DNA of 57,094 nt from Dehalococcoidia bacterium (lineage in GTDB: Bacteria > Chloroflexota > Dehalococcoidia > DSTF01 > WHTK01), in the NCBI GenBank assembly GCA_035574915.1, contig DATLYJ010000046.1, positions 1 through 57,094 on the forward strand, read 5' to 3'. The translations under genes were made by a program, and so were the position numbers. The number at the start of each line of letters is the position of its first letter. Position 1 is the stretch's first letter. Positions 1 to 57,094 of the stretch are shown here, in pieces. Below the pieces are notes generated by a model. The model saw only the letters and a list, made by a program, of their open reading frames with translations, was not told the origin of the DNA and did not search any database.

Positions 1-12
1 TTCGCTGGTATT

Positions 13-18
13 TATAAT
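13..18 (+). promoter_or_regulatory. -10 hexamer of a probable leaderless promoter
   Basis: A perfect TATAAT lies 7 bases before the GTG at 26. A transcript starting at the usual distance from this box would begin at or next to the start codon, and no Shine-Dalgarno sequence is visible in between. A -35 box would fall outside the window, so only half the promoter can be seen. Confidence 0.5.
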
Positions 19-25
19 TCGGCCA

Positions 26-2866
26 GTGGCGTCAAACGCGTATCAGACCAACCGTTTCCCGGTTGGGTCCCTTGTCAGGTCTCGGGGTAGGGACTGGGTC
101 GTGCTCCCGTCTGAGGAGGACGATGTCTGCCTGCTCAGACCCGTCGATGAAGGCGACGCTGATGCAGTCGGTCTTTACCTTCCCTTGGAAGGCGACAGTG
201 TCGTTGCCGAAGCTACGTATCCTCTGCCAGATGCCGCGCGCTCCAGAGACTTCGCTGGCGCGCTCCTACTTCGAGATGCAGCTCGCTTCAGCCTACGGTC
301 TGGCGCTGGCCCGTTCCGTTCTCTGGGACGGATCTCGGTCGAGCCTCGCCCCTACCAGTTTGTGCCCCTCCTTCTGGCTCTCAAACAGAAGCGAGTCCGT
401 CTCCTCATCGCCGACGACGTTGGCGTCGGTAAGACGATCGAGGCCGGTCTGATCGCCCGGGAGCTCTTGGACAGGGGAGAGATCCGACGCATTGCCGTGC
501 TATGCCCCCCTCACCTTTGCGACCAGTGGGAGCAGGAGCTGCGGGAAAAGTTTGGCCTCGAAGCTGTGGTTGTTCAGCCGTCGCGCATGGGAGGACTGGA
601 GCGCAGTTTGCCCCGCGGTGACATTGGCGTCTTCCAGTACTACCGCCACTTCGTCTGCAGCATCGATTACTTGAAGGCTGGCCGTTATCGCGACGCCTTC
701 CTGTCCAACGCGCCCGACCTGATCATCGTTGACGAGGCGCATGGCGCATCGCGGCCTAGCGGCGCGGACCCTGGCCAGCATCAGCGATACGAGTGCGTCC
801 GAGACGTGGCGCGATTAGCCAATCGGCACCTCATTCTGGCAACCGCCACGCCGCACAGTGGTATCGAAGAAGGCTTTCGGTCACTCCTTGGGCATCTTGA
901 TGAGTCGTTCGACGTGCCGGCAGACAGGCCGTTGGACACCAAGAGACTCCTTCCTCATGTCGTCCAGCGCCGCCGCAAGAGCATCGAGCGGTGGATGGGC
1001 GCCTCGACTGCATTTCCCGACCGCGACCCCGTCGAGGCCGACTACGCGATGTCGGCACGGTACCAGCGCCTATTCGATGCCGTGGCCGCATACTGCCGCG
1101 AGTCTGTCAGTGACGGCTCACTGGGACGGCCTCAGCAGCGCGTGCGCTACTGGGCTGCAATCGCGATCCTGCGCTGCATTCTGTCCAGCCCCAAGGCCGC
1201 TGAGGCGATGCTGGAGAACCGTAAGCAGCGCCGCCGGGAGAAGGCAATGGAACAGCCCGAGACCCCGGACGACGTGGACACATCGTTGCGACCTCAAGTC
1301 CTCGACCTGGAGGGCGACGAAGAGGCACCCGATTACACGCCTGCGGCGGAGGGCGCCGACCTATCGGACGCGGAAATCCAGAAACTGGACAGCTTCCTCC
1401 GGGAGGCCAGGCAGCTCTCGGGAATGGCCTACGACGCCAAGCTGGAGCGCTGCTCCAGCCTGGTCGAGAGTCTCCTCAACGATGGCTTCTCGCCAATCGT
1501 CTACTGTCGCTTCATCGCTACCGCGGACTACGTGGCGGAGGAGCTTCAGCGTGAGCTGGGGCGCCGCGTGCCGGGGCTACGAGTGATTTCCGTCACTGGA
1601 AACGACGGTGATGAGAAGCGCCGGGAGAAGATCGACGACCTCGTGAAGAACCACGAGGTCCGCGTGCTCGTGGCCACGGACTGCCTGAGTGAAGGGATCA
1701 ACCTCCAGGAGCACTTCAACGCCGTGCTTCATTACGACCTGCCCTGGAACCCGAACCGCCTCGAGCAGCGGGAGGGCCGGGTTGACCGCTTCGGCCAGCC
1801 GAGCAAGACGGTACGCACGGTGCTGCTCTACGGCCGAGACAATCAGATGGACCTCATTGTCCTCAGAGTCTTGATCCGAAAGGCCCGCGAGATCCGCGCC
1901 AGCTTGGGCGTTGCGGTGCCCGTGCCGGTGGATTCCGAGCAGGTGATACAGGCGCTCGTCGACAGCGTCCTCCTGCAGGGTCGCGGCACGGCGCCCGGGC
2001 AGATGGCCCTACCCTTCGATGACCAGCGCGTGAGCCAGCTCCATCAGGCCTGGGACAAGGCAAAGGACCGTGAGGCCGAAATCCGAAACGTCTTTGACCA
2101 GGCGGGGATTCAGCCGGAGGAAGTAGCCCAGGAGCTTCGTGAGGTGGAGCCTGCGCTTGGCTCGAAAGAGGAGCTCCGGAGCTTCCTCGCCAACGGGCTG
2201 CAGCGGTTCAACGGCTACCTGAGGGAGACCAAGACTCCGGGCGTGTTCGAACTCGATCCCGGCGACCTCCGGCCAGTCGTCCAGCGCAGGACTACCCTGG
2301 AGCGCTTTCCCCTACGCGTTGTCTTCGAACAGACGACGGAGAAGAACGTGGTGCACGTCGGCCGCAATCATCCGGTAGTCGCCGCGCTCGCCGATTCGGT
2401 GCTGGCACGAGCGCTCAGCGGAGACTCCGAATGGTTCTCCCGCAGCGGAGCCATCTTCACCAACTCTGTGCGCGGCCGCACGGCGGTCTTGCTGCTGCGC
2501 TTCAGATACTCGATGCAGGCAGAAGGCAACCAATTTGCCGAGGAGGTCCTGACGGCGGCCTTTCAGTCTGCTCAGGTCGGCCTGGAATGGCTGAAGCCTT
2601 ACCAGGAGGAGAGCACGAGGCTCCTGCAAGCAGCGCCGGCGGCGAATATCTCCCCCGAGGAGCGCAGACGGCAGGTGGAATGGGCGCTTGGCATGCTGCA
2701 GTCGACGCCTGGCTGGTGGGACGAGATCGCGGCCGAACGGGTGGCGCGCCTGAAGGAAGCCCATGCCCGGTTGCGCTCCTTCGTCGGCGGCGCGCCCATG
2801 CGCGTCGAGGTGCGCGAGCCCGACGTCCTCGGAGTCTATGTCCTAGTGCCGGCGGGGTTGCGCTGA
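26..2866 (+). CDS. SNF2/RapA-type helicase, DISARM DrmD-like
   Basis: A 946-residue superfamily 2 ATPase. Walker A (GVGKT) is near residue 133, DEAH at about 236, the TAT motif III near 272, and the second RecA domain ends in QREGRVDRFGQ near 581. This is the RapA/HepA branch of SNF2 helicases, which includes the DrmD helicase of class 1 DISARM. The role is probably ATP-driven DNA translocation in the cytoplasm as part of a defence complex. The GTG start at 26 follows a TATAAT by 7 bases. The stop overlaps the methyltransferase start by one base (TGATG), so the two are almost certainly cotranscribed. A chromosomal RapA-like role is possible, but the neighbours argue for defence. Genes further upstream in the island cannot be seen. 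Confidence 0.85.
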   Translation: MASNAYQTNRFPVGSLVRSRGRDWVVLPSEEDDVCLLRPVDEGDADAVGLYLPLEGDSVVAEATYPLPDAARSRDFAGALLLRDAARFSLRSGAGPFRSLGRISVEPRPYQFVPLLLALKQKRVRLLIADDVGVGKTIEAGLIARELLDRGEIRRIAVLCPPHLCDQWEQELREKFGLEAVVVQPSRMGGLERSLPRGDIGVFQYYRHFVCSIDYLKAGRYRDAFLSNAPDLIIVDEAHGASRPSGADPGQHQRYECVRDVARLANRHLILATATPHSGIEEGFRSLLGHLDESFDVPADRPLDTKRLLPHVVQRRRKSIERWMGASTAFPDRDPVEADYAMSARYQRLFDAVAAYCRESVSDGSLGRPQQRVRYWAAIAILRCILSSPKAAEAMLENRKQRRREKAMEQPETPDDVDTSLRPQVLDLEGDEEAPDYTPAAEGADLSDAEIQKLDSFLREARQLSGMAYDAKLERCSSLVESLLNDGFSPIVYCRFIATADYVAEELQRELGRRVPGLRVISVTGNDGDEKRREKIDDLVKNHEVRVLVATDCLSEGINLQEHFNAVLHYDLPWNPNRLEQREGRVDRFGQPSKTVRTVLLYGRDNQMDLIVLRVLIRKAREIRASLGVAVPVPVDSEQVIQALVDSVLLQGRGTAPGQMALPFDDQRVSQLHQAWDKAKDREAEIRNVFDQAGIQPEEVAQELREVEPALGSKEELRSFLANGLQRFNGYLRETKTPGVFELDPGDLRPVVQRRTTLERFPLRVVFEQTTEKNVVHVGRNHPVVAALADSVLARALSGDSEWFSRSGAIFTNSVRGRTAVLLLRFRYSMQAEGNQFAEEVLTAAFQSAQVGLEWLKPYQEESTRLLQAAPAANISPEERRRQVEWALGMLQSTPGWWDEIAAERVARLKEAHARLRSFVGGAPMRVEVREPDVLGVYVLVPAGLR

Positions 2867-5800
2867 TGACGCGATGGGCAACCGTCAACGTCGAAGGCGG
2901 GCTCTTCCCAGCCGACATCCTCGACGCCGTTGCTGCCGGGACGGCTGACGGACAGAGGCCGGCCGATTTCCGGCTCGAGGCGGCGCGACTGCTGGAGGAG
3001 CTGCAGGCCGCGTTCGCTGATGCCCGCTCTTACTGGGACGCCTTCCAGCGGCGGCTCGCCCGGCGCAGCGGTTCGGTCACGAGCCTCACGCGCGAGGCCT
3101 GGATGCTCCCGCTACTGGAACGGCTGGGGTTCGACCTCGAATACCAGCCGGCGGCGCTGAGCGCGGGCAACTCGACCTACACGATCTCGCACCTCCACGG
3201 GAAAGAGCCGGGCACGCCGGTGCACATCGTCTCCTTCGACCAGGAGCTCGACAAGAGCGACGCTGGAGGGAGACGCAGTCCCAACGCGCTCGTCCAGGAG
3301 TATCTGAACCGCACGGACGCCCTCTGGGGCCTGGTTACCAACGGCCGCAAGCTCCGGCTCCTGCGTGACACGGAGCGCATGGCCAAGCCTTCGTATGTCG
3401 AGTTCGACCTCGAAGGCATGATCGAGTCCGACAAGTACAGCGAGTTCGCCCTGCTGTACAGGCTCCTGCACGCGACGCGGTTCCCCCTGCCGGGCTCAGA
3501 CCCGGCGAAGTGCTGGCTGGAGACCTACTACCAGCAGGGCAACGACCTCGGCGGCCGCGTGCGCGAGGGCATGCGCGATGGCGTTTCGGCCGCGCTCGAA
3601 GTCCTGGGCAATGCTTTCCTGAAGCATGACGACAACGAGCGCCTGCGCGAGGCGTTCCGCTCGGGACGGCTCAGCGCCGGGCAGTACTACCGGCAGCTCC
3701 TGCGCCTCGTGTATCGGTTCCTCTTCCTCATGGTCACGGAGGAGCGCGGGCTGGTGTTTCCCGAAGAAGAGGCTGGAAGCTCCGGCCACCTCATCTACGA
3801 CCGCTACTACAGCATCTCCCGCCTGCGCGAGCGCGCCGAGCGCTATTACGCCGAAGACCGCCATTACGACCTCTGGGAGGGCGTCAAGTCCACCTTCGCC
3901 CTGTTCCGCGAGGACGCGCTGGCGCGCAAGCTCGGGCTGCGGGCGCTCGACGGCGAGCTCTTCGGCGAGGACGCCTGCGCCGACCTGGAAGCGTGCCGTT
4001 GCCTCAACGCCGACCTGCTGCGCGCCGTGCGCGAGCTCTCCACCTACCGGCAGGAGAAGGGGCCGCGGCGGCGCGTCAACTTCCGCGACATCGACGTCGA
4101 GGAGTTCGGTTCCGTCTATGAGAGCCTGCTCGAGTATCACCCCGTTGTCGACGTGGAAGGGCAGAGCTTCTCATTCCTGAGCGGCAACGAACGCAAGTCC
4201 ACCGGCAGCTACTACATGCCCAGCTCGCTGGTGCAGGAGCTGGTGCAGAGCGCGCTGGTGCCTGTGCTCGAAGAGCGCGTAGCCGCCGCGAAGACGCGCG
4301 ACGAGAAGGCCGCCGCTATCCTCTCGATGCGCGTGATCGACCCCGCCGCCGGCTCCGGGCACTTCCTGCTCGCCGCGGCGCGGCGCATGGCGCGAGAGCT
4401 GGCGCGCGTCCGGACGGACGAGGCGGAGCCGTCCGTGGAGGACTACCGCCGCGCCCTGCGCGACGTGATCCGCAATTGCATTTACGCCGTCGACAAGAAC
4501 CCGCTCGCGGTCGACCTCTGCAAGGTGGCCCTGTGGATCGAGGGGCACAACGCCGGCCTGCCGCTGGGCTTCCTCGACCACCACATCAAGCTCGGCGACA
4601 GCCTCGTCGGCGTCTTCGACCTGGCCGTCCTCGAGGACGGCATCCCGGACGACGCCTACAAGCCCGTGACCGGCGACGACAAGGCCGCGGCGCGCTACTG
4701 GCGCGACCTCAACAAGAAGCAGCGCGCGGGCCAGCTACGGCTGGCAGCGTTCGACCCGGAGGCCCTGGAGAGGAGCCTTGCGCCCGACTTCGCGGCGCTT
4801 GGCGAACTGGAAGACGACTCCCCTCCGGACGTGAGGGCGAAGCAGGAGCTCTACGCCAGGCTGCGCGCCGGCGGCAGCCAGTGGTGGCGCCTCAAGGTCG
4901 CCTGCGACCTCTGGACCTACGCCTTCTTCGCGCCGCTTGAGCCGCAACCAGAGCTAGCCCAGCAGACCGTCCCGACCACGGCCTTGGTCTGGGAGGCTAT
5001 GGCTGGTGGAACCACACATGCTTACGCTCAGGCAAAGGCGATGGCTGAGTCGGCCGTCCATCCATACTTCCACTGGCCACTGGAATTCCCGGATGTATTC
5101 GCGGACCGCGGATTCGAGGTGGTCCTTGGAAACCCACCATGGGAAAATATCCGCGCTGATCCTGTCGAGTTCTTTGCTGGAATCCATCCGAGCATCGTTA
5201 GCGCGCCATCCGCATCCCTTCGGGAGCAAACCATTCAGTCTCTCCGAGAGGCGAGGGATCCGTTTGCACGAATGTGGGACGCGCATGTTCGGTCTATTGA
5301 AGGCCAGCAGCTGTTTGTAGGGGAGAGCGACCGATTCCCCTATGGCGCCTCAGGCAAGACGAACACGATGCCGTTGTTCCTAGAGTTGTTCTCCGCAGCC
5401 ATCTCCAAAACCGGCCGGTCAGGGATCATCGTCAAGAGTGTGATCGGTACGGACCTGGAATATCAACGCTTATTCGAGCACTTGGTCGAGGAAGGGCGGC
5501 TTTACTCATTCTATGACTTTATCAATGAGCAAGAGCTCTTTCCGGCTGTTCACCGGCAGGAGCGATTCGCGTTAGTTACCTTAGCGCCTCCAGGCACGGT
5601 GACTCGGAGCAAATTCAGGTTCCTCGCTAGGGCCACGACGGAGTTGCAGGACTCCGGCTCAATTTTCGAACTGTCGGGAACAGACTTGAGGATGCTCACC
5701 AATGGATCATGTCGGTTGCCCACAATTAGTGATTCGACTTTGTTGCGTATTCTGAGAGCTGTTGCTCAATCCGCCAAGGGCAGCTCATTCCTCGGCCCTG

Positions 5801-6831
5801 AAACACAGCTCGACAGTTACATTATGTTTGACAGTGGGGCCGCGAGTTCTGCAAAGGGCGGATGCACTCTTCCTGACTACGTCCCTGGGGAGGGGAACAA
5901 TCCCCTTGAAGGCACAAATAGGTTTGGGGAAGCTGTAGTCGCGGTCTACGAGGGCAAACTCTTCGGAATCCTGGACCATCGTTTAAGAAGTTTTGAGGGC
6001 ATTCCCGTAGAGCGGCGGTATGGCAAGACTCCAGCAACATATGAACTAACGATAGCTGACAAAGAGGACCCGAATCGTTCCATTGAGCCGCGCTACTGGG
6101 TACCAAAAGCTGTCGTAAAGAACAAGCTGAACGTGAAGGGATGGAGCCACGATTGGATTCTTGTTCATGGGAGAAAGTCTAATCGTGATAACAAGCGCAC
6201 TTTCTCGGCTGCCTTTATTCCGCTGACAGCATCCGTAGACCTGGCGCCTGTATTACTGCCAACATCTGGTTCCGACATCGCTCCAGTCCTAAGAGCTGCA
6301 GCCGTTAGTCAATCATTTTCTTTCGACTTTTTAATCCGAAGTCGGCTTATAGGTTTCACAATTGGCAAGAATCTACTGGAAGAAATTCCAGTACCAAGTC
6401 CAGCACGTTTCTCCGAGGCTTCTCCTTGGGGCAATGGTGAGTCCATCGATGTATGGTGCTGTACTAGGGTGTTGGAGCTGACGTACACAGCCTTTGACCT
6501 GACATCGTTAGCACGCGACCTCGGGTTTCCCGGTCCGCCGTTCCTTTGGGACGAAGAACGTCGGTTCCTCCTGCGCTGTGAGCTGGACGCAGCCTTCTTC
6601 CACCTCTACGGCATCGAGCGCGCGGATGTTGACTACATCATGGAGACGTTCCCAATCGTCCGTCGCGAAGACGAGAAGCAGTTCGGCGAGTTCCGAACGA
6701 AGCGCGTCATCCTGGAGATGTACGACCAGATGGCCGAGGCAGTGAAGACCGGCCGCCCGTATCAGACATGGCTCGATCCGCCGCCGGCAGACCCGCGGGT
6801 TGCCCATACAGCCGTTGGAGGCAGAGCGTGA
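2866..6831 (+). CDS. Large adenine-type DNA methyltransferase, DrmMI / type IIG-like
   Basis: A 1321-residue N6-adenine methyltransferase of the Eco57I/PglX kind. SAM-binding motif I (DPAAGSGHF) is near residue 490 and catalytic NPPW near 756. The N-terminal 450 residues include LVTNGRKLRLLRD, typical of long restriction-modification methylases; I see no clear PD-(D/E)XK triad there. The start is the ATG that overlaps the helicase stop; the frame stays open upstream only as a shadow. The C-terminal half, from about base 4975 on, should contain the target-recognition region and is much poorer in GC than the first half. By analogy with DISARM, BREX and type IIG systems it would mark host DNA as self. 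Whether it also cuts cannot be told from sequence. Confidence 0.85.
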   Translation: MTRWATVNVEGGLFPADILDAVAAGTADGQRPADFRLEAARLLEELQAAFADARSYWDAFQRRLARRSGSVTSLTREAWMLPLLERLGFDLEYQPAALSAGNSTYTISHLHGKEPGTPVHIVSFDQELDKSDAGGRRSPNALVQEYLNRTDALWGLVTNGRKLRLLRDTERMAKPSYVEFDLEGMIESDKYSEFALLYRLLHATRFPLPGSDPAKCWLETYYQQGNDLGGRVREGMRDGVSAALEVLGNAFLKHDDNERLREAFRSGRLSAGQYYRQLLRLVYRFLFLMVTEERGLVFPEEEAGSSGHLIYDRYYSISRLRERAERYYAEDRHYDLWEGVKSTFALFREDALARKLGLRALDGELFGEDACADLEACRCLNADLLRAVRELSTYRQEKGPRRRVNFRDIDVEEFGSVYESLLEYHPVVDVEGQSFSFLSGNERKSTGSYYMPSSLVQELVQSALVPVLEERVAAAKTRDEKAAAILSMRVIDPAAGSGHFLLAAARRMARELARVRTDEAEPSVEDYRRALRDVIRNCIYAVDKNPLAVDLCKVALWIEGHNAGLPLGFLDHHIKLGDSLVGVFDLAVLEDGIPDDAYKPVTGDDKAAARYWRDLNKKQRAGQLRLAAFDPEALERSLAPDFAALGELEDDSPPDVRAKQELYARLRAGGSQWWRLKVACDLWTYAFFAPLEPQPELAQQTVPTTALVWEAMAGGTTHAYAQAKAMAESAVHPYFHWPLEFPDVFADRGFEVVLGNPPWENIRADPVEFFAGIHPSIVSAPSASLREQTIQSLREARDPFARMWDAHVRSIEGQQLFVGESDRFPYGASGKTNTMPLFLELFSAAISKTGRSGIIVKSVIGTDLEYQRLFEHLVEEGRLYSFYDFINEQELFPAVHRQERFALVTLAPPGTVTRSKFRFLARATTELQDSGSIFELSGTDLRMLTNGSCRLPTISDSTLLRILRAVAQSAKGSSFLGPETQLDSYIMFDSGAASSAKGGCTLPDYVPGEGNNPLEGTNRFGEAVVAVYEGKLFGILDHRLRSFEGIPVERRYGKTPATYELTIADKEDPNRSIEPRYWVPKAVVKNKLNVKGWSHDWILVHGRKSNRDNKRTFSAAFIPLTASVDLAPVLLPTSGSDIAPVLRAAAVSQSFSFDFLIRSRLIGFTIGKNLLEEIPVPSPARFSEASPWGNGESIDVWCCTRVLELTYTAFDLTSLARDLGFPGPPFLWDEERRFLLRCELDAAFFHLYGIERADVDYIMETFPIVRREDEKQFGEFRTKRVILEMYDQMAEAVKTGRPYQTWLDPPPADPRVAHTAVGGRA

Positions 6832-8744
6832 AGCTGGTCGAAGTTCAAGTTCAACGCTTCCGGAACTTCATCGATTCAACTCCTGTCGCCGTTCAGCCGG
6901 ACATTACGTGCCTCGTGGGCAAGAACGAATCGGGCAAGTCGGCATTCCTTCACGCCTTGTACCGGCTAAACCCCGCCAGGCCCAACGTTAAATTCTCCGC
7001 CCCTGACGATTACCCAGCGTGGCTAGAGAAACGGGACAGACTCCAGGGCGTCAAAGTGGAAGAAGTGCTGCCGGTCAAAGGGGTCTTTGAGTTTGAGACT
7101 AGCGACCGCGTGGCCCTGGAACAGCAGTTCGGGCCCGGTGTCTTGAAACAGAAAGCGCTGGTTCTTGAACGCCAGTACGATGGTCTGCTCGTCCATGACC
7201 TCGATGTCAATGAAAAGGCTGTCGTTCGTCACATACTCGACACGACGGATATTCCAACCAAAATCAGGAATGCAGGCAAGCCCCTGGAGACCATCGACGG
7301 GCTAAAGGAATTCATTCAGTCAGTTCAAGCCGAGGACTCGGCGTCTGGGTCCGGCGAAGCGGCTCAAGCTTTGGAGAAGCGGCTGAGCGAAGTACTGCGC
7401 AACAGGACACCAGTGGACGTAATCTGGGACGCCGTGGAAGAACTACTCCCAGAATTCTTCTACTATCACCAGTACAGCAACTTGCCCTATTCGGTAAAGA
7501 TTGCTCGAGTGCTGAAGGAAGATCCGCGCACTCTAGATGACAGTGAACTAACTGCGCGCTCTCTGCTTAAGCTTGCTGCTGCGGAGGACCAGTTTCTCCT
7601 CAATCCGGATTACGAACGCCGTAAGCGCGAGCTCGAAAATGTTGCCAACAGCATCACTCAAGACGTACGCAAATATTGGACCCAGAATCCTGAGCTGCGC
7701 GTTCAGCCGGATATAACGCAAGTGGCCGAAACCAATTCACAGGGGGAGCGCGCCGTCTTAGATGAATTGAAGATCCGTGTCTGGGATGATCGCCACTCCC
7801 TTTCGCTGCCCTTTGACCAGCACTCAACCGGATTCCAATGGTTCTTTTCCTTCCTCGCTGCGTTCTCGGAATACGAGTACAAAGACACCCCAGTCATCAT
7901 CCTTCTTGACGAGCCTGCACTTGGGCTGCATGGCCGCGCGCAGGCAGACTTCCTTCGCTTCATCGAGGAGCGCTTGGCAACAAAGCACCAAGTCCTATAC
8001 ACAACGCACTCCCCTTTCATGATTCAGCCGGGCAGGCTTGAGAGGGTTCGAATAGTCGAGGACCACGGTCCGGAGAAAGGTGCGGAGGTAACACAGAATG
8101 TCCTGACAAGCGACCAGGACACGCTGTTCCCGCTCCAAGGGGCCTTAGGCTATGACCTCGTTCAGCACTTGTTCATTGCACCTCATAACCTGCTTGTCGA
8201 AGGGACAGCCGACTATACCTACTTAACGGTGATTTCCGACCACCTGAAGCAGGCCGGTCGTACCGGATTGGACGAGCGTTGGTCGATAATTCCTGTCGGC
8301 AGCGCCGATATGATTCCAACGTTCGTTGCTCTACTTGGTCACCACTTGGAGGTCACCGTCCTGATTGACTCGCGACGAGCCGGCCATCAACGGCTGTCGC
8401 AGCTAGCAGCCGATGGGTTCCTAAATCAGCAGAGGATTATTACGGTTGGACAGGTGCTTAGTCGAAGACTCGCCGACATTGAGGACCTGTTCACTGTGGC
8501 TGACTACCTACACCTATACAACAAAGCCTTCGGAGGATCAGTCTCAGAAGCAGACTTAGCGGGCACGGATCCCGTCGTGAACCGGTTAGCGCGCCATCAA
8601 GGCGTAGAGCGATTTGATCACGGTCGCCCTGCTGACGTACTGCTACGACGCCGGGACGAGCTCTTACCCCAACTCAGCCCTGAGACATTTGAACGTTTCG
8701 AGCGCCTCTTTCAGTCGATCAACGCCACACTACCCAAGGACTGA
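6828..8744 (+). CDS. OLD-family ATPase with degenerate TOPRIM-like domain
   Basis: A 638-residue AAA/ABC-type ATPase. Walker A (GKNESGKS) is at residues 31-38, a degenerate signature (HSTGFQW) near 333, and Walker B (ILLDEPALGL) near 357. A TOPRIM-like region follows with LLVEGTAD near 455 and LIDSRRAG near 512. OLD-family nucleases such as GajA of Gabija couple ATP sensing to DNA nicking through acidic TOPRIM residues. Here the position after D-S is Arg instead of the usual acidic residue, so nuclease activity is uncertain. The GTG start at 6828 overlaps the methyltransferase stop by 4 bases (GTGA), implying translational coupling. GC content is clearly lower than in the flanking helicase genes. 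Confidence 0.8.
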   Translation: MKLVEVQVQRFRNFIDSTPVAVQPDITCLVGKNESGKSAFLHALYRLNPARPNVKFSAPDDYPAWLEKRDRLQGVKVEEVLPVKGVFEFETSDRVALEQQFGPGVLKQKALVLERQYDGLLVHDLDVNEKAVVRHILDTTDIPTKIRNAGKPLETIDGLKEFIQSVQAEDSASGSGEAAQALEKRLSEVLRNRTPVDVIWDAVEELLPEFFYYHQYSNLPYSVKIARVLKEDPRTLDDSELTARSLLKLAAAEDQFLLNPDYERRKRELENVANSITQDVRKYWTQNPELRVQPDITQVAETNSQGERAVLDELKIRVWDDRHSLSLPFDQHSTGFQWFFSFLAAFSEYEYKDTPVIILLDEPALGLHGRAQADFLRFIEERLATKHQVLYTTHSPFMIQPGRLERVRIVEDHGPEKGAEVTQNVLTSDQDTLFPLQGALGYDLVQHLFIAPHNLLVEGTADYTYLTVISDHLKQAGRTGLDERWSIIPVGSADMIPTFVALLGHHLEVTVLIDSRRAGHQRLSQLAADGFLNQQRIITVGQVLSRRLADIEDLFTVADYLHLYNKAFGGSVSEADLAGTDPVVNRLARHQGVERFDHGRPADVLLRRRDELLPQLSPETFERFERLFQSINATLPKD

Positions 8745-8752
8745 AACGCTGC

Positions 8753-11700
8753 ATGGACGTCTTCAAGCTGCGCGACGCCGTCGTTAACGAGTACCGCTCG
8801 TACGTCGAGAGCTTCGTCCGCGTGTACGACAAGCGGATAGACGAATTCGTGCGGCAGAAGCTGGCGGAAGGCCACCTCTGGCCGGAGGCCTATCTGCAGC
8901 TGAACCCGGCCTACGAGGCGACTGACACGCTGGGCGAGCTGGCGCGGCAAGGCGTCATCGAGGAGACGACGGCCCGCTTCTTCGGGCCGGACATCCGGCT
9001 CCACCGCCACCAGCGCGAGGCCCTGGAGATAGCGCAGCGTGGGGAGCCCTACGTGGTGACGACGGGCACGGGCTCCGGGAAGAGCCTGACGTACCTGGTG
9101 CCGGTCTACGACGCAATAGTGCGCGCGCGGCCCGAACGGCACTCGGTGCGAGCTATCGTCGTCTACCCGATGAACGCGCTGATCAACAGCCAGCTCGAGG
9201 CCCTGCGTCAGTACGCGGCGAAGAGCGGGATTAGAGACGTCCGCTTCGATCAGTACACCGGCCAGACGAAGAACGAGGACCGTCCACGCATCCTGGACGA
9301 CCCGCCGCACATCCTTCTCACGAACTACATGATGCTGGAGTACATCCTCACCCGCCCCTTCGAGCGCAACCTGCTCAGGACAGCGACCGAGGACCTGCGC
9401 TTCCTCGTCATGGACGAGCTGCACTTCTATCGCGGCCGCCAGGGCGCGGACGTGGCCATGCTCCTGCGCCGCCTCGCCCAGCGCGCCGGCAAGGACCTGC
9501 AGTTCGTCGGCACCAGCGCCACGCTGGCGTCCGAAGGCTCACGCGCGGAACGGCAAAAGGCGGTCGCCGAATCGGCGACTCGTGTCTTCGGCGTGCAGGT
9601 GCCTCCGACAAACGTCATCGACGAGACATTGCAGCGTCTTACGGCCTCGCCGGTACCGCGGACCCGCGATGAGCTGCGCCGCGCGGTCGAGGCGCCGCCT
9701 CCGGCGCCGACGCTGGATGCGGTGCGGGCGCACCCACTGGCTGCCTGGGTCGAGCACGCTTTCGGCATTCAGGAGGAGGACGGCCGCCTGGTCCGGCGTC
9801 CTCCCGAGACCTTCGAGGGCGCCGTGGGCCGGCTCGCAGAGCAGTCGGGCCTGCCGCCGGAGCTGTGCAGGGAGCGCCTGCGCGCCGTGCTCGACGCCGG
9901 CAACGCCGACACGTCGCGTCTCCCTTCCGGTGAGCCGCTCTTCGCCTTCCGGCTGCACCAGTTCCTCTCGTCCGGCGATAGCGTCTGGGCGACCCTGCAG
10001 GCGCCACAGGAACGGGAACTCACGATGGAGGGCAAGTACCTCTTCGACGAGGGACGCGTCCTGTACCCGCTCGCCTTCTGCCGCGAGTGCGGGCAGGAGT
10101 ATTACCTGGTCTCGAAGTTGGTGGAGCTGGGCAAAGAACGGCTTATCCCGCGCCCGCCGATCGTCGGCGCATCCGATGAAGAGACGGATGGTGAGAGCGG
10201 GTTCTTCGCCGTCGATGATGGCGACCTCTGGGTCGACGACATCAACGAGCTGCCAGAGCACTGGCTGGAGGAACTCCGCAGCGGCACGCGCGTAAAGCCT
10301 GCCTATCAGGAATTCCGGCCGCGCGGCTACACCGCCAAAGCCGACGGCGAACTGCGCTCTGCCGGAGAGGGAGTGGCAGGCTGGTTCATGCCACGCCCGT
10401 TCCTCCTATGTCTGCGCTGCCGGGCTACCTACGACAAGCGCGGCACTGACTTCCGAAAACTGTCATCGCTCAGCCAGACGGGGCGGTCCACGGCTACGAG
10501 CGTGATCGTGAATGCGGCCGTCACGGGAATGCGCGGCGAAGTCGAGGACGAAGCGTGCAAGATCCTGAGCTTCACGGACAACCGTCAGGACGCTTCCTTA
10601 CAGGCCGGGCACCTCAATGACTTCGTCCAGATCGCCCAGCTGCGGGCTGCCCTCGTGAGCGCGGTAAGGCGTCACGGAAGGCTGACGCACGAGCTCCTGG
10701 GCGAGCGCCTCTTCAAGGAGATGGCGCTCAAGCCAGCGGACTTCCTCAAGACGCCTGTCGAGGAGGGCAGTCCGGGTTACGAGCGCGGCCGGCGCGCGAT
10801 GGAACGGCTCCTGGCTTATCGAGCCTTCGAAGACCTGGCGCGAGACTGGCGTGTAGCCCAGCCAAACCTTGAACAGGCTGGCTTACTCCGCATCGACTAT
10901 GACGGCCTTGCGGCGCTCGCGGCCGATGACCGCCTCTGGGCGGGCCTGCCAGGAATCGGCGAAGCACCTCCTCAGCGGCGTGAAGAAGCGCTGCGGACGT
11001 TCCTGGACCACATCCGGTTCCAGCTGGCAATCGATGCTAAGGCGCTCACAGAGGACGAAACCCGCGCCTTGAGGAGTGTCACGTCTGACCTGCATGACTC
11101 CTGGGCCCTGGACGAGCGTGACATCCTCGAGACCCAGTCCATCGCCCTGTTGCCGGGCGTCCTCCCAGACGCTCGCGAGAGCCGCCAGCGGGTCTTGCGC
11201 CTGGGCCGCCGCTCTAACCTTGCGCGCTACTTGCGATCGCAGCGGACCTGGGGAACCACGCGGGACCTGGATGGCGACTCTGTTGAAGACCTCATTCGTG
11301 CCATCGTCCGGGCCTTGAACGGGCACATCCTGACGGTCATTTCCCGCAGTGGCGAAGACCGTGGCGTGAGGATCCGCGAGAGTGCGCTGATCTGGCTGCC
11401 GGGTGACGGCAGAGTGCCGCCGCCGGACCCGGTGAGAAGCCGGGACCTGCATCGTCGACGCGACTTCGGAGACGGCAAGCCGAATCAGTACTTCGCGCAC
11501 CTTTACGGCCAGGGTGCGGCAGCCCTGCGCGGGATCTTTGGCCATGAGCACACCGGCCAGGTCAGAATCGACCTGCGCCAGGAGCGGGAGCGTGACTTTA
11601 CGGACGGCCGGCTACCGGCCCTTTTCTGCTCCCCGACTATGGAGTTAGGTGTCGACATTCGGGACCTTCGCGCCGTGCACCTGAGGAACGTCCCGCCCAC

Positions 11701-13831
11701 GCCTGCGAACTACGCCCAGAGAAGTGGGCGTGCTGGCCGTGGCGGCCGCCCCGCTCTCGTTGTCACGTTCGCTGCTCAGGGGAATGTGCACGACCAGTAC
11801 TTCTTCCGCAAACGCGACCGGATGATCGCCAGCGCAGTCACACCGGCTCGTATGGACCTCCGCAATAAGGAGCTCGTCGAGGCCCACCTGCACGCAACGT
11901 GGCTTTCAATCGTGGGCCTCCGTCTAGGCAACAGCATTTCCGAGATCCTGGATGCGGACGTTATTGGCTACCCGCTACGGCAGGAAGTGCGCGATGTCAT
12001 ATACGACCGGGACAGGTACGAGCAACCTGCGCTCGAGGCCTGCCGTGAGGTCCTGAGACGAGCTCCCGAAATCATTGAGAGCGGTTGGTGGTACTCCGAA
12101 AATTGGTTGTTGGAGATGGTCGGCAACGCTCCGACTGAGTTCGACAGGGCGTTCGAACGTTGGCGAGAGGAGTATGGTGCAGCCGTCCGCATGCGCGACG
12201 CGGCAAGAGCCATCACTGACTCTCCCATGTCAAGCCGTCAGGAACGGGAGCAAGCCGAGCAGCGCGAGCGCGAAGCCAAACGCGAGATTGCACTTCTTCT
12301 GAATCAGGCCGGTCAGACCGAGACGGACTATTACCCTTACCGTTATCTGGCAGCCGAAGGATTCCTACCCGGCTATAACTTCCCGCGTCTTCCCGTGCGC
12401 GCTCTCGTCGGACGCGGAGACGAGGCCGAAGCCATCGACAGGCCTCGCTTCATTGGGCTCGCCGAGCTAGCGCCTCACAGTCTCCTCTACCACGAAGGAC
12501 GAAAGTACCGCATCGATGGCGCCGTAGTTCCGCAAAGTGGCCTGGGGAGTCGGTTCCGGCGCGCCAGGTGGTGCAAGAACTGCGGCTACGTCCATGCTGA
12601 CGACGCCTCCACCTCAGATCTCTGCGAACACTGCTCTACGCGGATGGATGCGGCGAGCTCAGACTTGAGTAGCACGCTGCTTTCACAGCCAACTATGCGC
12701 ACAAGACCGGTGGAACGTATCTCGTCCGAGGAGGAGGAGAGGCTTCGGCGCGGTTACGTTGTCACGACCCATTATCGATTCTTTCCACCCTGGCGACCCC
12801 GGCCCGGCACGGTGGTCACACCGGATGGGGAGCGTCTCTTAGACCTTCTCTTCGTGCCGGCAGGGGAACTCTGGCGAATCAATCACGGCTGGAGACGCGC
12901 TCCAAGTGCTGGATTCAAGCTCGATCCGGAGACCGGGCGCTGGCAACGACAGACCGAGGATCCAAGTCCGGATGAAGGGGACCCGGACGCGCCGCAAGCG
13001 CTATCAGGAATCAAGACCTACGTCACCGACAAGCGCAACCTGCTGTTGCTCCGCCTCGACGCTTCTCACGCCGACCGCACCTTTGCCACGACCATGATGT
13101 ACGCGCTTCGGCGCGCGATTGAGGTGGTCCATCAGGTTGAAGAGCAAGAAATCGCAGCGGAGCTGGTCGGGAAAGGTGGCGAGCAGCGGCTACTCCTCTG
13201 GGAAGCGGCGGAGGGCGGAACAGGGGTCTGGGAACGGCTCGTCGACCAACTATCGGGAATCGCTGAACTTGCCCGGCAAGCACTTATCCTCTGCCACTAT
13301 GACCCGGTGACCGGTGAGGATGACCCCGCGTACTCGGGCGACTGCATAAGCGGCTGCTACGAGTGTCTGCTGAGCTACTCAAACCAGTTAGAACATCGCT
13401 TCATCGACCGCCGCGAGATCCGTGACTTTCTTCTGAGGCTAACCTCGGCCAAAACAGAATGGGCCGCAAAGGGACGGTCGCCGTCCGAGCAATACGAATG
13501 GCTGAAGGCAAAGCTGGACCCAGCGTCCGGTCTAGGGTTGAAGTTTCTCGACTTCTTGTTCGAGAAGGGCTACCTGCTCCCCGACGATGCCGAGAATCGA
13601 CCCGCAGCCGACATTGCCGTTCAACCGGACTTCTACTACGAGAGGCACGGATCACCCGGGGCGTGTGTGTTCGTCGACGGCCCTGCTCACGATAGTGCGG
13701 GACAGTTAGTCAGAGATGCGGCGCAGCGGCAGGCGCTCGAGAACGCCGGCTATCGAGTCATCACAATACGCTACGATTCGCCTTTTGATGTTCAGGTGGC
13801 TGACCACCCGGACATTTTTGGCCGGCCTTAA
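8753..13831 (+). CDS. DruE-like DEAD/DEAH helicase with MZB/DUF1998 and C-terminal nuclease-like domain
   Basis: A 1692-residue superfamily 2 helicase. Walker A (TGTGSGKS) is at 104-111, DELH at 221, GTSATL near 253, paired Cys knuckles (CREC near 444; CLRC near 553), motif VI (QRSGRAGRGGR) near 990, further Cys pairs near 1273-1297 (CKNC, CEHC), and the MZB signature CISGCYECLLSYSNQ near 1531. The last 80 residues carry QPDFYY (D1626), then VDGPAH (D1642, H1645) and a closing GYRVITIRY strand, a pattern of VSR/DUF559-type PD-(D/E)XK folds. Druantia DruE and DISARM DrmA/DrmB contain related helicase and DUF1998 parts. The gene starts 8 bases after the OLD gene and ends the operon. Confidence 0.85.
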   Translation: MDVFKLRDAVVNEYRSYVESFVRVYDKRIDEFVRQKLAEGHLWPEAYLQLNPAYEATDTLGELARQGVIEETTARFFGPDIRLHRHQREALEIAQRGEPYVVTTGTGSGKSLTYLVPVYDAIVRARPERHSVRAIVVYPMNALINSQLEALRQYAAKSGIRDVRFDQYTGQTKNEDRPRILDDPPHILLTNYMMLEYILTRPFERNLLRTATEDLRFLVMDELHFYRGRQGADVAMLLRRLAQRAGKDLQFVGTSATLASEGSRAERQKAVAESATRVFGVQVPPTNVIDETLQRLTASPVPRTRDELRRAVEAPPPAPTLDAVRAHPLAAWVEHAFGIQEEDGRLVRRPPETFEGAVGRLAEQSGLPPELCRERLRAVLDAGNADTSRLPSGEPLFAFRLHQFLSSGDSVWATLQAPQERELTMEGKYLFDEGRVLYPLAFCRECGQEYYLVSKLVELGKERLIPRPPIVGASDEETDGESGFFAVDDGDLWVDDINELPEHWLEELRSGTRVKPAYQEFRPRGYTAKADGELRSAGEGVAGWFMPRPFLLCLRCRATYDKRGTDFRKLSSLSQTGRSTATSVIVNAAVTGMRGEVEDEACKILSFTDNRQDASLQAGHLNDFVQIAQLRAALVSAVRRHGRLTHELLGERLFKEMALKPADFLKTPVEEGSPGYERGRRAMERLLAYRAFEDLARDWRVAQPNLEQAGLLRIDYDGLAALAADDRLWAGLPGIGEAPPQRREEALRTFLDHIRFQLAIDAKALTEDETRALRSVTSDLHDSWALDERDILETQSIALLPGVLPDARESRQRVLRLGRRSNLARYLRSQRTWGTTRDLDGDSVEDLIRAIVRALNGHILTVISRSGEDRGVRIRESALIWLPGDGRVPPPDPVRSRDLHRRRDFGDGKPNQYFAHLYGQGAAALRGIFGHEHTGQVRIDLRQERERDFTDGRLPALFCSPTMELGVDIRDLRAVHLRNVPPTPANYAQRSGRAGRGGRPALVVTFAAQGNVHDQYFFRKRDRMIASAVTPARMDLRNKELVEAHLHATWLSIVGLRLGNSISEILDADVIGYPLRQEVRDVIYDRDRYEQPALEACREVLRRAPEIIESGWWYSENWLLEMVGNAPTEFDRAFERWREEYGAAVRMRDAARAITDSPMSSRQEREQAEQREREAKREIALLLNQAGQTETDYYPYRYLAAEGFLPGYNFPRLPVRALVGRGDEAEAIDRPRFIGLAELAPHSLLYHEGRKYRIDGAVVPQSGLGSRFRRARWCKNCGYVHADDASTSDLCEHCSTRMDAASSDLSSTLLSQPTMRTRPVERISSEEEERLRRGYVVTTHYRFFPPWRPRPGTVVTPDGERLLDLLFVPAGELWRINHGWRRAPSAGFKLDPETGRWQRQTEDPSPDEGDPDAPQALSGIKTYVTDKRNLLLLRLDASHADRTFATTMMYALRRAIEVVHQVEEQEIAAELVGKGGEQRLLLWEAAEGGTGVWERLVDQLSGIAELARQALILCHYDPVTGEDDPAYSGDCISGCYECLLSYSNQLEHRFIDRREIRDFLLRLTSAKTEWAAKGRSPSEQYEWLKAKLDPASGLGLKFLDFLFEKGYLLPDDAENRPAADIAVQPDFYYERHGSPGACVFVDGPAHDSAGQLVRDAAQRQALENAGYRVITIRYDSPFDVQVADHPDIFGRP

Positions 13832-13875
13832 GTAGCGCACCGTTGACCACTGTTCTGCTCCAGGCACTCCGAACA

Positions 13876-13922
13876 GGCAAGATACGAGTCTTGCCGTGGT
13901 TTACTTCCGAAGTGGTTAACCA
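13876..13922. terminator. Hairpin and palindrome between converging genes
   Basis: GGCAAGA (13876-13882) and TCTTGCC (13889-13895) form a perfect 7-bp stem with a 6-base loop, placed between the end of the helicase gene and the end of the facing nuclease gene. No strong T tract follows. A perfect 10-bp palindrome, TGGTTAACCA, sits at 13913-13922. A shared terminator is the simplest reading. Confidence 0.4.
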
Positions 13923-13956
13923 AGGTAATACGGTAGATTCCGCAAAGTAGCCGACT

Positions 13957-15072
13957 TCAGCCCCCGGAGTCTCGCAATGTCAGTTTGATTGGCGCACCGA
14001 CTTGGTTCGCCTCGGCATAGGCGGAGGTCAAGGTTTCAAGGAGACTCTCGGCAAGGGAGTGGACACGTAGATATGTTCCTTGCTTGAGCTCTGCTGGAGC
14101 GATCTCTCTTTCGATGAGAGGGATTGCGGTGGGAGCTCGGCGTTCGAAGACGCTCCTCCAGTACTGGAGGAACGCCCTGCCGCGTTCGTTCCAAATCGTG
14201 ATCAGACCAACATTGTCCGGGCGAAGCCGGGGAAGCAGGGTAACGGCCCCGGATCTTCCTACGTAGCTCGCGAGAGTCGCGAGGTTCCTCGCTTCCATTT
14301 CTTCAGCCCAATCCGCGAGAGCTTCCAGGACTGGTTTGAATTCTGGAAGAGCATCGTCGATGCTGCGTCGAAACTCTGACGCGCCAGGTGACAGGATTCC
14401 TCCTCCCCGCTCGCGCTGAGGAATCGGTCGTTGTTCGCGTATGCTAGCTCGCTGCTCGGGCGCAATCCTCTGCGGCACTACTACCTGCGATCCGCCGACG
14501 TGGTACGACGCCACGGCGATGAGGTCGATGGAAAGCTTCTCGGAGACGGCCTCTAGAAATCCCGATAGCATGACGAGTTCTTCCGGTGCGGAGTCAAGCA
14601 CGAATACGAGCCGAAACCTGCCCTCAATGAGGCTGGCCGCGAGTGCGTCATTAAACTCGCCAACGTCGAAGCTCCCTTCCTGATGGTTCGCTGCCACCAT
14701 GTCCGCCAGTGTGGCGTAGCCGCGACTTTGGAGATGGGTGGCCAACAAGGTTTCCAGTTCACTGACCGAAAACCCATGCAAGTACGCAGCGTAAGCAAGT
14801 ACCTGGGCGATGACGGCCCGCCTGGCCTCAGCATTCCGCGAGAGCTTTACTTCGATGACCGCCAAGCGGCCCTTGGGATCAACTGCTATCAAGTCGGCGA
14901 TGCCGGTGCCGAGCCGGACCTCTCTCCCAACGATTACGAGGGAAGGGGAGCCGGCCAGAGGCAGCATCTGTGGTTCGCGTTCAACCAGCGTGTGGAGCGC
15001 TGCCTCATCGGGAAACCCGGAGGGAGCGAGCAGTTTCCAGCCGTCGCCGTCGTTTTGCCAGATCGCCGTCAT
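13957..15072 (-). CDS. PD-(D/E)XK endonuclease-like protein
   Basis: A 371-residue protein with a clear N-terminal nuclease core: D60 in GTGIADLIAV, E74 and K76 in VIEVKL, and Q90 in the next helix, matching the D...ExK...Q pattern of NucS/DUF91-like and related PD-(D/E)XK enzymes. The rest (about 150-371) has no motif I recognise. The ATG at 15072 was chosen because MTAIWQNDGDG leads directly into the core and the longer upstream frame is low in recognisable content. It faces the defence operon tail to tail across about 125 bases, so it could be an accessory gene of the island or an independent DNA-repair or restriction nuclease. Confidence 0.7.
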   Translation of the reverse strand: MTAIWQNDGDGWKLLAPSGFPDEAALHTLVEREPQMLPLAGSPSLVIVGREVRLGTGIADLIAVDPKGRLAVIEVKLSRNAEARRAVIAQVLAYAAYLHGFSVSELETLLATHLQSRGYATLADMVAANHQEGSFDVGEFNDALAASLIEGRFRLVFVLDSAPEELVMLSGFLEAVSEKLSIDLIAVASYHVGGSQVVVPQRIAPEQRASIREQRPIPQRERGGGILSPGASEFRRSIDDALPEFKPVLEALADWAEEMEARNLATLASYVGRSGAVTLLPRLRPDNVGLITIWNERGRAFLQYWRSVFERRAPTAIPLIEREIAPAELKQGTYLRVHSLAESLLETLTSAYAEANQVGAPIKLTLRDSGG

Positions 15073-15223
15073 GGCTCCAAATTCTAGCGCGGAAGCGCGG
15101 GGCACGATGTTAGACCCAGCCGGACGGCGGCCTGATCTGTTACGGCCGCGGGCGGGCGAGCCAGCATGGTGAGGCCGAATGCTAGAATCGCCTTCGCCCG
15201 ACTGATGAGCGAGAGGTGGCGGT

Positions 15224-16336
15224 ATGGCCGATGACGTGTTCGACCTGCGGCAGGCGGTCAGCGCCGAGCACGCGCCGATGTCGGCGCTCGACGAGTTGCC
15301 TGTGCACCAGTGGTCCGAGCAGGAGATGCGCTTCCAGAGCACTACGGACCCGCGCGCCTACGAGCGCTACTGGTTCACGGCGCAGGACCGCACCGGCGAC
15401 CTCTTCGTGGTCACGGGCTTCGGCCTTTACCCGAACCTGCGGACGGTGGAGGCGTACTCGATCGTGAACCTGCGCGGCCAGCACACGACGGTGCGGGCGC
15501 ACAGGCGCCTCACGGCGAACCGCGCCGACATGCGGGTGGGGCCAATCGACTTCAGGCCGCTACGGGCGTTCGGCGAGTGGCGCCTGACGCTGGACCCGAA
15601 CGACTACGGCATCTCCTACGACCTGCGCTGGCAGGACACGAAGCGGGCCGTGCTCCAGCCCATCCGGGGCCTGGGCGGCTACGAGACCTTCGGCCGCGTC
15701 AGCGGGGAGGTCACGGTGCAGGGCGAGCGCTTCGAGCTTGCGCCGGACCTCTATTGCGGCTCTCGCGATCACCACTGGGGCGTCCGCGACGGCGTGGGCG
15801 GGCGGGGCCATATGCTCAACCCCGGCGGCACGAGCGTCGCCACGGGCGGTGTATGGGTGGAGTTCGGCGACTGGTCCGTCTGGCTCAACCGCATCCTTTA
15901 CAACCTCGGCGACAAGCGGCCCGGAGCGGGACAGATCGTCGCCATGGAGCGGCGTCTGAGCTTCGAGCCGGACACCCACATCTTTACGGGCGGGACCGTC
16001 AGCATCACGCTCCAGGGTGGGGAGAAGAGGGACCTGCACTTCCGGCGCCTGGGCTTCCAGACGGCCTACCTCCGCTGCGGGATGTACGGCGGCCGCGAGG
16101 GCGGCACCCCGAACGGCGACATCTGGCACGGAATGTACGTCGGGGACAACGTGGTGTCCGGCGAGACGTACGACACCACCGACCCCGCGGTGCGCCTGCA
16201 CATCGCCGGGGCCGCCGACCACCACTGTGAGGTGCGCTGCGGCGACGAGGTCGCTTACGGCATCTTCGAGTCGCACGACCCGATCACCTGGGAGATGGCG
16301 CGAGACGGCCGCCCCGGATACAGTCTGATCGAGTAG
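15224..16336 (+). CDS. AttH/CrtC-like lipocalin-fold protein, function unknown
   Basis: A 370-residue soluble protein with a GSRDHHWG motif near residue 181, then long beta-rich stretches. The RDHHWG element and general layout resemble the AttH / hydroxyneurosporene-hydratase-like (CrtC) superfamily, whose members act on terpenoid or other hydrophobic substrates, but I cannot name a substrate. GAGAGGTGG just before the ATG serves as ribosome binding site, and a TAGAAT at 15183-15188 is a possible -10. An SDR epimerase follows after about 100 bases on the same strand, so the two may share a transcript. Confidence 0.5.
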   Translation: MADDVFDLRQAVSAEHAPMSALDELPVHQWSEQEMRFQSTTDPRAYERYWFTAQDRTGDLFVVTGFGLYPNLRTVEAYSIVNLRGQHTTVRAHRRLTANRADMRVGPIDFRPLRAFGEWRLTLDPNDYGISYDLRWQDTKRAVLQPIRGLGGYETFGRVSGEVTVQGERFELAPDLYCGSRDHHWGVRDGVGGRGHMLNPGGTSVATGGVWVEFGDWSVWLNRILYNLGDKRPGAGQIVAMERRLSFEPDTHIFTGGTVSITLQGGEKRDLHFRRLGFQTAYLRCGMYGGREGGTPNGDIWHGMYVGDNVVSGETYDTTDPAVRLHIAGAADHHCEVRCGDEVAYGIFESHDPITWEMARDGRPGYSLIE

Positions 16337-16438
16337 CACAGGGGCGCGGCGAGGCGCCGCGCCATACCGGGACCACCACAGCAATTCCGCGGCCGCGCCC
16401 GCCACCCCGGGCCGGGGGCGCCGCGCGATGGAGAAGAG

Positions 16439-17494
16439 ATGTCTGAAGCTGCGACCCCAAAGGTCTTGATAACGGGCGGCGCCGGGTTCCTGGGCATCAA
16501 CCTGGCACGCTACCTGCACGCGCGCGGCTACGCTATCACGTCGCTCGACATCGCGGAGTTCGACTACCCGGACATGCGCGACAAGGTCACGGTCGTGACG
16601 GGCGACATCCGCGACCGCGAGGCGGTCGACCGCGCGATGGAGGGCGCCGACTACGTGGTGCACACGGCGGCGGCGCTACCGCTGTACAAGCCCCGGGACA
16701 TCTACACTACGGACGTCGAGGGCACGCGGAACGTGCTCGCCTCCGCGCTCGCGCACGGCGTCAAGCGGGCCGTCCACATCTCGTCCACCGCTGTCTACGG
16801 CATCCCCGACCACCACCCGCTGAGGGAAGACGACCGCCTCGAAGGCGTTGGGCCCTACGGTCAGGCGAAGATCCAAGCGGAGATGATCGCGCTCGAGTAC
16901 CGCGCGAAGGGCCTCGTGGTACCGATCATCCGGCCGAAGTCGTTCATCGGCCCCGAACGCCTGGGCGTCTTCGCCCTGCTGTACGACTGGGCGCTGGAGG
17001 GCCACAATTTCCCGGTCCTGGGCAGCGGCAAGAACCTGTACCAGCTCCTGGACGTCGAGGACCTCTGTGAGGCGATCCGTCTCTGCCTCACGTTGCCCGA
17101 GGACGCGGTAAACGACACCTTCAACATCGGCGCGAAGGTCTTCGGGACGATGAAGGAGGACTATCAGGCGGTCCTGGACCGCGCCGGGCACGGGAAGCGC
17201 ATCATTCCCATCCCGGCGGCGCCAGCCATCTGGGTCCTGCGCATCCTGGAGGCCTTGCACATCTCGCCGCTATACAAGTGGGTGTACGAGACGGCTTCGA
17301 AGGAGTCCTACGTCTCGATCGAGAAGGCGGAGAAGAAGCTCGGCTTCTCGCCGAAGTACTCGAACAAGGACGCGCTGTTGCGCAACTTCGAGTGGTACAT
17401 CCAGAACCGCGAGCAGTTCGCACAGGCATCGGGGATCTCGCACAGGGTCCCCTGGCGCCAGGGGGCGCTGGGGCTGGCGAAGCGCGTGTTCTAG
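16439..17494 (+). CDS. NAD-dependent epimerase/dehydratase (extended SDR)
   Basis: A 351-residue extended short-chain dehydrogenase. The N-terminal dinucleotide-binding motif is GGAGFLG (residues 13-19) and the catalytic YxxxK is YGQAK near residue 140, with the preceding Ser in HISSTAVYG. The family covers nucleotide-sugar epimerases, 3-beta-hydroxysteroid dehydrogenases and related enzymes; nothing seen here fixes the substrate. GGAGAAGAG before the ATG is a good ribosome binding site. It converges on rsmI with only 13 bases between stops. Confidence 0.85.
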
Positions 17495-17507
17495 ACGGGC
17501 GGCGGCC

Positions 17508-18347
17508 TCAGGCCCTCGGGCCGGGGCGTCCGCCAGCATCCAGCCACAGCTCGTACATGCGCCGCCGGGAGACCCCGTAGCGGCGTTCGAGCAGCGCCGC
17601 GGCCTGCGAGCGCGTCAGGCCGACGTCGCGCATGGCGGCTAGCTCCTCCCGCCAGGCGGACTCGTCCGCCGGCTGCGGCTTCGCGGCGCGCGCACCCTCG
17701 ATCACCAGCACGAACTCCCCTCGCGCTTCGTGGAGGCGCGCGAGGACGTCGGCCGCGGTGCCGACCAGGACCTCTTCGTGAAGCTTCGTGAGCTCCCGGC
17801 AGACCGCGAGGCGGCGCTCGGGCAGGGTCTCGGCCAGGAGCTGAAGAGTGCGTTTGACCCTGCCGGGGGCCTCGAAGGCCACCAGAGTATCGGGACCCGA
17901 GGCAAGCGACGCGAACAAGCGGCGAAGAGGCCCCGCTTCGCGTGGGAGGAAGCCGAGGAAGCGGTAGGTTCTGGCCCTCAGGCCGGCGACCGAGAGGGCC
18001 GTGACGACGGCCGAGGGGCCGGGGACCGGCACGACGGCGTGGCCGGCAGCCCGCGCGGCGGCGACGAGCTCGACCCCGGGGTCGCTGATGGCCGGAGTGC
18101 CGGCGTCCGAGATGAGGGCTATGTCAGTTTCCGCCAACCTGCCGATGATCTCCGGTAAACGGATGGATTTGTTATGATCGTTGAAACTTATGAGCCTCGC
18201 CTCGATGCCGTGCCTCGCCAGGAGCTTCCTGGCGACGCGCGTGTCCTCGGCGGCAATGAGGCCCACTTCTCTCAGTACCCTCAACGCCCGCAGCGTGACG
18301 TCTTCGAGATTGCCGATTGGCGTCGCGACGACGTAGAGGGTGGCCAT
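17508..18347 (-). CDS. rsmI: 16S rRNA (cytidine1402-2'-O)-methyltransferase
   Basis: A 279-residue tetrapyrrole-methylase-fold enzyme that 2'-O-methylates C1402 of 16S rRNA in the ribosomal P site. Family signatures are strong: LYVVATPIGNLEDVTLRAL at the N-terminus, AAEDTR, and LISDAGTPAISDPG near residue 80. The length is normal. The C-terminal 50 residues form the usual small helical domain (GLTRSQAAALLERRYGVSRR). It is transcribed divergently from guaB3 across a 175-base gap. Confidence 0.95.
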   Translation of the reverse strand: MATLYVVATPIGNLEDVTLRALRVLREVGLIAAEDTRVARKLLARHGIEARLISFNDHNKSIRLPEIIGRLAETDIALISDAGTPAISDPGVELVAAARAAGHAVVPVPGPSAVVTALSVAGLRARTYRFLGFLPREAGPLRRLFASLASGPDTLVAFEAPGRVKRTLQLLAETLPERRLAVCRELTKLHEEVLVGTAADVLARLHEARGEFVLVIEGARAAKPQPADESAWREELAAMRDVGLTRSQAAALLERRYGVSRRRMYELWLDAGGRPGPRA

Positions 18348-18462
18348 TTAGTCTGGAGGATGCCGGAGACGGGAAGCAGAGAACGGGGGGAAAACGTCCC
18401 TGTAACCCATGGTCCCTGTTTCCGGGTTCCTGTTAATCGGTATAGGCAACATAGCCGATTGC

Positions 18463-18502
18463 TTGACCTTTCGGCGAGCGGGCCCTATATTCTTCGAATA
18501 TA
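18463..18502 (+). promoter_or_regulatory. Sigma70-type promoter of guaB3 with palindrome over the -10
   Basis: TTGACC (18463-18468) and TATATT (18486-18491) are separated by 17 bases. The -10 is also the left arm of a perfect inverted repeat, TATATTC / GAATATA (18486-18492 and 18496-18502), with a 3-base centre. That arrangement would suit an operator at the transcription start, about 21 bases before the ATG. Confidence 0.65.
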
Positions 18503-18522
18503 GCAGGCAGGGGGTGGCGAGC

Positions 18523-19698
18523 ATGAAGACCGCAATTGAGGTGCTGGGGAGGCCGGACGTAGGCAGCTCCCTCAAGACCATGAGGCACGCCTACGGGTTC
18601 GACGAAGTGGCCATCGTGCCCGGCAACTTCACCGTAAACCCCGAGCTGACGGACGTAACCTTCACGCTCGGGGATTTCGTTTTCGGCATTCCGGTGCTCG
18701 CGGCGGCCATGGACGCCGTGGTCGACCCGACCTTCGCGGGCAAGTTCGGACGCCTCGGCGGCCTGGCCGTGCTCAACCTGGAGGGCATCCAGACCCGCTA
18801 CGCCGACCCCGGCCCCATGCTCGAAGAGGTCGCCGCCACCCCGAAGAACAAGGTCACGGCCCTCCTGCAGCACATCTACAGCCAGCCGATCCAGCCGGAC
18901 CTCATCGCTGAGCGCGTGCGCCAGATCAAGGAGCAGGGCGTCACGTCCGCGGTCTCCTGCACGCCCGCCAACACCAAGAAGTTCGCGCCCATAGCCGTCG
19001 AGGCCGGCGTGGACATTTTCGTCGTCCAGTCCACCGTGACTACTGCCCGGCACATCTCCCACTCGCTGGAGGGCCTGCGGTTCGAGAAGTTGACCCGCGA
19101 GTTGCCAGTGCCGGTTGTCGTGGGCAACACGGTCGGCTACTCGGCGACCAAGGAGCTGATGGAGACGGGCGTCGCCGCGGTGCTGGTCGGAGTCGGGCCC
19201 GGCGCCGCCTGCACGAGCCGCGAAGTGCTGGGCATCGGCGTGCCCCAGGTGTCGGCGACCATCGAGTGCGCCGCCGCCCGCGACGACTACTACCGCGAGA
19301 CGGGCCGCTACGTCCCCATCATCACCGACGGCGGCATCCAGAAGTCGGGGGACATGTGCAAGGCAATCGCCGCCGGGGCGGACGCCGTGATGCTCGGCTC
19401 CATCCTCGCGGGCACGGCGGAGGCCCCGGGCCGCGGCAACCACTGGGGCATGGCGACGCCGCACGCCGAGCTGCCGCGCGGCGCGCGGATCACGGTGGGA
19501 GTGAACACCACGCTGGAGCGTGTCCTCTTCGGCCCGACCTCGCGGAACGACGGCACCGAAAACCTGGTAGGCGCGCTGCGGACAGCGATGGGCATGTGCG
19601 GCGCCCGCACCGTGCGCGAGTTCCAGGAGGCGGAGCTGGTGATCGCCCCTTCGATCAAGACGGAGGGCAAGAGCTTCCAGCTCGCCGGCCTCACCTAA
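18523..19698 (+). CDS. guaB3: GuaB3-family IMP dehydrogenase-like protein
   Basis: A 391-residue TIM-barrel protein of the GuaB3 branch. RHAYGFDEVAIVPGNFTVNP at the start, GRLGGLAVLNLEGIQTRYAD, and the later phosphate-binding ITDGGIQKSGD segment are characteristic, as is the lack of CBS domains. The loop GPGAACTSREVLGIG carries the Cys expected of the IMP dehydrogenase/GMP reductase active site. Members are annotated as IMP dehydrogenase-related or GMP reductase-like, so a role in guanine nucleotide interconversion is likely but the direction is not certain. The ATG at 18523 follows GGGGGTGG, and the promoter lies just upstream. Confidence 0.85.
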   Translation: MKTAIEVLGRPDVGSSLKTMRHAYGFDEVAIVPGNFTVNPELTDVTFTLGDFVFGIPVLAAAMDAVVDPTFAGKFGRLGGLAVLNLEGIQTRYADPGPMLEEVAATPKNKVTALLQHIYSQPIQPDLIAERVRQIKEQGVTSAVSCTPANTKKFAPIAVEAGVDIFVVQSTVTTARHISHSLEGLRFEKLTRELPVPVVVGNTVGYSATKELMETGVAAVLVGVGPGAACTSREVLGIGVPQVSATIECAAARDDYYRETGRYVPIITDGGIQKSGDMCKAIAAGADAVMLGSILAGTAEAPGRGNHWGMATPHAELPRGARITVGVNTTLERVLFGPTSRNDGTENLVGALRTAMGMCGARTVREFQEAELVIAPSIKTEGKSFQLAGLT

Positions 19699-19727
19699 GC
19701 CAACCTGCCACCATCTCGATAGCGTCC

Positions 19728-19752
19728 CGCGACGGCGCCTGGCGCCGTCGCG
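19728..19752. terminator. Strong GC hairpin between converging genes
   Basis: CGCGACGGCG (19728-19737) pairs perfectly with CGCCGTCGCG (19743-19752) around a 5-base loop. It lies between the ends of guaB3 and the convergent nnrS-like gene. There is no T tract, so it may act as a bidirectional processing or termination hairpin. Confidence 0.5.
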
Positions 19753-19773
19753 CGCAAGCGGCTGACTCCCGGG

Positions 19774-21108
19774 TCAGGCGCGGCGCCGGAAGACGAGGCG
19801 GGCGAAGGCGACGGTGAAGAGCAGGACTCCCGCTTCGCCGGCGATGCCGGCAGCCAGGAGCATGAAGTTGCGCTCGTCGGGGCCGATGCGGGTGCCGAAC
19901 AGCGAGGGGAGCACGCGCAGCGCCGCGGCGCTCAGGGCCAGAAGCAGCAGCGCCGAAGACAGCTGTCGCTGACGGTTGGGACGCTGGCGCTCGCCGGCGA
20001 ACTCGGGGAGCACCATGAGCGCCATGCCGAAGATCAGCGTCATGATGACGCCGGCGCCGAGGGCGTGCCGGAGCGCGTCCAGACGGTCGAAGTGGGGCAG
20101 AGAGCCCTCGACGAAGGCGGCCGCGCCGGCGTAGACGGCGTAGCCACCGGCGAGGAGCATCCAGATGAGGGCTGCCTTCACGAGGCGCATGTGAGGCTGC
20201 GAGGCGGGGCGCAGGCGCTGCTCCTCAGGCCATAGCGCCCCTGTGAGGCCGGCGATGGCGACAAGGGAGCCGCCGAAAGCAATGAGGCCGAGGTCGGCGA
20301 GGCGGGCGACTCCGGTGGAGTAGCCCTCGTACTCCAGCCAGAGGAGGGGCAGGGCGGCGAGGAGGACCGAGGCGCTCAACGCGACGGCGGCGCGCTTCGC
20401 GCCGGGCTCGGGGCGGCGCCAGCCGGACATGGTTGGTATCGCACGCGTCGCGACACCGCCGATGAAGGACATCACGAAGCCCAGCTGGAGGAAGAGCACG
20501 GCGGTGTTCGGCAGGTAGGGCAGGGTGCGCTCGTCGCTGGGCGCCTCACGGATGGCCACGAACGTAGCCGCGCCGGCCTGCAGGACCAGAAAGGCGGCGC
20601 CAGCGAGGAAGAACCAGGCAGTGGCCTCCAACCGCCGGGTGTCGACGAGCAGCGTGGCATACACGATAAGGAAGAAACCGGCCGACCCGAGAAGGATGCC
20701 GAACTGGGTCGCGAGGTGCACGATTGTCCTGGGTTCCGAAGGCAGCCAGAGCGACACGAGAAGCCTGGCCCCGAGCGAGGCGACGAACAGGCCCCAGACG
20801 GGCAGGACGAGCGCCTCGAGTCGCAGAGAAGTGGACGCGAACCTCGGCATGAGCCGCATGGCCATGCCCATCACGAAGAGACCGGCGAAGGCGAGGAGCT
20901 GGACCTGGCCGTGCACCTGCACCATATCGGGCCTTCGCCCTTCGCTCGCCCACTCCAGGATGCGGCCAAGAGGGATGTGAATCGCCAGCGCGAAGCCGCC
21001 GAGGACGGCGAAGGCGAGGCTGGAGAGCGCGAAGAGACGGTAGCGCTCGGGATCGCGCCGCTCGATGGGCACGAGAGGTATCGCCCCGGTGGGCATGGGC
21101 CTACTCAC
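19774..21108 (-). CDS. nnrS: NnrS-family membrane heme-copper protein
   Basis: A 444-residue polytopic membrane protein with about 12 hydrophobic segments. The histidine-bearing helices VHGQVQLLAFAGLFVMGMAM and RHALGAGVIMTLIFGMALMV match NnrS, a heme- and copper-containing protein linked to nitric oxide stress and denitrification. It is divergently transcribed from an Rrf2 regulator with three cysteines, the usual partner (NsrR type) for nnrS control. The start is GTG at 21108, with an ATG four codons later at 21096 as an alternative. No denitrification enzymes are in the window, so detoxification is the more likely role. Confidence 0.75.
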   Translation of the reverse strand: MSRPMPTGAIPLVPIERRDPERYRLFALSSLAFAVLGGFALAIHIPLGRILEWASEGRRPDMVQVHGQVQLLAFAGLFVMGMAMRLMPRFASTSLRLEALVLPVWGLFVASLGARLLVSLWLPSEPRTIVHLATQFGILLGSAGFFLIVYATLLVDTRRLEATAWFFLAGAAFLVLQAGAATFVAIREAPSDERTLPYLPNTAVLFLQLGFVMSFIGGVATRAIPTMSGWRRPEPGAKRAAVALSASVLLAALPLLWLEYEGYSTGVARLADLGLIAFGGSLVAIAGLTGALWPEEQRLRPASQPHMRLVKAALIWMLLAGGYAVYAGAAAFVEGSLPHFDRLDALRHALGAGVIMTLIFGMALMVLPEFAGERQRPNRQRQLSSALLLLALSAAALRVLPSLFGTRIGPDERNFMLLAAGIAGEAGVLLFTVAFARLVFRRRA

Positions 21109-21216
21109 TCGGCCGGCCCCGGGAGGACAGCAGGCGCAGGTCTTCCGATGTGGTGCACGATCCGAGACTAGGGCGTAGCGGCAGGCCGCCGTAGGGCCTT
21201 TCGGCTCTACGTTGAG

Positions 21217-21237
21217 TACGGTGGTACACGTACCGTA
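21217..21237. promoter_or_regulatory. Candidate operator between nnrS-like and Rrf2 genes
   Basis: TACGGT (21217-21222) and ACCGTA (21232-21237) are perfect inverted arms, and a second palindrome inside them, GGTAC-AC-GTACC (21223-21234), shares the centre region. A weak TTGAGT (21212-21217) with an 18-base gap to TAGTCC could place the operator between -35 and -10 of the Rrf2 gene. The sequence is unlike the AT-rich NsrR sites of proteobacteria. Confidence 0.4.
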
Positions 21238-21285
21238 GTCCGCGAAGGGAGGGCGCGCGGCGGCGCGCCGGAGCGGAGGCCAGGG

Positions 21286-21801
21286 CTGGAACTGTCGCTG
21301 ACTCGTCGTGGCGACTATGTGATCAGGGCTGCACTCGCGCTTGCGCGCGCCTGGGACAGCGGCGAGATGCGCAAGATCCGCGAGGTGGCCGCGGAGATGG
21401 CGTTACCCCTGGGCTATACGCCCCACATACTCAACCTGCTCGTGAAGGCCGGACTGGCCGAGTCGAGGGCGGGCCAGCGCGGCGGCTATCGGCTCGTGCG
21501 AGCGCCGTCCGAAATTTCGCTCCTGGAGCTCGTGGAGGCGGCGGAGGGGCCGCTCTGGCCAGAGCGCTGCACCCTCCTGGGAGGGCCCTGCCACTGGGAG
21601 GAAGTGTGCGCCCTGCACCCGGCCTGGGAGCATGCGCACAAGGCGCTGAGCGCGGCGCTCAGCGAACAAATGCTGGCGTCGGTGCTCGAGTGGGACATCC
21701 GGCTGAAGCGCGGCGAAGTGATCGAGCGTGACGCGCAGCACTCGGAACCGCGAGTCACCGGCCTGGCGGCGCGGCCGCGCCGCGGCACCCGGGAGCCCTG
21801 A
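21286..21801 (+). CDS. Rrf2-family regulator, NsrR/IscR-like with three cysteines
   Basis: An Rrf2 winged-helix regulator of 171 residues from the proposed start. The first helix (LSLTRRGDYVIRAALALA) and wing (GQRGGYRLVRAPSEISLLEL) are typical. C95, C102 and C108 have spacing close to that of IscR and NsrR, which bind Fe-S clusters through three cysteines. No ATG, GTG or TTG precedes the conserved LTRRGDY; the first GTG (21319) would delete it. A CTG at 21286 sits 6 bases after GGAGG (21275-21279), so I place the start there. Divergence from nnrS suggests it senses nitric oxide or redox state and controls that gene and itself. Confidence 0.75.
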   Translation: MELSLTRRGDYVIRAALALARAWDSGEMRKIREVAAEMALPLGYTPHILNLLVKAGLAESRAGQRGGYRLVRAPSEISLLELVEAAEGPLWPERCTLLGGPCHWEEVCALHPAWEHAHKALSAALSEQMLASVLEWDIRLKRGEVIERDAQHSEPRVTGLAARPRRGTREP

Positions 21802-21934
21802 CGCGCGGGCTGCCCGTTTTCGTGACTTTCGGACCGGCAGGCGAGTCCGCAAGGCCCTGACACCCGGCGGGAGGCGGGCGCTCAATGGTGCTGAGCCGGT
21901 CGTGGCTGAGGCACGACGGGACAGGAGGCACCAG

Positions 21935-22405
21935 ATGGTCGCGACGTATGAGGTTTCCCTGGTGGAGCTGGAGGGGCAGAACGCGGCCGTGATCCGAGAG
22001 ACCACGACTCTCGCCAACATCGGGGCAGCGTTGTCAGAGATGTTGGGCGCCGTGGCCGAATACCTGCGGGAGATGAAGGTGACGCCATCGGGGCCGCCCT
22101 TCGCCCGCTACTACGCCGTCGACGCGAAGGGAGTCGACGTGGAGGCCGGATACCCGACCCCAACGGAGGTGCCGCGGCGCTGGCGGGTCGTGCCGGCAGA
22201 GCTGCCCGGCGGGTCAGCGGCGGCGACGTGGCACACTGGCCCCTACGACCGCATCGGCGACGCGTACGCTGCGCTGGACGAGTGGCTGAAGGCCAACCGG
22301 CGAAGGCGGTCGGGCCCTCCCATGGAGGTGTACTGGACCGACCCGTCCCAGGTCGATGACCCATCGCAGTGGCGCACGCAGGTCATCCAGCCCCTGGCGC
22401 CTTAG
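21935..22405 (+). CDS. GyrI-like / AraC effector-binding-domain protein
   Basis: A 156-residue stand-alone effector-binding (SOUL/GyrI-like) domain: EVSLVELEGQNAAVIRETTT at the start, PPFARYYAVD, and EVYWTDPSQVDD near the end match the BmrR-C/GyrI fold that binds hydrophobic small molecules. There is no DNA-binding domain. The ATG at 21935 is 6 bases after AGGAGG (21923-21928), which decides it over the longer open frame upstream. It follows the Rrf2 gene by 133 bases and converges with tlpA-like. Confidence 0.75.
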   Translation: MVATYEVSLVELEGQNAAVIRETTTLANIGAALSEMLGAVAEYLREMKVTPSGPPFARYYAVDAKGVDVEAGYPTPTEVPRRWRVVPAELPGGSAAATWHTGPYDRIGDAYAALDEWLKANRRRRSGPPMEVYWTDPSQVDDPSQWRTQVIQPLAP

Positions 22406-22414
22406 TCCATCTGC

Positions 22415-23041
22415 CTAGCCGCGGGCGCACGAACCCGCCGCCCCAGCGCCCGCGAGAGTGGCGTCGATCAGGGCGGTATCGATGCGGCCGGCGATGGCCG
22501 CCACGACGACCCCGCGGCAGTCGATGAAGTAGGTGGACGGCATTCCGCGCACGCGGTAGCGTTCGGCAATGTCGCCGCTGGTATCCACGGCGAAGGCGGT
22601 GAGCGCGATGCCTTCGCGCTCCAGGAAGGCAAGGCCGGTGGAGTAGGACTCGCCGTTGTTCACGGCGAGCACGGCCAGGCGGTCCGGGCCGTAGCGCGAA
22701 AGCGCCGCCTGGAGGTCCGCCATCTCGGCCCTGCAGGGCGAGCACCAGCTGGCCCAGAAGTTCAGGACCACCATCCTCCCGCGGAAGTCCGAGAGGCGCT
22801 GACGCTCGCCCAGGTAACCGGAGAAAGCGAAGTCGGGCGCGAGCTCACCTGGCCTCAGCCCGACGGCCAGGGAGCCAGCGCGCGGGGTCTCGATGTTCGT
22901 GTCCGGCGGCAAGGCAAGCGGCCGCACGCCCGTCGTCGCGGTGCTCGTCGCGGCCGGTGACAGGAGTCCCAGCGCCCACAGGAGCCCGAGAAGGGCAGCG
23001 ACCGCGGCCGCGCCGAAAGCGAGACGGGTGGATGTGGCCAT
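22415..23041 (-). CDS. TlpA/ResA-like thioredoxin, membrane-anchored
   Basis: A 208-residue protein with an N-terminal hydrophobic segment (residues 8-30), a linker and a thioredoxin-fold domain with the active-site WCSPC near residue 99 and the cis-Pro in GMPSTYFID. TlpA/ResA proteins reduce disulfides outside the membrane, including apocytochrome c and the CuA site of oxidase subunit II. Its position as last gene of the cytochrome oxidase operon supports a role in oxidase assembly. It starts 13 bases after the subunit III stop. Confidence 0.85.
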   Translation of the reverse strand: MATSTRLAFGAAAVAALLGLLWALGLLSPAATSTATTGVRPLALPPDTNIETPRAGSLAVGLRPGELAPDFAFSGYLGERQRLSDFRGRMVVLNFWASWCSPCRAEMADLQAALSRYGPDRLAVLAVNNGESYSTGLAFLEREGIALTAFAVDTSGDIAERYRVRGMPSTYFIDCRGVVVAAIAGRIDTALIDATLAGAGAAGSCARG

Positions 23042-23054
23042 CAGGACGACGCCG

Positions 23055-23666
23055 TCACCAGTTCACGAGGTAGAGGGCGGGGTAGAAGAACACCCAAACG
23101 ACATCGACGAAGTGCCAGTACTTGATCGTCGCCTCGACGCCCCAGTGGCTCTCGGCGCTGAAGTGGCCTCGCGCGCCCAGGTAGGCCACGATGGCCAGCA
23201 TCACGACGCCGCTGATGACGTGGGAGGCATGGAGCCCGGTCATCGAGAAGAAGGCGGTGCCGTAGGGCTCATGGATGCTGAAGTGGGCTTCCGACCATTC
23301 GAAGCCGACGCCGACGGCGAAGACGATGCCGAGGAAGATCGTGGCGAGCAGGAAGCGCATGAAGTTCGCGCGGTCGCCACGGGCGATCGCCGTTTCGCTC
23401 ATGTAAGCGGTAAAGCTGCTGCAGACCAGGACGAGCGTAATGGCGAGGCCGAGGAGCTGATCGACGTGCTCGGAGGCCTTGAAGCCGGCAAGGTAGAAGC
23501 GGGCGGAAAGCAGGGCGGCGAAAAGGAAGGACTCGGAGAGGAAGAAGAGCCACAGGCCGACCTGGTTCATCGAGCGGCGCGCGGGATGGTCGTGGCCGTG
23601 CGCGGTGCCCGTGGCGGGAGGATGCGCGGCAGGAGGGTGGACGGCGACGGCTGCTTCGACGGCCAT
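23055..23666 (-). CDS. ctaE: Cytochrome c oxidase subunit III
   Basis: A 203-residue membrane protein with five hydrophobic segments: NQVGLWLFFLSESFLFAAL, the conserved E in ESLLF-type position, HASHVISGVVMLAIV, and the closing YWHFVDVVWVFFYPALYLVNW typical of subunit III. The N-terminus has a His/Pro-rich soluble tail of about 30 residues (HPPAAHPPATGTAHGHDH), which is unusual but short. The order after subunits I and IV, with 2 bases between genes, indicates one transcript. Confidence 0.93.
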   Translation of the reverse strand: MAVEAAVAVHPPAAHPPATGTAHGHDHPARRSMNQVGLWLFFLSESFLFAALLSARFYLAGFKASEHVDQLLGLAITLVLVCSSFTAYMSETAIARGDRANFMRFLLATIFLGIVFAVGVGFEWSEAHFSIHEPYGTAFFSMTGLHASHVISGVVMLAIVAYLGARGHFSAESHWGVEATIKYWHFVDVVWVFFYPALYLVNW

Positions 23667-23668
23667 GG

Positions 23669-23911
23669 TTAGTGGTCCTCACGACCGCGCCAGACGCGGG
23701 GCAGGTGCATGAAGTAGACCATGATCAAAGCGGCGTCCGCGACATTCATCGCGATCATCAGCGGCAGGTTGCGGTCCAGCCACAGGAACACGAAGTACTC
23801 GAGGACAGTCAGCACCATGAGCAGCGCGAAAACGACGATGCCAAGGACAACGGGGTTCGTCTGCCTGGTGGCTGCCGGGGATTCGAGGCGATGGTGGCCG
23901 TCGCGGTTCAT
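23669..23911 (-). CDS. Cytochrome c oxidase subunit IV family protein
   Basis: An 80-residue protein with two predicted membrane helices (VVLGIVVFALLMVLTVLEYF and MIAMNVADAALIMVYFMHL). The size, two-helix layout and position between subunits I and III match the bacterial subunit IV family. The ATG directly follows the ctaD stop, and GGAGG inside the end of ctaD lies 8 bases before it, so translation is probably coupled. Confidence 0.85.
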   Translation of the reverse strand: MNRDGHHRLESPAATRQTNPVVLGIVVFALLMVLTVLEYFVFLWLDRNLPLMIAMNVADAALIMVYFMHLPRVWRGREDH

Positions 23912-25783
23912 CTAGCCAACCTCCGAAGTGATGGCGGGAAGGGGGAAAGCGGCGTGGGGCCGGGCCCCGGGGATGCCGTAGTCGTAGGGGCCGCCGTCGA
24001 CCACGGGCGGCGCCGGGAAGTTCTCGACCGGCGGCGGCGAAGTCGTCTGCCACTCCAGGGTGCGCGCACGCCAGGGGTCGGCCGGGGCGCGGGCGCCGGC
24101 CTTGAGGGAGACGAAGACGTTCCCGAGGAAGAAGAGGAAGCTGGAACCGAGGATGAAGGCCATCACGCCGATGAAGACGTTCAGGTCCTGGAGGTCAGGC
24201 GTGTACGTGGCGACGCGGCGGTTCATGCCGCCGAGGCCGGCGGCGAACATGGGTAGGAAGGTGAGGTTGAAGGCGATGAACATCACCCAGAAGTGCACCT
24301 GGGCGAGGCCTTCGTGGTACATGCGGCCGGTGATCTTCGGGAACCAGTAGTAGACCGCGCCGAAGAGAGCGAAGATCTCCGCCCCGATGATCGTGTAGTG
24401 GAAGTGGGCCACGACGAAGTAGGTGTCGGACAGCGCCAGGTCGGTCGGGACGTCGGCGAGGTAGATGCCGGTGACGCCGCCAATGAGGAAGTTGAAGACG
24501 ACGCCGAGGGCAAAGAGCATCGGCGCCTTTAGCCAGAGGTTGCCCATCCAGATGGTGCCGACGGCCGAGAGGAAGATCAGCCCGGTGGGGATGGAGATGA
24601 TCTCGGTCGTAACGAGGAAAGGGGCGAGGAGCGAGTGGTCCATGCCGCTCACGAACATGTGGTGCGCCCAGACAAGCCCGCTTACGGAGACGATGCCGAG
24701 CAGGCCGCCGACCGCCCAGCGATAGGCGAACAGGGGTTTTCGCGAGAAGTGGGACAGGATCTCCAGGGTCGCGCCGAAGCCAGGCAGGACGAATATGTAG
24801 ACCGCAGGGTGCGAGTAGAACCAGAAGACGTGCTGGTAGAGGAGAGGCGCGCCGCCCGCGTCCGCCTTGAAGAAGACGCTGCCGGCGATGCGGTCCAGGG
24901 TCACCATCAGCATGGCGGCGGCGAAGAACTGCGTGAAGGTGAGGGCGAGGAGGGCGGCGGCGAACATCGACCAAACGAAGATCGGCAGGCGGCCCCAGGT
25001 CATGCCCTTCGCGCGCATGAAGACGATGGTGACGATGAAGTTCAGGCCGCCGAGGATCGACGACAGGCCGAAGGTGATGATGGCGAGGTTGAAGAAGACC
25101 TGGCCGTGGGCGTTAGTGACGCTGAGAGGCGGGTAGGCCGTCCAGCCTGAGTCCCAGCCGCCGAAGGCTTGCGCGAGAAGGAGCAGCACGGCGACGGGCG
25201 GCACCAGCCAGAAAGAGAGCGCGTTGAGGCGCGGGAAAGCCATGTCCTCCGCGCCGATCATCAGCGGCACGCAGTAGTTCCCGAACCCGCCGATGACGGC
25301 CGCGACGGCGACCGCGACCATGATGATGCCGTGCATGCTCATGATGCGGTTGTAGGTGCCCTCGCCGAACGCCGGCTCAACGGGGTCCAGGAGCTGGATG
25401 CGGATCAGCATGGCGAGGAGGCCGGCGAGCAGGAACAGCGCCAGGAATGTGACCAGGTACTGCACGCCAATGACCTTGTGGTCGGTGGTGAAGGCGAGGT
25501 AGCGGTGCCAGCCCGGCGGGCCGTCCTTGACGGGCCGGCCGAACCACTCGCGGCCCCAGCGCTCCCATACCCCGACGCCGAAGAGCCAGCCGGGGAGGGC
25601 GAGGGTGTAGCCGATGACGAAGGACTGGTCGGTGTCCCAGGCGCTGCTCCCGGCAAGACTGCGGCCAATAGCGGCAAGTCCAGCACCCAGGGCGAAGCCG
25701 GCGGCTGCGCCGGCTATGCCGCGGGCGATGGGCAGGAATGCCGGCCAGACGCCAGGCCTGGCGGCGTCGTAAGTCGAAGTCAC
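23912..25783 (-). CDS. ctaD: Cytochrome c oxidase subunit I, A2-type
   Basis: A 623-residue heme-copper oxidase catalytic subunit with a low-spin heme His segment (MHGIIMVAVAVAAVIGGFGN), the CuB His pair in WAHHMFVSGMDH and the heme ligands in VVAHFHYTIIG. The helix VI motif reads YSHPAVY instead of GHPEVY. Replacement of that Glu with a Tyr-Ser pair defines A2-type oxidases (caa3 of Thermus and Rhodothermus). The first 90 residues include an extra hydrophobic segment (IARGIAGAAAGFALGAGLAA) before the normal core. The start is GTG, with GGAGG 7 bases upstream. It reduces oxygen to water in the membrane and pumps protons. Confidence 0.95.
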   Translation of the reverse strand: MTSTYDAARPGVWPAFLPIARGIAGAAAGFALGAGLAAIGRSLAGSSAWDTDQSFVIGYTLALPGWLFGVGVWERWGREWFGRPVKDGPPGWHRYLAFTTDHKVIGVQYLVTFLALFLLAGLLAMLIRIQLLDPVEPAFGEGTYNRIMSMHGIIMVAVAVAAVIGGFGNYCVPLMIGAEDMAFPRLNALSFWLVPPVAVLLLLAQAFGGWDSGWTAYPPLSVTNAHGQVFFNLAIITFGLSSILGGLNFIVTIVFMRAKGMTWGRLPIFVWSMFAAALLALTFTQFFAAAMLMVTLDRIAGSVFFKADAGGAPLLYQHVFWFYSHPAVYIFVLPGFGATLEILSHFSRKPLFAYRWAVGGLLGIVSVSGLVWAHHMFVSGMDHSLLAPFLVTTEIISIPTGLIFLSAVGTIWMGNLWLKAPMLFALGVVFNFLIGGVTGIYLADVPTDLALSDTYFVVAHFHYTIIGAEIFALFGAVYYWFPKITGRMYHEGLAQVHFWVMFIAFNLTFLPMFAAGLGGMNRRVATYTPDLQDLNVFIGVMAFILGSSFLFFLGNVFVSLKAGARAPADPWRARTLEWQTTSPPPVENFPAPPVVDGGPYDYGIPGARPHAAFPLPAITSEVG

Positions 25784-25805
25784 AGGCTTGCCTCCGGTGT
25801 CACGG

Positions 25806-26966
25806 CTACCTCGCCAGCAGGGTGCCGGTCATGGTCGTGGGATGGACGTCACAGCGGAAGAAGTAGGTGCCGGCGCGGGCGACGGTGAAGGTCGTCGAGT
25901 CCTTCGCGGGGCCTGCCTTCAGGGGCGTGGCCGCCAGCGGCCGCGCGTTGCGCGAGGCGGCGCGCTCGCTCTCGTAGAGGGCCCAGTTGTGCTGGACGCC
26001 GGCGTCCTGGTTATCCAGCGTGAGAGTCACGGCCGTCCCGGCCGCGACCGTGATCTCCTTGAGGTTGAACTTGAGGTCCTTCGCGACGAGAGAGATGGCT
26101 TCGCCGCCACCGGCCGCCGCCGCGGCCGCCTGCTCGCGGCGCTCCCGCTTCCACGCCTCGAACTCACTGCCAGAGACCACCCTCACGGGGATGCTCATGC
26201 TCGCATGGCTCAGGCCGCAGAGTTCGGCGCACTGGAGGCGCACGGTGGGGTCCATCGAAAAGTCGCCTGTTTCGGTCGCCTTAAGGGAGAGGCGGGTTGT
26301 GAGGCCGGGCACGGCGTCGATCTTCATGAGGAACGCTGGGATCCAGAAGGAGTGAAGGACGTCGCGGCTCGTGACCTCGAACGTCACGGTCCTGTCGACC
26401 GGCAAGACGAGTTCGCGGACGTTCTCGAGGCCGGCGTCCGGATACGTGACCAGCCATGTCCACTGGATACCCTCCACCTTCACTGTGAGGTCGGGGTTGT
26501 GCTCGTGGGCAGTGACCACGTGGAGACTGGTAAGGCCGGGATAGACGATGACCAGGGCGGTGAGGGCGGCAGTAGCGAGAAACCAGATCGCAGGGGCCGT
26601 GCCCTTGCCCTCGTAAGGGACGGCGTCGCCGGGAAGCTCCTGGAAGCCACGGCGGAAGATGCCGTAGACGAGCACAGTGACGACGAGGGCGGCGACAGGC
26701 ACTGCCATGATCGTCAAGGCGCGGAAGGCGCCCTCGATGTCCTCCCCTTTGTCGGAGAGGACGACGGGAAAGTAGTCGATGGAGGCCGCCGCCCAGACGC
26801 CGGCCGCCGTGAGCACGACCCACAGCGCGAGCGCGATGGCTATGGCGGTGCGGTGAGAGTCTCGGCGGATGCGGGCAATGGGGCCGGGCCGCTCGGAGAG
26901 CCTGGAGATGAGCGCGATACCAAGCGGCATCGCCAGACAGACGAGGACGGCGAGCAGGACCTGCAC
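25806..26966 (-). CDS. ctaC: Cytochrome c oxidase subunit II with extra C-terminal cupredoxin
   Basis: A 386-residue protein. Four hydrophobic segments (about 1-20, 42-60, 82-103, 125-145) precede the CuA domain; two is normal. CuA ligands are H205, C246, E248, C250, H254 and M257 (CAELCGLSHASM). After an Ala/Gly-rich linker (279-289) comes a second cupredoxin domain (292-386) with H326, C372, H375 and M379, the set of a type 1 copper site. In caa3 oxidases a cytochrome c domain occupies this place; here a plastocyanin-like domain does. The start is GTG with GGAGG 8 bases upstream. First gene of the operon. Confidence 0.9.
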   Translation of the reverse strand: MQVLLAVLVCLAMPLGIALISRLSERPGPIARIRRDSHRTAIAIALALWVVLTAAGVWAAASIDYFPVVLSDKGEDIEGAFRALTIMAVPVAALVVTVLVYGIFRRGFQELPGDAVPYEGKGTAPAIWFLATAALTALVIVYPGLTSLHVVTAHEHNPDLTVKVEGIQWTWLVTYPDAGLENVRELVLPVDRTVTFEVTSRDVLHSFWIPAFLMKIDAVPGLTTRLSLKATETGDFSMDPTVRLQCAELCGLSHASMSIPVRVVSGSEFEAWKRERREQAAAAAAGGGEAISLVAKDLKFNLKEITVAAGTAVTLTLDNQDAGVQHNWALYESERAASRNARPLAATPLKAGPAKDSTTFTVARAGTYFFRCDVHPTTMTGTLLAR

Positions 26967-27026
26967 CCGGGCGGCCTCCGCGCTTTCGCTTTGATGCGAG
27001 GCTAACCGAGGCCTGATTCCAGAACA

Positions 27027-27047
27027 TGGTGCTTTTGCACCAATTGG
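27027..27047. promoter_or_regulatory. Candidate operator upstream of the oxidase operon
   Basis: TGGTGC (27027-27032) and GCACCA (27037-27042) form a perfect inverted repeat around TTTT, directly joined to the palindrome CCAATTGG (27040-27047). The site is 60-80 bases before the ctaC start and just after the end of the PAS-LuxR gene, where a regulator site would be expected. No convincing -35/-10 pair was seen beside it. Confidence 0.4.
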
Positions 27048-27138
27048 CGCCTCAGCAGGTCAGGCTTTCGGCGAGTCAGGCCGCCGGGTGCAGCAGTTGC
27101 GCAATAGCGATGGCGCTTATCGCGGGGGTTTCGGCGAG

Positions 27139-27774
27139 CTACAAGAGGCCGTTCTCGGTGGCGCGAGTGACGGCTTCGATGCGGTTGCGGGCGTTCAGCT
27201 TGCGGACGACCGAGGCTAGCTGGTTGCGAGCGGTGAAGAAGCTGACTCCCATGGCGGCGGCGATGTCCGCGGTCTTCATGCCGTTGGCGGCGAGGCGTAG
27301 CGCCTCGATCTCGCGGCGGCTCAGGGGCGTGGCGAGGCTGTCGGATTCGCGCCTGGGGCGGGCGCGGCGGCCGCGGGCCGCGAAGCGCCGTGACGGGCGC
27401 ACCTCGCGGAAAAGATGCAGCACGGCGGAGCCGCCGCCTTCCCGTGGCCAGAGCAGGACGCTGTTGTTGATGAGCTTTCGCTGGCCATCATGAGTCTGGA
27501 CGGTGACCTCATAGTCGCGGACGGGACGGCCACGCGCCGCGTTGGCGGCGATCGGGCATTCCTCCCGGCAGAAGGGGTGGCCGGCGTAGTCCACGCCGAC
27601 CAACACCTCGAAGCAGGAGCGCCCGACCGCCGAGGCGGCGTCCACACCGAGCAGCCTGGCGGCGCTATCGGACCAGTAGAGGATGCGCTGGTCGCGGTCC
27701 GTGACGAAGAGGCCATCCAGCGTGCGAATGCGGGCGAAGACTTCGCCTTCGTGATGACCGGCCGGAGCGCCCAT
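27139..27774 (-). CDS. PAS-LuxR transcriptional regulator
   Basis: A 211-residue protein. Residues 10-120 form a PAS domain (LDGLFVTDRDQRILYWSDSA, then AARLLGV and a Cys pair in HPFCREECPI). The C-terminal 65 residues are a LuxR/FixJ helix-turn-helix (LSRREIEALRLAANGMKTAD). The CxxxC in the PAS domain is seen in related regulators and could respond to redox state, but that is a guess. It lies upstream of the oxidase operon on the same strand, separated by 172 bases with an inverted repeat, and so is the natural candidate regulator. The ATG at 27774 is preferred over a GTG one codon earlier. Confidence 0.8.
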   Translation of the reverse strand: MGAPAGHHEGEVFARIRTLDGLFVTDRDQRILYWSDSAARLLGVDAASAVGRSCFEVLVGVDYAGHPFCREECPIAANAARGRPVRDYEVTVQTHDGQRKLINNSVLLWPREGGGSAVLHLFREVRPSRRFAARGRRARPRRESDSLATPLSRREIEALRLAANGMKTADIAAAMGVSFFTARNQLASVVRKLNARNRIEAVTRATENGLL

Positions 27775-27862
27775 CACTGGGAATCCTAAGCGGCTGCCCG
27801 CGAACGGTCAGGGGCCGAACGGACGGTTCTGCTCTTCTCGAGGCGGCAGCGGGCGGCAGTGC

Positions 27863-28612
27863 TCAGCGGGACATCTCGAGCTCGGACAGGTCTCTCACTT
27901 CGATCGTCGCGCCGGCCTCCCTGAGGAAGCCGGGCGGCCCGGAGCGGTTGATGCCGATCACGGCGGCGAAGCCGCCGGCGCGCCCTGCCTGGACGCCGGC
28001 GATCGCGTCTTCGACCACGGCGCACTCCGCGGGCCGGGCGCCCAGACGCCGCGCGAGCTCGACGAGCGTCGCCGGGTCCGGCTTGCCGGGCAGGCCGAGG
28101 CCGGCCGCGTCCGTCCCGTCGACTCTGGCGTCGAAGAGCGACAGGACGCCCGCCTTCTGCAGCACCTCCCGCGCGTGGCGGCTGGCTGAGAACACGCCCA
28201 CGGCAATGCCTTCGTCCTTCAGCCGCCGGATGAAGTCGATGGTCGACTCGAAGACACGCACGGGTTGGGACTCCAGGGCTTCGGCGAAGTACAGGTCTTT
28301 CTTGTTGCCGATGGCGCAAACGCTGTCGTAGCCGGCCGGGTCCTCGGGCGAACCCCAGGGGAGGGAGATGCCGCGTGAGGCGAGGAACGCGGCGACGCCG
28401 TCGTAGCGGGGCTTGCCGTCTACGTAGCGCAGGTAGTCGGCGTCATCGAAGGGCCGGAAGGAAGCGCCTGGCCCGGCGCGGGCGGCCAGGAAGCCATCGA
28501 ACGTCCTCTTCCAGGCGGCCGCATGTACGCTGGCCGTCTGCGTGATCACGCCGTCCATGTCGAAGATAACGGCTTTGAGGCCCCTGAGCGGAAGCGACGC
28601 GGAGCCGGGCAT
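27863..28612 (-). CDS. Beta-phosphoglucomutase-like HAD hydrolase
   Basis: A 249-residue HAD phosphatase-fold enzyme. Motif I is FDMDGVITQT (nucleophile Asp near residue 17, acid/base Asp two on), motif II is GVFSASR, motif III is the Lys in GKPDP, and motif IV is VVEDAIAGVQAG. The cap region with NKKDLYF matches the beta-phosphoglucomutase group, which converts beta-glucose 1-phosphate to glucose 6-phosphate. A GH65 phosphorylase nearby (30546) would supply beta-glucose 1-phosphate, so the pair probably forms a disaccharide breakdown route. The ATG at 28612 was chosen because the HAD core begins 12 residues later; upstream open frame is not conserved-looking. Confidence 0.85.
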   Translation of the reverse strand: MPGSASLPLRGLKAVIFDMDGVITQTASVHAAAWKRTFDGFLAARAGPGASFRPFDDADYLRYVDGKPRYDGVAAFLASRGISLPWGSPEDPAGYDSVCAIGNKKDLYFAEALESQPVRVFESTIDFIRRLKDEGIAVGVFSASRHAREVLQKAGVLSLFDARVDGTDAAGLGLPGKPDPATLVELARRLGARPAECAVVEDAIAGVQAGRAGGFAAVIGINRSGPPGFLREAGATIEVRDLSELEMSR

Positions 28613-28644
28613 TACGGTATCCACTGTAGGGCGCCCGGCGCCGC

Positions 28645-28907
28645 TTGCGGCGCCGGTACCCACGGTATAATCGAGAAGATAAGCTCCCGTCCCTGTCCGT
28701 CGACAGCCGGTGATGGAAAGAGGTCCAGGGAGGACGGCCGGCGCTGCGCCAACGCCCGGCACGTGACACGGATATCGACAGATGGACCGTTGCCTGGCAC
28801 GCCCTTGGGTGGGCCCGAGCCTTGCCGTTCGAACCCGTTGGGACACATGGCACTTCCTGGCGGGCTGACGGATGGGTGAAGGTAGAGACATCTGAAGGAG
28901 GAAGGCA
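28645..28907 (+). promoter_or_regulatory. Promoter and long leader of the hsp20 gene
   Basis: A perfect TATAAT (28666-28671) with TTGCGG 15 bases before it gives a start near 28678 and a leader of about 230 bases. The Shine-Dalgarno AAGGAGG ends 6 bases before the ATG. CTTCCT (28853-28858) is complementary to AGGAAG (28899-28904), which overlaps that site, so the ribosome binding site could be masked. RNA thermometers are known before hsp20 genes, but this one does not match ROSE or fourU as far as I can see. The rest of the 28613-28907 gap holds no gene. Confidence 0.45.
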
Positions 28908-29384
28908 ATGGCGGAGAACGAGGAGCGTCGTATTACCGAGCGAAGCTTCAGGCCGCTGAGAAGCCTGGGCGACCTGTGGGAGGAAATGGACCGTCTCTGG
29001 GAAAGCTTCCCGGCGTTACCGCGCTTCCGCAGGTTGCTCGAGCCGCCGGCGTGGCCCGCCGTAGATGTCTTCGAGCGCAACGGGACGCTCGTCGTCAAGG
29101 CTGACGTGCCAGGGATGACCGCCCAGGACCTCGAGGTGACGGCCACGGCTGACGGAGTGCGCATTTCCGGCGAGCGCAGGGAGGAGAAAGAGGTCAAGGA
29201 GAAGGACTACTACCGCAGCGAGCGGAGCTACGGGCGCTTCGTGCGGCAGGTGCCTCTCCCGGCGAGCGCCGACACGGAGCGGGCCGAAGCAAGCTTCAAG
29301 GACGGTGTGCTCGAGATCGTCTTCCCGCTCAAGGAGGAGGCGAAACAGAAGAAGATCGAGGTGAAGGCGCCGCCACAGGCATAA
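28908..29384 (+). CDS. Hsp20 / alpha-crystallin small heat shock protein
   Basis: A 158-residue small heat shock protein. The alpha-crystallin domain runs from about residue 48 (WPAVDVFERNGTLVVKADVP) to 145 (ASFKDGVLEIVFPL, with the conserved GVL). The C-terminal tail lacks a clear I-x-I motif; KKIEVKA is the nearest. It holds unfolded proteins in an ATP-independent way under heat or drying stress. It is divergent from the HAD gene and 71 bases before the glycosyltransferase, and is preceded by a strong SD and an unusually long leader. Confidence 0.93.
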   Translation: MAENEERRITERSFRPLRSLGDLWEEMDRLWESFPALPRFRRLLEPPAWPAVDVFERNGTLVVKADVPGMTAQDLEVTATADGVRISGERREEKEVKEKDYYRSERSYGRFVRQVPLPASADTERAEASFKDGVLEIVFPLKEEAKQKKIEVKAPPQA

Positions 29385-29455
29385 GGCGGCGCGCGTCCGC
29401 CCTTCGCACCTGCCCCGCCGCATCGAGAGCAGACACTTTCTGAGGGGGAATTCGT

Positions 29456-30559
29456 ATGCGCATCGGCATCGTTGCCCCGCTCGTGGAGGCTGTCCCTCCG
29501 GCGCTATATGGCGGCACCGAGCGGGTGGTCTCGAACCTGACCGAGCAGTTGGTGAGCCGGGGTCATGACGTGACGCTGTTCGCCAGCGGCGACTCGGTGA
29601 CAAGCGCGCGCCTGGTGGCCTGCGCGCCAAAGTCTCTGCGGCTGGACCCGGAAGCGCCGGACGGAGTGACGGCGACGCTGTTTCAGATGCGGGAGGTGTA
29701 TCGCCGCGCGGCGGAATTCGACATAATCCACAACCATGCCGACTGGTTTGCCTTCCCTTTCGCCGACCTCGTCGACACGCCGACTGTCACCACGGCGCAC
29801 GGCCGGTTGGACCTCCCCGAGATTGCCTACCGATACGAGTGCGGCAAGGGTCAGCCCCTGGTCTCGATTTCGTACGACCAGAGGCGCTGGCTGCCCCAGT
29901 GCCACTGGGTGGGGACGGTGCACAACGGCATCGACGTGGACCGCTTCTGGTTCCGTGAACGACCAGGCGACTACCTGGTCTTCCTGGGACGCATAAGCCC
30001 GGAAAAGGGACCGGAGCGGGCCGTCGAGATCGCGGGGCGCGCCGGCATGAGGCTTGTGGTAGCCGCGAAGGTAGACGCGGCAGACCGCGAGTACTACGAG
30101 ACCGTGGTGGGGCCGCTCTTTCGGAAGAGCCGGCATGTCGAGTTCATCGGTGAGGTCAACGAGGACGGGAAGGACAAGCTCCTCGGCGGAGCCTACGCTT
30201 ACCTGTTCCCCATCGACTGGCCGGAGCCCTTCGGACTCACGATGGTGGAGTCGATGGCCACCGGTACGCCCGTAATCGCGATGCGGCGCGGGTCGGTGCC
30301 GGAGGTGGTCGAAGACGGCGTGACCGGCTTCGTCTGCGACTCCGTCGATGAGATGGTCGAGGCCGTCGAGCGGGCAGGGTCGATCGACCGGCGGGCCTGC
30401 CGCGAGCGAGTCGAGCGGCTCTTCTCCGCGGCGCGCATGGCCGACGGGTACGAGGCCGTGTACCGCAGGGTCCTTGCCGGTACCTGTCGCACAGTCGAGC
30501 CGCTCCAGGGAGCAACGGTGGGGGCCGCGCGGGGCGACGGTAGCCTTGTCGTCTACTAA
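29456..30559 (+). CDS. GT4-family glycosyltransferase
   Basis: A 367-residue GT-B glycosyltransferase. The N-terminal domain begins MRIGIVAPLVEAVPPALYGG with GGTERVVSNL, the donor side contains YLVFLGRISPEKGPERAVEI, and the E-x7-E element is EPFGLTMVESMA near residue 255. The family transfers sugars from nucleotide-sugar donors, and close relatives of this type often sit in carbohydrate or stress clusters. GAGGGGGAATTCGT before the ATG is the ribosome binding site. Its end overlaps the GH65 reading frame, suggesting coupled translation. Confidence 0.85.
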   Translation: MRIGIVAPLVEAVPPALYGGTERVVSNLTEQLVSRGHDVTLFASGDSVTSARLVACAPKSLRLDPEAPDGVTATLFQMREVYRRAAEFDIIHNHADWFAFPFADLVDTPTVTTAHGRLDLPEIAYRYECGKGQPLVSISYDQRRWLPQCHWVGTVHNGIDVDRFWFRERPGDYLVFLGRISPEKGPERAVEIAGRAGMRLVVAAKVDAADREYYETVVGPLFRKSRHVEFIGEVNEDGKDKLLGGAYAYLFPIDWPEPFGLTMVESMATGTPVIAMRRGSVPEVVEDGVTGFVCDSVDEMVEAVERAGSIDRRACRERVERLFSAARMADGYEAVYRRVLAGTCRTVEPLQGATVGAARGDGSLVVY

Positions 30560-32846
30560 AGGTGCCGCTTGCCGGGATGCGACGGACGAGGAGCCCACGC
30601 GGCTTCCCTTCTTCGCCGACGCCGACGCGAGCACCGGCCCAACGTGGGGCCTTCGTGAAGAGGGCTACGAGCCGAGCGTCGAGCATGAGCTAGAGTCCCG
30701 CTTCTTCGTCGGCAACGGGTTCCTGGGGATCCGCGGCTCCCTCGACCTGCCGACGGAGGCGTCGCTGCCGCGTACGTACGTCGCCGGGCTTTTCGCCGAG
30801 GTGCCGGGCCCGCCGCCAACCGTCGCGCTGGTGCGGGCGCCGGACGCGTTCAGCGCCCGCTTCGAGGTCGACGGACGCCCCCTGGTCCTAAACCCGAGGC
30901 GGCTGCGCACATCCAGGCGGCTCCTGGACTACCGGCACGGCGTCCTGCACTCCCTCCTGGAGCAGGGTCTGCCCTCGGGTCAGGTGGTGGCCCTGGACTC
31001 CTTGCGCTTCGCGTCGATGGCGGCGCGCAACCTGGCCGTCCAGGTGGTCCGCATCCGGCTCCAGCGGCCTTCGGAGGCGGCGATTTATGTCGACGTCCCC
31101 GGGGAAGGCCCGCAGGACACGGGCGAGCCGGCGCGGGAGGGTGCGCTTGCCATGGCCTGCGAGAGGGCGGTCCTGGTCCGGGACCCGGATGGCCCCGGCT
31201 GGCGCAAGGCGCCCGGCGCGGAGGTCAGGGCAAACGGCAGCACGGGCCTGGACATTGCCCTGCTTACGGCGTACGGGCTTGCTGAGAATGTCGAACAGGC
31301 CAGGGCGGCGGCAGCGCGTGCCCTGAGACGAGCACAGCGGGAGGGGCCGGAACGCCTTTACGCCAGTCACGCGCGGGCCTGGCAGCAGCGCTGGGAGGAC
31401 AGCGACGTCCAGGTCGAAGGGGATGACGCGGCGCAGTCGGCGCTCCGCTTCGCGGTCTATCAGCTCAACAGCGCGGCAGACCCGCGCCCGGGCGGGTCGT
31501 CGGTTGGCGCGCGCGGCCTTACAGGCGACGCCTACATTGGCCATGTTTTCTGGGACACCGAGATTTTCATGCTGCCGTTCTACGTCCTCACCTGGCCGGA
31601 GGCGGCGCGACACCTGCTCCACTACCGCTACCGCACTCTGCCGCCGGCGCGGGAGAAAGCGCGCCGCCTGGGATGCCGGGGCGCGCTGTTCGCTTGGGAG
31701 TCGGCGGATACGGGCGAGGAGACGACGCCCCCGTACGCCATCGGGCCGAGCGGGGAGGTAATCGCCATCCGGAGCGGAGACCTCGAGCACCACATCAGCG
31801 CCGCTGTCGCCTACGGCGTGTGGCAATACTGGCTGGGCACGCGGGATGTCCGCTTCCTGCTGGCGGAGGGCGCCGAGATCCTGTTGGAGACGGCACGCTT
31901 CTGGGCAAGCCGCGCCCGCCGTGAACGAGACGGCTTCTACCACATCCGCCACGTCATCGGCCCGGACGAGTACCACGAGGACGTGGACGACAACGCCTAC
32001 ACGAACGCGATGGCGCGCTGGAACATCGAGCGGGGCCTCGAGGTGGCGCGGTTGCTGCAGCGCCGCTGGCCGGCGCGCTGGGTGGAGCTTGCCAGCAAGC
32101 TCAAGCTCCGGGATGAGGAGCTGAGCGACTGGCAGGCGGTCGCGGAGCGGATGTACCTGGGACGGGACGCCAAGACGGGCGTGCCGGAGCAGTTCGCGGG
32201 CTTCTTCCAGCTGGAGAATGTAGACCTTTCGCAGTACGCGGACCGCGCGGCGCCGATGGACGTGATCCTGGGCTTCGAGCGCACCAGGCGGTCTCAGGTG
32301 TCCAAGCAGGCCGACGTGCTTATGCTCATGGCCCTCCTTCCCGAGCAGTTCCCGCGAGAGGTGCAGGAGGCCGCCTTCGACTACTACGAGCCGCGCTGCG
32401 GCCATGGGAGCTCGCTGAGCCCGCCGGTGCATGCTCTGGTCGCGGCGCGGCTGGGGCGCCTCGAGCCCGCGCTGCGTTACTTCCGCCAGACGGCGGCCAT
32501 CGACCTGGGCGACAGCATGGGCAACAGCGCCGGCGGGATTCACATGGCCTCGCTCGGCGGCTTATGGCAGGCGGCGGTGCTCGGGTTCGGCGGCGTGACG
32601 GTTACGCGCGAGGGTCTGTCGTTCGCGCCGGCGCTACCGGAGCCCTGGGAGGCGATGCGTTTCAGGTTGCACTGGCGCGGGCGCCGGCTCGCCGTCGAGG
32701 TGTCGCGGCGAAGGGACCGCCTGGAGGCAGCGCTCGAGAAGGGGGCGGCGATGCCGCTGCGAGTCTACGGGGAGCGCTTCGTCCTGGAAAGAGGCAGCCC
32801 GCTTGTCGTGGAGGTGAGGGCGGGGAAGGAGGCAGGCAGATGGTGA
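30546..32846 (+). CDS. Glycoside hydrolase family 65 (disaccharide phosphorylase-like)
   Basis: About 766 residues. The N-terminal beta-sandwich has ESRFFVGNGFLGIRGSLDLP. The (alpha/alpha)6 barrel holds GHVFWDTEIFMLPF, the catalytic acid in HVIGPDEYHEDVDDNAYTN, phosphate-contact SKQADVLMLM and CGHGSSLSPPVHA. GH65 enzymes are inverting phosphorylases for maltose, trehalose or kojibiose, releasing beta-glucose 1-phosphate, or rarely hydrolases. The start is uncertain: no ATG or GTG lies between the end of the GT4 gene and the conserved N-terminus, so TTG at 30546, overlapping GT4 by 14 bases, is proposed. The HAD mutase nearby supports a phosphorylase. Confidence 0.85.
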   Translation: MSSTKGAACRDATDEEPTRLPFFADADASTGPTWGLREEGYEPSVEHELESRFFVGNGFLGIRGSLDLPTEASLPRTYVAGLFAEVPGPPPTVALVRAPDAFSARFEVDGRPLVLNPRRLRTSRRLLDYRHGVLHSLLEQGLPSGQVVALDSLRFASMAARNLAVQVVRIRLQRPSEAAIYVDVPGEGPQDTGEPAREGALAMACERAVLVRDPDGPGWRKAPGAEVRANGSTGLDIALLTAYGLAENVEQARAAAARALRRAQREGPERLYASHARAWQQRWEDSDVQVEGDDAAQSALRFAVYQLNSAADPRPGGSSVGARGLTGDAYIGHVFWDTEIFMLPFYVLTWPEAARHLLHYRYRTLPPAREKARRLGCRGALFAWESADTGEETTPPYAIGPSGEVIAIRSGDLEHHISAAVAYGVWQYWLGTRDVRFLLAEGAEILLETARFWASRARRERDGFYHIRHVIGPDEYHEDVDDNAYTNAMARWNIERGLEVARLLQRRWPARWVELASKLKLRDEELSDWQAVAERMYLGRDAKTGVPEQFAGFFQLENVDLSQYADRAAPMDVILGFERTRRSQVSKQADVLMLMALLPEQFPREVQEAAFDYYEPRCGHGSSLSPPVHALVAARLGRLEPALRYFRQTAAIDLGDSMGNSAGGIHMASLGGLWQAAVLGFGGVTVTREGLSFAPALPEPWEAMRFRLHWRGRRLAVEVSRRRDRLEAALEKGAAMPLRVYGERFVLERGSPLVVEVRAGKEAGRW

Positions 32847-33706
32847 CCGCGGGGGACCGGATCGGCAGGAGGGTGATCGTGGCCTGGGATGGGTCGCCGG
32901 CTGCCTCCACGGCAGTGCCGGTGGCCCGGCGGATCGCCGGGCAGCTCGGGGCGGAGGTGGAGGCGCTGTATGTCGCCCATGACGCCGCCGAAAAGGAGGG
33001 CTGGCAGGCCAAGCTGGGCGCCGAGGCCGAGAGGCTGGGTGTGAGCGTGCGTCTGGTCACGGGGGAGCCCAGCGCCGAGATCGTGCGGGCGACCGAACGC
33101 GAGGGCGTGTGCCTGGTGGCCCTGACGATGCACGGCCGAGACGTGGGAGAGAAGGGGCACCGGCTCGGGCGCATTGCGAAGAAGGTGATTGCGAGTACGG
33201 TGCGGCCGGTGTTGCTGGTGAAGCCGGAGGCAGCCGAGGGCAAGGAGGCGGGCCCGGTCAGGCGCCTCCTGGTGCCGATCGACGGGACGCCGAAGACAGC
33301 GGCGGCGCTGCAGCCGGTGACGCAGCTTGCGCACGACCTCAAGGCGAGCATCGACTTCCTGTACGTGGCCGACCCGAGGCAGAAGCCGCCGCTGGAGCGC
33401 GGGAGCATCACCGCGCCGCGCTACGTCGACCAGCCTCAACACGAGTGGCCGGAGTGGGCGAACGAGGTGATGCGGCGGCTCTCGGAGGGCTGCGCGGGCT
33501 GCCCGGAGGACGTAGAGGTGCGCATCTACCTGGGTCGCGGGGATGCCGGCGAGGAGATCACGCACTTCGCGCGAGAGAAAGGGAGCGACGCAATCGTGCT
33601 GGTGCGGCGGAGCCGGTTCCAGCCGGGGCGGGCGAAGGTGATCAGGGCTGTCCTGGAGAGGACGACGAGCCACGTGATCATCGTCGGGTGTGGTGAGGAG
33701 GCGTAG
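32840..33706 (+). CDS. Tandem universal stress protein
   Basis: A 288-residue protein with two UspA-like domains: residues 9-125 (RRVIVAWDGSPAASTAVPVA ... VRPVLLVKP) and 138-285 (RRLLVPIDGTPKTAAALQPV ... TSHVIIVG). The ATP-binding G-2x-G-9x-G(S/T) loop is weak in both halves. The ATG overlaps the GH65 stop by 7 bases (ATGGTGA), so it is the last gene of the stress and carbohydrate run. Its likely role is tolerance of starvation, redox or energy stress. Confidence 0.85.
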   Translation: MVTAGDRIGRRVIVAWDGSPAASTAVPVARRIAGQLGAEVEALYVAHDAAEKEGWQAKLGAEAERLGVSVRLVTGEPSAEIVRATEREGVCLVALTMHGRDVGEKGHRLGRIAKKVIASTVRPVLLVKPEAAEGKEAGPVRRLLVPIDGTPKTAAALQPVTQLAHDLKASIDFLYVADPRQKPPLERGSITAPRYVDQPQHEWPEWANEVMRRLSEGCAGCPEDVEVRIYLGRGDAGEEITHFAREKGSDAIVLVRRSRFQPGRAKVIRAVLERTTSHVIIVGCGEEA

Positions 33707-33726
33707 GGCGGGCGGCTTGCGGGCTG

Positions 33727-33757
33727 GTCGGCTTGTCGGCTTGTCGGCTTGTCGGCC
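33727..33757. repeat. Short tandem repeat of GTCGGCTT
   Basis: Nearly four head-to-tail copies of the 8-base unit GTCGGCTT lie in the 114-base gap between the universal stress gene and the end of the Lhr-like helicase gene. The composition resembles the GGTGGTCGG-type dispersed repeats seen inside nearby genes. Confidence 0.8.
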
Positions 33758-33820
33758 AGAGGAGACGCGATCGAGGCCGATCATGGCGGCAACGAGGCCA
33801 CCATGACGGGGCGTGTGGCC

Positions 33821-36800
33821 CTACCGGCGCGCCGCGACCAGCGGGTGAAGTTTCGTGGGGACGGGGACGCGGGGGAGAGGGGCGTCGGAGGCATCCGAGG
33901 GCAAGCCATCGACGAAGAGGACGGCCTTGCGGGGCGTGGCGGGGACGCGGGGGCCGGGCGTGACGATGCCGGCGAGGTTCATTGGGTCAGTCGCGGCCAC
34001 CCAGACGCGCTCGCCGGTGCGCTCTTCGCGGCGGATGCGTCGCAGGGCGTCCACGGCTTCGGGCAGGGCGTACTGCTCGCCAACGAAGCCTGAGACGAAG
34101 CGGCCGCCGCGGATGTTGCCGCGCGCCTCCATGCGGCGCAGGGCGCGCAGGACTTCGCGCCAGGGCAGGGTGAAGCTCTCGCGCACGATGAGGTCGTAAA
34201 ACACGACGCCGTAGCGCTGAAGCAGGACTTCGGCAATCGACTCGGCCAGGTCGTCGATATCGAGGGCGTCGGGCGGCGGGGCATGCAAGATGGCCCAGCG
34301 GCCGGAGGGGCCGGGACCGGCGAAGATGCCGCCGGGGCCGTACAGGGAGGCGCGGACGCGGCGACTGCGGCCGGCGGCGCCGACACCGCCGGTGAGCTGG
34401 CGCAGGCCCTGGAAGCCATCGGCGGTGACGAGGCCCCAGGCGACAAGCTCGCGCAGGCCGCGCTCGACGTCGGTGCGCAAGCGGCGCGTGAGGTTCACGA
34501 TCTCGTCGAAGAAGAGGGCGCCGCGCGACTGCAGGAGGTCGAAGATCTCGGCGGCGGCGCCCGCGCGCGGCCGAGGCGTCTCGCCGCCGGAGGCGCCGCG
34601 GACGGCGGCCAGCAGGTGCGAGAATCGGGGCCGGAGGGCGAGTGAGACCGGGGTGACGCGGGATGGACTGGGGCCGGAGCCGTTGGCGGGCGCCTTTCGC
34701 GGCGTGAGGCGGCCCCAGACGACCTCCCCAGCGAGGCAGAGCTCGTCGAGCCAGGAGAGACGGTAGTCGGCGACGCGGGCGGCGAGGAGTTCGCGTTCCC
34801 AGGACGACGCGGCGGCTTCGAAGCCCTGGAGGCGGGCGATCGCCTGGCGCACGCCCATCTTGCCCTGCAGCTTCGATTCGGGCGCAAGGTGCTGCCAGCG
34901 CAGGAGGAAGCGCATGAAGTCCTGGGCGCTCACCGGGTCGATCTCGCGGCGGAGGGAGTCGAGCGTGTAGCGGTGGATGCGGGCCAGGAGGCGCCGGTCG
35001 CAGAACTCGACCTCCGGTGTTGGGGATTGGAGTGTGGACTCTGGATTTTGGGCCAAGCCGGTCTGGTCGGATAGCAGTGGTGGTCGGTGGTCGGCTGCGC
35101 GGCTCGGGGTGAAGTGGCCGCGGAGGACGTAGCCGGAGGCTTCGACCTGGCGGATGCCGTAGTCGACGTCGCGCTCGCCGAGGGCGGTGCGGCGGGCGAG
35201 GTCGGCGATGGTGACGGGGCCGAGGACTTCGGTGTGGCCGCGGAGGAGGCGGACGCGGGCCTGCTCGCGGTCCTCGACGGCGAAGGCGACGCCTTCGGGA
35301 AGGTCGAGGGGTGGCTCGATGCGGGCGTTGGGGTAGAGGAGGCGGATGAGGTTGATGTTCTCGGCGGCGAACCAAACCTCGGGTTGGGCTTGGGGTTGGA
35401 CTTTGGAGTTTGGAATTTGGGCGCCGAGGGTTGGTGGTGATGGCGGTTGGTGGCCGGAGGGGTCGGGTGCGGAGGCGGGCGCCTCGGACGATTGGGGGCT
35501 GGCGAGGAGTGGGGATTGGAGTTTGGAGTCTGGACTTTGGGCGCCGAGGGTTGGTGGTGATGGTGGCCGGTGGCCGGGGGCCTCGGCGAGGGGCGAAGGA
35601 GTTACGGCGGGGAAGGCGGTGGCGGCGCGCCTGGTGTCGACGAGCTCTTCGAACCCGGGGCGCCAGTCCCAGGCGTCTTCCGGGCGGACGGCCACGAGGC
35701 TGAGGAGGGCGTCGTGGACCTCCTCGGCATTACGGGGCGCGGGCCAGGCTTCGTCGCGCACGCGCTCGATGGCGTCGGGGTCGAGCGCGCCCAGGTCGCG
35801 AGCGTCCTGGGGGAGGGTGCGGCGCAGGGTGACGGCGCGGGTGCGGCGCTCCTCCAGGGGGGCATCGTCGAGGTAGGTGAAGGGCTTTCCGCTGAGGATC
35901 TCGTGGGCCATCGGGGAGGGCTCGATGGTGTCGCGGGCGTGGAGGCGGATTTCACCTGCCTCGATGCGCTCGAGGACGCGGAGAAGGCCGTCGATGTCCA
36001 TGGCCTCGTGCATGCAGTCCCAGACGGTCTGGCGGATGATCGGATGGTCAGGGATCGTGAGCGGGCCTGTCAGGTTCTCCTGGCAGCCGACCTGCTCGGG
36101 GAAGACGGCGGCGAGGAGGTCGTCCGAGCGCATGCGCTGGAGCTGGGGCGGGATGCGGCGTCCGCCGGACTGGCGCAGGACGGCGAGGGCCCGGGTGGCG
36201 TTCCAGCGCCAACGGGTGGGGAAAACCGGGGCGTAGAGGATCGACTGGCGCAGGGCCTCCTCAGCGTTGCGGGTGGAGACGAAGCTGAAGGCCTCCTCCA
36301 GCGGGAAGCTGTGCTGCGGCCCGAGCGAGAGGACGATGGCGTCGTCCGACGCGGCGGCCTGGAGCTCGAAGTCGAAGTTTACGCAGAAGCGCTTGCGCAG
36401 CGTGAGGCCGTAGGCCTTGTTGATGCGGGCGCCGAAGGGGGCGTGCACCACGAGCTGCATGCCGCCGGCCTCGTCGAAGAAGCGCTCGAAGACGATGTCG
36501 GTGTCGGAGGGGACGATGCCGAGCGCCTGGTGGGTGGCGCGTATGTAGTCGACGACCTGGGCGGCGCCGAGGGCGGAGAGGCCGGTCTCGGACTGGAGCC
36601 AGGCGAGGAGTGGGGATTGGACTTTGGAGTCTGGACTTTGGGTGCTGAGGGTTGGTGGTGATGGTGGTTGGTGGTCGGAGGGCGCTCCTGCGGAGGCGGG
36701 CGCCTTGGACGTTGGGGCGCCGGCGGGAGGCCTGAAGGCCTCCCCTACAGTTTGGGTTGCGACAGTTCGGGTTGCGACAGTTCGGGCTGCGGTTTCATCG

Positions 36801-38875
36801 CCGGTGAGGGCTTCGAGGCGGGATTGGGCTTCGGCGGTGAGGCGCTCGATGATGTCGCGGCGGAGGCGGCCCACCTCCTCGGAGAGCTCGATGGTGCGGC
36901 CGGGGGCTTCGCCGAGCCAGAAGGGGATGGTGGGCGGCAGGCCCCCGGCATCTTCGACGCGGACGATGCCGCGGCCTGACTCGACGCGCTTGATGCGCCA
37001 GGAGGTGCTGCCGAGGAGGAAGATGTCGCCGGCCATGCTTTCGATGGCCCAGTCTTCGTTCACGGTGCCGACGGGAGTCTCGTCCGGGTCCTGGACGACA
37101 CGGAAGTCGCCGATCTCGGGGATGGCGCCGCCGTTCTGCAGGGCGACGAGGCGGGCGTTGCGGCGGCCGCGCAGGACCTTGTTGATGCGGTCGCGGTGCA
37201 CCAGGGGCGGCGAGCGGCCGGCGCCGTTGCCGACGCCTTCGGCGAGCATCTCGACGATCTCGTCGAAGTCCTCGCGCTTCAGGTCACGGTAGGGGTCGGC
37301 CCGGCGGAAGAGGTCGAAGAGGGCGTCCTCGCCCCAGTCCTCGCACGAGACCTCGGCGACGATCTGCTGGGCGAGGATGTCCAGGGGCGCGACGGGCTGG
37401 ACGATGGTGTCGAGGCGCCCGGCGCGGACGGCGCGGACCAGGGCGGCGCACTCTACGAGCTCGTCGCGGGTGGTGGGGAAGATGCGGCCGTGCGGCCGGA
37501 GGCCGAGGGCATGCCCCGAGCGGCCGACCCGCTGGAGGAAGGTGGCGATGCTGCGCGGGGAGCCGATCTGGCAGACGAGGTCGATGCTGCCGATGTCGAT
37601 GCCGAGCTCCAGGGAGGCGGTGGCGACGAGGGCGCGGAGGCTGCCGTCCTTGAGGCGCTGTTCGACCTTCAAGCGGCGGTCGCGCGAGAGGCTGCCGTGG
37701 TGGGAGTTCACCCAGTCCTCGCCGAGGCGCTCGGCGAGGTTGTGGGCGACGCGCTCCGAGAGGCGGCGGGTGTTGACGAAGACAAGGGTGGTGCGGTGGG
37801 CGCGGATCAGGTCGGCGAGGCGGTCGTAGATCTCGCCCCACTGCTCTTTGGAGGCGACGGCCTCGAGGTCGGTCGGCGGGACTTCGATGTGGAGCTCGAT
37901 GTCGCGCTGGTGGCCGAGGTCGACGATGACGCAGGGAGCGGAGGGCGGTGAGGGTGGGTGAGGGCCGGAGGCGACTGATGCGGGCGCCGCGCCGACGAGG
38001 AAACGGGCGATGGCGTCCATGGGGCGCTGGGTGGCGGAGAGGCCGACGCGCTGGGGCCGCGGGTTGCCGGCCGCGGTGACGACGTGGTCGAGGCGGGCGA
38101 GGGAGAGCGAGAGGTGGCTGCCGCGCTTGTCGCGGGCGAGGGCATGGATCTCGTCGACGATGACCGTGCGGACGTGGCGCAGGCGCTCGCGGCTGCGGGC
38201 AGCCGTGAGCATGAGGTACAGGGACTCCGGCGTGGTGATGAGGATGTCGGGCGGGCGGCGCACCAGGGCCTGACGCTCGGCCTGGGGGGTGTCGCCGGTG
38301 CGCACCGCGACCTCGATTTCGGGGATGGCAACGCCCATCTCCCTCGCGACTTCTTCGATCTCGGCCAGGGGGGCATCCAGGTTGCGCTCGATGTCGTTGC
38401 CGAGGGCCTTGAGGGGGGATACGTAGAGGACGGTGGTGGTGGGGCCGGAGGGCGGTTGGACTGTGGACTCCGGGCTCTGGGATGCGGGACCTGGCACGCC
38501 CATTGCCACCGCCGGAGGCGAAGGGGCCATGCCGGGTGCGGACTCAGGGCCGGAGATGAGTTGGTCGATGGCGACGAGGAAGGCGGCGAGGGTCTTGCCG
38601 GAGCCGGTGGGGGCGGCGATGAGGACGTCGCGGCCGGAGCGGATGTGGGGCCAGCCGGCGGCCTGGGCGTCGGTAGGGGCGCCGAAGCGGCGCCGGAACC
38701 AGGCCTGGATGACGGGATGGAAGCCGGAGAGCGGACTGGAGGCAGGGGGAGGGTGGCCGGGGGTCGGACCGGACTTCGGGCGCTGGACTTCCGCGGCGCG
38801 CGCGGCCCCGGCGCCGCGGCGGGTCTGCGCGCGCGGTCCGGAGACGCTGGTGGGTACGACTTTCGACGTGGCCAT
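33821..38875 (-). CDS. lhr: Lhr-like ATP-dependent helicase with in-frame repeat insertions
   Basis: A 1684-residue superfamily 2 helicase (E. coli Lhr is about 1540). Motifs include FGAPTDAQAAGWPHI, Walker A APTGSGKTLAAFL, VSPLKALGNDIERNL, DEIH, VGLSATQRP, LVFVNTRRLSERVAHNL, and FLQRVGRSGHALG. A winged helix, Lhr-core and long C-terminal region follow. Lhr acts in DNA repair, and some members carry glycosylase activity in the C-terminal region. The excess length comes from Pro/Ser/Gln-rich stretches such as PPSPPTLGAQSPDSKLQSPL, found at least four times and encoded by near-identical DNA repeats. They keep the frame open, so the protein is probably made. Confidence 0.9.
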   Translation of the reverse strand: MATSKVVPTSVSGPRAQTRRGAGAARAAEVQRPKSGPTPGHPPPASSPLSGFHPVIQAWFRRRFGAPTDAQAAGWPHIRSGRDVLIAAPTGSGKTLAAFLVAIDQLISGPESAPGMAPSPPAVAMGVPGPASQSPESTVQPPSGPTTTVLYVSPLKALGNDIERNLDAPLAEIEEVAREMGVAIPEIEVAVRTGDTPQAERQALVRRPPDILITTPESLYLMLTAARSRERLRHVRTVIVDEIHALARDKRGSHLSLSLARLDHVVTAAGNPRPQRVGLSATQRPMDAIARFLVGAAPASVASGPHPPSPPSAPCVIVDLGHQRDIELHIEVPPTDLEAVASKEQWGEIYDRLADLIRAHRTTLVFVNTRRLSERVAHNLAERLGEDWVNSHHGSLSRDRRLKVEQRLKDGSLRALVATASLELGIDIGSIDLVCQIGSPRSIATFLQRVGRSGHALGLRPHGRIFPTTRDELVECAALVRAVRAGRLDTIVQPVAPLDILAQQIVAEVSCEDWGEDALFDLFRRADPYRDLKREDFDEIVEMLAEGVGNGAGRSPPLVHRDRINKVLRGRRNARLVALQNGGAIPEIGDFRVVQDPDETPVGTVNEDWAIESMAGDIFLLGSTSWRIKRVESGRGIVRVEDAGGLPPTIPFWLGEAPGRTIELSEEVGRLRRDIIERLTAEAQSRLEALTGDETAARTVATRTVATQTVGEAFRPPAGAPTSKAPASAGAPSDHQPPSPPTLSTQSPDSKVQSPLLAWLQSETGLSALGAAQVVDYIRATHQALGIVPSDTDIVFERFFDEAGGMQLVVHAPFGARINKAYGLTLRKRFCVNFDFELQAAASDDAIVLSLGPQHSFPLEEAFSFVSTRNAEEALRQSILYAPVFPTRWRWNATRALAVLRQSGGRRIPPQLQRMRSDDLLAAVFPEQVGCQENLTGPLTIPDHPIIRQTVWDCMHEAMDIDGLLRVLERIEAGEIRLHARDTIEPSPMAHEILSGKPFTYLDDAPLEERRTRAVTLRRTLPQDARDLGALDPDAIERVRDEAWPAPRNAEEVHDALLSLVAVRPEDAWDWRPGFEELVDTRRAATAFPAVTPSPLAEAPGHRPPSPPTLGAQSPDSKLQSPLLASPQSSEAPASAPDPSGHQPPSPPTLGAQIPNSKVQPQAQPEVWFAAENINLIRLLYPNARIEPPLDLPEGVAFAVEDREQARVRLLRGHTEVLGPVTIADLARRTALGERDVDYGIRQVEASGYVLRGHFTPSRAADHRPPLLSDQTGLAQNPESTLQSPTPEVEFCDRRLLARIHRYTLDSLRREIDPVSAQDFMRFLLRWQHLAPESKLQGKMGVRQAIARLQGFEAAASSWERELLAARVADYRLSWLDELCLAGEVVWGRLTPRKAPANGSGPSPSRVTPVSLALRPRFSHLLAAVRGASGGETPRPRAGAAAEIFDLLQSRGALFFDEIVNLTRRLRTDVERGLRELVAWGLVTADGFQGLRQLTGGVGAAGRSRRVRASLYGPGGIFAGPGPSGRWAILHAPPPDALDIDDLAESIAEVLLQRYGVVFYDLIVRESFTLPWREVLRALRRMEARGNIRGGRFVSGFVGEQYALPEAVDALRRIRREERTGERVWVAATDPMNLAGIVTPGPRVPATPRKAVLFVDGLPSDASDAPLPRVPVPTKLHPLVAARR
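35021..35095 (+). repeat. Dispersed repeat copy A inside lhr
   Basis: A GT-rich stretch (TGGGGATTGGAGTGTGGACT, ending GGTGGTCGGTGGTCGG) coding on the minus strand for a Pro/Ser/Gln-rich insert with DHRPP and SPES-type segments. It is the most diverged full-length member of the set. Confidence 0.7.
35391..35462 (+). repeat. Dispersed repeat copy B inside lhr
   Basis: Contains GCGCCGAGGGTTGGTGGTGA followed by TGGCGGTTGGTGGCCGG. Copy C repeats this at an offset of exactly 120 bases (40 codons), so the reading frame is kept. Confidence 0.8.
35501..35580 (+). repeat. Dispersed repeat copy C inside lhr
   Basis: Starts GGCGAGGAGTGGGGATTGGA and runs through GCGCCGAGGGTTGGTGGTGA. It matches copy D over about 75 bases with only a few mismatches, and copy B over its second half. 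Confidence 0.85.
36602..36681 (+). repeat. Dispersed repeat copy D inside lhr
   Basis: Begins with the same 20 bases as copy C (GGCGAGGAGTGGGGATTGGA) and stays nearly identical for about 75 bases. The offset from C is 1101 bases, a multiple of three. Confidence 0.85.
36725..36794. repeat. Hairpin plus 15-base tandem repeat inside lhr
   Basis: GGGAGGCCT (36725-36733) and AGGCCTCCC (36736-36744) form a perfect 9-bp inverted repeat. Next to it lie three head-to-tail copies of a 15-base unit (GTTCGGGTTGCGACA, 36750-36794), which add a five-residue repeat (ATRTV) to the protein without breaking the frame. Confidence 0.8.
38431..38491 (+). repeat. Dispersed repeat copy E inside lhr
   Basis: A shorter and more diverged member: GGTGGTGGTGGGGCCGG then GGTTGGACTGTGGACTCCGG. 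It lies between Walker A and the SPLKALG motif of the helicase and codes for a Pro/Ser-rich loop. Confidence 0.6.
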
Positions 38876-39009
38876 GGCTCCCGCCGTAGGAGGTCGATCT
38901 TAGCAGACGGCGGGAGGGAAGTCGAACGCGTGTGCGGATGAGGATGGAGGCGGGCCGTGGGCGGCGCTGGTGCAGGCGTCGTCGCCGGACACGACCGGAA
39001 GCTCCGGCG

Positions 39010-40182
39010 CTAATCGCGAGGCAGCCCTAACCCCCTCTGGGCGATGATGTTGCGGTTCACTTCCGAGGTGCCGGCGGCGATGGTGAGCGAGACGGACGAG
39101 AGGTAGTACTGCGAGATTCCGCCGTTGACGGGGGCGCCGGGGCCGCGGAGCTGGCCGTGCAGGCCCATCATGTTGATCGCGACGCGGGCGAGGCGCTGCT
39201 GCAGCTCCGTGCCGAAGACCTTGGCCATGGAGGCCTCGTAGTTCGGGATCATTTGCTGGCTCTGCATCCAGGCGACGCGGTAGCAGAGGAGGCGGCCGAC
39301 CTCGAAGCCGACGGCGATGTCGGCGAGGGCGTGGCGGATGTGGGGGACATCAAACAGGGTGGTTGGCCGGTGGTGGTCGGTGGTCGGAGGAGTAGCGCGA
39401 CGCGGTAGGTGCGCCGGCGTGCGTTTGGCGTAGGCGACGGCCTCTTCGAAGGTGCGGAGGCCATCGACGACGCGGCGGATGCCGGAGCGCTCGAAGTCCA
39501 GGGTGGCGGTAGAGACGTACCAGCCGCGGTTCTTCTCCCCGATCATGTTGCGCGCGGGGACGCGCACGTTATCGAAGAACACCTGGTTGAAGCCGGCCTG
39601 GCCGGTCATCTGGACCAGGGGCCTGATGGTGATGCCCGGGGTCTTCATGTCCAGCAGGAAGTAGCTGATGCCGCGGTGCTTGGGGGCATCGGGGTCCGTC
39701 CTGGTCAGGAGGATCATGTAGTCGGCGTTCTGGGCGTTGGAGGTCCAGATCTTGGAGCCGTTGACGATGAAGTCGTCGCCGTCCTGGACGGCGCGGGTCT
39801 GGAGGGAGGCGAGGTCGGAGCCGGCGCCGGGCTCGGAGAAGCCCTGGCACCAGGTGATTTCGTCCCTGGCGATGCGCGGCAGGAACTCGGCCTTCTGCTC
39901 CTCCGTGCCGAAGAGGATGATCGTCGGGCCGACGCGGTCGACGCCCATGGTCGTGCCAGGGGCCCGGTTGTAGGACATCTCCTCGTTGTAGATGAGTTGC
40001 TTGATGTGGCCGGCGTCCTGGCCGCCGTACTCCTTCGGCCAGGACATGGTGAGCCAGCCCTTCGCGGCGAGCTTCTTGGTGAAGGACTCGCCGCCCTGGC
40101 GGGACTTCGGCAGCTCGGTGCGGATGAACTCGCGCACTTCGGCGCGGAAGGCTTCGTCCTCAGGCGAGAATCGGAAGCGCAT
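39010..40182 (-). CDS. Acyl-CoA dehydrogenase
   Basis: A 390-residue flavoenzyme. FAD and substrate motifs are present: WCQGFSEPGAGSDLASLQTR, DFIVNGSKIWTSNAQNADYM and the C-terminal TIAAGTSEVNRNIIAQRGLG. It would oxidise an acyl-CoA to the 2-enoyl-CoA using FAD in the cytoplasm. Residues about 257-275 (LPRRATPPTTDHHRPTTL) have no counterpart in the family as I know it and are encoded by a GGTGGTCGG-type repeat. ATGGAAGGC at the start has weak SD support. The enoyl-CoA hydratase and CoA-transferase 4-6 kb away suggest related acyl-CoA chemistry but not one operon. Confidence 0.9.
   Translation of the reverse strand: MRFRFSPEDEAFRAEVREFIRTELPKSRQGGESFTKKLAAKGWLTMSWPKEYGGQDAGHIKQLIYNEEMSYNRAPGTTMGVDRVGPTIILFGTEEQKAEFLPRIARDEITWCQGFSEPGAGSDLASLQTRAVQDGDDFIVNGSKIWTSNAQNADYMILLTRTDPDAPKHRGISYFLLDMKTPGITIRPLVQMTGQAGFNQVFFDNVRVPARNMIGEKNRGWYVSTATLDFERSGIRRVVDGLRTFEEAVAYAKRTPAHLPRRATPPTTDHHRPTTLFDVPHIRHALADIAVGFEVGRLLCYRVAWMQSQQMIPNYEASMAKVFGTELQQRLARVAINMMGLHGQLRGPGAPVNGGISQYYLSSVSLTIAAGTSEVNRNIIAQRGLGLPRD
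39359..39391 (+). repeat. Dispersed repeat copy inside the acyl-CoA dehydrogenase gene
   Basis: GGTGGTTGGCCGGTGGTGGT then CGGTGGTCGG, the same kind of sequence as the 3' parts of the lhr copies. It is in frame and codes on the minus strand for TPPTTDHHRPTT. Confidence 0.7.
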
Positions 40183-40443
40183 GGAAGGCTCCTCGGCTAT
40201 TCGGCTGGCTGGCGTGAAGGGCCGCTGCGGGCGATGGACAGGATAGCAGACGGCGACGGGGAGACGGACTTGCCGGCCGTCCGGGCGGCGGCCAGCGGAC
40301 TGACGCCGCGCGCGTTGTGTGGAGCGAATCTCTAGCCGCGGGCCGCGGGCGTGTCCGATAATCTGGGCACCAGAGGCGGCGTCGTCTCGTCATCCCCGTC
40401 ACATCGGTTACTCAGGCAGTCCTAGACATGACAGGAGGAGCCC

Positions 40444-41277
40444 ATGGCTGCATCTGACGTATTGGTCTCGACGCAGTGGGTCGCGGACCACATGAACGAC
40501 GCGAACGTGAAGCTGGTGGAGGTGGACGTCGACACGAATGCCTACAGCGAGGGGCACATACCGGGCGCTATCGGCTGGAACTGGACGTCGCAGCTCCAGG
40601 ACCAGGTCCGGCGGGACGTAATCTCGAAGGCTGACCTCGAGAAGCTCCTGAGCGAGTCCGGCATCAGCAATGACGACACGATCGTGCTGTACGGCGACAA
40701 TAACAACTGGTTCGCCGCTTACGCCTTCTGGGTGCTGGAGATGTACGGGCACCGCAACCTGAAGCTCATGGACGGCGGCCGCAAGAAGTGGCTGGACGAG
40801 AACCGCCCGATCACGAAGGACGTGCCTACCCCGGCGAAGACGTCGTACAAGGCGAGCGAGCCGAATGCCGAATTGCGCGCCAAGCGGGAGCAGGTGCTGG
40901 CGAGCATCGGCAAGCAGGGCGTCGCGATGGTGGACGTGAGGTCGCCTGCAGAGTTTTCGGGCGAGATCCTGGCGCCGCCGGGGCTCCAGGAGACAGCCCA
41001 GCGCGGCGGCCACATCCCCGGCGCCGCCAACGTGCCCTGGGCCCAGGCGGTGAGGGAGGACGGCACCTTCAAGTCGCCGGAGGAACTGAAGGCCCTCTAC
41101 CAGGCCAAGGGCGTGACGCCGGACAAGGAGATAATCGCCTACTGCCGCATTGGCGAGCGGTCTTCGCACACCTGGTTCGTGCTCAAGCACCTGCTTGGCT
41201 ACGACAAGGTCAGGAACTATGACGGTTCGTGGACGGAGTACGGCAGCATGGTCGACGTGCCGGTGGAGAAGGGGTAG
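40444..41277 (+). CDS. Thiosulfate/3-mercaptopyruvate sulfurtransferase (two-domain rhodanese)
   Basis: A 277-residue two-domain rhodanese. The N-terminal inactive domain starts VLVSTQWVADHMNDANVKLV, and the C-terminal domain carries MVDVRSPAEFSGE and the active-site loop YCRIGERSSHTW with the catalytic Cys near residue 234. CRIGERS resembles the thiosulfate sulfurtransferase loop more than the CGSGVTA loop of mercaptopyruvate enzymes. The start follows CAGGAGGAGCCC. Genes downstream include a JAMM peptidase, so a sulfur-carrier pathway is conceivable. Confidence 0.9.
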   Translation: MAASDVLVSTQWVADHMNDANVKLVEVDVDTNAYSEGHIPGAIGWNWTSQLQDQVRRDVISKADLEKLLSESGISNDDTIVLYGDNNNWFAAYAFWVLEMYGHRNLKLMDGGRKKWLDENRPITKDVPTPAKTSYKASEPNAELRAKREQVLASIGKQGVAMVDVRSPAEFSGEILAPPGLQETAQRGGHIPGAANVPWAQAVREDGTFKSPEELKALYQAKGVTPDKEIIAYCRIGERSSHTWFVLKHLLGYDKVRNYDGSWTEYGSMVDVPVEKG

Positions 41278-41416
41278 GGGCGGAGGCGCGCCGGAGGATG
41301 GGAATGGTGGCCGGCAGCCAGCGGCCGGCGGCGGAGCGGGGAGCAGATGGCAGTTCGGCGGTGAGCGGACGGCGCTTGCGCAGGAGGTCGAGGTCGGGCC
41401 TGTGGGTGAAGAGACG

Positions 41417-41773
41417 ATGGTGCTGCGGGTGCTGCTGCGGCGCGCGCTGGCGGGCGAGGAGCTGGTCAACGTGCCGCTGCACTTCGAGGCAGGGGTGCTG
41501 GAGCGCTACCGCGGGGCGCCCGGGTTCTCGCTGATCCGGACCGATAGTGTCGGGCGGATCAAGAAGGAAGGCGGTTGGGCGCTGGACGTGGGCATCGCCG
41601 CGGACGAGACGCTGCTGCACGCCTTCGCCGGCGACCTTGTCAGGCTGCCCCCCGAGGAGCGCGAGCACTGGGCGTCATTCGCCGTTGCTCTGCCGTCCAG
41701 CCGGATGTTCCTGCAGATGCGCCTGGCCCCGGGCGCCTGCCACGACGATGGCGAGCCGCGAAAGTGGGAGTAG
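41417..41773 (+). CDS. Small conserved-looking protein of unknown function
   Basis: About 118 residues, soluble, with no motif I can name. It opens MVLRVLLRRALAGEELVNVP and contains GGWALDVGIAADETLLHAFA. The frame is open well upstream; ATG 41417 and GTG 41402 are the plausible starts. It lies between the rhodanese and the JAMM peptidase on the same strand, so it could be a substrate or partner of either. Codon use looks like that of its neighbours, which supports it being a real gene. Confidence 0.55.
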   Translation: MVLRVLLRRALAGEELVNVPLHFEAGVLERYRGAPGFSLIRTDSVGRIKKEGGWALDVGIAADETLLHAFAGDLVRLPPEEREHWASFAVALPSSRMFLQMRLAPGACHDDGEPRKWE

Positions 41774-41891
41774 GCGCGAGGCGGGACATCGGGACAGGCG
41801 AGCGTTCGAACGTCGTGCAAAGCGAGGCGGGCTTCGATGTCCTGACACCGGGACGTGCGGGCGTCCGGGCGCGAGCGGCGGGGGGTGGCGC

Positions 41892-42323
41892 GTGGCGTTG
41901 AGGCTGCCGAAGGCGATGGTCGAAGAGATGATCGCCCACGCCCGCGAGGACCTGCCGAACGAGGCCTGCGGTGTGATCCTGGGCCGAAACGGCGTGGCGA
42001 TGGAGTTGCACCGGGCGCGGAACGCGGAGGCGAGCCCGTATCGGTACGTAATCCACCCCGAGGACCTGATCCGCTTCCACCGTATCGTCGAGGAGAAGGA
42101 CTGGCAGTTCCTGGTCATCTACCACTCGCACGTGGCCTCCGAGGCATATCCCTCCCCGACGGACGTGCGCATGTCGATCTGGCCGAACACGGACCCGCCG
42201 TTGGACGCCTATCCGGACGCCCACTACGTCCTCGTGTCGCTGGCCGACCGCGAGAATCCCGTCGTGCGCGCGTTCCGCATCACCGGGGGCGTGGTCTCCG
42301 AGGAGCCGCTGGAGACGGTCTGA
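41892..42323 (+). CDS. JAMM/MPN+ (M67) metallopeptidase
   Basis: A 143-residue zinc peptidase with the whole JAMM site: Glu in NEACGVILG (about residue 22), then H-S-H with Ser and Asp following in HSHVASEAYPSPTD (about 83-96). Bacterial relatives remove C-terminal extensions from ubiquitin-like sulfur carriers (Mec+ on CysO). The GTG start at 41892 reads into MALRLPKAMVEEMIAHARED, the normal N-terminus of the family. A rhodanese and an unknown small protein are just upstream. A ThiF-like activator is not in the window. Confidence 0.9.
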   Translation: MALRLPKAMVEEMIAHAREDLPNEACGVILGRNGVAMELHRARNAEASPYRYVIHPEDLIRFHRIVEEKDWQFLVIYHSHVASEAYPSPTDVRMSIWPNTDPPLDAYPDAHYVLVSLADRENPVVRAFRITGGVVSEEPLETV

Positions 42324-42357
42324 CCTCACCCGTGGGCCCCTTCTCCGCGCGGCGGAG

Positions 42358-43047
42358 ATGGGAGAGTGCGGGAGGACGCTGCTGAGCTCGACGTTTACGA
42401 TCCGTGCCTATACACCCGCCGACCTCGAGGCTGTGCAGGCGCTCGATGCGCGGGTGGAGCCGTACCGGCGCGAGGACGCGGCCGCCGTGGAGGCGATGTT
42501 CGCGCGCGCTGCCGAGGCGCCGCGGCCGCTCGACCGCTGGGGCCACCGCCACTCCGTGGAATTCGAGGCCGTGCTTTCGCAGGGCTATCTGGCGATCTGG
42601 CTGGCGACGGTCGCCGGGCACGAGGTCGCCGGTATCGTGGGCGTCCAGCGCTTCCACGACGGTCCCGAGGTCGGCGACCTGGCGCCGGCGATCGCATGGG
42701 TGGGCCGCGAGGACATCGCGGAGCTTGTGCACCTGCGGGTCGCGCCGGAAGCGCGGCGCCAGGGTATAGGCGAGGCGCTGGTGCGCCGGGTACTGGACTG
42801 GTCGCGGGACGAAGGCTTCCACATGCTCGTGCTCAACACCACGACGCCGCAGTTCGCCGCCCGGCGCCTGTACGAGAGGCTCGGCTTCCGCGAGGTGGGT
42901 ATCGCGTACCTGGACGCGAAGTACGAGGTGGTCTGGTACGCGGCAGACCTCACGTCCGGCCTTTCGCCGGCCGGCGGAGATGGGGCCGTGCTGGGACGGC
43001 GGAAGGGCCCGGCGGGAGCGGACGGCCCGCGAGCGCTTTGGGCCTGA
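42358..43047 (+). CDS. GNAT-family N-acetyltransferase
   Basis: A 229-residue protein. The acetyl-CoA loop is LRVAPEARRQGIGEALVRRV (about residues 125-144), followed by the usual FAARRLYERLGFREVGIAY. The N-terminal 60 residues and a Gly-rich tail after 200 are outside the core. Substrate unknown. It begins 34 bases after the JAMM gene and is probably in the same transcript. Confidence 0.85.
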   Translation: MGECGRTLLSSTFTIRAYTPADLEAVQALDARVEPYRREDAAAVEAMFARAAEAPRPLDRWGHRHSVEFEAVLSQGYLAIWLATVAGHEVAGIVGVQRFHDGPEVGDLAPAIAWVGREDIAELVHLRVAPEARRQGIGEALVRRVLDWSRDEGFHMLVLNTTTPQFAARRLYERLGFREVGIAYLDAKYEVVWYAADLTSGLSPAGGDGAVLGRRKGPAGADGPRALWA

Positions 43048-43091
43048 CTGCTGACCGCTGATTGCGACCGCCCGGCTAGAATTGGCGCGCT

Positions 43092-44042
43092 ATGCCGGCT
43101 GGCTGGCCCCGCCTCTCCGGCCTCGCGTGGGTTCTCATTGGCGTCGTCGCCCTGGCGGCGGCCGGGGCTGGCGCGCTGGCAGTCTCCTGCGACGGGGACG
43201 AACCCGGGGCGGTGGCCAAGCCGGCGGACGCTGGCCTGATCGCCTACGTGGGCGTCCAGGGAGACAACTTCGACATCTACGTCATCGCGCCGGACGGGAG
43301 CGGCAAGCAGCGCCTCACGGACGACCCGGGCGAAGACCTCTTCCCGGACTGGTCGCCCGATGGGTCGATGCTCGCGTTCGCCTCGGACCGCAGCGGCGAC
43401 TTCGATATCTTCCTCATGCGCCCGGACGGCTCCGGCCTGCGCCGCCTCACCTACGAGCCATCAAGGGAGACGGACCCGGCCTGGTCGCCGGACGGCCGCC
43501 TGATCGCATTCCGCTCGGACCGCGAGGGAGAGAACGCGGTCTACGTGATGGACCTCCGCTCCGGCGAGATAACGCGGGTCACACCGGCCGGCCTCCGCGT
43601 CCTGCAGACGAACGTGTCGTGGTCGCCCGACGGCCGGCGGCTGGCCTTCGCCGCGGAGCCGGACGATGACCTCGCGGTCTACACCATCGCCGTGGACGGC
43701 TCCGGGATGCGGCGGGTAACGGGGAGCCCCCGGCGGCAAGGGCTCCTGGACCCGGCCTGGTCGCCGGACGGCCGTTGGATTGCTTACGTGTCGCTGCGAG
43801 ACGGGGACTTCGAGCTGTACACGGTGGGCGTCTCGGGCGAAGGCCACCGCCGGCTGACCAACCGCCCCGGGCCGGACACGAGCCCGGCGTGGTCGCCGGA
43901 CGGGGCGCGCATTGTTTTCGTATCCAACCGCGACGGGCCGCGGGACCTCTATACGATGGCGGCGGATGGTGCCGACGTCCTGCGGGTGACGGCCGGCGAA
44001 GGCGCCCTCCAGCCGGCGTGGGGGACGAGAGCCACGAGATAA
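43092..44042 (+). CDS. Exported TolB/PD40-type beta-propeller protein
   Basis: A 316-residue protein with an N-terminal hydrophobic segment (residues 9-30, ending AGALAVSC, possibly a lipid-attached Cys). About six repeats of the PD40 kind follow, each with a W-S-P-D-G core (PDWSPDGSMLAFASDRSGDF, PAWSPDGRLIAFRSDREG and so on). Such propellers bind partner proteins outside the membrane; no enzyme site is visible. A TAGAAT (43077-43082) lies 9 bases before the ATG, with no SD, so the transcript may have a very short leader. Confidence 0.85.
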   Translation: MPAGWPRLSGLAWVLIGVVALAAAGAGALAVSCDGDEPGAVAKPADAGLIAYVGVQGDNFDIYVIAPDGSGKQRLTDDPGEDLFPDWSPDGSMLAFASDRSGDFDIFLMRPDGSGLRRLTYEPSRETDPAWSPDGRLIAFRSDREGENAVYVMDLRSGEITRVTPAGLRVLQTNVSWSPDGRRLAFAAEPDDDLAVYTIAVDGSGMRRVTGSPRRQGLLDPAWSPDGRWIAYVSLRDGDFELYTVGVSGEGHRRLTNRPGPDTSPAWSPDGARIVFVSNRDGPRDLYTMAADGADVLRVTAGEGALQPAWGTRATR

Positions 44043-44138
44043 GGAGTCCGCGAGGCAAGCGGCGATGCGGGGGCCGCCTGTCCGGGCCCGGGCGCGAGGC
44101 TCTAGTACAATGCTGCCACCTTGGCACTGGAGGTGGCG

Positions 44139-45434
44139 ATGCAGGGTGCGCTCAGCGGCGTGCGGGTGCTTGACTTCAGCGAGTACATAGCCGGGCCGTA
44201 CGCGGGCCAGATGCTCGCTGATATGGGCGCGGACGTGATCAAGGTGGAGCCGCCGCAGGGGGACTTCTGGCGGCTTTCGAATATGATCGCGCCCTCCGAG
44301 AGCCGCGGGTTCATCGGCGTAAACAAGGGCAAGCGCAGCATCTCCATTGACCTGAAGCGCGACGAGGCCCGGGAAGTGCTCCGGCGGGCCGTCTTGCGCT
44401 CTGACGTGCTGCTGCAGAACTACCGGCCGGGCGTCGCTGAACGGCTCGGCCTCGACTACGAGAGCGTGTCGCTGATCAATCCACGCCTCATCTACGTCGA
44501 GAACACGGCTTTCGGGACGGTCGGGCCGTACGCCGGCAAGGCGGGATTCGACCTCGTGTCCCAGGCTATGACGGGGATCATGGCCTATGAGGGCGGCGCC
44601 GGCCTGCCGAGGTCGATCGTGACGACCGCCGTAACGGACATCTCGTCCGGCATGTTCATGGCCTTCGCCGTGGCCAGCGCCCTGTACCAGCGGGAGCGCA
44701 CGGGGAAGGGCCAGAAGATCGAGAACAGCCTGTTCGCCGCCGGCGTGGCAATCCAGTACCGGCCTATGCTCTCCATCGAGGCGCAGGACCGCGAGGCGCG
44801 TGAGCAGCTGCTGCGCGACCTGGAGGAAGGGCGGAAGGCCGGCAAGAGGTACGAGGAGATCCTTGGCGAGCGGCGCCCGGGGCGCCCGCCGAGCGCGGTC
44901 GGGCCCTACTACCGGGCCTACGAGGCCCGCGACGGCTACATGGTGATCGCCTGCCTGAATAACCGACTGCGGCGGGCCGTCCGCGACGTGGTGGGCGTAG
45001 ATGACCCGCGCGTGGATGGCGACGAGTTCGCCGTGATGAGCCTGGGCCCGGAGCGCGCGGCCGAGATCACGGCGGAGATGGAAGCGATCATCGCGACGAA
45101 GAGCGTGGCGGAGTGGTGCGAGGCGTTCGATGCCGTCGGGGTGCCGTGCGGGCCGGTGAGGTTGCCAGCGGAGATGTTCGAGGACGAGCACGTGCGCGTG
45201 AACAACCTCATCGTGGAGCTGGAGCACCCGGTCGTGGGGCCGATCAAGATGGCGAACAGCCCGCTAAAGATGAGCGGCGCGGAGACGGGTGCGAAGTCGG
45301 CATCGCCGGCCCTGGGGCAGCACACGCGGGAGTACCTCGGCGAGCTGGGGTTCGAGGCGGGGGAGATCGAGGCGCTGCTGGCGAGCGGCGTCGTACGGGA
45401 ATGGCGGCCGCGGATTAGCGCGGATTTTCGCTGA
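44139..45434 (+). CDS. CaiB/BaiF family CoA-transferase with altered C-terminus
   Basis: A 431-residue type III CoA-transferase: GALSGVRVLDFSEYIAGPYA at the start, DMGADVIKVEPPQGDFWR, YRPGVAERLGLDYESV and GFDLVSQAMTGIM. The family moves CoA between carboxylic acids. The ATG at 44139 is 5 bases after GGAGG; a TTG six codons earlier is the alternative. The last codons (PRISADFR and stop) are read from the left end of a repeat that also bounds the GxxExxY element, so the original C-terminus has been replaced or extended. Confidence 0.88.
   Translation: MQGALSGVRVLDFSEYIAGPYAGQMLADMGADVIKVEPPQGDFWRLSNMIAPSESRGFIGVNKGKRSISIDLKRDEAREVLRRAVLRSDVLLQNYRPGVAERLGLDYESVSLINPRLIYVENTAFGTVGPYAGKAGFDLVSQAMTGIMAYEGGAGLPRSIVTTAVTDISSGMFMAFAVASALYQRERTGKGQKIENSLFAAGVAIQYRPMLSIEAQDREAREQLLRDLEEGRKAGKRYEEILGERRPGRPPSAVGPYYRAYEARDGYMVIACLNNRLRRAVRDVVGVDDPRVDGDEFAVMSLGPERAAEITAEMEAIIATKSVAEWCEAFDAVGVPCGPVRLPAEMFEDEHVRVNNLIVELEHPVVGPIKMANSPLKMSGAETGAKSASPALGQHTREYLGELGFEAGEIEALLASGVVREWRPRISADFR
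45408..45434 (+). repeat. First copy of the element-end repeat
   Basis: CCGCGGATTAGCGCGGATTT and the following TTCGCTGA are repeated 172 bases later (45580 on). A 13-base stretch, ATGGCGGCCGCGG, also occurs at both 45401-45413 and 45561-45573. Confidence 0.85.
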
Positions 45435-45443
45435 TTGTTCAGG

Positions 45444-45590
45444 ATGGCGAGTGTGAGACTGTCCTATTTCGAAGTCAGGCAGGCCTTTATTGGAGGCGCT
45501 ATGAGGTCCGCAGGCAATTCGGCCCCGGCTTTATCGAGGAGGTTTGTGCCAATGCTTTCGATGGCGGCCGCGGGAATAGCCGCGGATTAG
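45444..45590 (+). pseudogene. Truncated, frameshifted copy of the GxxExxY gene
   Basis: The sequence from the ATG (ATGGCGAGTGTGAGACTG) parallels the intact gene at 45616 through about 115 bases. One base is missing near 45500, compared with GGGTGCGCCTATGAGG in the intact copy, which shifts the frame, and the similarity stops after GCCAATGC (about 45556). Differences are spread along the copy, so this is a decayed duplicate, not a recent one. It reads to a TAG inside the next repeat. Confidence 0.8.
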
Positions 45591-46030
45591 CGCGGATTTT
45601 CGCGGACTGTTCGGGATGGCCAGTGTGAGACTGCCGTACTCCGAGGTCACGCAGGCCATCATTGGGTGCGCCTATGAGGTCCACAGGCAACTGGGCGCGG
45701 GCTTCCTCGAAAAGGTTTATGCCAATGCCCTCAAGATGGAACTCGAAGGCCGATCGCTGGGCGTGGTCGCCGAAGCGGCGATCGACGTCCTCTACAAGGG
45801 ACGCCTCGTTGGAGTCTATTACGCCGATTTGCTGGTTGAGGGCCAGGTAATCTGCGAAGTCAAAGCTGTGCGGGACATATTGCCCGAGCATGAAGCTCAA
45901 CTCATTCACTACCTGAAGGGCACCGCCAGGACAGTTGGGCTTTTGATCAACTTCGGTGGGCCGTCGCTCAAGTTCAAGAGAATGGTCTTCACGCCGGAGC
46001 AAGTCGGCGGAAATCCGCGCTAATCCGTGG
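45580..46030 (+). mobile_element. Putative GxxExxY mini-element bounded by inverted repeats
   Basis: A unit of about 450 bases holding one gene. The left end (45580-45599, CCGCGGATTAGCGCGGATTT) is the reverse complement of the right end (46011-46030, AAATCCGCGCTAATCCGTGG) with one mismatch. The gene nearly fills the space, and its TAA stop (46021-46023) lies inside the right end. A decayed partial copy with the same left end precedes it. There is no transposase, so any movement would need a factor in trans or the encoded nuclease-like protein. Confidence 0.6.
45616..46023 (+). CDS. GxxExxY protein (PD-(D/E)XK-like)
   Basis: A 135-residue protein of the GxxExxY family, named after a motif seen here as GFLEKVY. 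A nuclease-like core follows: Asp in YYADLLVEG, E-x-K in ICEVKAV, and a downstream Gln in QLIHYLK. Family members are widespread, of unknown function, and often found beside short AT-interrupted repeats like the ones here. The gene is followed after 26 bases by an enoyl-CoA hydratase gene. Active-site residues look intact. Confidence 0.85.
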   Translation: MASVRLPYSEVTQAIIGCAYEVHRQLGAGFLEKVYANALKMELEGRSLGVVAEAAIDVLYKGRLVGVYYADLLVEGQVICEVKAVRDILPEHEAQLIHYLKGTARTVGLLINFGGPSLKFKRMVFTPEQVGGNPR

Positions 46031-46049
46031 CCAATACGAGGAGGGTAGG

Positions 46050-46874
46050 GTGAACGACTACGGGGACGTGCTGTACGAGGTGAAGGGGCATGTGGGCGTT
46101 ATCACGCTCAACCGGCCAGAAAAGCTGAACGCGCTGTCCGCTGCACTGACGGCGGGGATGGCGAAGGCGCTGACCGACGCGCAGGAGGACGACGAGGTGC
46201 GCGTGGTCATCGTGACCGGCGCCGGGCGCGGGTTCTGTTCGGGGGCGGACCTGACGCCGCCGAGCGGCAGGACGCTGGCTGACGGGCCGGCGGGGACACC
46301 CGAGCGGCCACCATCGATCGCTGACAGGCGGTACAACCTGCGAGGGGTGCAGAAGGTCGGACGGGCGGTGCTGGGCCTCGACAAGCCCTATATCGCGGCG
46401 GTGAACGGGCCGGCAGCCGGTGCGGGGATGGACCTGGCATCGATGGCGGACATCCGCTTCGCGGCGAAGGACGCGCGCTTCACCCAGGCGTACACCCGCA
46501 ACGCTATCGTCCCCGGGAACGGCGGCTGCTACTTCCTGCCACGGATCGTTGGCATGGCAAAGGCGCTGGAGTTGCTCTGGACGAGCCGGACGTTCGACGC
46601 CGACGAGGCGCTCGCGATCGGCTACGTGAGCCGCGTCGTCGAGACGGAGCGGCTGATGGAGGAGACGATGGCCTTCGCGGAGGAACTTGCGGCGGGGCCG
46701 CCGGTGGCCATCCAGTACATCAAGCAATTGGCGTACAAGTCGCAGCAAGTGGACCTCGATACCTCGCTGCGAATGGCGCAGTGGCTGCAGACGATCGCGT
46801 CGGCGACCGAGGACGCGCGGGAAGGTCCGCGCGCGTTCCGTGAGAAGCGCGCGCCGCAATTTCAGGGCAGATGA
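46050..46874 (+). CDS. Enoyl-CoA hydratase/isomerase family protein
   Basis: A 274-residue crotonase-fold protein: GVITLNRPEKLNALSAALTA near the start, oxyanion-hole loops GAGRGFCSGADL and NGPAAGAGMDLASMADIRFA. The Glu that would serve as catalytic base at the end of the second loop is not conserved in the usual place (AYTRNAIVPGNGGCYFLPRI), so the activity may be isomerase- or hydrolase-like rather than classic hydration. The GTG start at 46050 follows GAGGAGGG. The upstream CoA-transferase, now separated by the GxxExxY unit, may once have been its direct neighbour. Confidence 0.88.
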   Translation: MNDYGDVLYEVKGHVGVITLNRPEKLNALSAALTAGMAKALTDAQEDDEVRVVIVTGAGRGFCSGADLTPPSGRTLADGPAGTPERPPSIADRRYNLRGVQKVGRAVLGLDKPYIAAVNGPAAGAGMDLASMADIRFAAKDARFTQAYTRNAIVPGNGGCYFLPRIVGMAKALELLWTSRTFDADEALAIGYVSRVVETERLMEETMAFAEELAAGPPVAIQYIKQLAYKSQQVDLDTSLRMAQWLQTIASATEDAREGPRAFREKRAPQFQGR

Positions 46875-47009
46875 GGCGCGGCTGGCCGATGGTGTAGAAG
46901 CCAGGATCCGCCGGGCGGATGGCAGCGCGGCGGCGCTTGGGCCTGAAGGCGGGCGGCTTTGGACCGAATGGCACTCGCGGCAGGCCGGCCGGCAGGCGAT
47001 GCTCGGCGC

Positions 47010-47417
47010 ATGAAGGCGTTTCTCCTCCTTGCGCTGCTCACGCTTGCTGCGGCTGCCTGTGGCGGCTCGCCGGCCTCGTCAGTTGACGACCATCTGCACC
47101 TGACGGCCAAAGACAACGGGCGTACCTTCGATATCGCGAAGGGCGGCGAGATCATGGTCGTGCTGTCGAGCAACGCTTCCAGCGGCTTCAGCTGGGCGGT
47201 GCTGGAGCCGCTCCCGGACCAGCTTCGGCTGCAGGGCGAACCGGAGTACGTGCCGCCTCGCGGGGCATCGCCGGCGGCCGGGGCCCCTGGCGAGCAGGTC
47301 TTTACCTTCAGGGCGGCGAAGAGCGGCACTGCCGAGCTCCGCCTCAGCTACCGGCGCCCCTTCGACTCATCAGCAGCCCCGGCCGAGACATTCGCGGCGA
47401 CGATCGTCGTCCGGTAG
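47010..47417 (+). CDS. Chagasin-like (I42) protease-inhibitor lipoprotein
   Basis: A 135-residue exported protein. Residues 1-17 are a signal peptide ending AAAC, fitting lipid attachment. Three chagasin loops can be seen: NASSGFSW (compare NPTTGFxW), GAPGEQVFTF (the GxGG-type loop), and YRRPFD (compare RPW). Chagasin-family inhibitors block papain-like cysteine proteases by wedging these loops into the active site. The bacterial role may be protection from host or own proteases. The ATG at 47010 was set by the signal peptide. Confidence 0.8.
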   Translation: MKAFLLLALLTLAAAACGGSPASSVDDHLHLTAKDNGRTFDIAKGGEIMVVLSSNASSGFSWAVLEPLPDQLRLQGEPEYVPPRGASPAAGAPGEQVFTFRAAKSGTAELRLSYRRPFDSSAAPAETFAATIVVR

Positions 47418-47499
47418 AAGCTGACGAGCGCTCGGGCCTTATCGAACGGTGGGTGGCGGCCCCGCGCGACTGGCACAAGATGGGCCGGCGGGGCTCCTG

Positions 47500-47550
47500 T
47501 ATGATCGATCTACCTGATGCGATGGTTTGCCCCCCAGGCCTTCTCCTGGG
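47500..47550 (+). promoter_or_regulatory. -10 box and leader hairpin before the flavin reductase gene
   Basis: TATGAT (47500-47505) is a good -10 with no clear -35. It is followed by a perfect 7-bp stem, CCCCAGG (47531-47537) and CCTGGGG (47544-47550), with a 6-base loop, then AAGGAG before the ATG at 47585. There is no T tract, so transcript stability or translation control are options. Confidence 0.4.
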
Positions 47551-47584
47551 GTGGCGTCCTCGCAGGGTCTGAAGGAGCTCGCGA

Positions 47585-48121
47585 ATGACATCGAGGCGTG
47601 TGGAGCTTGACCCGGTCGCGGAAGCGCTGGAACAGATGCCTTACGGGCTGTACATCATCGGGTCGAGGGGCGAGGACAACATCAACGGCATGATGGCGGA
47701 CTGGGTGATGCAGGTGTCCTTCCAGCCACGGCTCATCCTGGTGTCACTCGAAAATACGAGCACGACCCTGCGAAACATCCGCCATTCGAAGGTGTTCACG
47801 GTGAACCTGCTGGACTCCGAGAGCAAGGCGCTGGCGGCGAGGTTCTGTCAGCCCCGCGACGCTTCCAAGATCAAGGGACGCTCCGAGGCCGCAAGTCACG
47901 TTATCTACAACAAGTTCGACGGCGTCGACTACTTTGAGGGCGAGCTTACGGGCGTCCCCATACTCGCCGATGCGATGATGTGGCTCGAGTGCGAGCTCGA
48001 GGACGAGGTCGCTGCCGGCGACCACACGCTCGTAATCGGCCGGGTGCTCAGCGGCGAAGTAGTCGACTACAAGAAGGAACCGCTCACGCAGCGGATCCTG
48101 GGCTGGTCCTACGCGGGGTAG
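47585..48121 (+). CDS. Flavin reductase-like FMN-binding protein
   Basis: A 178-residue split-barrel flavoprotein: LEQMPYGLYIIGSRGEDNIN (the FMN-contact GLYI...N-G), WVMQVSFQPRLILVSLENTS, and HTLVIGRVLSGEVVD near the end. The family (DIM6/NTAB, flavin reductase domain) supplies reduced flavin to monooxygenases or acts on its own substrates. The partner is not evident. The alpha/beta hydrolase 140 bases downstream may belong to the same function. Confidence 0.85.
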   Translation: MTSRRVELDPVAEALEQMPYGLYIIGSRGEDNINGMMADWVMQVSFQPRLILVSLENTSTTLRNIRHSKVFTVNLLDSESKALAARFCQPRDASKIKGRSEAASHVIYNKFDGVDYFEGELTGVPILADAMMWLECELEDEVAAGDHTLVIGRVLSGEVVDYKKEPLTQRILGWSYAG

Positions 48122-48263
48122 GAGTGGCCTCGGCGGCGGTGCATGGGTGGTGGTGGCCGGGGGTCGGAAGCCTGCCGCAGCCCCTCATGAGCAGCGGAAA
48201 CGGTAGCCTGCGGTCGTTGCTCGCGTAGAATCGGCGAAGGTTCAGGCCGGAGGAGGCGCCTGC

Positions 48264-49025
48264 ATGGCATACATCGAGCGGGATGGAGTGAAGGTCTACT
48301 ACGAGGCCGAAGGGCAGGGGCCGGCGATCTTGCTCAGCCACGGCTACAGCGCGACCGGGCGCATGTGGCGGGGACAGGTGGCGGCGCTGAAGGACAGCTA
48401 TCGCGTGATCACCTGGGACATGCGGGGCCACGGCGAGACGGACAGTCCGGAAGACCAGTCGCTGTACTCGGAAGAAGTGACGGTGGACGACATGGCGGCG
48501 ATCCTGCGTGAGTGCGGGGTGAGCGAGGCCGTCATCGGCGGGCTCTCGCTCGGCGGATATATGTCGCTGGCCTTCTATCTCAAGTACCCGCAGATGACGC
48601 GCGCCCTGATGCTGTTCGATACGGGGCCCGGCTACCGCAACCCGCAGGGGCGGGAGGCGTGGAACCAGACGGCGTTCCGCCGCGCGGAGCGCCTGGAGCA
48701 GGGCGGGCTCGCGTCCTTGACGGGAGGCGACGAAGTCCGCCAGAGCATGCACCGCTCAGCAGCGGGCCTGGCAAAGGCCGCACGGGGAATGCTGGCTCAG
48801 TTTGACTCGCGGGTAATCGAGTCGCTGGAGTCGATCAAGGTACCGACGCTGGTCCTCGTGGGCGCCAACGACGAGGCATTTCTCCAGGCGACCGACTACA
48901 TGGCGAACAAGATCCCGGGGGCGAAGAAGGTGGTGATCGCGGACGCGGGCCACGCGGCCAACATCCACCAGCCGGCGGCGTTCAACGAGGCGGTGCTGTC
49001 GTTCCTCAGGGAGGCGGGGATCTAA
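48264..49025 (+). CDS. Alpha/beta hydrolase
   Basis: A 253-residue alpha/beta hydrolase. Oxyanion segment ILLSHGYSATG, nucleophile elbow GGLSLGGYMS (Ser near residue 96), acid Asp in VLVGANDEAFL and His in DAGHAANIHQP complete the triad. Fold and length match esterase, lactonase or haloperoxidase-like members. GGAGGAGGCGCCTGC precedes the ATG, and TAGAAT (48226-48231) may be the -10. GGTGGTGGTGGCCGGGGGTC in the upstream gap is another repeat of the lhr kind. Confidence 0.88.
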   Translation: MAYIERDGVKVYYEAEGQGPAILLSHGYSATGRMWRGQVAALKDSYRVITWDMRGHGETDSPEDQSLYSEEVTVDDMAAILRECGVSEAVIGGLSLGGYMSLAFYLKYPQMTRALMLFDTGPGYRNPQGREAWNQTAFRRAERLEQGGLASLTGGDEVRQSMHRSAAGLAKAARGMLAQFDSRVIESLESIKVPTLVLVGANDEAFLQATDYMANKIPGAKKVVIADAGHAANIHQPAAFNEAVLSFLREAGI

Positions 49026-49053
49026 GGGGCGGTCTGCCTGGCTATCGTTCCTA

Positions 49054-49069
49054 CACGTAAATACACGTG
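49054..49069. terminator. Small hairpin between converging genes
   Basis: CACGT (49054-49058) and ACGTG (49065-49069) are inverted arms with a 6-base loop, between the ends of the hydrolase gene and the convergent propeller gene. The stem is short, so the call is weak. Confidence 0.3.
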
Positions 49070-49108
49070 CCCTAGGCTGGCTTATATCTGCAGGCGGCCC
49101 AGGAGGCC

Positions 49109-50176
49109 TTATTCGCGCGTGCGGATGAGTATGAGCTTGTCGGCGCCGGACTCGGCGCCCCAGACTTCGCCGGGGCGGCCTAGTATCTGGCGCACGTTGC
49201 CGTTGGGGCTGGGAAGCGGCAGGACGGTGAACTGCTCGCTGCGGGGGTCGAAGCGCACCATCGCGTTGGCGCCGAAGTCGCTCAGCCAGACGATATCGTC
49301 TTCGTCCACGTAGACCGCGTAGGTCATGGGGTTGGCGCCGGGCAGGCGCCACTGCTTCCACGACTTCGCCCCCGGGTCGTAAACGCTGACCTGTCCCGAG
49401 TTCCACTCGCTCACCCAGATGCGGCCGGAGGAGTCGGACCAGACCCGGCGCGCCCCCTGGTTCGGCGTCGGCGGCTGCACCTGGACGGCGCGGCGAGACT
49501 CGAGGTCGATCTGGGCGATGTGGCTGCCAGCGAGCGAGGCATAGAAGACCTCGCCGCGCGGTGTCGCGGCGATGCCGTAGGGGCCACGGCCGCCGGGCGC
49601 CGAAAAGACCTCGATGTTGCCGCTCCTGGGGTCGAGGCGGCCGTAGACACCGGCCTGGCCGGTGAACCAGAGGATGCCGGCGCGGTCGAAGACCGCGGTG
49701 TTGAGGTTGGTGTTCGGGCGGTCGGGCGGCAGCCGAAAGACGCGCACCTCGTCGGTGACGGGGTCGACGCGGACGATGGCGTTGAGGCCGCCGTCCGTAA
49801 TCCAGGCGGCGCCGTCAGGGCCGGCGATAACCCCATGGGGCGCTGAGCCGGTCCCGAGCTTCACGTGACGCGTGGCCCCGCTGACGGGGTCGAGGATACC
49901 CAGCTCGCCGGTGCGTTGGGCCGTGTACCATACGCGCCCATCCGGCGCGGGCGCGACGTCGTGCGGGCCGGAACCGCGTGGGACGGCGAACTCGACGATG
50001 CGCAGGCGGTCGGGAGGGACCGGCCGGGCAGCCGCGGCCACGGCCGTTGGCGACGGCCTGGCGTCTTCCCCTCGCGCCGGCCGCGACGGCGCGAGGGGAA
50101 TCTCGTCGCCGGCGTCCCCGCAGGCGAGGGCGGCCAGTGCGGCAAAGGCGGCCAGCACGCGGGCGGCGCGTTTCAC
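49109..50176 (-). CDS. Streptogramin-lyase-like beta-propeller lipoprotein
   Basis: A 355-residue protein with a signal peptide ending at a Cys (AALAALACGD), a Pro-rich spacer, then a seven-bladed Vgb-like propeller with repeats such as GSGPHDVAPAPDGRVWYTAQ, GSAPHGVIAGPDGAAWITDG and GRGPYGIAATPRGEVFYASL. Vgb linearises streptogramin B, but most relatives are uncharacterised, and lipid anchoring outside the cell argues against antibiotic resistance here. It is convergent with the hydrolase and followed upstream by a MOSC gene on the same strand. Confidence 0.8.
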   Translation of the reverse strand: MKRAARVLAAFAALAALACGDAGDEIPLAPSRPARGEDARPSPTAVAAAARPVPPDRLRIVEFAVPRGSGPHDVAPAPDGRVWYTAQRTGELGILDPVSGATRHVKLGTGSAPHGVIAGPDGAAWITDGGLNAIVRVDPVTDEVRVFRLPPDRPNTNLNTAVFDRAGILWFTGQAGVYGRLDPRSGNIEVFSAPGGRGPYGIAATPRGEVFYASLAGSHIAQIDLESRRAVQVQPPTPNQGARRVWSDSSGRIWVSEWNSGQVSVYDPGAKSWKQWRLPGANPMTYAVYVDEDDIVWLSDFGANAMVRFDPRSEQFTVLPLPSPNGNVRQILGRPGEVWGAESGADKLILIRTRE

Positions 50177-50263
50177 AGGGAAGACGATACCAGGCCGGGC
50201 GCCGGCGATGTGTTAAGCCGACGGATCAGCGCGCAGCCACGGCGTTGGCGCGAGGCCGCAGGA

Positions 50264-50851
50264 CTACGCGGGGAGCGACGAGGCTGGTCTGGGCAGCCGG
50301 ACGCTGACCTCGTCCCCGGGGCGGATGAGGCCCGGCGCGAGCACGGTGCCCACGACGCCGCGACGACCGAAGGAGGCCTTCACGAAGTAGCGTCGCACGG
50401 CTGGCCCGTAGGTCAGGGAGAGCTCCTCGGCGGCGTTGTCACAGGGGTCGTTCTGGGTGCTCACCTGCAGGCGGCAGCCGCTGGGGAATTCGAGGACCGT
50501 GCCCGGCGTGACGGACGCCAGGTGGATGCCGCGGAGGCGGATGTTCTCGCCCATCTCCCCGAAGGCGAAAGGCGCGACGCCCAGCTCCCGGCAGAAGGCT
50601 TCGACTTCATCGGTCGAGACGGCGGACCACTGGCGCCGGTTGGGGATCGGTCCACCGCTGCGGGAGGAGATACGGGTCTCGCCGGCATGACGGTCGCCCT
50701 CGAAGCCGGCCGGGGCGCAGTAGGCCTGCTCGCGCGGCTCCTTGGCAACGCGGCGGCCGGGCGTGCTGATGCAGACTGCTTCGACGATCACGGGCATATT
50801 GGGTGTAGGGTAGCAGGTCGGGAGCGGCTTCGGGCTCTCGACCGGGATCAT
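50264..50851 (-). CDS. MOSC-domain protein
   Basis: A 195-residue MOSC (molybdenum cofactor sulfurase C-terminal) domain: GFEGDRHAG near residue 50, VSTDEVEAFCRELGV, FGENIRLRG-type core (MGENIRLRGI), and a conserved Cys in NDPCDNAAEEL. The family carries sulfur or oxygen chemistry linked to the molybdenum cofactor (YiiM-like stand-alone members reduce N-hydroxylated compounds). Two starts are possible: ATG 50851 and ATG 50797 (MPVIVEAVCIS). Neither has an SD; the shorter one gives the usual family N-terminus. Confidence 0.8.
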   Translation of the reverse strand: MIPVESPKPLPTCYPTPNMPVIVEAVCISTPGRRVAKEPREQAYCAPAGFEGDRHAGETRISSRSGGPIPNRRQWSAVSTDEVEAFCRELGVAPFAFGEMGENIRLRGIHLASVTPGTVLEFPSGCRLQVSTQNDPCDNAAEELSLTYGPAVRRYFVKASFGRRGVVGTVLAPGLIRPGDEVSVRLPRPASSLPA

Positions 50852-50920
50852 TTGGCTGGGATGGCAAGATAGCGACTGAGGACGCTCGGGTCTCAGCGAC
50901 GCTAGAAGGCGAGGCGGGAT

Positions 50921-51829
<909 letters not shown>

Positions 51830-51923
51830 CAGACGGCACAGCGCGTCTGCAGACGGAGGCGAGAAGTCCGCGGCGATGCCGGACACGGCGTTGCCACATG
51901 TTCGTACGAGAGCCACGTATTCG

Positions 51924-51952
51924 TTGACAACCTTGCGAAGCAGGCCTATGAT
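51924..51952 (+). promoter_or_regulatory. Consensus sigma70 promoter
   Basis: TTGACA (51924-51929) and TATGAT (51947-51952) with a 17-base spacer, the best match to consensus in the window. The predicted start is near 51959, about 210 bases before the ABC transporter gene. Confidence 0.75.
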
Positions 51953-51956
51953 GCGC

Positions 51957-52143
51957 GGGTTCCAAGTCGGCGGCGGCGAGAACCCATGAGCGGCAGCGGC
52001 GTCACTTTGTTCCGTGCGGCCGGGCGCGATGCGTCTGGCGGCGGTCCGCACGCGGGCAGGAGGAGTGTGTCCAGGACGAATACCTGAGTCCAGAGCTCAG
52101 CGAGAGACCCTCCAGCCCACCTGCGCCGCAAGGTGGGCTTTTG
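51957..52143 (+). ncRNA. Unidentified structured leader or small RNA
   Basis: This segment runs from just after a consensus promoter to a terminator-like hairpin, and is followed 25 bases later by the ABC transporter start. GGGTTC (51957-51962) pairs with GAACCC (51980-51985) near its 5' end, and CTGAG/CTCAG arms lie near 52083-52100. A 33-codon open frame (ATG 51986 to TGA 52087) might be a leader peptide but has no SD. It matches no riboswitch class that I can recognise (not T-box, TPP, glycine, guanidine or fluoride by their core motifs). With 51830-51956, which holds only the promoter, it fills the 339-base gap. Confidence 0.5.
52114..52143 (+). terminator. Rho-independent terminator or attenuator
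   Basis: AGCCCACCT (52114-52122) pairs perfectly with AGGTGGGCT (52131-52139) around an 8-base loop and is followed at once by a T run (52139-52142). The position between promoter and ABC genes suggests regulated read-through or the 3' end of a small RNA. Confidence 0.7.
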
Positions 52144-52168
52144 ATTTGCCGGAAGCGAGGCACCAGCC

Positions 52169-53026
52169 ATGAACTCGATCCCCTTGAGGGTGGACAACCT
52201 CACGAAGTCGTTCGGGGGCGGGCGCGACCTGCTCGACGTGCTGCCGTGGGCGCGAAAGCGCAACGCCCGGCAGGGGCCGAGCGTGGTCGTGAGGTCGGTC
52301 TCGTTCGAGGTCGAGCGCGGCGAGATCTACGGCGTCATCGGCGCGAACGGCTCCGGGAAGTCGACCCTGATCCGCATGTTGAGCACGCTGCTCCTGCCGG
52401 ACGACGGGTCTTGCGCGGTCTTCGGCTTCGACGTGGTGCGTGAGGCCGCGAAGGTGCGCTCCTTGATCAATCGGGTCTCAGCGGACCCCTCGTTCTTCCG
52501 GAACATGTCCGCGATGGAGAACCTGCTGTTCTTCGGCCGCGTGTACGGGCTGACGCCGGCGGAGATCAGGCGGCTCACGCCGGTGATCTTCGAACGGTTG
52601 GGCCTGGAGTGGGACAAGGCCGCAGAGCCGATGAGTCATCTTTCGCGGGGCCAGCAGCAGAAGGTGGCGGTGGCGCGGTCCTTCCTGACCTCGCCGGTGC
52701 TGATGCTGCTAGACGAACCCACCACGGGGCTGGACCCGCGCAGCAAGCGCGACGTGCAGGCCTTCATCCGCCAGGTTCGGGCCGAGCACGACGCGACGAT
52801 CCTGCTGACGACGCACGACATGGACGAGGCGGAAAAGCTCTGCGACCGGATCGCCTTTCTTGCCGGAGGCCGCATTGCCGCGGAGGGCACCCCGGAGGAG
52901 TTGCGGCGGCGCGTGGCCGGCGGGCGGCCCCTGGAACTGATCAACATGGAGACGGTTTTCATGGAACTCACGGGCCGGAGCATCGAGGAGGACGAGGAGC
53001 CGGAGGAGGTGGCAGTTGGCGCTTAG
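52169..53026 (+). CDS. ABC transporter ATP-binding protein
   Basis: A 285-residue ABC ATPase. Walker A is GANGSGKST (about residue 59), the signature is LSRGQQQKVAVA, Walker B is LMLLDEPTTGLDP and the switch His is in LLTTHDMDEAEKLCDR. The layout is that of ABC-2 type exporters for drugs, polysaccharides or lipids. An insertion near residues 20-35 (DVLPWARKRNARQG) resembles the extended A-loop region of polysaccharide/antibiotic types. The permease follows with an 11-base overlap. Expression seems to depend on read-through of the hairpin just upstream. Confidence 0.92.
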   Translation: MNSIPLRVDNLTKSFGGGRDLLDVLPWARKRNARQGPSVVVRSVSFEVERGEIYGVIGANGSGKSTLIRMLSTLLLPDDGSCAVFGFDVVREAAKVRSLINRVSADPSFFRNMSAMENLLFFGRVYGLTPAEIRRLTPVIFERLGLEWDKAAEPMSHLSRGQQQKVAVARSFLTSPVLMLLDEPTTGLDPRSKRDVQAFIRQVRAEHDATILLTTHDMDEAEKLCDRIAFLAGGRIAAEGTPEELRRRVAGGRPLELINMETVFMELTGRSIEEDEEPEEVAVGA

Positions 53027-53873
53027 CGTTGCGGAACGGATCGAGCGCGCCGGGAGCATGAACCCGGCCGGGCTGGCCTGGGCGTTTGTCGAGCGCCAGA
53101 CGAACCTGTGGAAGCGCTACTGGGCCTGGGAACTGGTCTGGCTGCTGTACGGCGTCGTCAACACGCTGGCGATTACGTTCATCGCGGAGCAGGTTGACCA
53201 GGCGGGACTCGCCGGCGGGCAGGACGTATCGGGCCTGGTCCTCTTCCTGCTCATAGGCACCCTGGTCTGGGCCTATCTCTCCGCGGTGCTGGACGACATC
53301 AGCCTCGTGGTTACGTGGGAGCGCTGGGAAGGGACGATCGAGCACACGCTGATGGCGCCCGTGCCCCGCATGCTGCACCTGGTAGGCATGTCTGTGTTCG
53401 GGGTGCTGCACGCCGTCGTGCGCACACTGCTGATCTTCGCCTGCGCCGTCCCGTTCTTCACGGTGGACCTGAGCTCGGCGAACTGGTCCTCGGCCGCGCT
53501 GGTGCTTGGCATCGGCAGTTTCAGCGTCGCCGGGCTGGCGATCCTGGCGGGAGTACTGCCCCTGCTCTATCCCGAGCGGGGCACGCAGATGTCCTTCATG
53601 ATCCAGTCGGCCCTGCTGCTGGTCTCCGGCGTTTACTACAGCGTGGAGGTGCTCCCCGGTTGGCTGCAGGCGCTGTCCACCATCTCGCCCGCGACGTACA
53701 TCCTGGAGGGCATCCGCGGCGCGTTGGTTGATGGCGAAACGCCGGCGGACCTGGCGGGGACGCTCGTCACGCTGGCGGGCTTCGGGGTGCTCCTGTTGCC
53801 GGGAGGAATGGCGGTATTCGCGGCCGGCGAGCGCTGGGCGAAGAAGACGGGGAGGCTGAAGAGGCAGGGGTGA
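53016..53873 (+). CDS. ABC-2 type transporter permease
   Basis: A 285-residue membrane protein with six hydrophobic segments and the ABC-2 family pattern, including ALLLVSGVYYSVEVLPGWLQ and STISPATYILEGIRGALVDG near the C-terminus. It pairs with the ATPase before it to form an exporter; the substrate is unknown. The TTG start at 53016 overlaps the ATPase gene by 11 bases and has GGAGGAGG 6 bases upstream. Confidence 0.85.
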   Translation: MALSVAERIERAGSMNPAGLAWAFVERQTNLWKRYWAWELVWLLYGVVNTLAITFIAEQVDQAGLAGGQDVSGLVLFLLIGTLVWAYLSAVLDDISLVVTWERWEGTIEHTLMAPVPRMLHLVGMSVFGVLHAVVRTLLIFACAVPFFTVDLSSANWSSAALVLGIGSFSVAGLAILAGVLPLLYPERGTQMSFMIQSALLLVSGVYYSVEVLPGWLQALSTISPATYILEGIRGALVDGETPADLAGTLVTLAGFGVLLLPGGMAVFAAGERWAKKTGRLKRQG

Positions 53874-54122
53874 GCGCCAGAGCCTTGCCGGCTCCTCCAC
53901 TCCCGCGGCCGCGAAGCGCGCCCAGACGCGACTGCTCCCCTGTGACGGCCTGGCAGGCCCCGGCCAACCCGGAGGCTAGTGAGGACCCACGGGACCGCTG
54001 AAGGCCCAGCCCGAAGGCGCCGGCGGTTAGCCCCGCGGTGGCGTTCTCGATCGCCGGCCACGAGGCTAATCGAGTCCGGCAGGCTCACGGACGGCCGGTT
54101 GGCCTGACCCGGGCCCCGCCGA
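53874..54122. other. Intergenic region without a recognised gene
   Basis: This gap of about 250 bases contains GC-rich inverted repeats such as GGCCTG-G-CAGGCC (about 53947-53959), which may end the exporter transcript. I see no conserved RNA motif and no convincing small gene in it. Confidence 0.5.
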
Positions 54123-55172
54123 ATGGCTCTAGGGTGGAAGGAGGAGTCGCGTAAAATCGGGGAGGTGAGTGATGACCGGGTCTTCGACATAACGATCATT
54201 GGCGCCGGGCCGACGGGCCTGTTCGCCGCTTTCTATGCCGGGCTTCGGGGCATGACGACGAAGATCGTGGAGTCGCTGCCCGAGCCCGGCGGCCAGCTCG
54301 CCGTCCTCTATCCGGAGAAGTTCATTTACGACGTCCCCGGCCACCCGAAAATCCTGGCGAAGGACCTCGTGCAGCAATTGCTCCTGCAAAACGAGCTCTT
54401 CGCGCCGGAGTATGCGTACGAGCAGCGCATCGAGACGCTGACGCGGACGCGCGCCGGCGAAGAAGAGGTGTGGCGGCTGGGCACGAGCGTGTCTCATCAC
54501 CTGAGCCGCACCGTGCTCATCACAGCCGGGATCGGCGCCTTCGCGCCCAACAAGCTCGACCGCCCCGGCGTTGACGAGTACGAGGGCCGGGGCGTGTACT
54601 ACTTCGTGAAGGACAAGCGCCCCTTCCGCGGCAAGCGAGTCCTCATCGTTGGCGGCGGCGACACGGCCGTCGATTGGTGCCTGAATCTCAAGGACTGGGC
54701 CGCGAGCATCACCCTGATCCACAGGCGCGCGGAGTTCAGGGCACACGAGGCCAGCCTGGCCGCGCTCCGCGTCTCGGAGATACCCGTCCTGACGTACTGG
54801 GAACTCAAACGCGTGTGGGGGGAAGGTAAGGTCGAGCACGCGACGATCTACGAGAACCGCACGGGCGAGGAACGCGACCTGGACATCGACATGGTGCTGA
54901 TCAGCATCGGGTTCAAGGCGGCGCTCGGGCCGATCGAGGCGTGGGGCCTGCAGATGGCCGACAACCGGCACATCCGCGTCAACGGCTTCATGGAGACGAA
55001 CCTGCCCGGGGTCTTCGCTGCCGGCGACATTGCCGCGGTGGAGGGCTCCGAGCCCTTGAACCTCATCGTCACGGGCTTCGGCCAGGCCGCCATCGCGGCG
55101 AACGCCGCCAAGCAGCGCGTGGACCCGAAGGCCCGCATCTTCCCCGGACACTCGAGCGAGCTGCGCCTGTAG
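54123..55172 (+). CDS. Ferredoxin-NADP reductase, thioredoxin reductase-like
   Basis: A 349-residue flavoprotein with FAD motif IIGAGPTGLFAAFYAG, GGQLAVLYPEKFIYDVPGHP, NADP motif VLIVGGGDTAVDW and closing FAAGDIAAVEGSEPLNLIVT. The redox Cys pair of thioredoxin reductases is missing and the Y-D-V-P-G-H-P segment is that of the TrxR-like ferredoxin-NADP reductases (YumC type). It moves electrons between NADPH and ferredoxin or flavodoxin. Two starts are possible: ATG 54123, or GTG 54165, which lies 7 bases after TAAAAT (54152-54157) and would give a leaderless message. Confidence 0.9.
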   Translation: MALGWKEESRKIGEVSDDRVFDITIIGAGPTGLFAAFYAGLRGMTTKIVESLPEPGGQLAVLYPEKFIYDVPGHPKILAKDLVQQLLLQNELFAPEYAYEQRIETLTRTRAGEEEVWRLGTSVSHHLSRTVLITAGIGAFAPNKLDRPGVDEYEGRGVYYFVKDKRPFRGKRVLIVGGGDTAVDWCLNLKDWAASITLIHRRAEFRAHEASLAALRVSEIPVLTYWELKRVWGEGKVEHATIYENRTGEERDLDIDMVLISIGFKAALGPIEAWGLQMADNRHIRVNGFMETNLPGVFAAGDIAAVEGSEPLNLIVTGFGQAAIAANAAKQRVDPKARIFPGHSSELRL

Positions 55173-55177
55173 GGACC

Positions 55178-56698
55178 ATGGCCACTCAGGAGGTCCTGAG
55201 GCCGAAGGGGCGGAGCGATCGCTTTGCCGGCCTCGGGCGCCTTCCCCTTAGCGCGGCCGCGTTCGCGGCGACGGGTGCGGCGACGCTCGCCGCCTACGCC
55301 GCGCTCTGGCTGGAGCCGCTGTGGCTCGGGCGTTTCAACCCGTTTACGGGCGAGGCCCTTGCGCTGGGGCCCATCCTCGGCCTCGACGTGCGCGGGGCCG
55401 GCAGATACGCCGTCGCGGCCGCGGCGCCGATGGCGCTCTACGTCGCGGCGCTGCTCCTCCTCCCGCGCGTGCCGGCCCGCACCGCCTGGAGGGTCGCGAT
55501 CGGGGTCGCGGTCCTGGCGCCGGTGACCCTGGTCTACACGTACCCGGCCCTTGCGGCGGATGTCTTCGACTACCTGATGAACGGGCGGGTGGTGTCCGAG
55601 TACGGGATGAACCCGTACACCCACCCGCCCCTGGAGTTCGCGGCGGACCCCTACTACCCGCCCGTGGGATGGAAGGGCCTGCCGGCCGTGTACGGCCCAG
55701 TGTGGATTGCGGTCATGGCCGCGCTTACGGAAGTCTGCGGCTCCAATACGCTGGCGGCGTTGCTTGCCACCAAGGCCCTGTCCGTCGGGGCGCACTGGGC
55801 CGCGGCCGGTACCGTGTACCTGCTCGCCAGGCGGCTGACGCCAGGGAAGGAGCTCTTCGCCTTCGTTGCCCACGCCTGGAACCCGCTAGCCGTGATCCAC
55901 TTCGCCGTGGACGGCCACAACGACTCGCTGCTCCTCCTCTTCCTGCTGGCCGCCGTGTGGTTGGCGCTGGACCGGCGCTGGGAGGTGGCGTTTCCGGTGT
56001 TGACCTTGTCCGTCCTGGTCAAGTTCGTGCCGGCGGTACTGTTCCCCCTCCTGCTCTGGCAGGCGCGGCGCGAGCCGCGAGCGGCTCTGACCGGCCTCGC
56101 CGCGTCCGTCCTGCTTGCCGGGATGTTCTTTGCCCCGCTCTGGGCCGGCGCGGCGACGTTCGACGGCGTCCGAGACCAGGCCTCGCGCTCGACATCCTCG
56201 CTGGCGGCGGTGGCGGACTTCTATCTGCCCTACGCGTGGTTGCGCCCGGCAGCGATCGCGATCTTCTCCCTGGGCTTCCTGGCTGTGCTGCGACGCCGTC
56301 TCGATGTGGTCAGGGGCAGCTACTGGATACTGCTCCTCTACCTTTTGGTGCTCTCCTTCTGGACGAAGGCATGGTACTTCACCTGGGTCGTGGGCCTGGG
56401 CGCGGCGATCGGTGGCGGCGCCTTCTGGGTGACGGTGCCGGGCGCCATCGGGCTCCTGGCCGCGAACGTGGTGGGAGGCTGGGCCTGGCCGCTCAACTGG
56501 TTCGACTGGTACGGCAGGGGTGGCCTCGTCACGATCGAGGCGGCCCTCACCGCAAGCACCCTCGGGGGCTGGATTGTCGGCCTGCTGGCCTGGGCCGCCG
56601 GGGGCCGCCGTCGCGGCCGAGCCGCGCCGAGCGGCGCGGGAGCGCTGCCGCGGCCAGGTGGCCTCAGGGCCCGGCGAAGACGACCGCGTAGTATTTGA
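55178..56698 (+). CDS. GT-C fold membrane glycosyltransferase (mannosyltransferase-like)
   Basis: A 506-residue protein with about 12 membrane helices. The signature loop ADVFDYLMNGRVVSEYGMNP followed by YTHPP resembles polyprenol-phosphate-mannose transferases (MptA/MptB, GT87-like), where an acidic residue in the first external loop is catalytic. AVDGHNDSLLLLFLLAAVWL is a second conserved segment. It probably adds a sugar from a lipid carrier to a glycolipid or glycan outside the membrane. It starts 5 bases after the reductase stop. Its last 35 bases overlap the end of the convergent CAP gene. Confidence 0.8.
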   Translation: MATQEVLRPKGRSDRFAGLGRLPLSAAAFAATGAATLAAYAALWLEPLWLGRFNPFTGEALALGPILGLDVRGAGRYAVAAAAPMALYVAALLLLPRVPARTAWRVAIGVAVLAPVTLVYTYPALAADVFDYLMNGRVVSEYGMNPYTHPPLEFAADPYYPPVGWKGLPAVYGPVWIAVMAALTEVCGSNTLAALLATKALSVGAHWAAAGTVYLLARRLTPGKELFAFVAHAWNPLAVIHFAVDGHNDSLLLLFLLAAVWLALDRRWEVAFPVLTLSVLVKFVPAVLFPLLLWQARREPRAALTGLAASVLLAGMFFAPLWAGAATFDGVRDQASRSTSSLAAVADFYLPYAWLRPAAIAIFSLGFLAVLRRRLDVVRGSYWILLLYLLVLSFWTKAWYFTWVVGLGAAIGGGAFWVTVPGAIGLLAANVVGGWAWPLNWFDWYGRGGLVTIEAALTASTLGGWIVGLLAWAAGGRRRGRAAPSGAGALPRPGGLRARRRRPRSI

Positions 56699-57094
56699 TG
56701 CCGGACGCTGAGACGGCTACTCCGACCCCAACGCGCGTGAACCGGCTGCTCAGAATGTTGGCGCGATGGCCGGGGCTGGCGAGGAAGGCTGCCAGCACCG
56801 AGGCGGCGCTGGTCGCCTCCGGATAGCTGTTGAAGCCGATGTTCTCGGCCGCGTAGGGCGCGGGGATGCCGGCCGCGTCGATGAGGGAGAAGGCGGTCTC
56901 GCCCGTGGGCGAGGTGTGAGCAAAGTAGCCGCGCGTCGCCATGTCCGCGGCGCGCCGTTGCGCCACCGAAGTCAGGCCGGCATCGAGGCGGAGCGGCGCC
57001 AACCCGGAGCGGCCACGCTCCGCGTTCTGGCCATCGAATACCTGCTGCCCCAGGGCACTCAAGCCGACGGCCACGGGCTGCAGGGCCGGCGGCG
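56664..57094 (-). CDS. CAP/SCP domain protein (5' end beyond window)
   Basis: The visible 143 codons form a complete SCP-like/YkwD core: NAERGRSGLAPLRLDAGLTS, a His in GYFAHTSPTG, ENIGFNSY, and SPGHRANILSSRFTRVGVGV. These match the extracellular bacterial CAP domain with its conserved His/Glu/His set. The frame stays open to the window edge and no signal peptide is seen, so the start and export signal lie outside. The function in bacteria is unclear. The stop overlaps the convergent transferase gene by 35 bases. Confidence 0.85.
   Translation of the reverse strand, partial: PPALQPVAVGLSALGQQVFDGQNAERGRSGLAPLRLDAGLTSVAQRRAADMATRGYFAHTSPTGETAFSLIDAAGIPAPYAAENIGFNSYPEATSAASVLAAFLASPGHRANILSSRFTRVGVGVAVSASGIKYYAVVFAGP

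Follow-up and report, generated by a model that had tools for sequence, protein, structure and literature searches.

A predicted Type I ARMADA operon with an OLD-family gene between armB and armC

The window analysed here, a whole contig (C46) of 57,094 nt from a 3.25-Mb draft genome of 183 contigs, contains a four-gene operon whose first, second and fourth genes almost certainly encode ArmA, ArmB and ArmC of a Type I ARMADA system. The core of the operon is an ordinary ARMADA Type I, and the unusual element is an OLD-family gene added between armB and armC. The favoured reading, which we regard as reasonably probable, is a Type I ARMADA of the order armA-armB-OLD-armC, in which a stand-alone-type OLD supplies a second DNA-cutting activity. 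The OLD product is probably a co-transcribed second nuclease, and its coupling to ARMADA is what we infer from the evidence described below.

Gene layout and genomic context

The operon comprises four long, intact and co-directional ORFs on the plus strand of a single contig of the draft assembly, with the contig break falling at armA. The features are the following:

1..136, no strand: assembly overlap, identical in sequence to the 3' end of C8, another contig of this genome
26..2866, plus strand: armA, 946 aa with a GTG start, RapA/SNF2-type (BrxHII/DrmD-like) helicase
2866..6831, plus strand: armB, 1321 aa from the ATG at 2866, PglX/DrmMI-like N6-adenine DNA methyltransferase
6828..8744, plus strand: OLD-family gene in the ArmB-ArmC slot, 638 aa from the GTG at 6828, ATPase plus TOPRIM-type region
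8753..13831, plus strand: armC, 1692 aa, YprA-family DEAD/DEAH helicase with a DUF1998/MZB canopy
13517..13828, plus strand: C-terminal Vsr/EDxHD-fold nuclease domain of ArmC, residues 1589-1692

These coordinates confirm the original prediction of a four-gene operon joined by overlaps of 1 and 4 bases and a gap of 8 bases. The genes armA and armB overlap at base 2866, the start of OLD and the stop of armB share the four bases GTGA (6828-6831), and the gap between OLD and armC spans 8745-8752. An alternative in-frame ATG at 6768 would give an OLD protein of 658 aa; homologs begin near 6828. The four genes are likely to be co-transcribed, and the precise junctions, together with an undamaged armB and armC, argue at the level of sequence for OLD as a working member of the operon.

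Upstream genes had been suspected to be cut off, a concern that the contig overlap dispels. The window opens with 136 nt that also form, letter for letter, the end of contig C8 (27,074 nt), which places C8 upstream of the window; on C8, armA is preceded by an AhpC/TSA-domain gene, and the C8 end carries no additional operon gene upstream of armA. The reading frame of the first gene extends back into C8, and its N-terminus aligns with those of relatives (e.g., in locus L029) at the GTG at position 26. The downstream neighbour of armC (13957-15342) lies on the opposite strand, and no UvrD gene was found in the operon. The flanks resemble ordinary chromosome, including epimerase, IMPDH-like, COX1 and Lhr-type helicase genes.

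Base composition differs stepwise across the locus, with GC3 near 0.9 in most flanking genes checked, GC of 0.62-0.64 and GC3 of 0.75-0.77 in armA-C, and GC of 0.548 and GC3 of 0.62 in OLD. The operon therefore seems foreign to the chromosome, and OLD in turn seems foreign within the operon, so that OLD may be a recent passenger; judged by its composition, the lower GC suggests a separate acquisition of this gene. The deviating GC, the 183-contig draft and the contig break at armA could also be taken as signs of an assembly chimera or a pseudogene arrangement, but both OLD junctions are in-frame, tight and gap-free within one contig and the four ORFs are intact, which makes this explanation highly improbable.

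Assignment to Type I ARMADA

ARMADA was named in a September 2025 preprint by Bell et al. Its defining proteins are ArmC, a YprA-like helicase; ArmA, a helicase resembling BrxHII and RapA; and ArmB, a methyltransferase resembling PglX (PMC12458937). Type I genes are usually ordered C-A-B, with A-B-C in many archaea and cyanobacteria, and Type II genes are ordered A-B-C-D, where ArmD is a RelE-like domain fused to a GajB-like helicase (PMC12458937). The E. coli Type II system, the only one for which the preprint demonstrates anti-phage activity, protects against phages without killing the cell (PMC12458937).

The ArmA, ArmB and ArmC proteins of the window each have full-length relatives in the 57 loci found to hold a complete armA/armB/armC trio, which is arranged as C-A-B in 42, A-B-C in 12, B-C-A in two and in a mixed order in one. 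ArmA is complete and carries GVGKT (Walker A), DEAH, SEGINL and QREGRVDR motifs, and ArmB, an adenine methyltransferase resembling DrmMI and PglX, carries DPAAGSG and NPPW motifs; helicase, methyltransferase and ATPase motifs are intact across the operon. Both proteins match their ARMADA-locus counterparts over the full length, with identities to the SAR202 locus L029 of 51% for ArmA and 44% for ArmB. ArmC is 38-58% identical, again over the full length, to the Type I ArmC of most of 80 loci found by scanning 84,980 species genomes, in which homologs of ArmA and ArmB are encoded next to it. The ARMADA II proteins of E. coli ATCC 8739, the tested Type II locus, show local identities of only 23-36%.

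A FastTree phylogeny of 99 YprA proteins, which included outgroup, BRIGADE and two Type II rows and was built without the Type I reference named in the preprint, placed the window's ArmC inside a 95-row Type I clade (support 99), separate from the two Type II sequences. Within this clade it falls in a 7-row subclade (support 100) of SAR202, other Chloroflexi and same-class genomes, where armB lies upstream of armC wherever armB could be placed. The tree program flagged long branches for the outgroup, BRIGADE and Type II sequences, and the placement of the window's ArmC is therefore surer than the depth of the split between Types I and II. The likeness to Type I consists of ArmA, ArmB and ArmC homologous over their full length, a known A-B-C order, the absence of ArmD, and a YprA helicase with DUF1998 and a C-terminal Vsr-type domain; the differences are the OLD gene between armB and armC and the absence of the conserved Glu of the Vsr-type domain. 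Type II, as in E. coli ATCC 8739 and NCTC 12900, has the armA-armB-armC order and homologous core proteins in common with the window, and differs by its terminal armD, absent here, and by its separate ArmC clade.

The original prediction had labelled the four genes as DrmD-like, DrmMI-like, OLD-family and DruE-like and had recognised no named system with this set. Those labels are sound at the superfamily level, and a PADLOC HMM search did return DpdE/DrmD, DrmMI and DruE matches. However, for ArmA the best PADLOC model was DpdE (PDLC02853, 593 bits, full length) with DrmD next (327 bits), the fourth protein is far from DruE, and membership in DISARM, Dpd or Druantia is unsupported by partner genes. 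Three of the four genes do belong to a named system, as the ARMADA trio, and the OLD-containing set of four was seen once. The ArmA of a SAR202 ARMADA locus gave the same PADLOC result (575 bits), so the DpdE model appears to capture ArmA proteins; because PADLOC-DB 2.0 labels these ArmA proteins as DpdE, ARMADA loci are easily misnamed.

The view that several genes form a defence operon here, and that it is none of DISARM, BREX and Druantia, was upheld. Membership in these systems or in Dpd was ruled out by family scores, missing partners and full-length similarity to ARMADA, and no DISARM, BREX or Druantia subtype matched the whole operon; the matches of three genes were to ARMADA Type I instead. 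The reported absence of DrmA, DrmB, DrmC, PglZ and BrxC also stands, since no drmA/drmB split, drmC, druH, dpd biosynthesis genes, pglZ or brxC were found in the operon, the C8 end or the immediate flanks. DISARM class 1 was rejected because drmA, drmB and drmC are absent and the DrmD model scored below its curated NCBIfam cut-off (361 vs 610), and Druantia because the fourth protein has about 22-28% local identity to E. coli DruE and no druH is present. Helicase and methyltransferase superfamilies are common to DISARM class 1, Druantia and the window, which is nevertheless without the DrmA/DrmB split, DrmC and DruH. A DISARM, Druantia, Dpd or BREX subtype reduced by gene loss would fit the PADLOC matches, but with ArmC closest to Type I ARMADA, the NCBIfam cut-offs for DrmD, DpdE and BREX PglX all missed widely by the operon proteins, and the partner genes missing, it can be dismissed as the least probable explanation. 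As an ARMADA system, the operon would be expected to act in phage defence.

The OLD-family gene and the Vsr-type domain of ArmC

The OLD protein joins an ABC ATPase and a C-terminal TOPRIM-type region in one chain, as in OLD-family nucleases. The ATPase is of the AAA_15, ABC/SMC type with a full Walker set (GKNESGKS, LLDEP, TTHSP), and the TOPRIM-type region carries LVEGxxD, DS and IEDLF. Sequence and structural model match T. scotoductus OLD, GajA and PtuA, with 6P74 as the best solved-structure sequence match and with middling model confidence in the TOPRIM-type region. The E and D of VEGxxD, D534 and E572/D573 are retained; the region is atypical in having DSRR, as opposed to DSD in distant relatives, and the second D is replaced in most close relatives too. 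Nuclease activity can be predicted for this protein from its family. Class 1 OLD proteins (P2 Old, T. scotoductus OLD) likewise combine ABC ATPase and TOPRIM in one protein and have single-gene relatives on phages and plasmids. Unlike them, the window's OLD lies inside the operon of another defence system, and in its subfamily the second acidic residue of the DxD-like motif is replaced. Gabija, which pairs the Class 2 OLD GajA with GajB, shares the OLD nuclease fold, and ARMADA II uses a GajB-like helicase where the window's operon has a GajA-like nuclease. Gabija itself was rejected because no UvrD/GajB helicase neighbours the OLD gene.

Relatives that share 30-65% identity with this OLD are solitary genes, located on chromosomes, plasmids and viral contigs. 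Among 393 same-class genomes, ArmC occurs in 14 and an OLD like that of the window (P0003) also in 14, with both only in the window's genome. A search of 10 OLD-bearing genomes for ArmC found none, using the query that matched the 14 same-class genomes. Furthermore, tblastn with P0003 and an OLD-family HMM run over the ORFs detected no homolog of this OLD gene in about 95 other ARMADA loci (80 on genome contigs, 11 class loci, 5 on plasmids, and loci on viral contigs), many of which end early at contig ends; OLD, TOPRIM and GajA are also unnamed in the main text of the preprint (PMC12458937). The recurrence expected for the four genes was therefore not observed, since no other locus held all of them, whereas the armA/armB/armC trio recurs widely; OLD is accordingly a variant-specific addition and not a core member. 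Relatives at this locus are too distant for an empty-site comparison.

ArmC contains CxxC pairs at 443, 553, 1274, 1291 and 1535. An AlphaFold2 model of residues 1148-1692 (46 sequences, pLDDT 88.6) has a canopy matching DrmB (Z 12.3) and MrfA (Z 11.8), and a C-terminus matching I-Bth0305I (Z 9.0, rmsd 3.0, 90 aligned) and Vsr (1cw0; Z 8.3, rmsd 2.4, 90 aligned). According to this model, ArmC is a protein that ends in a Vsr-type nuclease domain. I-Bth0305I represents the EDxHD family, whose name lists the catalytic residues that it conserves (PMC3943268). Of the 95 Type I ArmC proteins, 87 have the Glu of this domain, and the window's ArmC has Gly1595 (codon GGG) followed by Leu1596; D1626, D1642 and H1646 are retained. 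With an almost invariant residue missing, the activity of the domain is doubtful, although going by the residues that remain, a single Glu loss does not prove the nuclease inactive. The five aligned members of the subclade (L028, L029, L037, L109 and L110) keep the Glu, so its loss falls on the window's own ArmC branch, as does the gain of OLD. The two events on one branch are one coincidence and not a test. Stronger decay of the Vsr domain was seen in a Chloroflexales clade (L020, L031, L046, L060, L061 and L062) and in L098 and L103, where the neighbours of armC are mixed and the contigs short.

Cargo in the ArmB-ArmC slot and possible roles of OLD

The slot occupied by OLD is a cargo site: of the 12 other A-B-C loci, 10 have more than 1.5 kb of additional sequence there. 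This cargo includes PIN/AbrB genes (L023, L025), an AAA+ gene plus a subtilase (L099) and, in cyanobacteria, a ParE/RelE-like gene with a GajB-like helicase (L041 and L045, with L048 and L056 looking alike). The slot is nearly empty in the close relatives L029 and L037, and in L028 (58% ArmC identity), which was not counted among the 12 because its armA lies beyond the contig end, it holds HicAB and a small SecB-like ORF.

Modules of ATPase or TOPRIM type were found in or beside other Type I operons. The OLD-family HMM gave weak matches in L083, where an AbiLi-like ATPase adjoins armB, and in L097, where armC and armA are followed in a tight arrangement by an AAA_21 ATPase, a small protein with TOPRIM-like motifs, and armB; in both loci the Vsr Glu of ArmC is intact despite the module nearby. 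Genome G199, of the same ArmC subclade, has a complete Gabija (GajA 280 bits, GajB 293 bits) just upstream of armA and in the same direction. The ArmB of viral contig L175 (53% ArmC identity), where armA is rearranged, has a 265-aa C-terminal extension with TOPRIM-like motifs (LFVEGITD ... ADNDSAG) for which Pfam and PDB sequence searches gave no confirming match. The OLD, AbiL-like, ATPase plus TOPRIM-like and Gabija modules are not homologous insertions, and their recurrence weakly supports a functional pull between ARMADA and ATPase/TOPRIM effectors. The theme recurs, yet the exact armA-armB-OLD-armC set was seen once.

In the favoured reading, by extension from the E. coli Type II system, the ArmA motor, the ArmB methyltransferase and the ArmC helicase would act jointly on phage DNA in a direct, non-abortive defence. 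ArmC would load on DNA and translocate with its DUF1998 canopy, as its MrfA/DrmB-like fold suggests. Cutting would normally be the task of its C-terminal Vsr-type domain, whose activity is doubtful here, and the co-transcribed OLD could add a second DNA-cutting activity as a partial stand-in for the weakened domain. Alternatively, OLD may form a second line that fires once the first is blocked. Some functional tie between OLD and the window's ARMADA seems somewhat more probable than independence, and the narrower proposal that OLD stands in for the Vsr domain is doubtful.

The strongest competing explanation, less probable than such a tie but still a serious one, is that OLD is an independent passenger, a stand-alone (Class 1-type) phage-exclusion gene that sits in the cargo slot, is co-transcribed and works alone. 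Its solitary relatives, its deviating GC and the unrelated slot cargo of L023, L025, L028 and L099 are all consistent with this. Against it speak the precise junctions with undamaged neighbours, the repeated appearance of other ATPase/TOPRIM-type modules within or next to Type I operons, and the coincidence that ArmC lost its Glu on the branch that gained OLD.

A rather unlikely special case of the second-line role is that OLD would be a guard, inactive as long as ARMADA is undamaged and unleashed once a phage protein knocks ARMADA out. This would follow the precedent of PrrC, an ABC-ATPase effector that is kept silent by the type I restriction enzyme to which it is linked and switched on by the phage anti-restriction peptide Stp (PMC2610378). 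In addition, P2 Old kills cells lacking RecBC (PMC10568477), so an OLD protein can respond to the loss of a host DNA-degrading machine. A backup role would also suit the AbiL-like and Gabija modules found within or next to other Type I loci. However, the case is one of precedent only, with no silencing contact evident in the sequence.

The favoured reading of OLD as a second nuclease of a Type I ARMADA bears on both families. The OLD family has been known from single-gene, Gabija, retron and PARIS contexts. It can be proposed tentatively that the ARMADA-embedded OLD replaces or backs up a degraded ArmC Vsr nuclease and that Type I systems repeatedly recruit SMC-type ATPase/TOPRIM proteins (OLD, AbiL-like, Gabija, TOPRIM fusion) as second-line effectors; if true, ARMADA would be a further functional context for the OLD family. 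The operon would also offer a natural test of the role of the ArmC Vsr domain, which seems damaged here while another nuclease has joined the operon. More broadly, ARMADA operons may have a slot for plug-in effectors, which would bear on how layered bacterial immunity is assembled.

Contig join upstream of the operon and naming of ArmA

The window contig (C46) and a second contig of the same genome (C8) are joined by an exact 136-nt overlap. The PADLOC model PDLC02853 (DpdE) scored 575-593 bits over the full length of ARMADA Type I ArmA, so this helicase would be named 'DpdE' by PADLOC-DB 2.0.

window 1-136 = G000:C8:26939-27074: 136-nt overlap
window 26-2866 (within locus L001, 1-4500): ArmA matched by PDLC02853

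Gabija and ATPase/TOPRIM-like genes in other loci

A complete Gabija pair lies immediately 5' of armA, and co-directional with it, in genome G199 (locus L184), which belongs to the class of the window genome and to the subclade of the window ArmC. In another Type I operon (L097), two genes are inserted between armA and armB, one for an AAA_21 ATPase and the other for a 195-aa protein that bears TOPRIM-like motifs; they meet their operon neighbours at junctions of a few nucleotides. The 1583-aa ArmB of locus L175, on whose contig armA is rearranged, has a C-terminal extension with OLD-type TOPRIM motifs (LFVEGITD ... ADNDSAG), assigned by motif only and without confirmation from Pfam or PDB sequence search.

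L184 (G199 C30) 13925-17592, minus strand: gajA, gajB
L097 15729-24006: Type I operon with AAA_21 ATPase and 195-aa protein
L175 4486-9237: ArmB with C-terminal extension

ArmC termini and ArmD-like genes in Type I loci

The Vsr nuclease domain at the ArmC C-terminus is strongly degenerate in one Chloroflexales clade of Type I (L020, L031, L046, L060, L061, L062). In two mycobacterial C-A-B loci, a gene 3' of armB shares 36% identity with E. coli ArmD.

L070 23217-25121: ArmD-like gene after armB
L102 22122-24203: ArmD-like gene after armB

In cyanobacterial Type I loci, the armB-armC interval is occupied by a ParE/RelE-like plus GajB-like helicase gene.

L041 7595-9679: this gene
L045 7597-9669: this gene
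L048 7597-9669: apparently the same gene
L056 7429-9579: apparently the same gene

In the main text of the ARMADA preprint, a gene of this kind (ArmD) is given for Type II alone, 3' of armC (PMC12458937).
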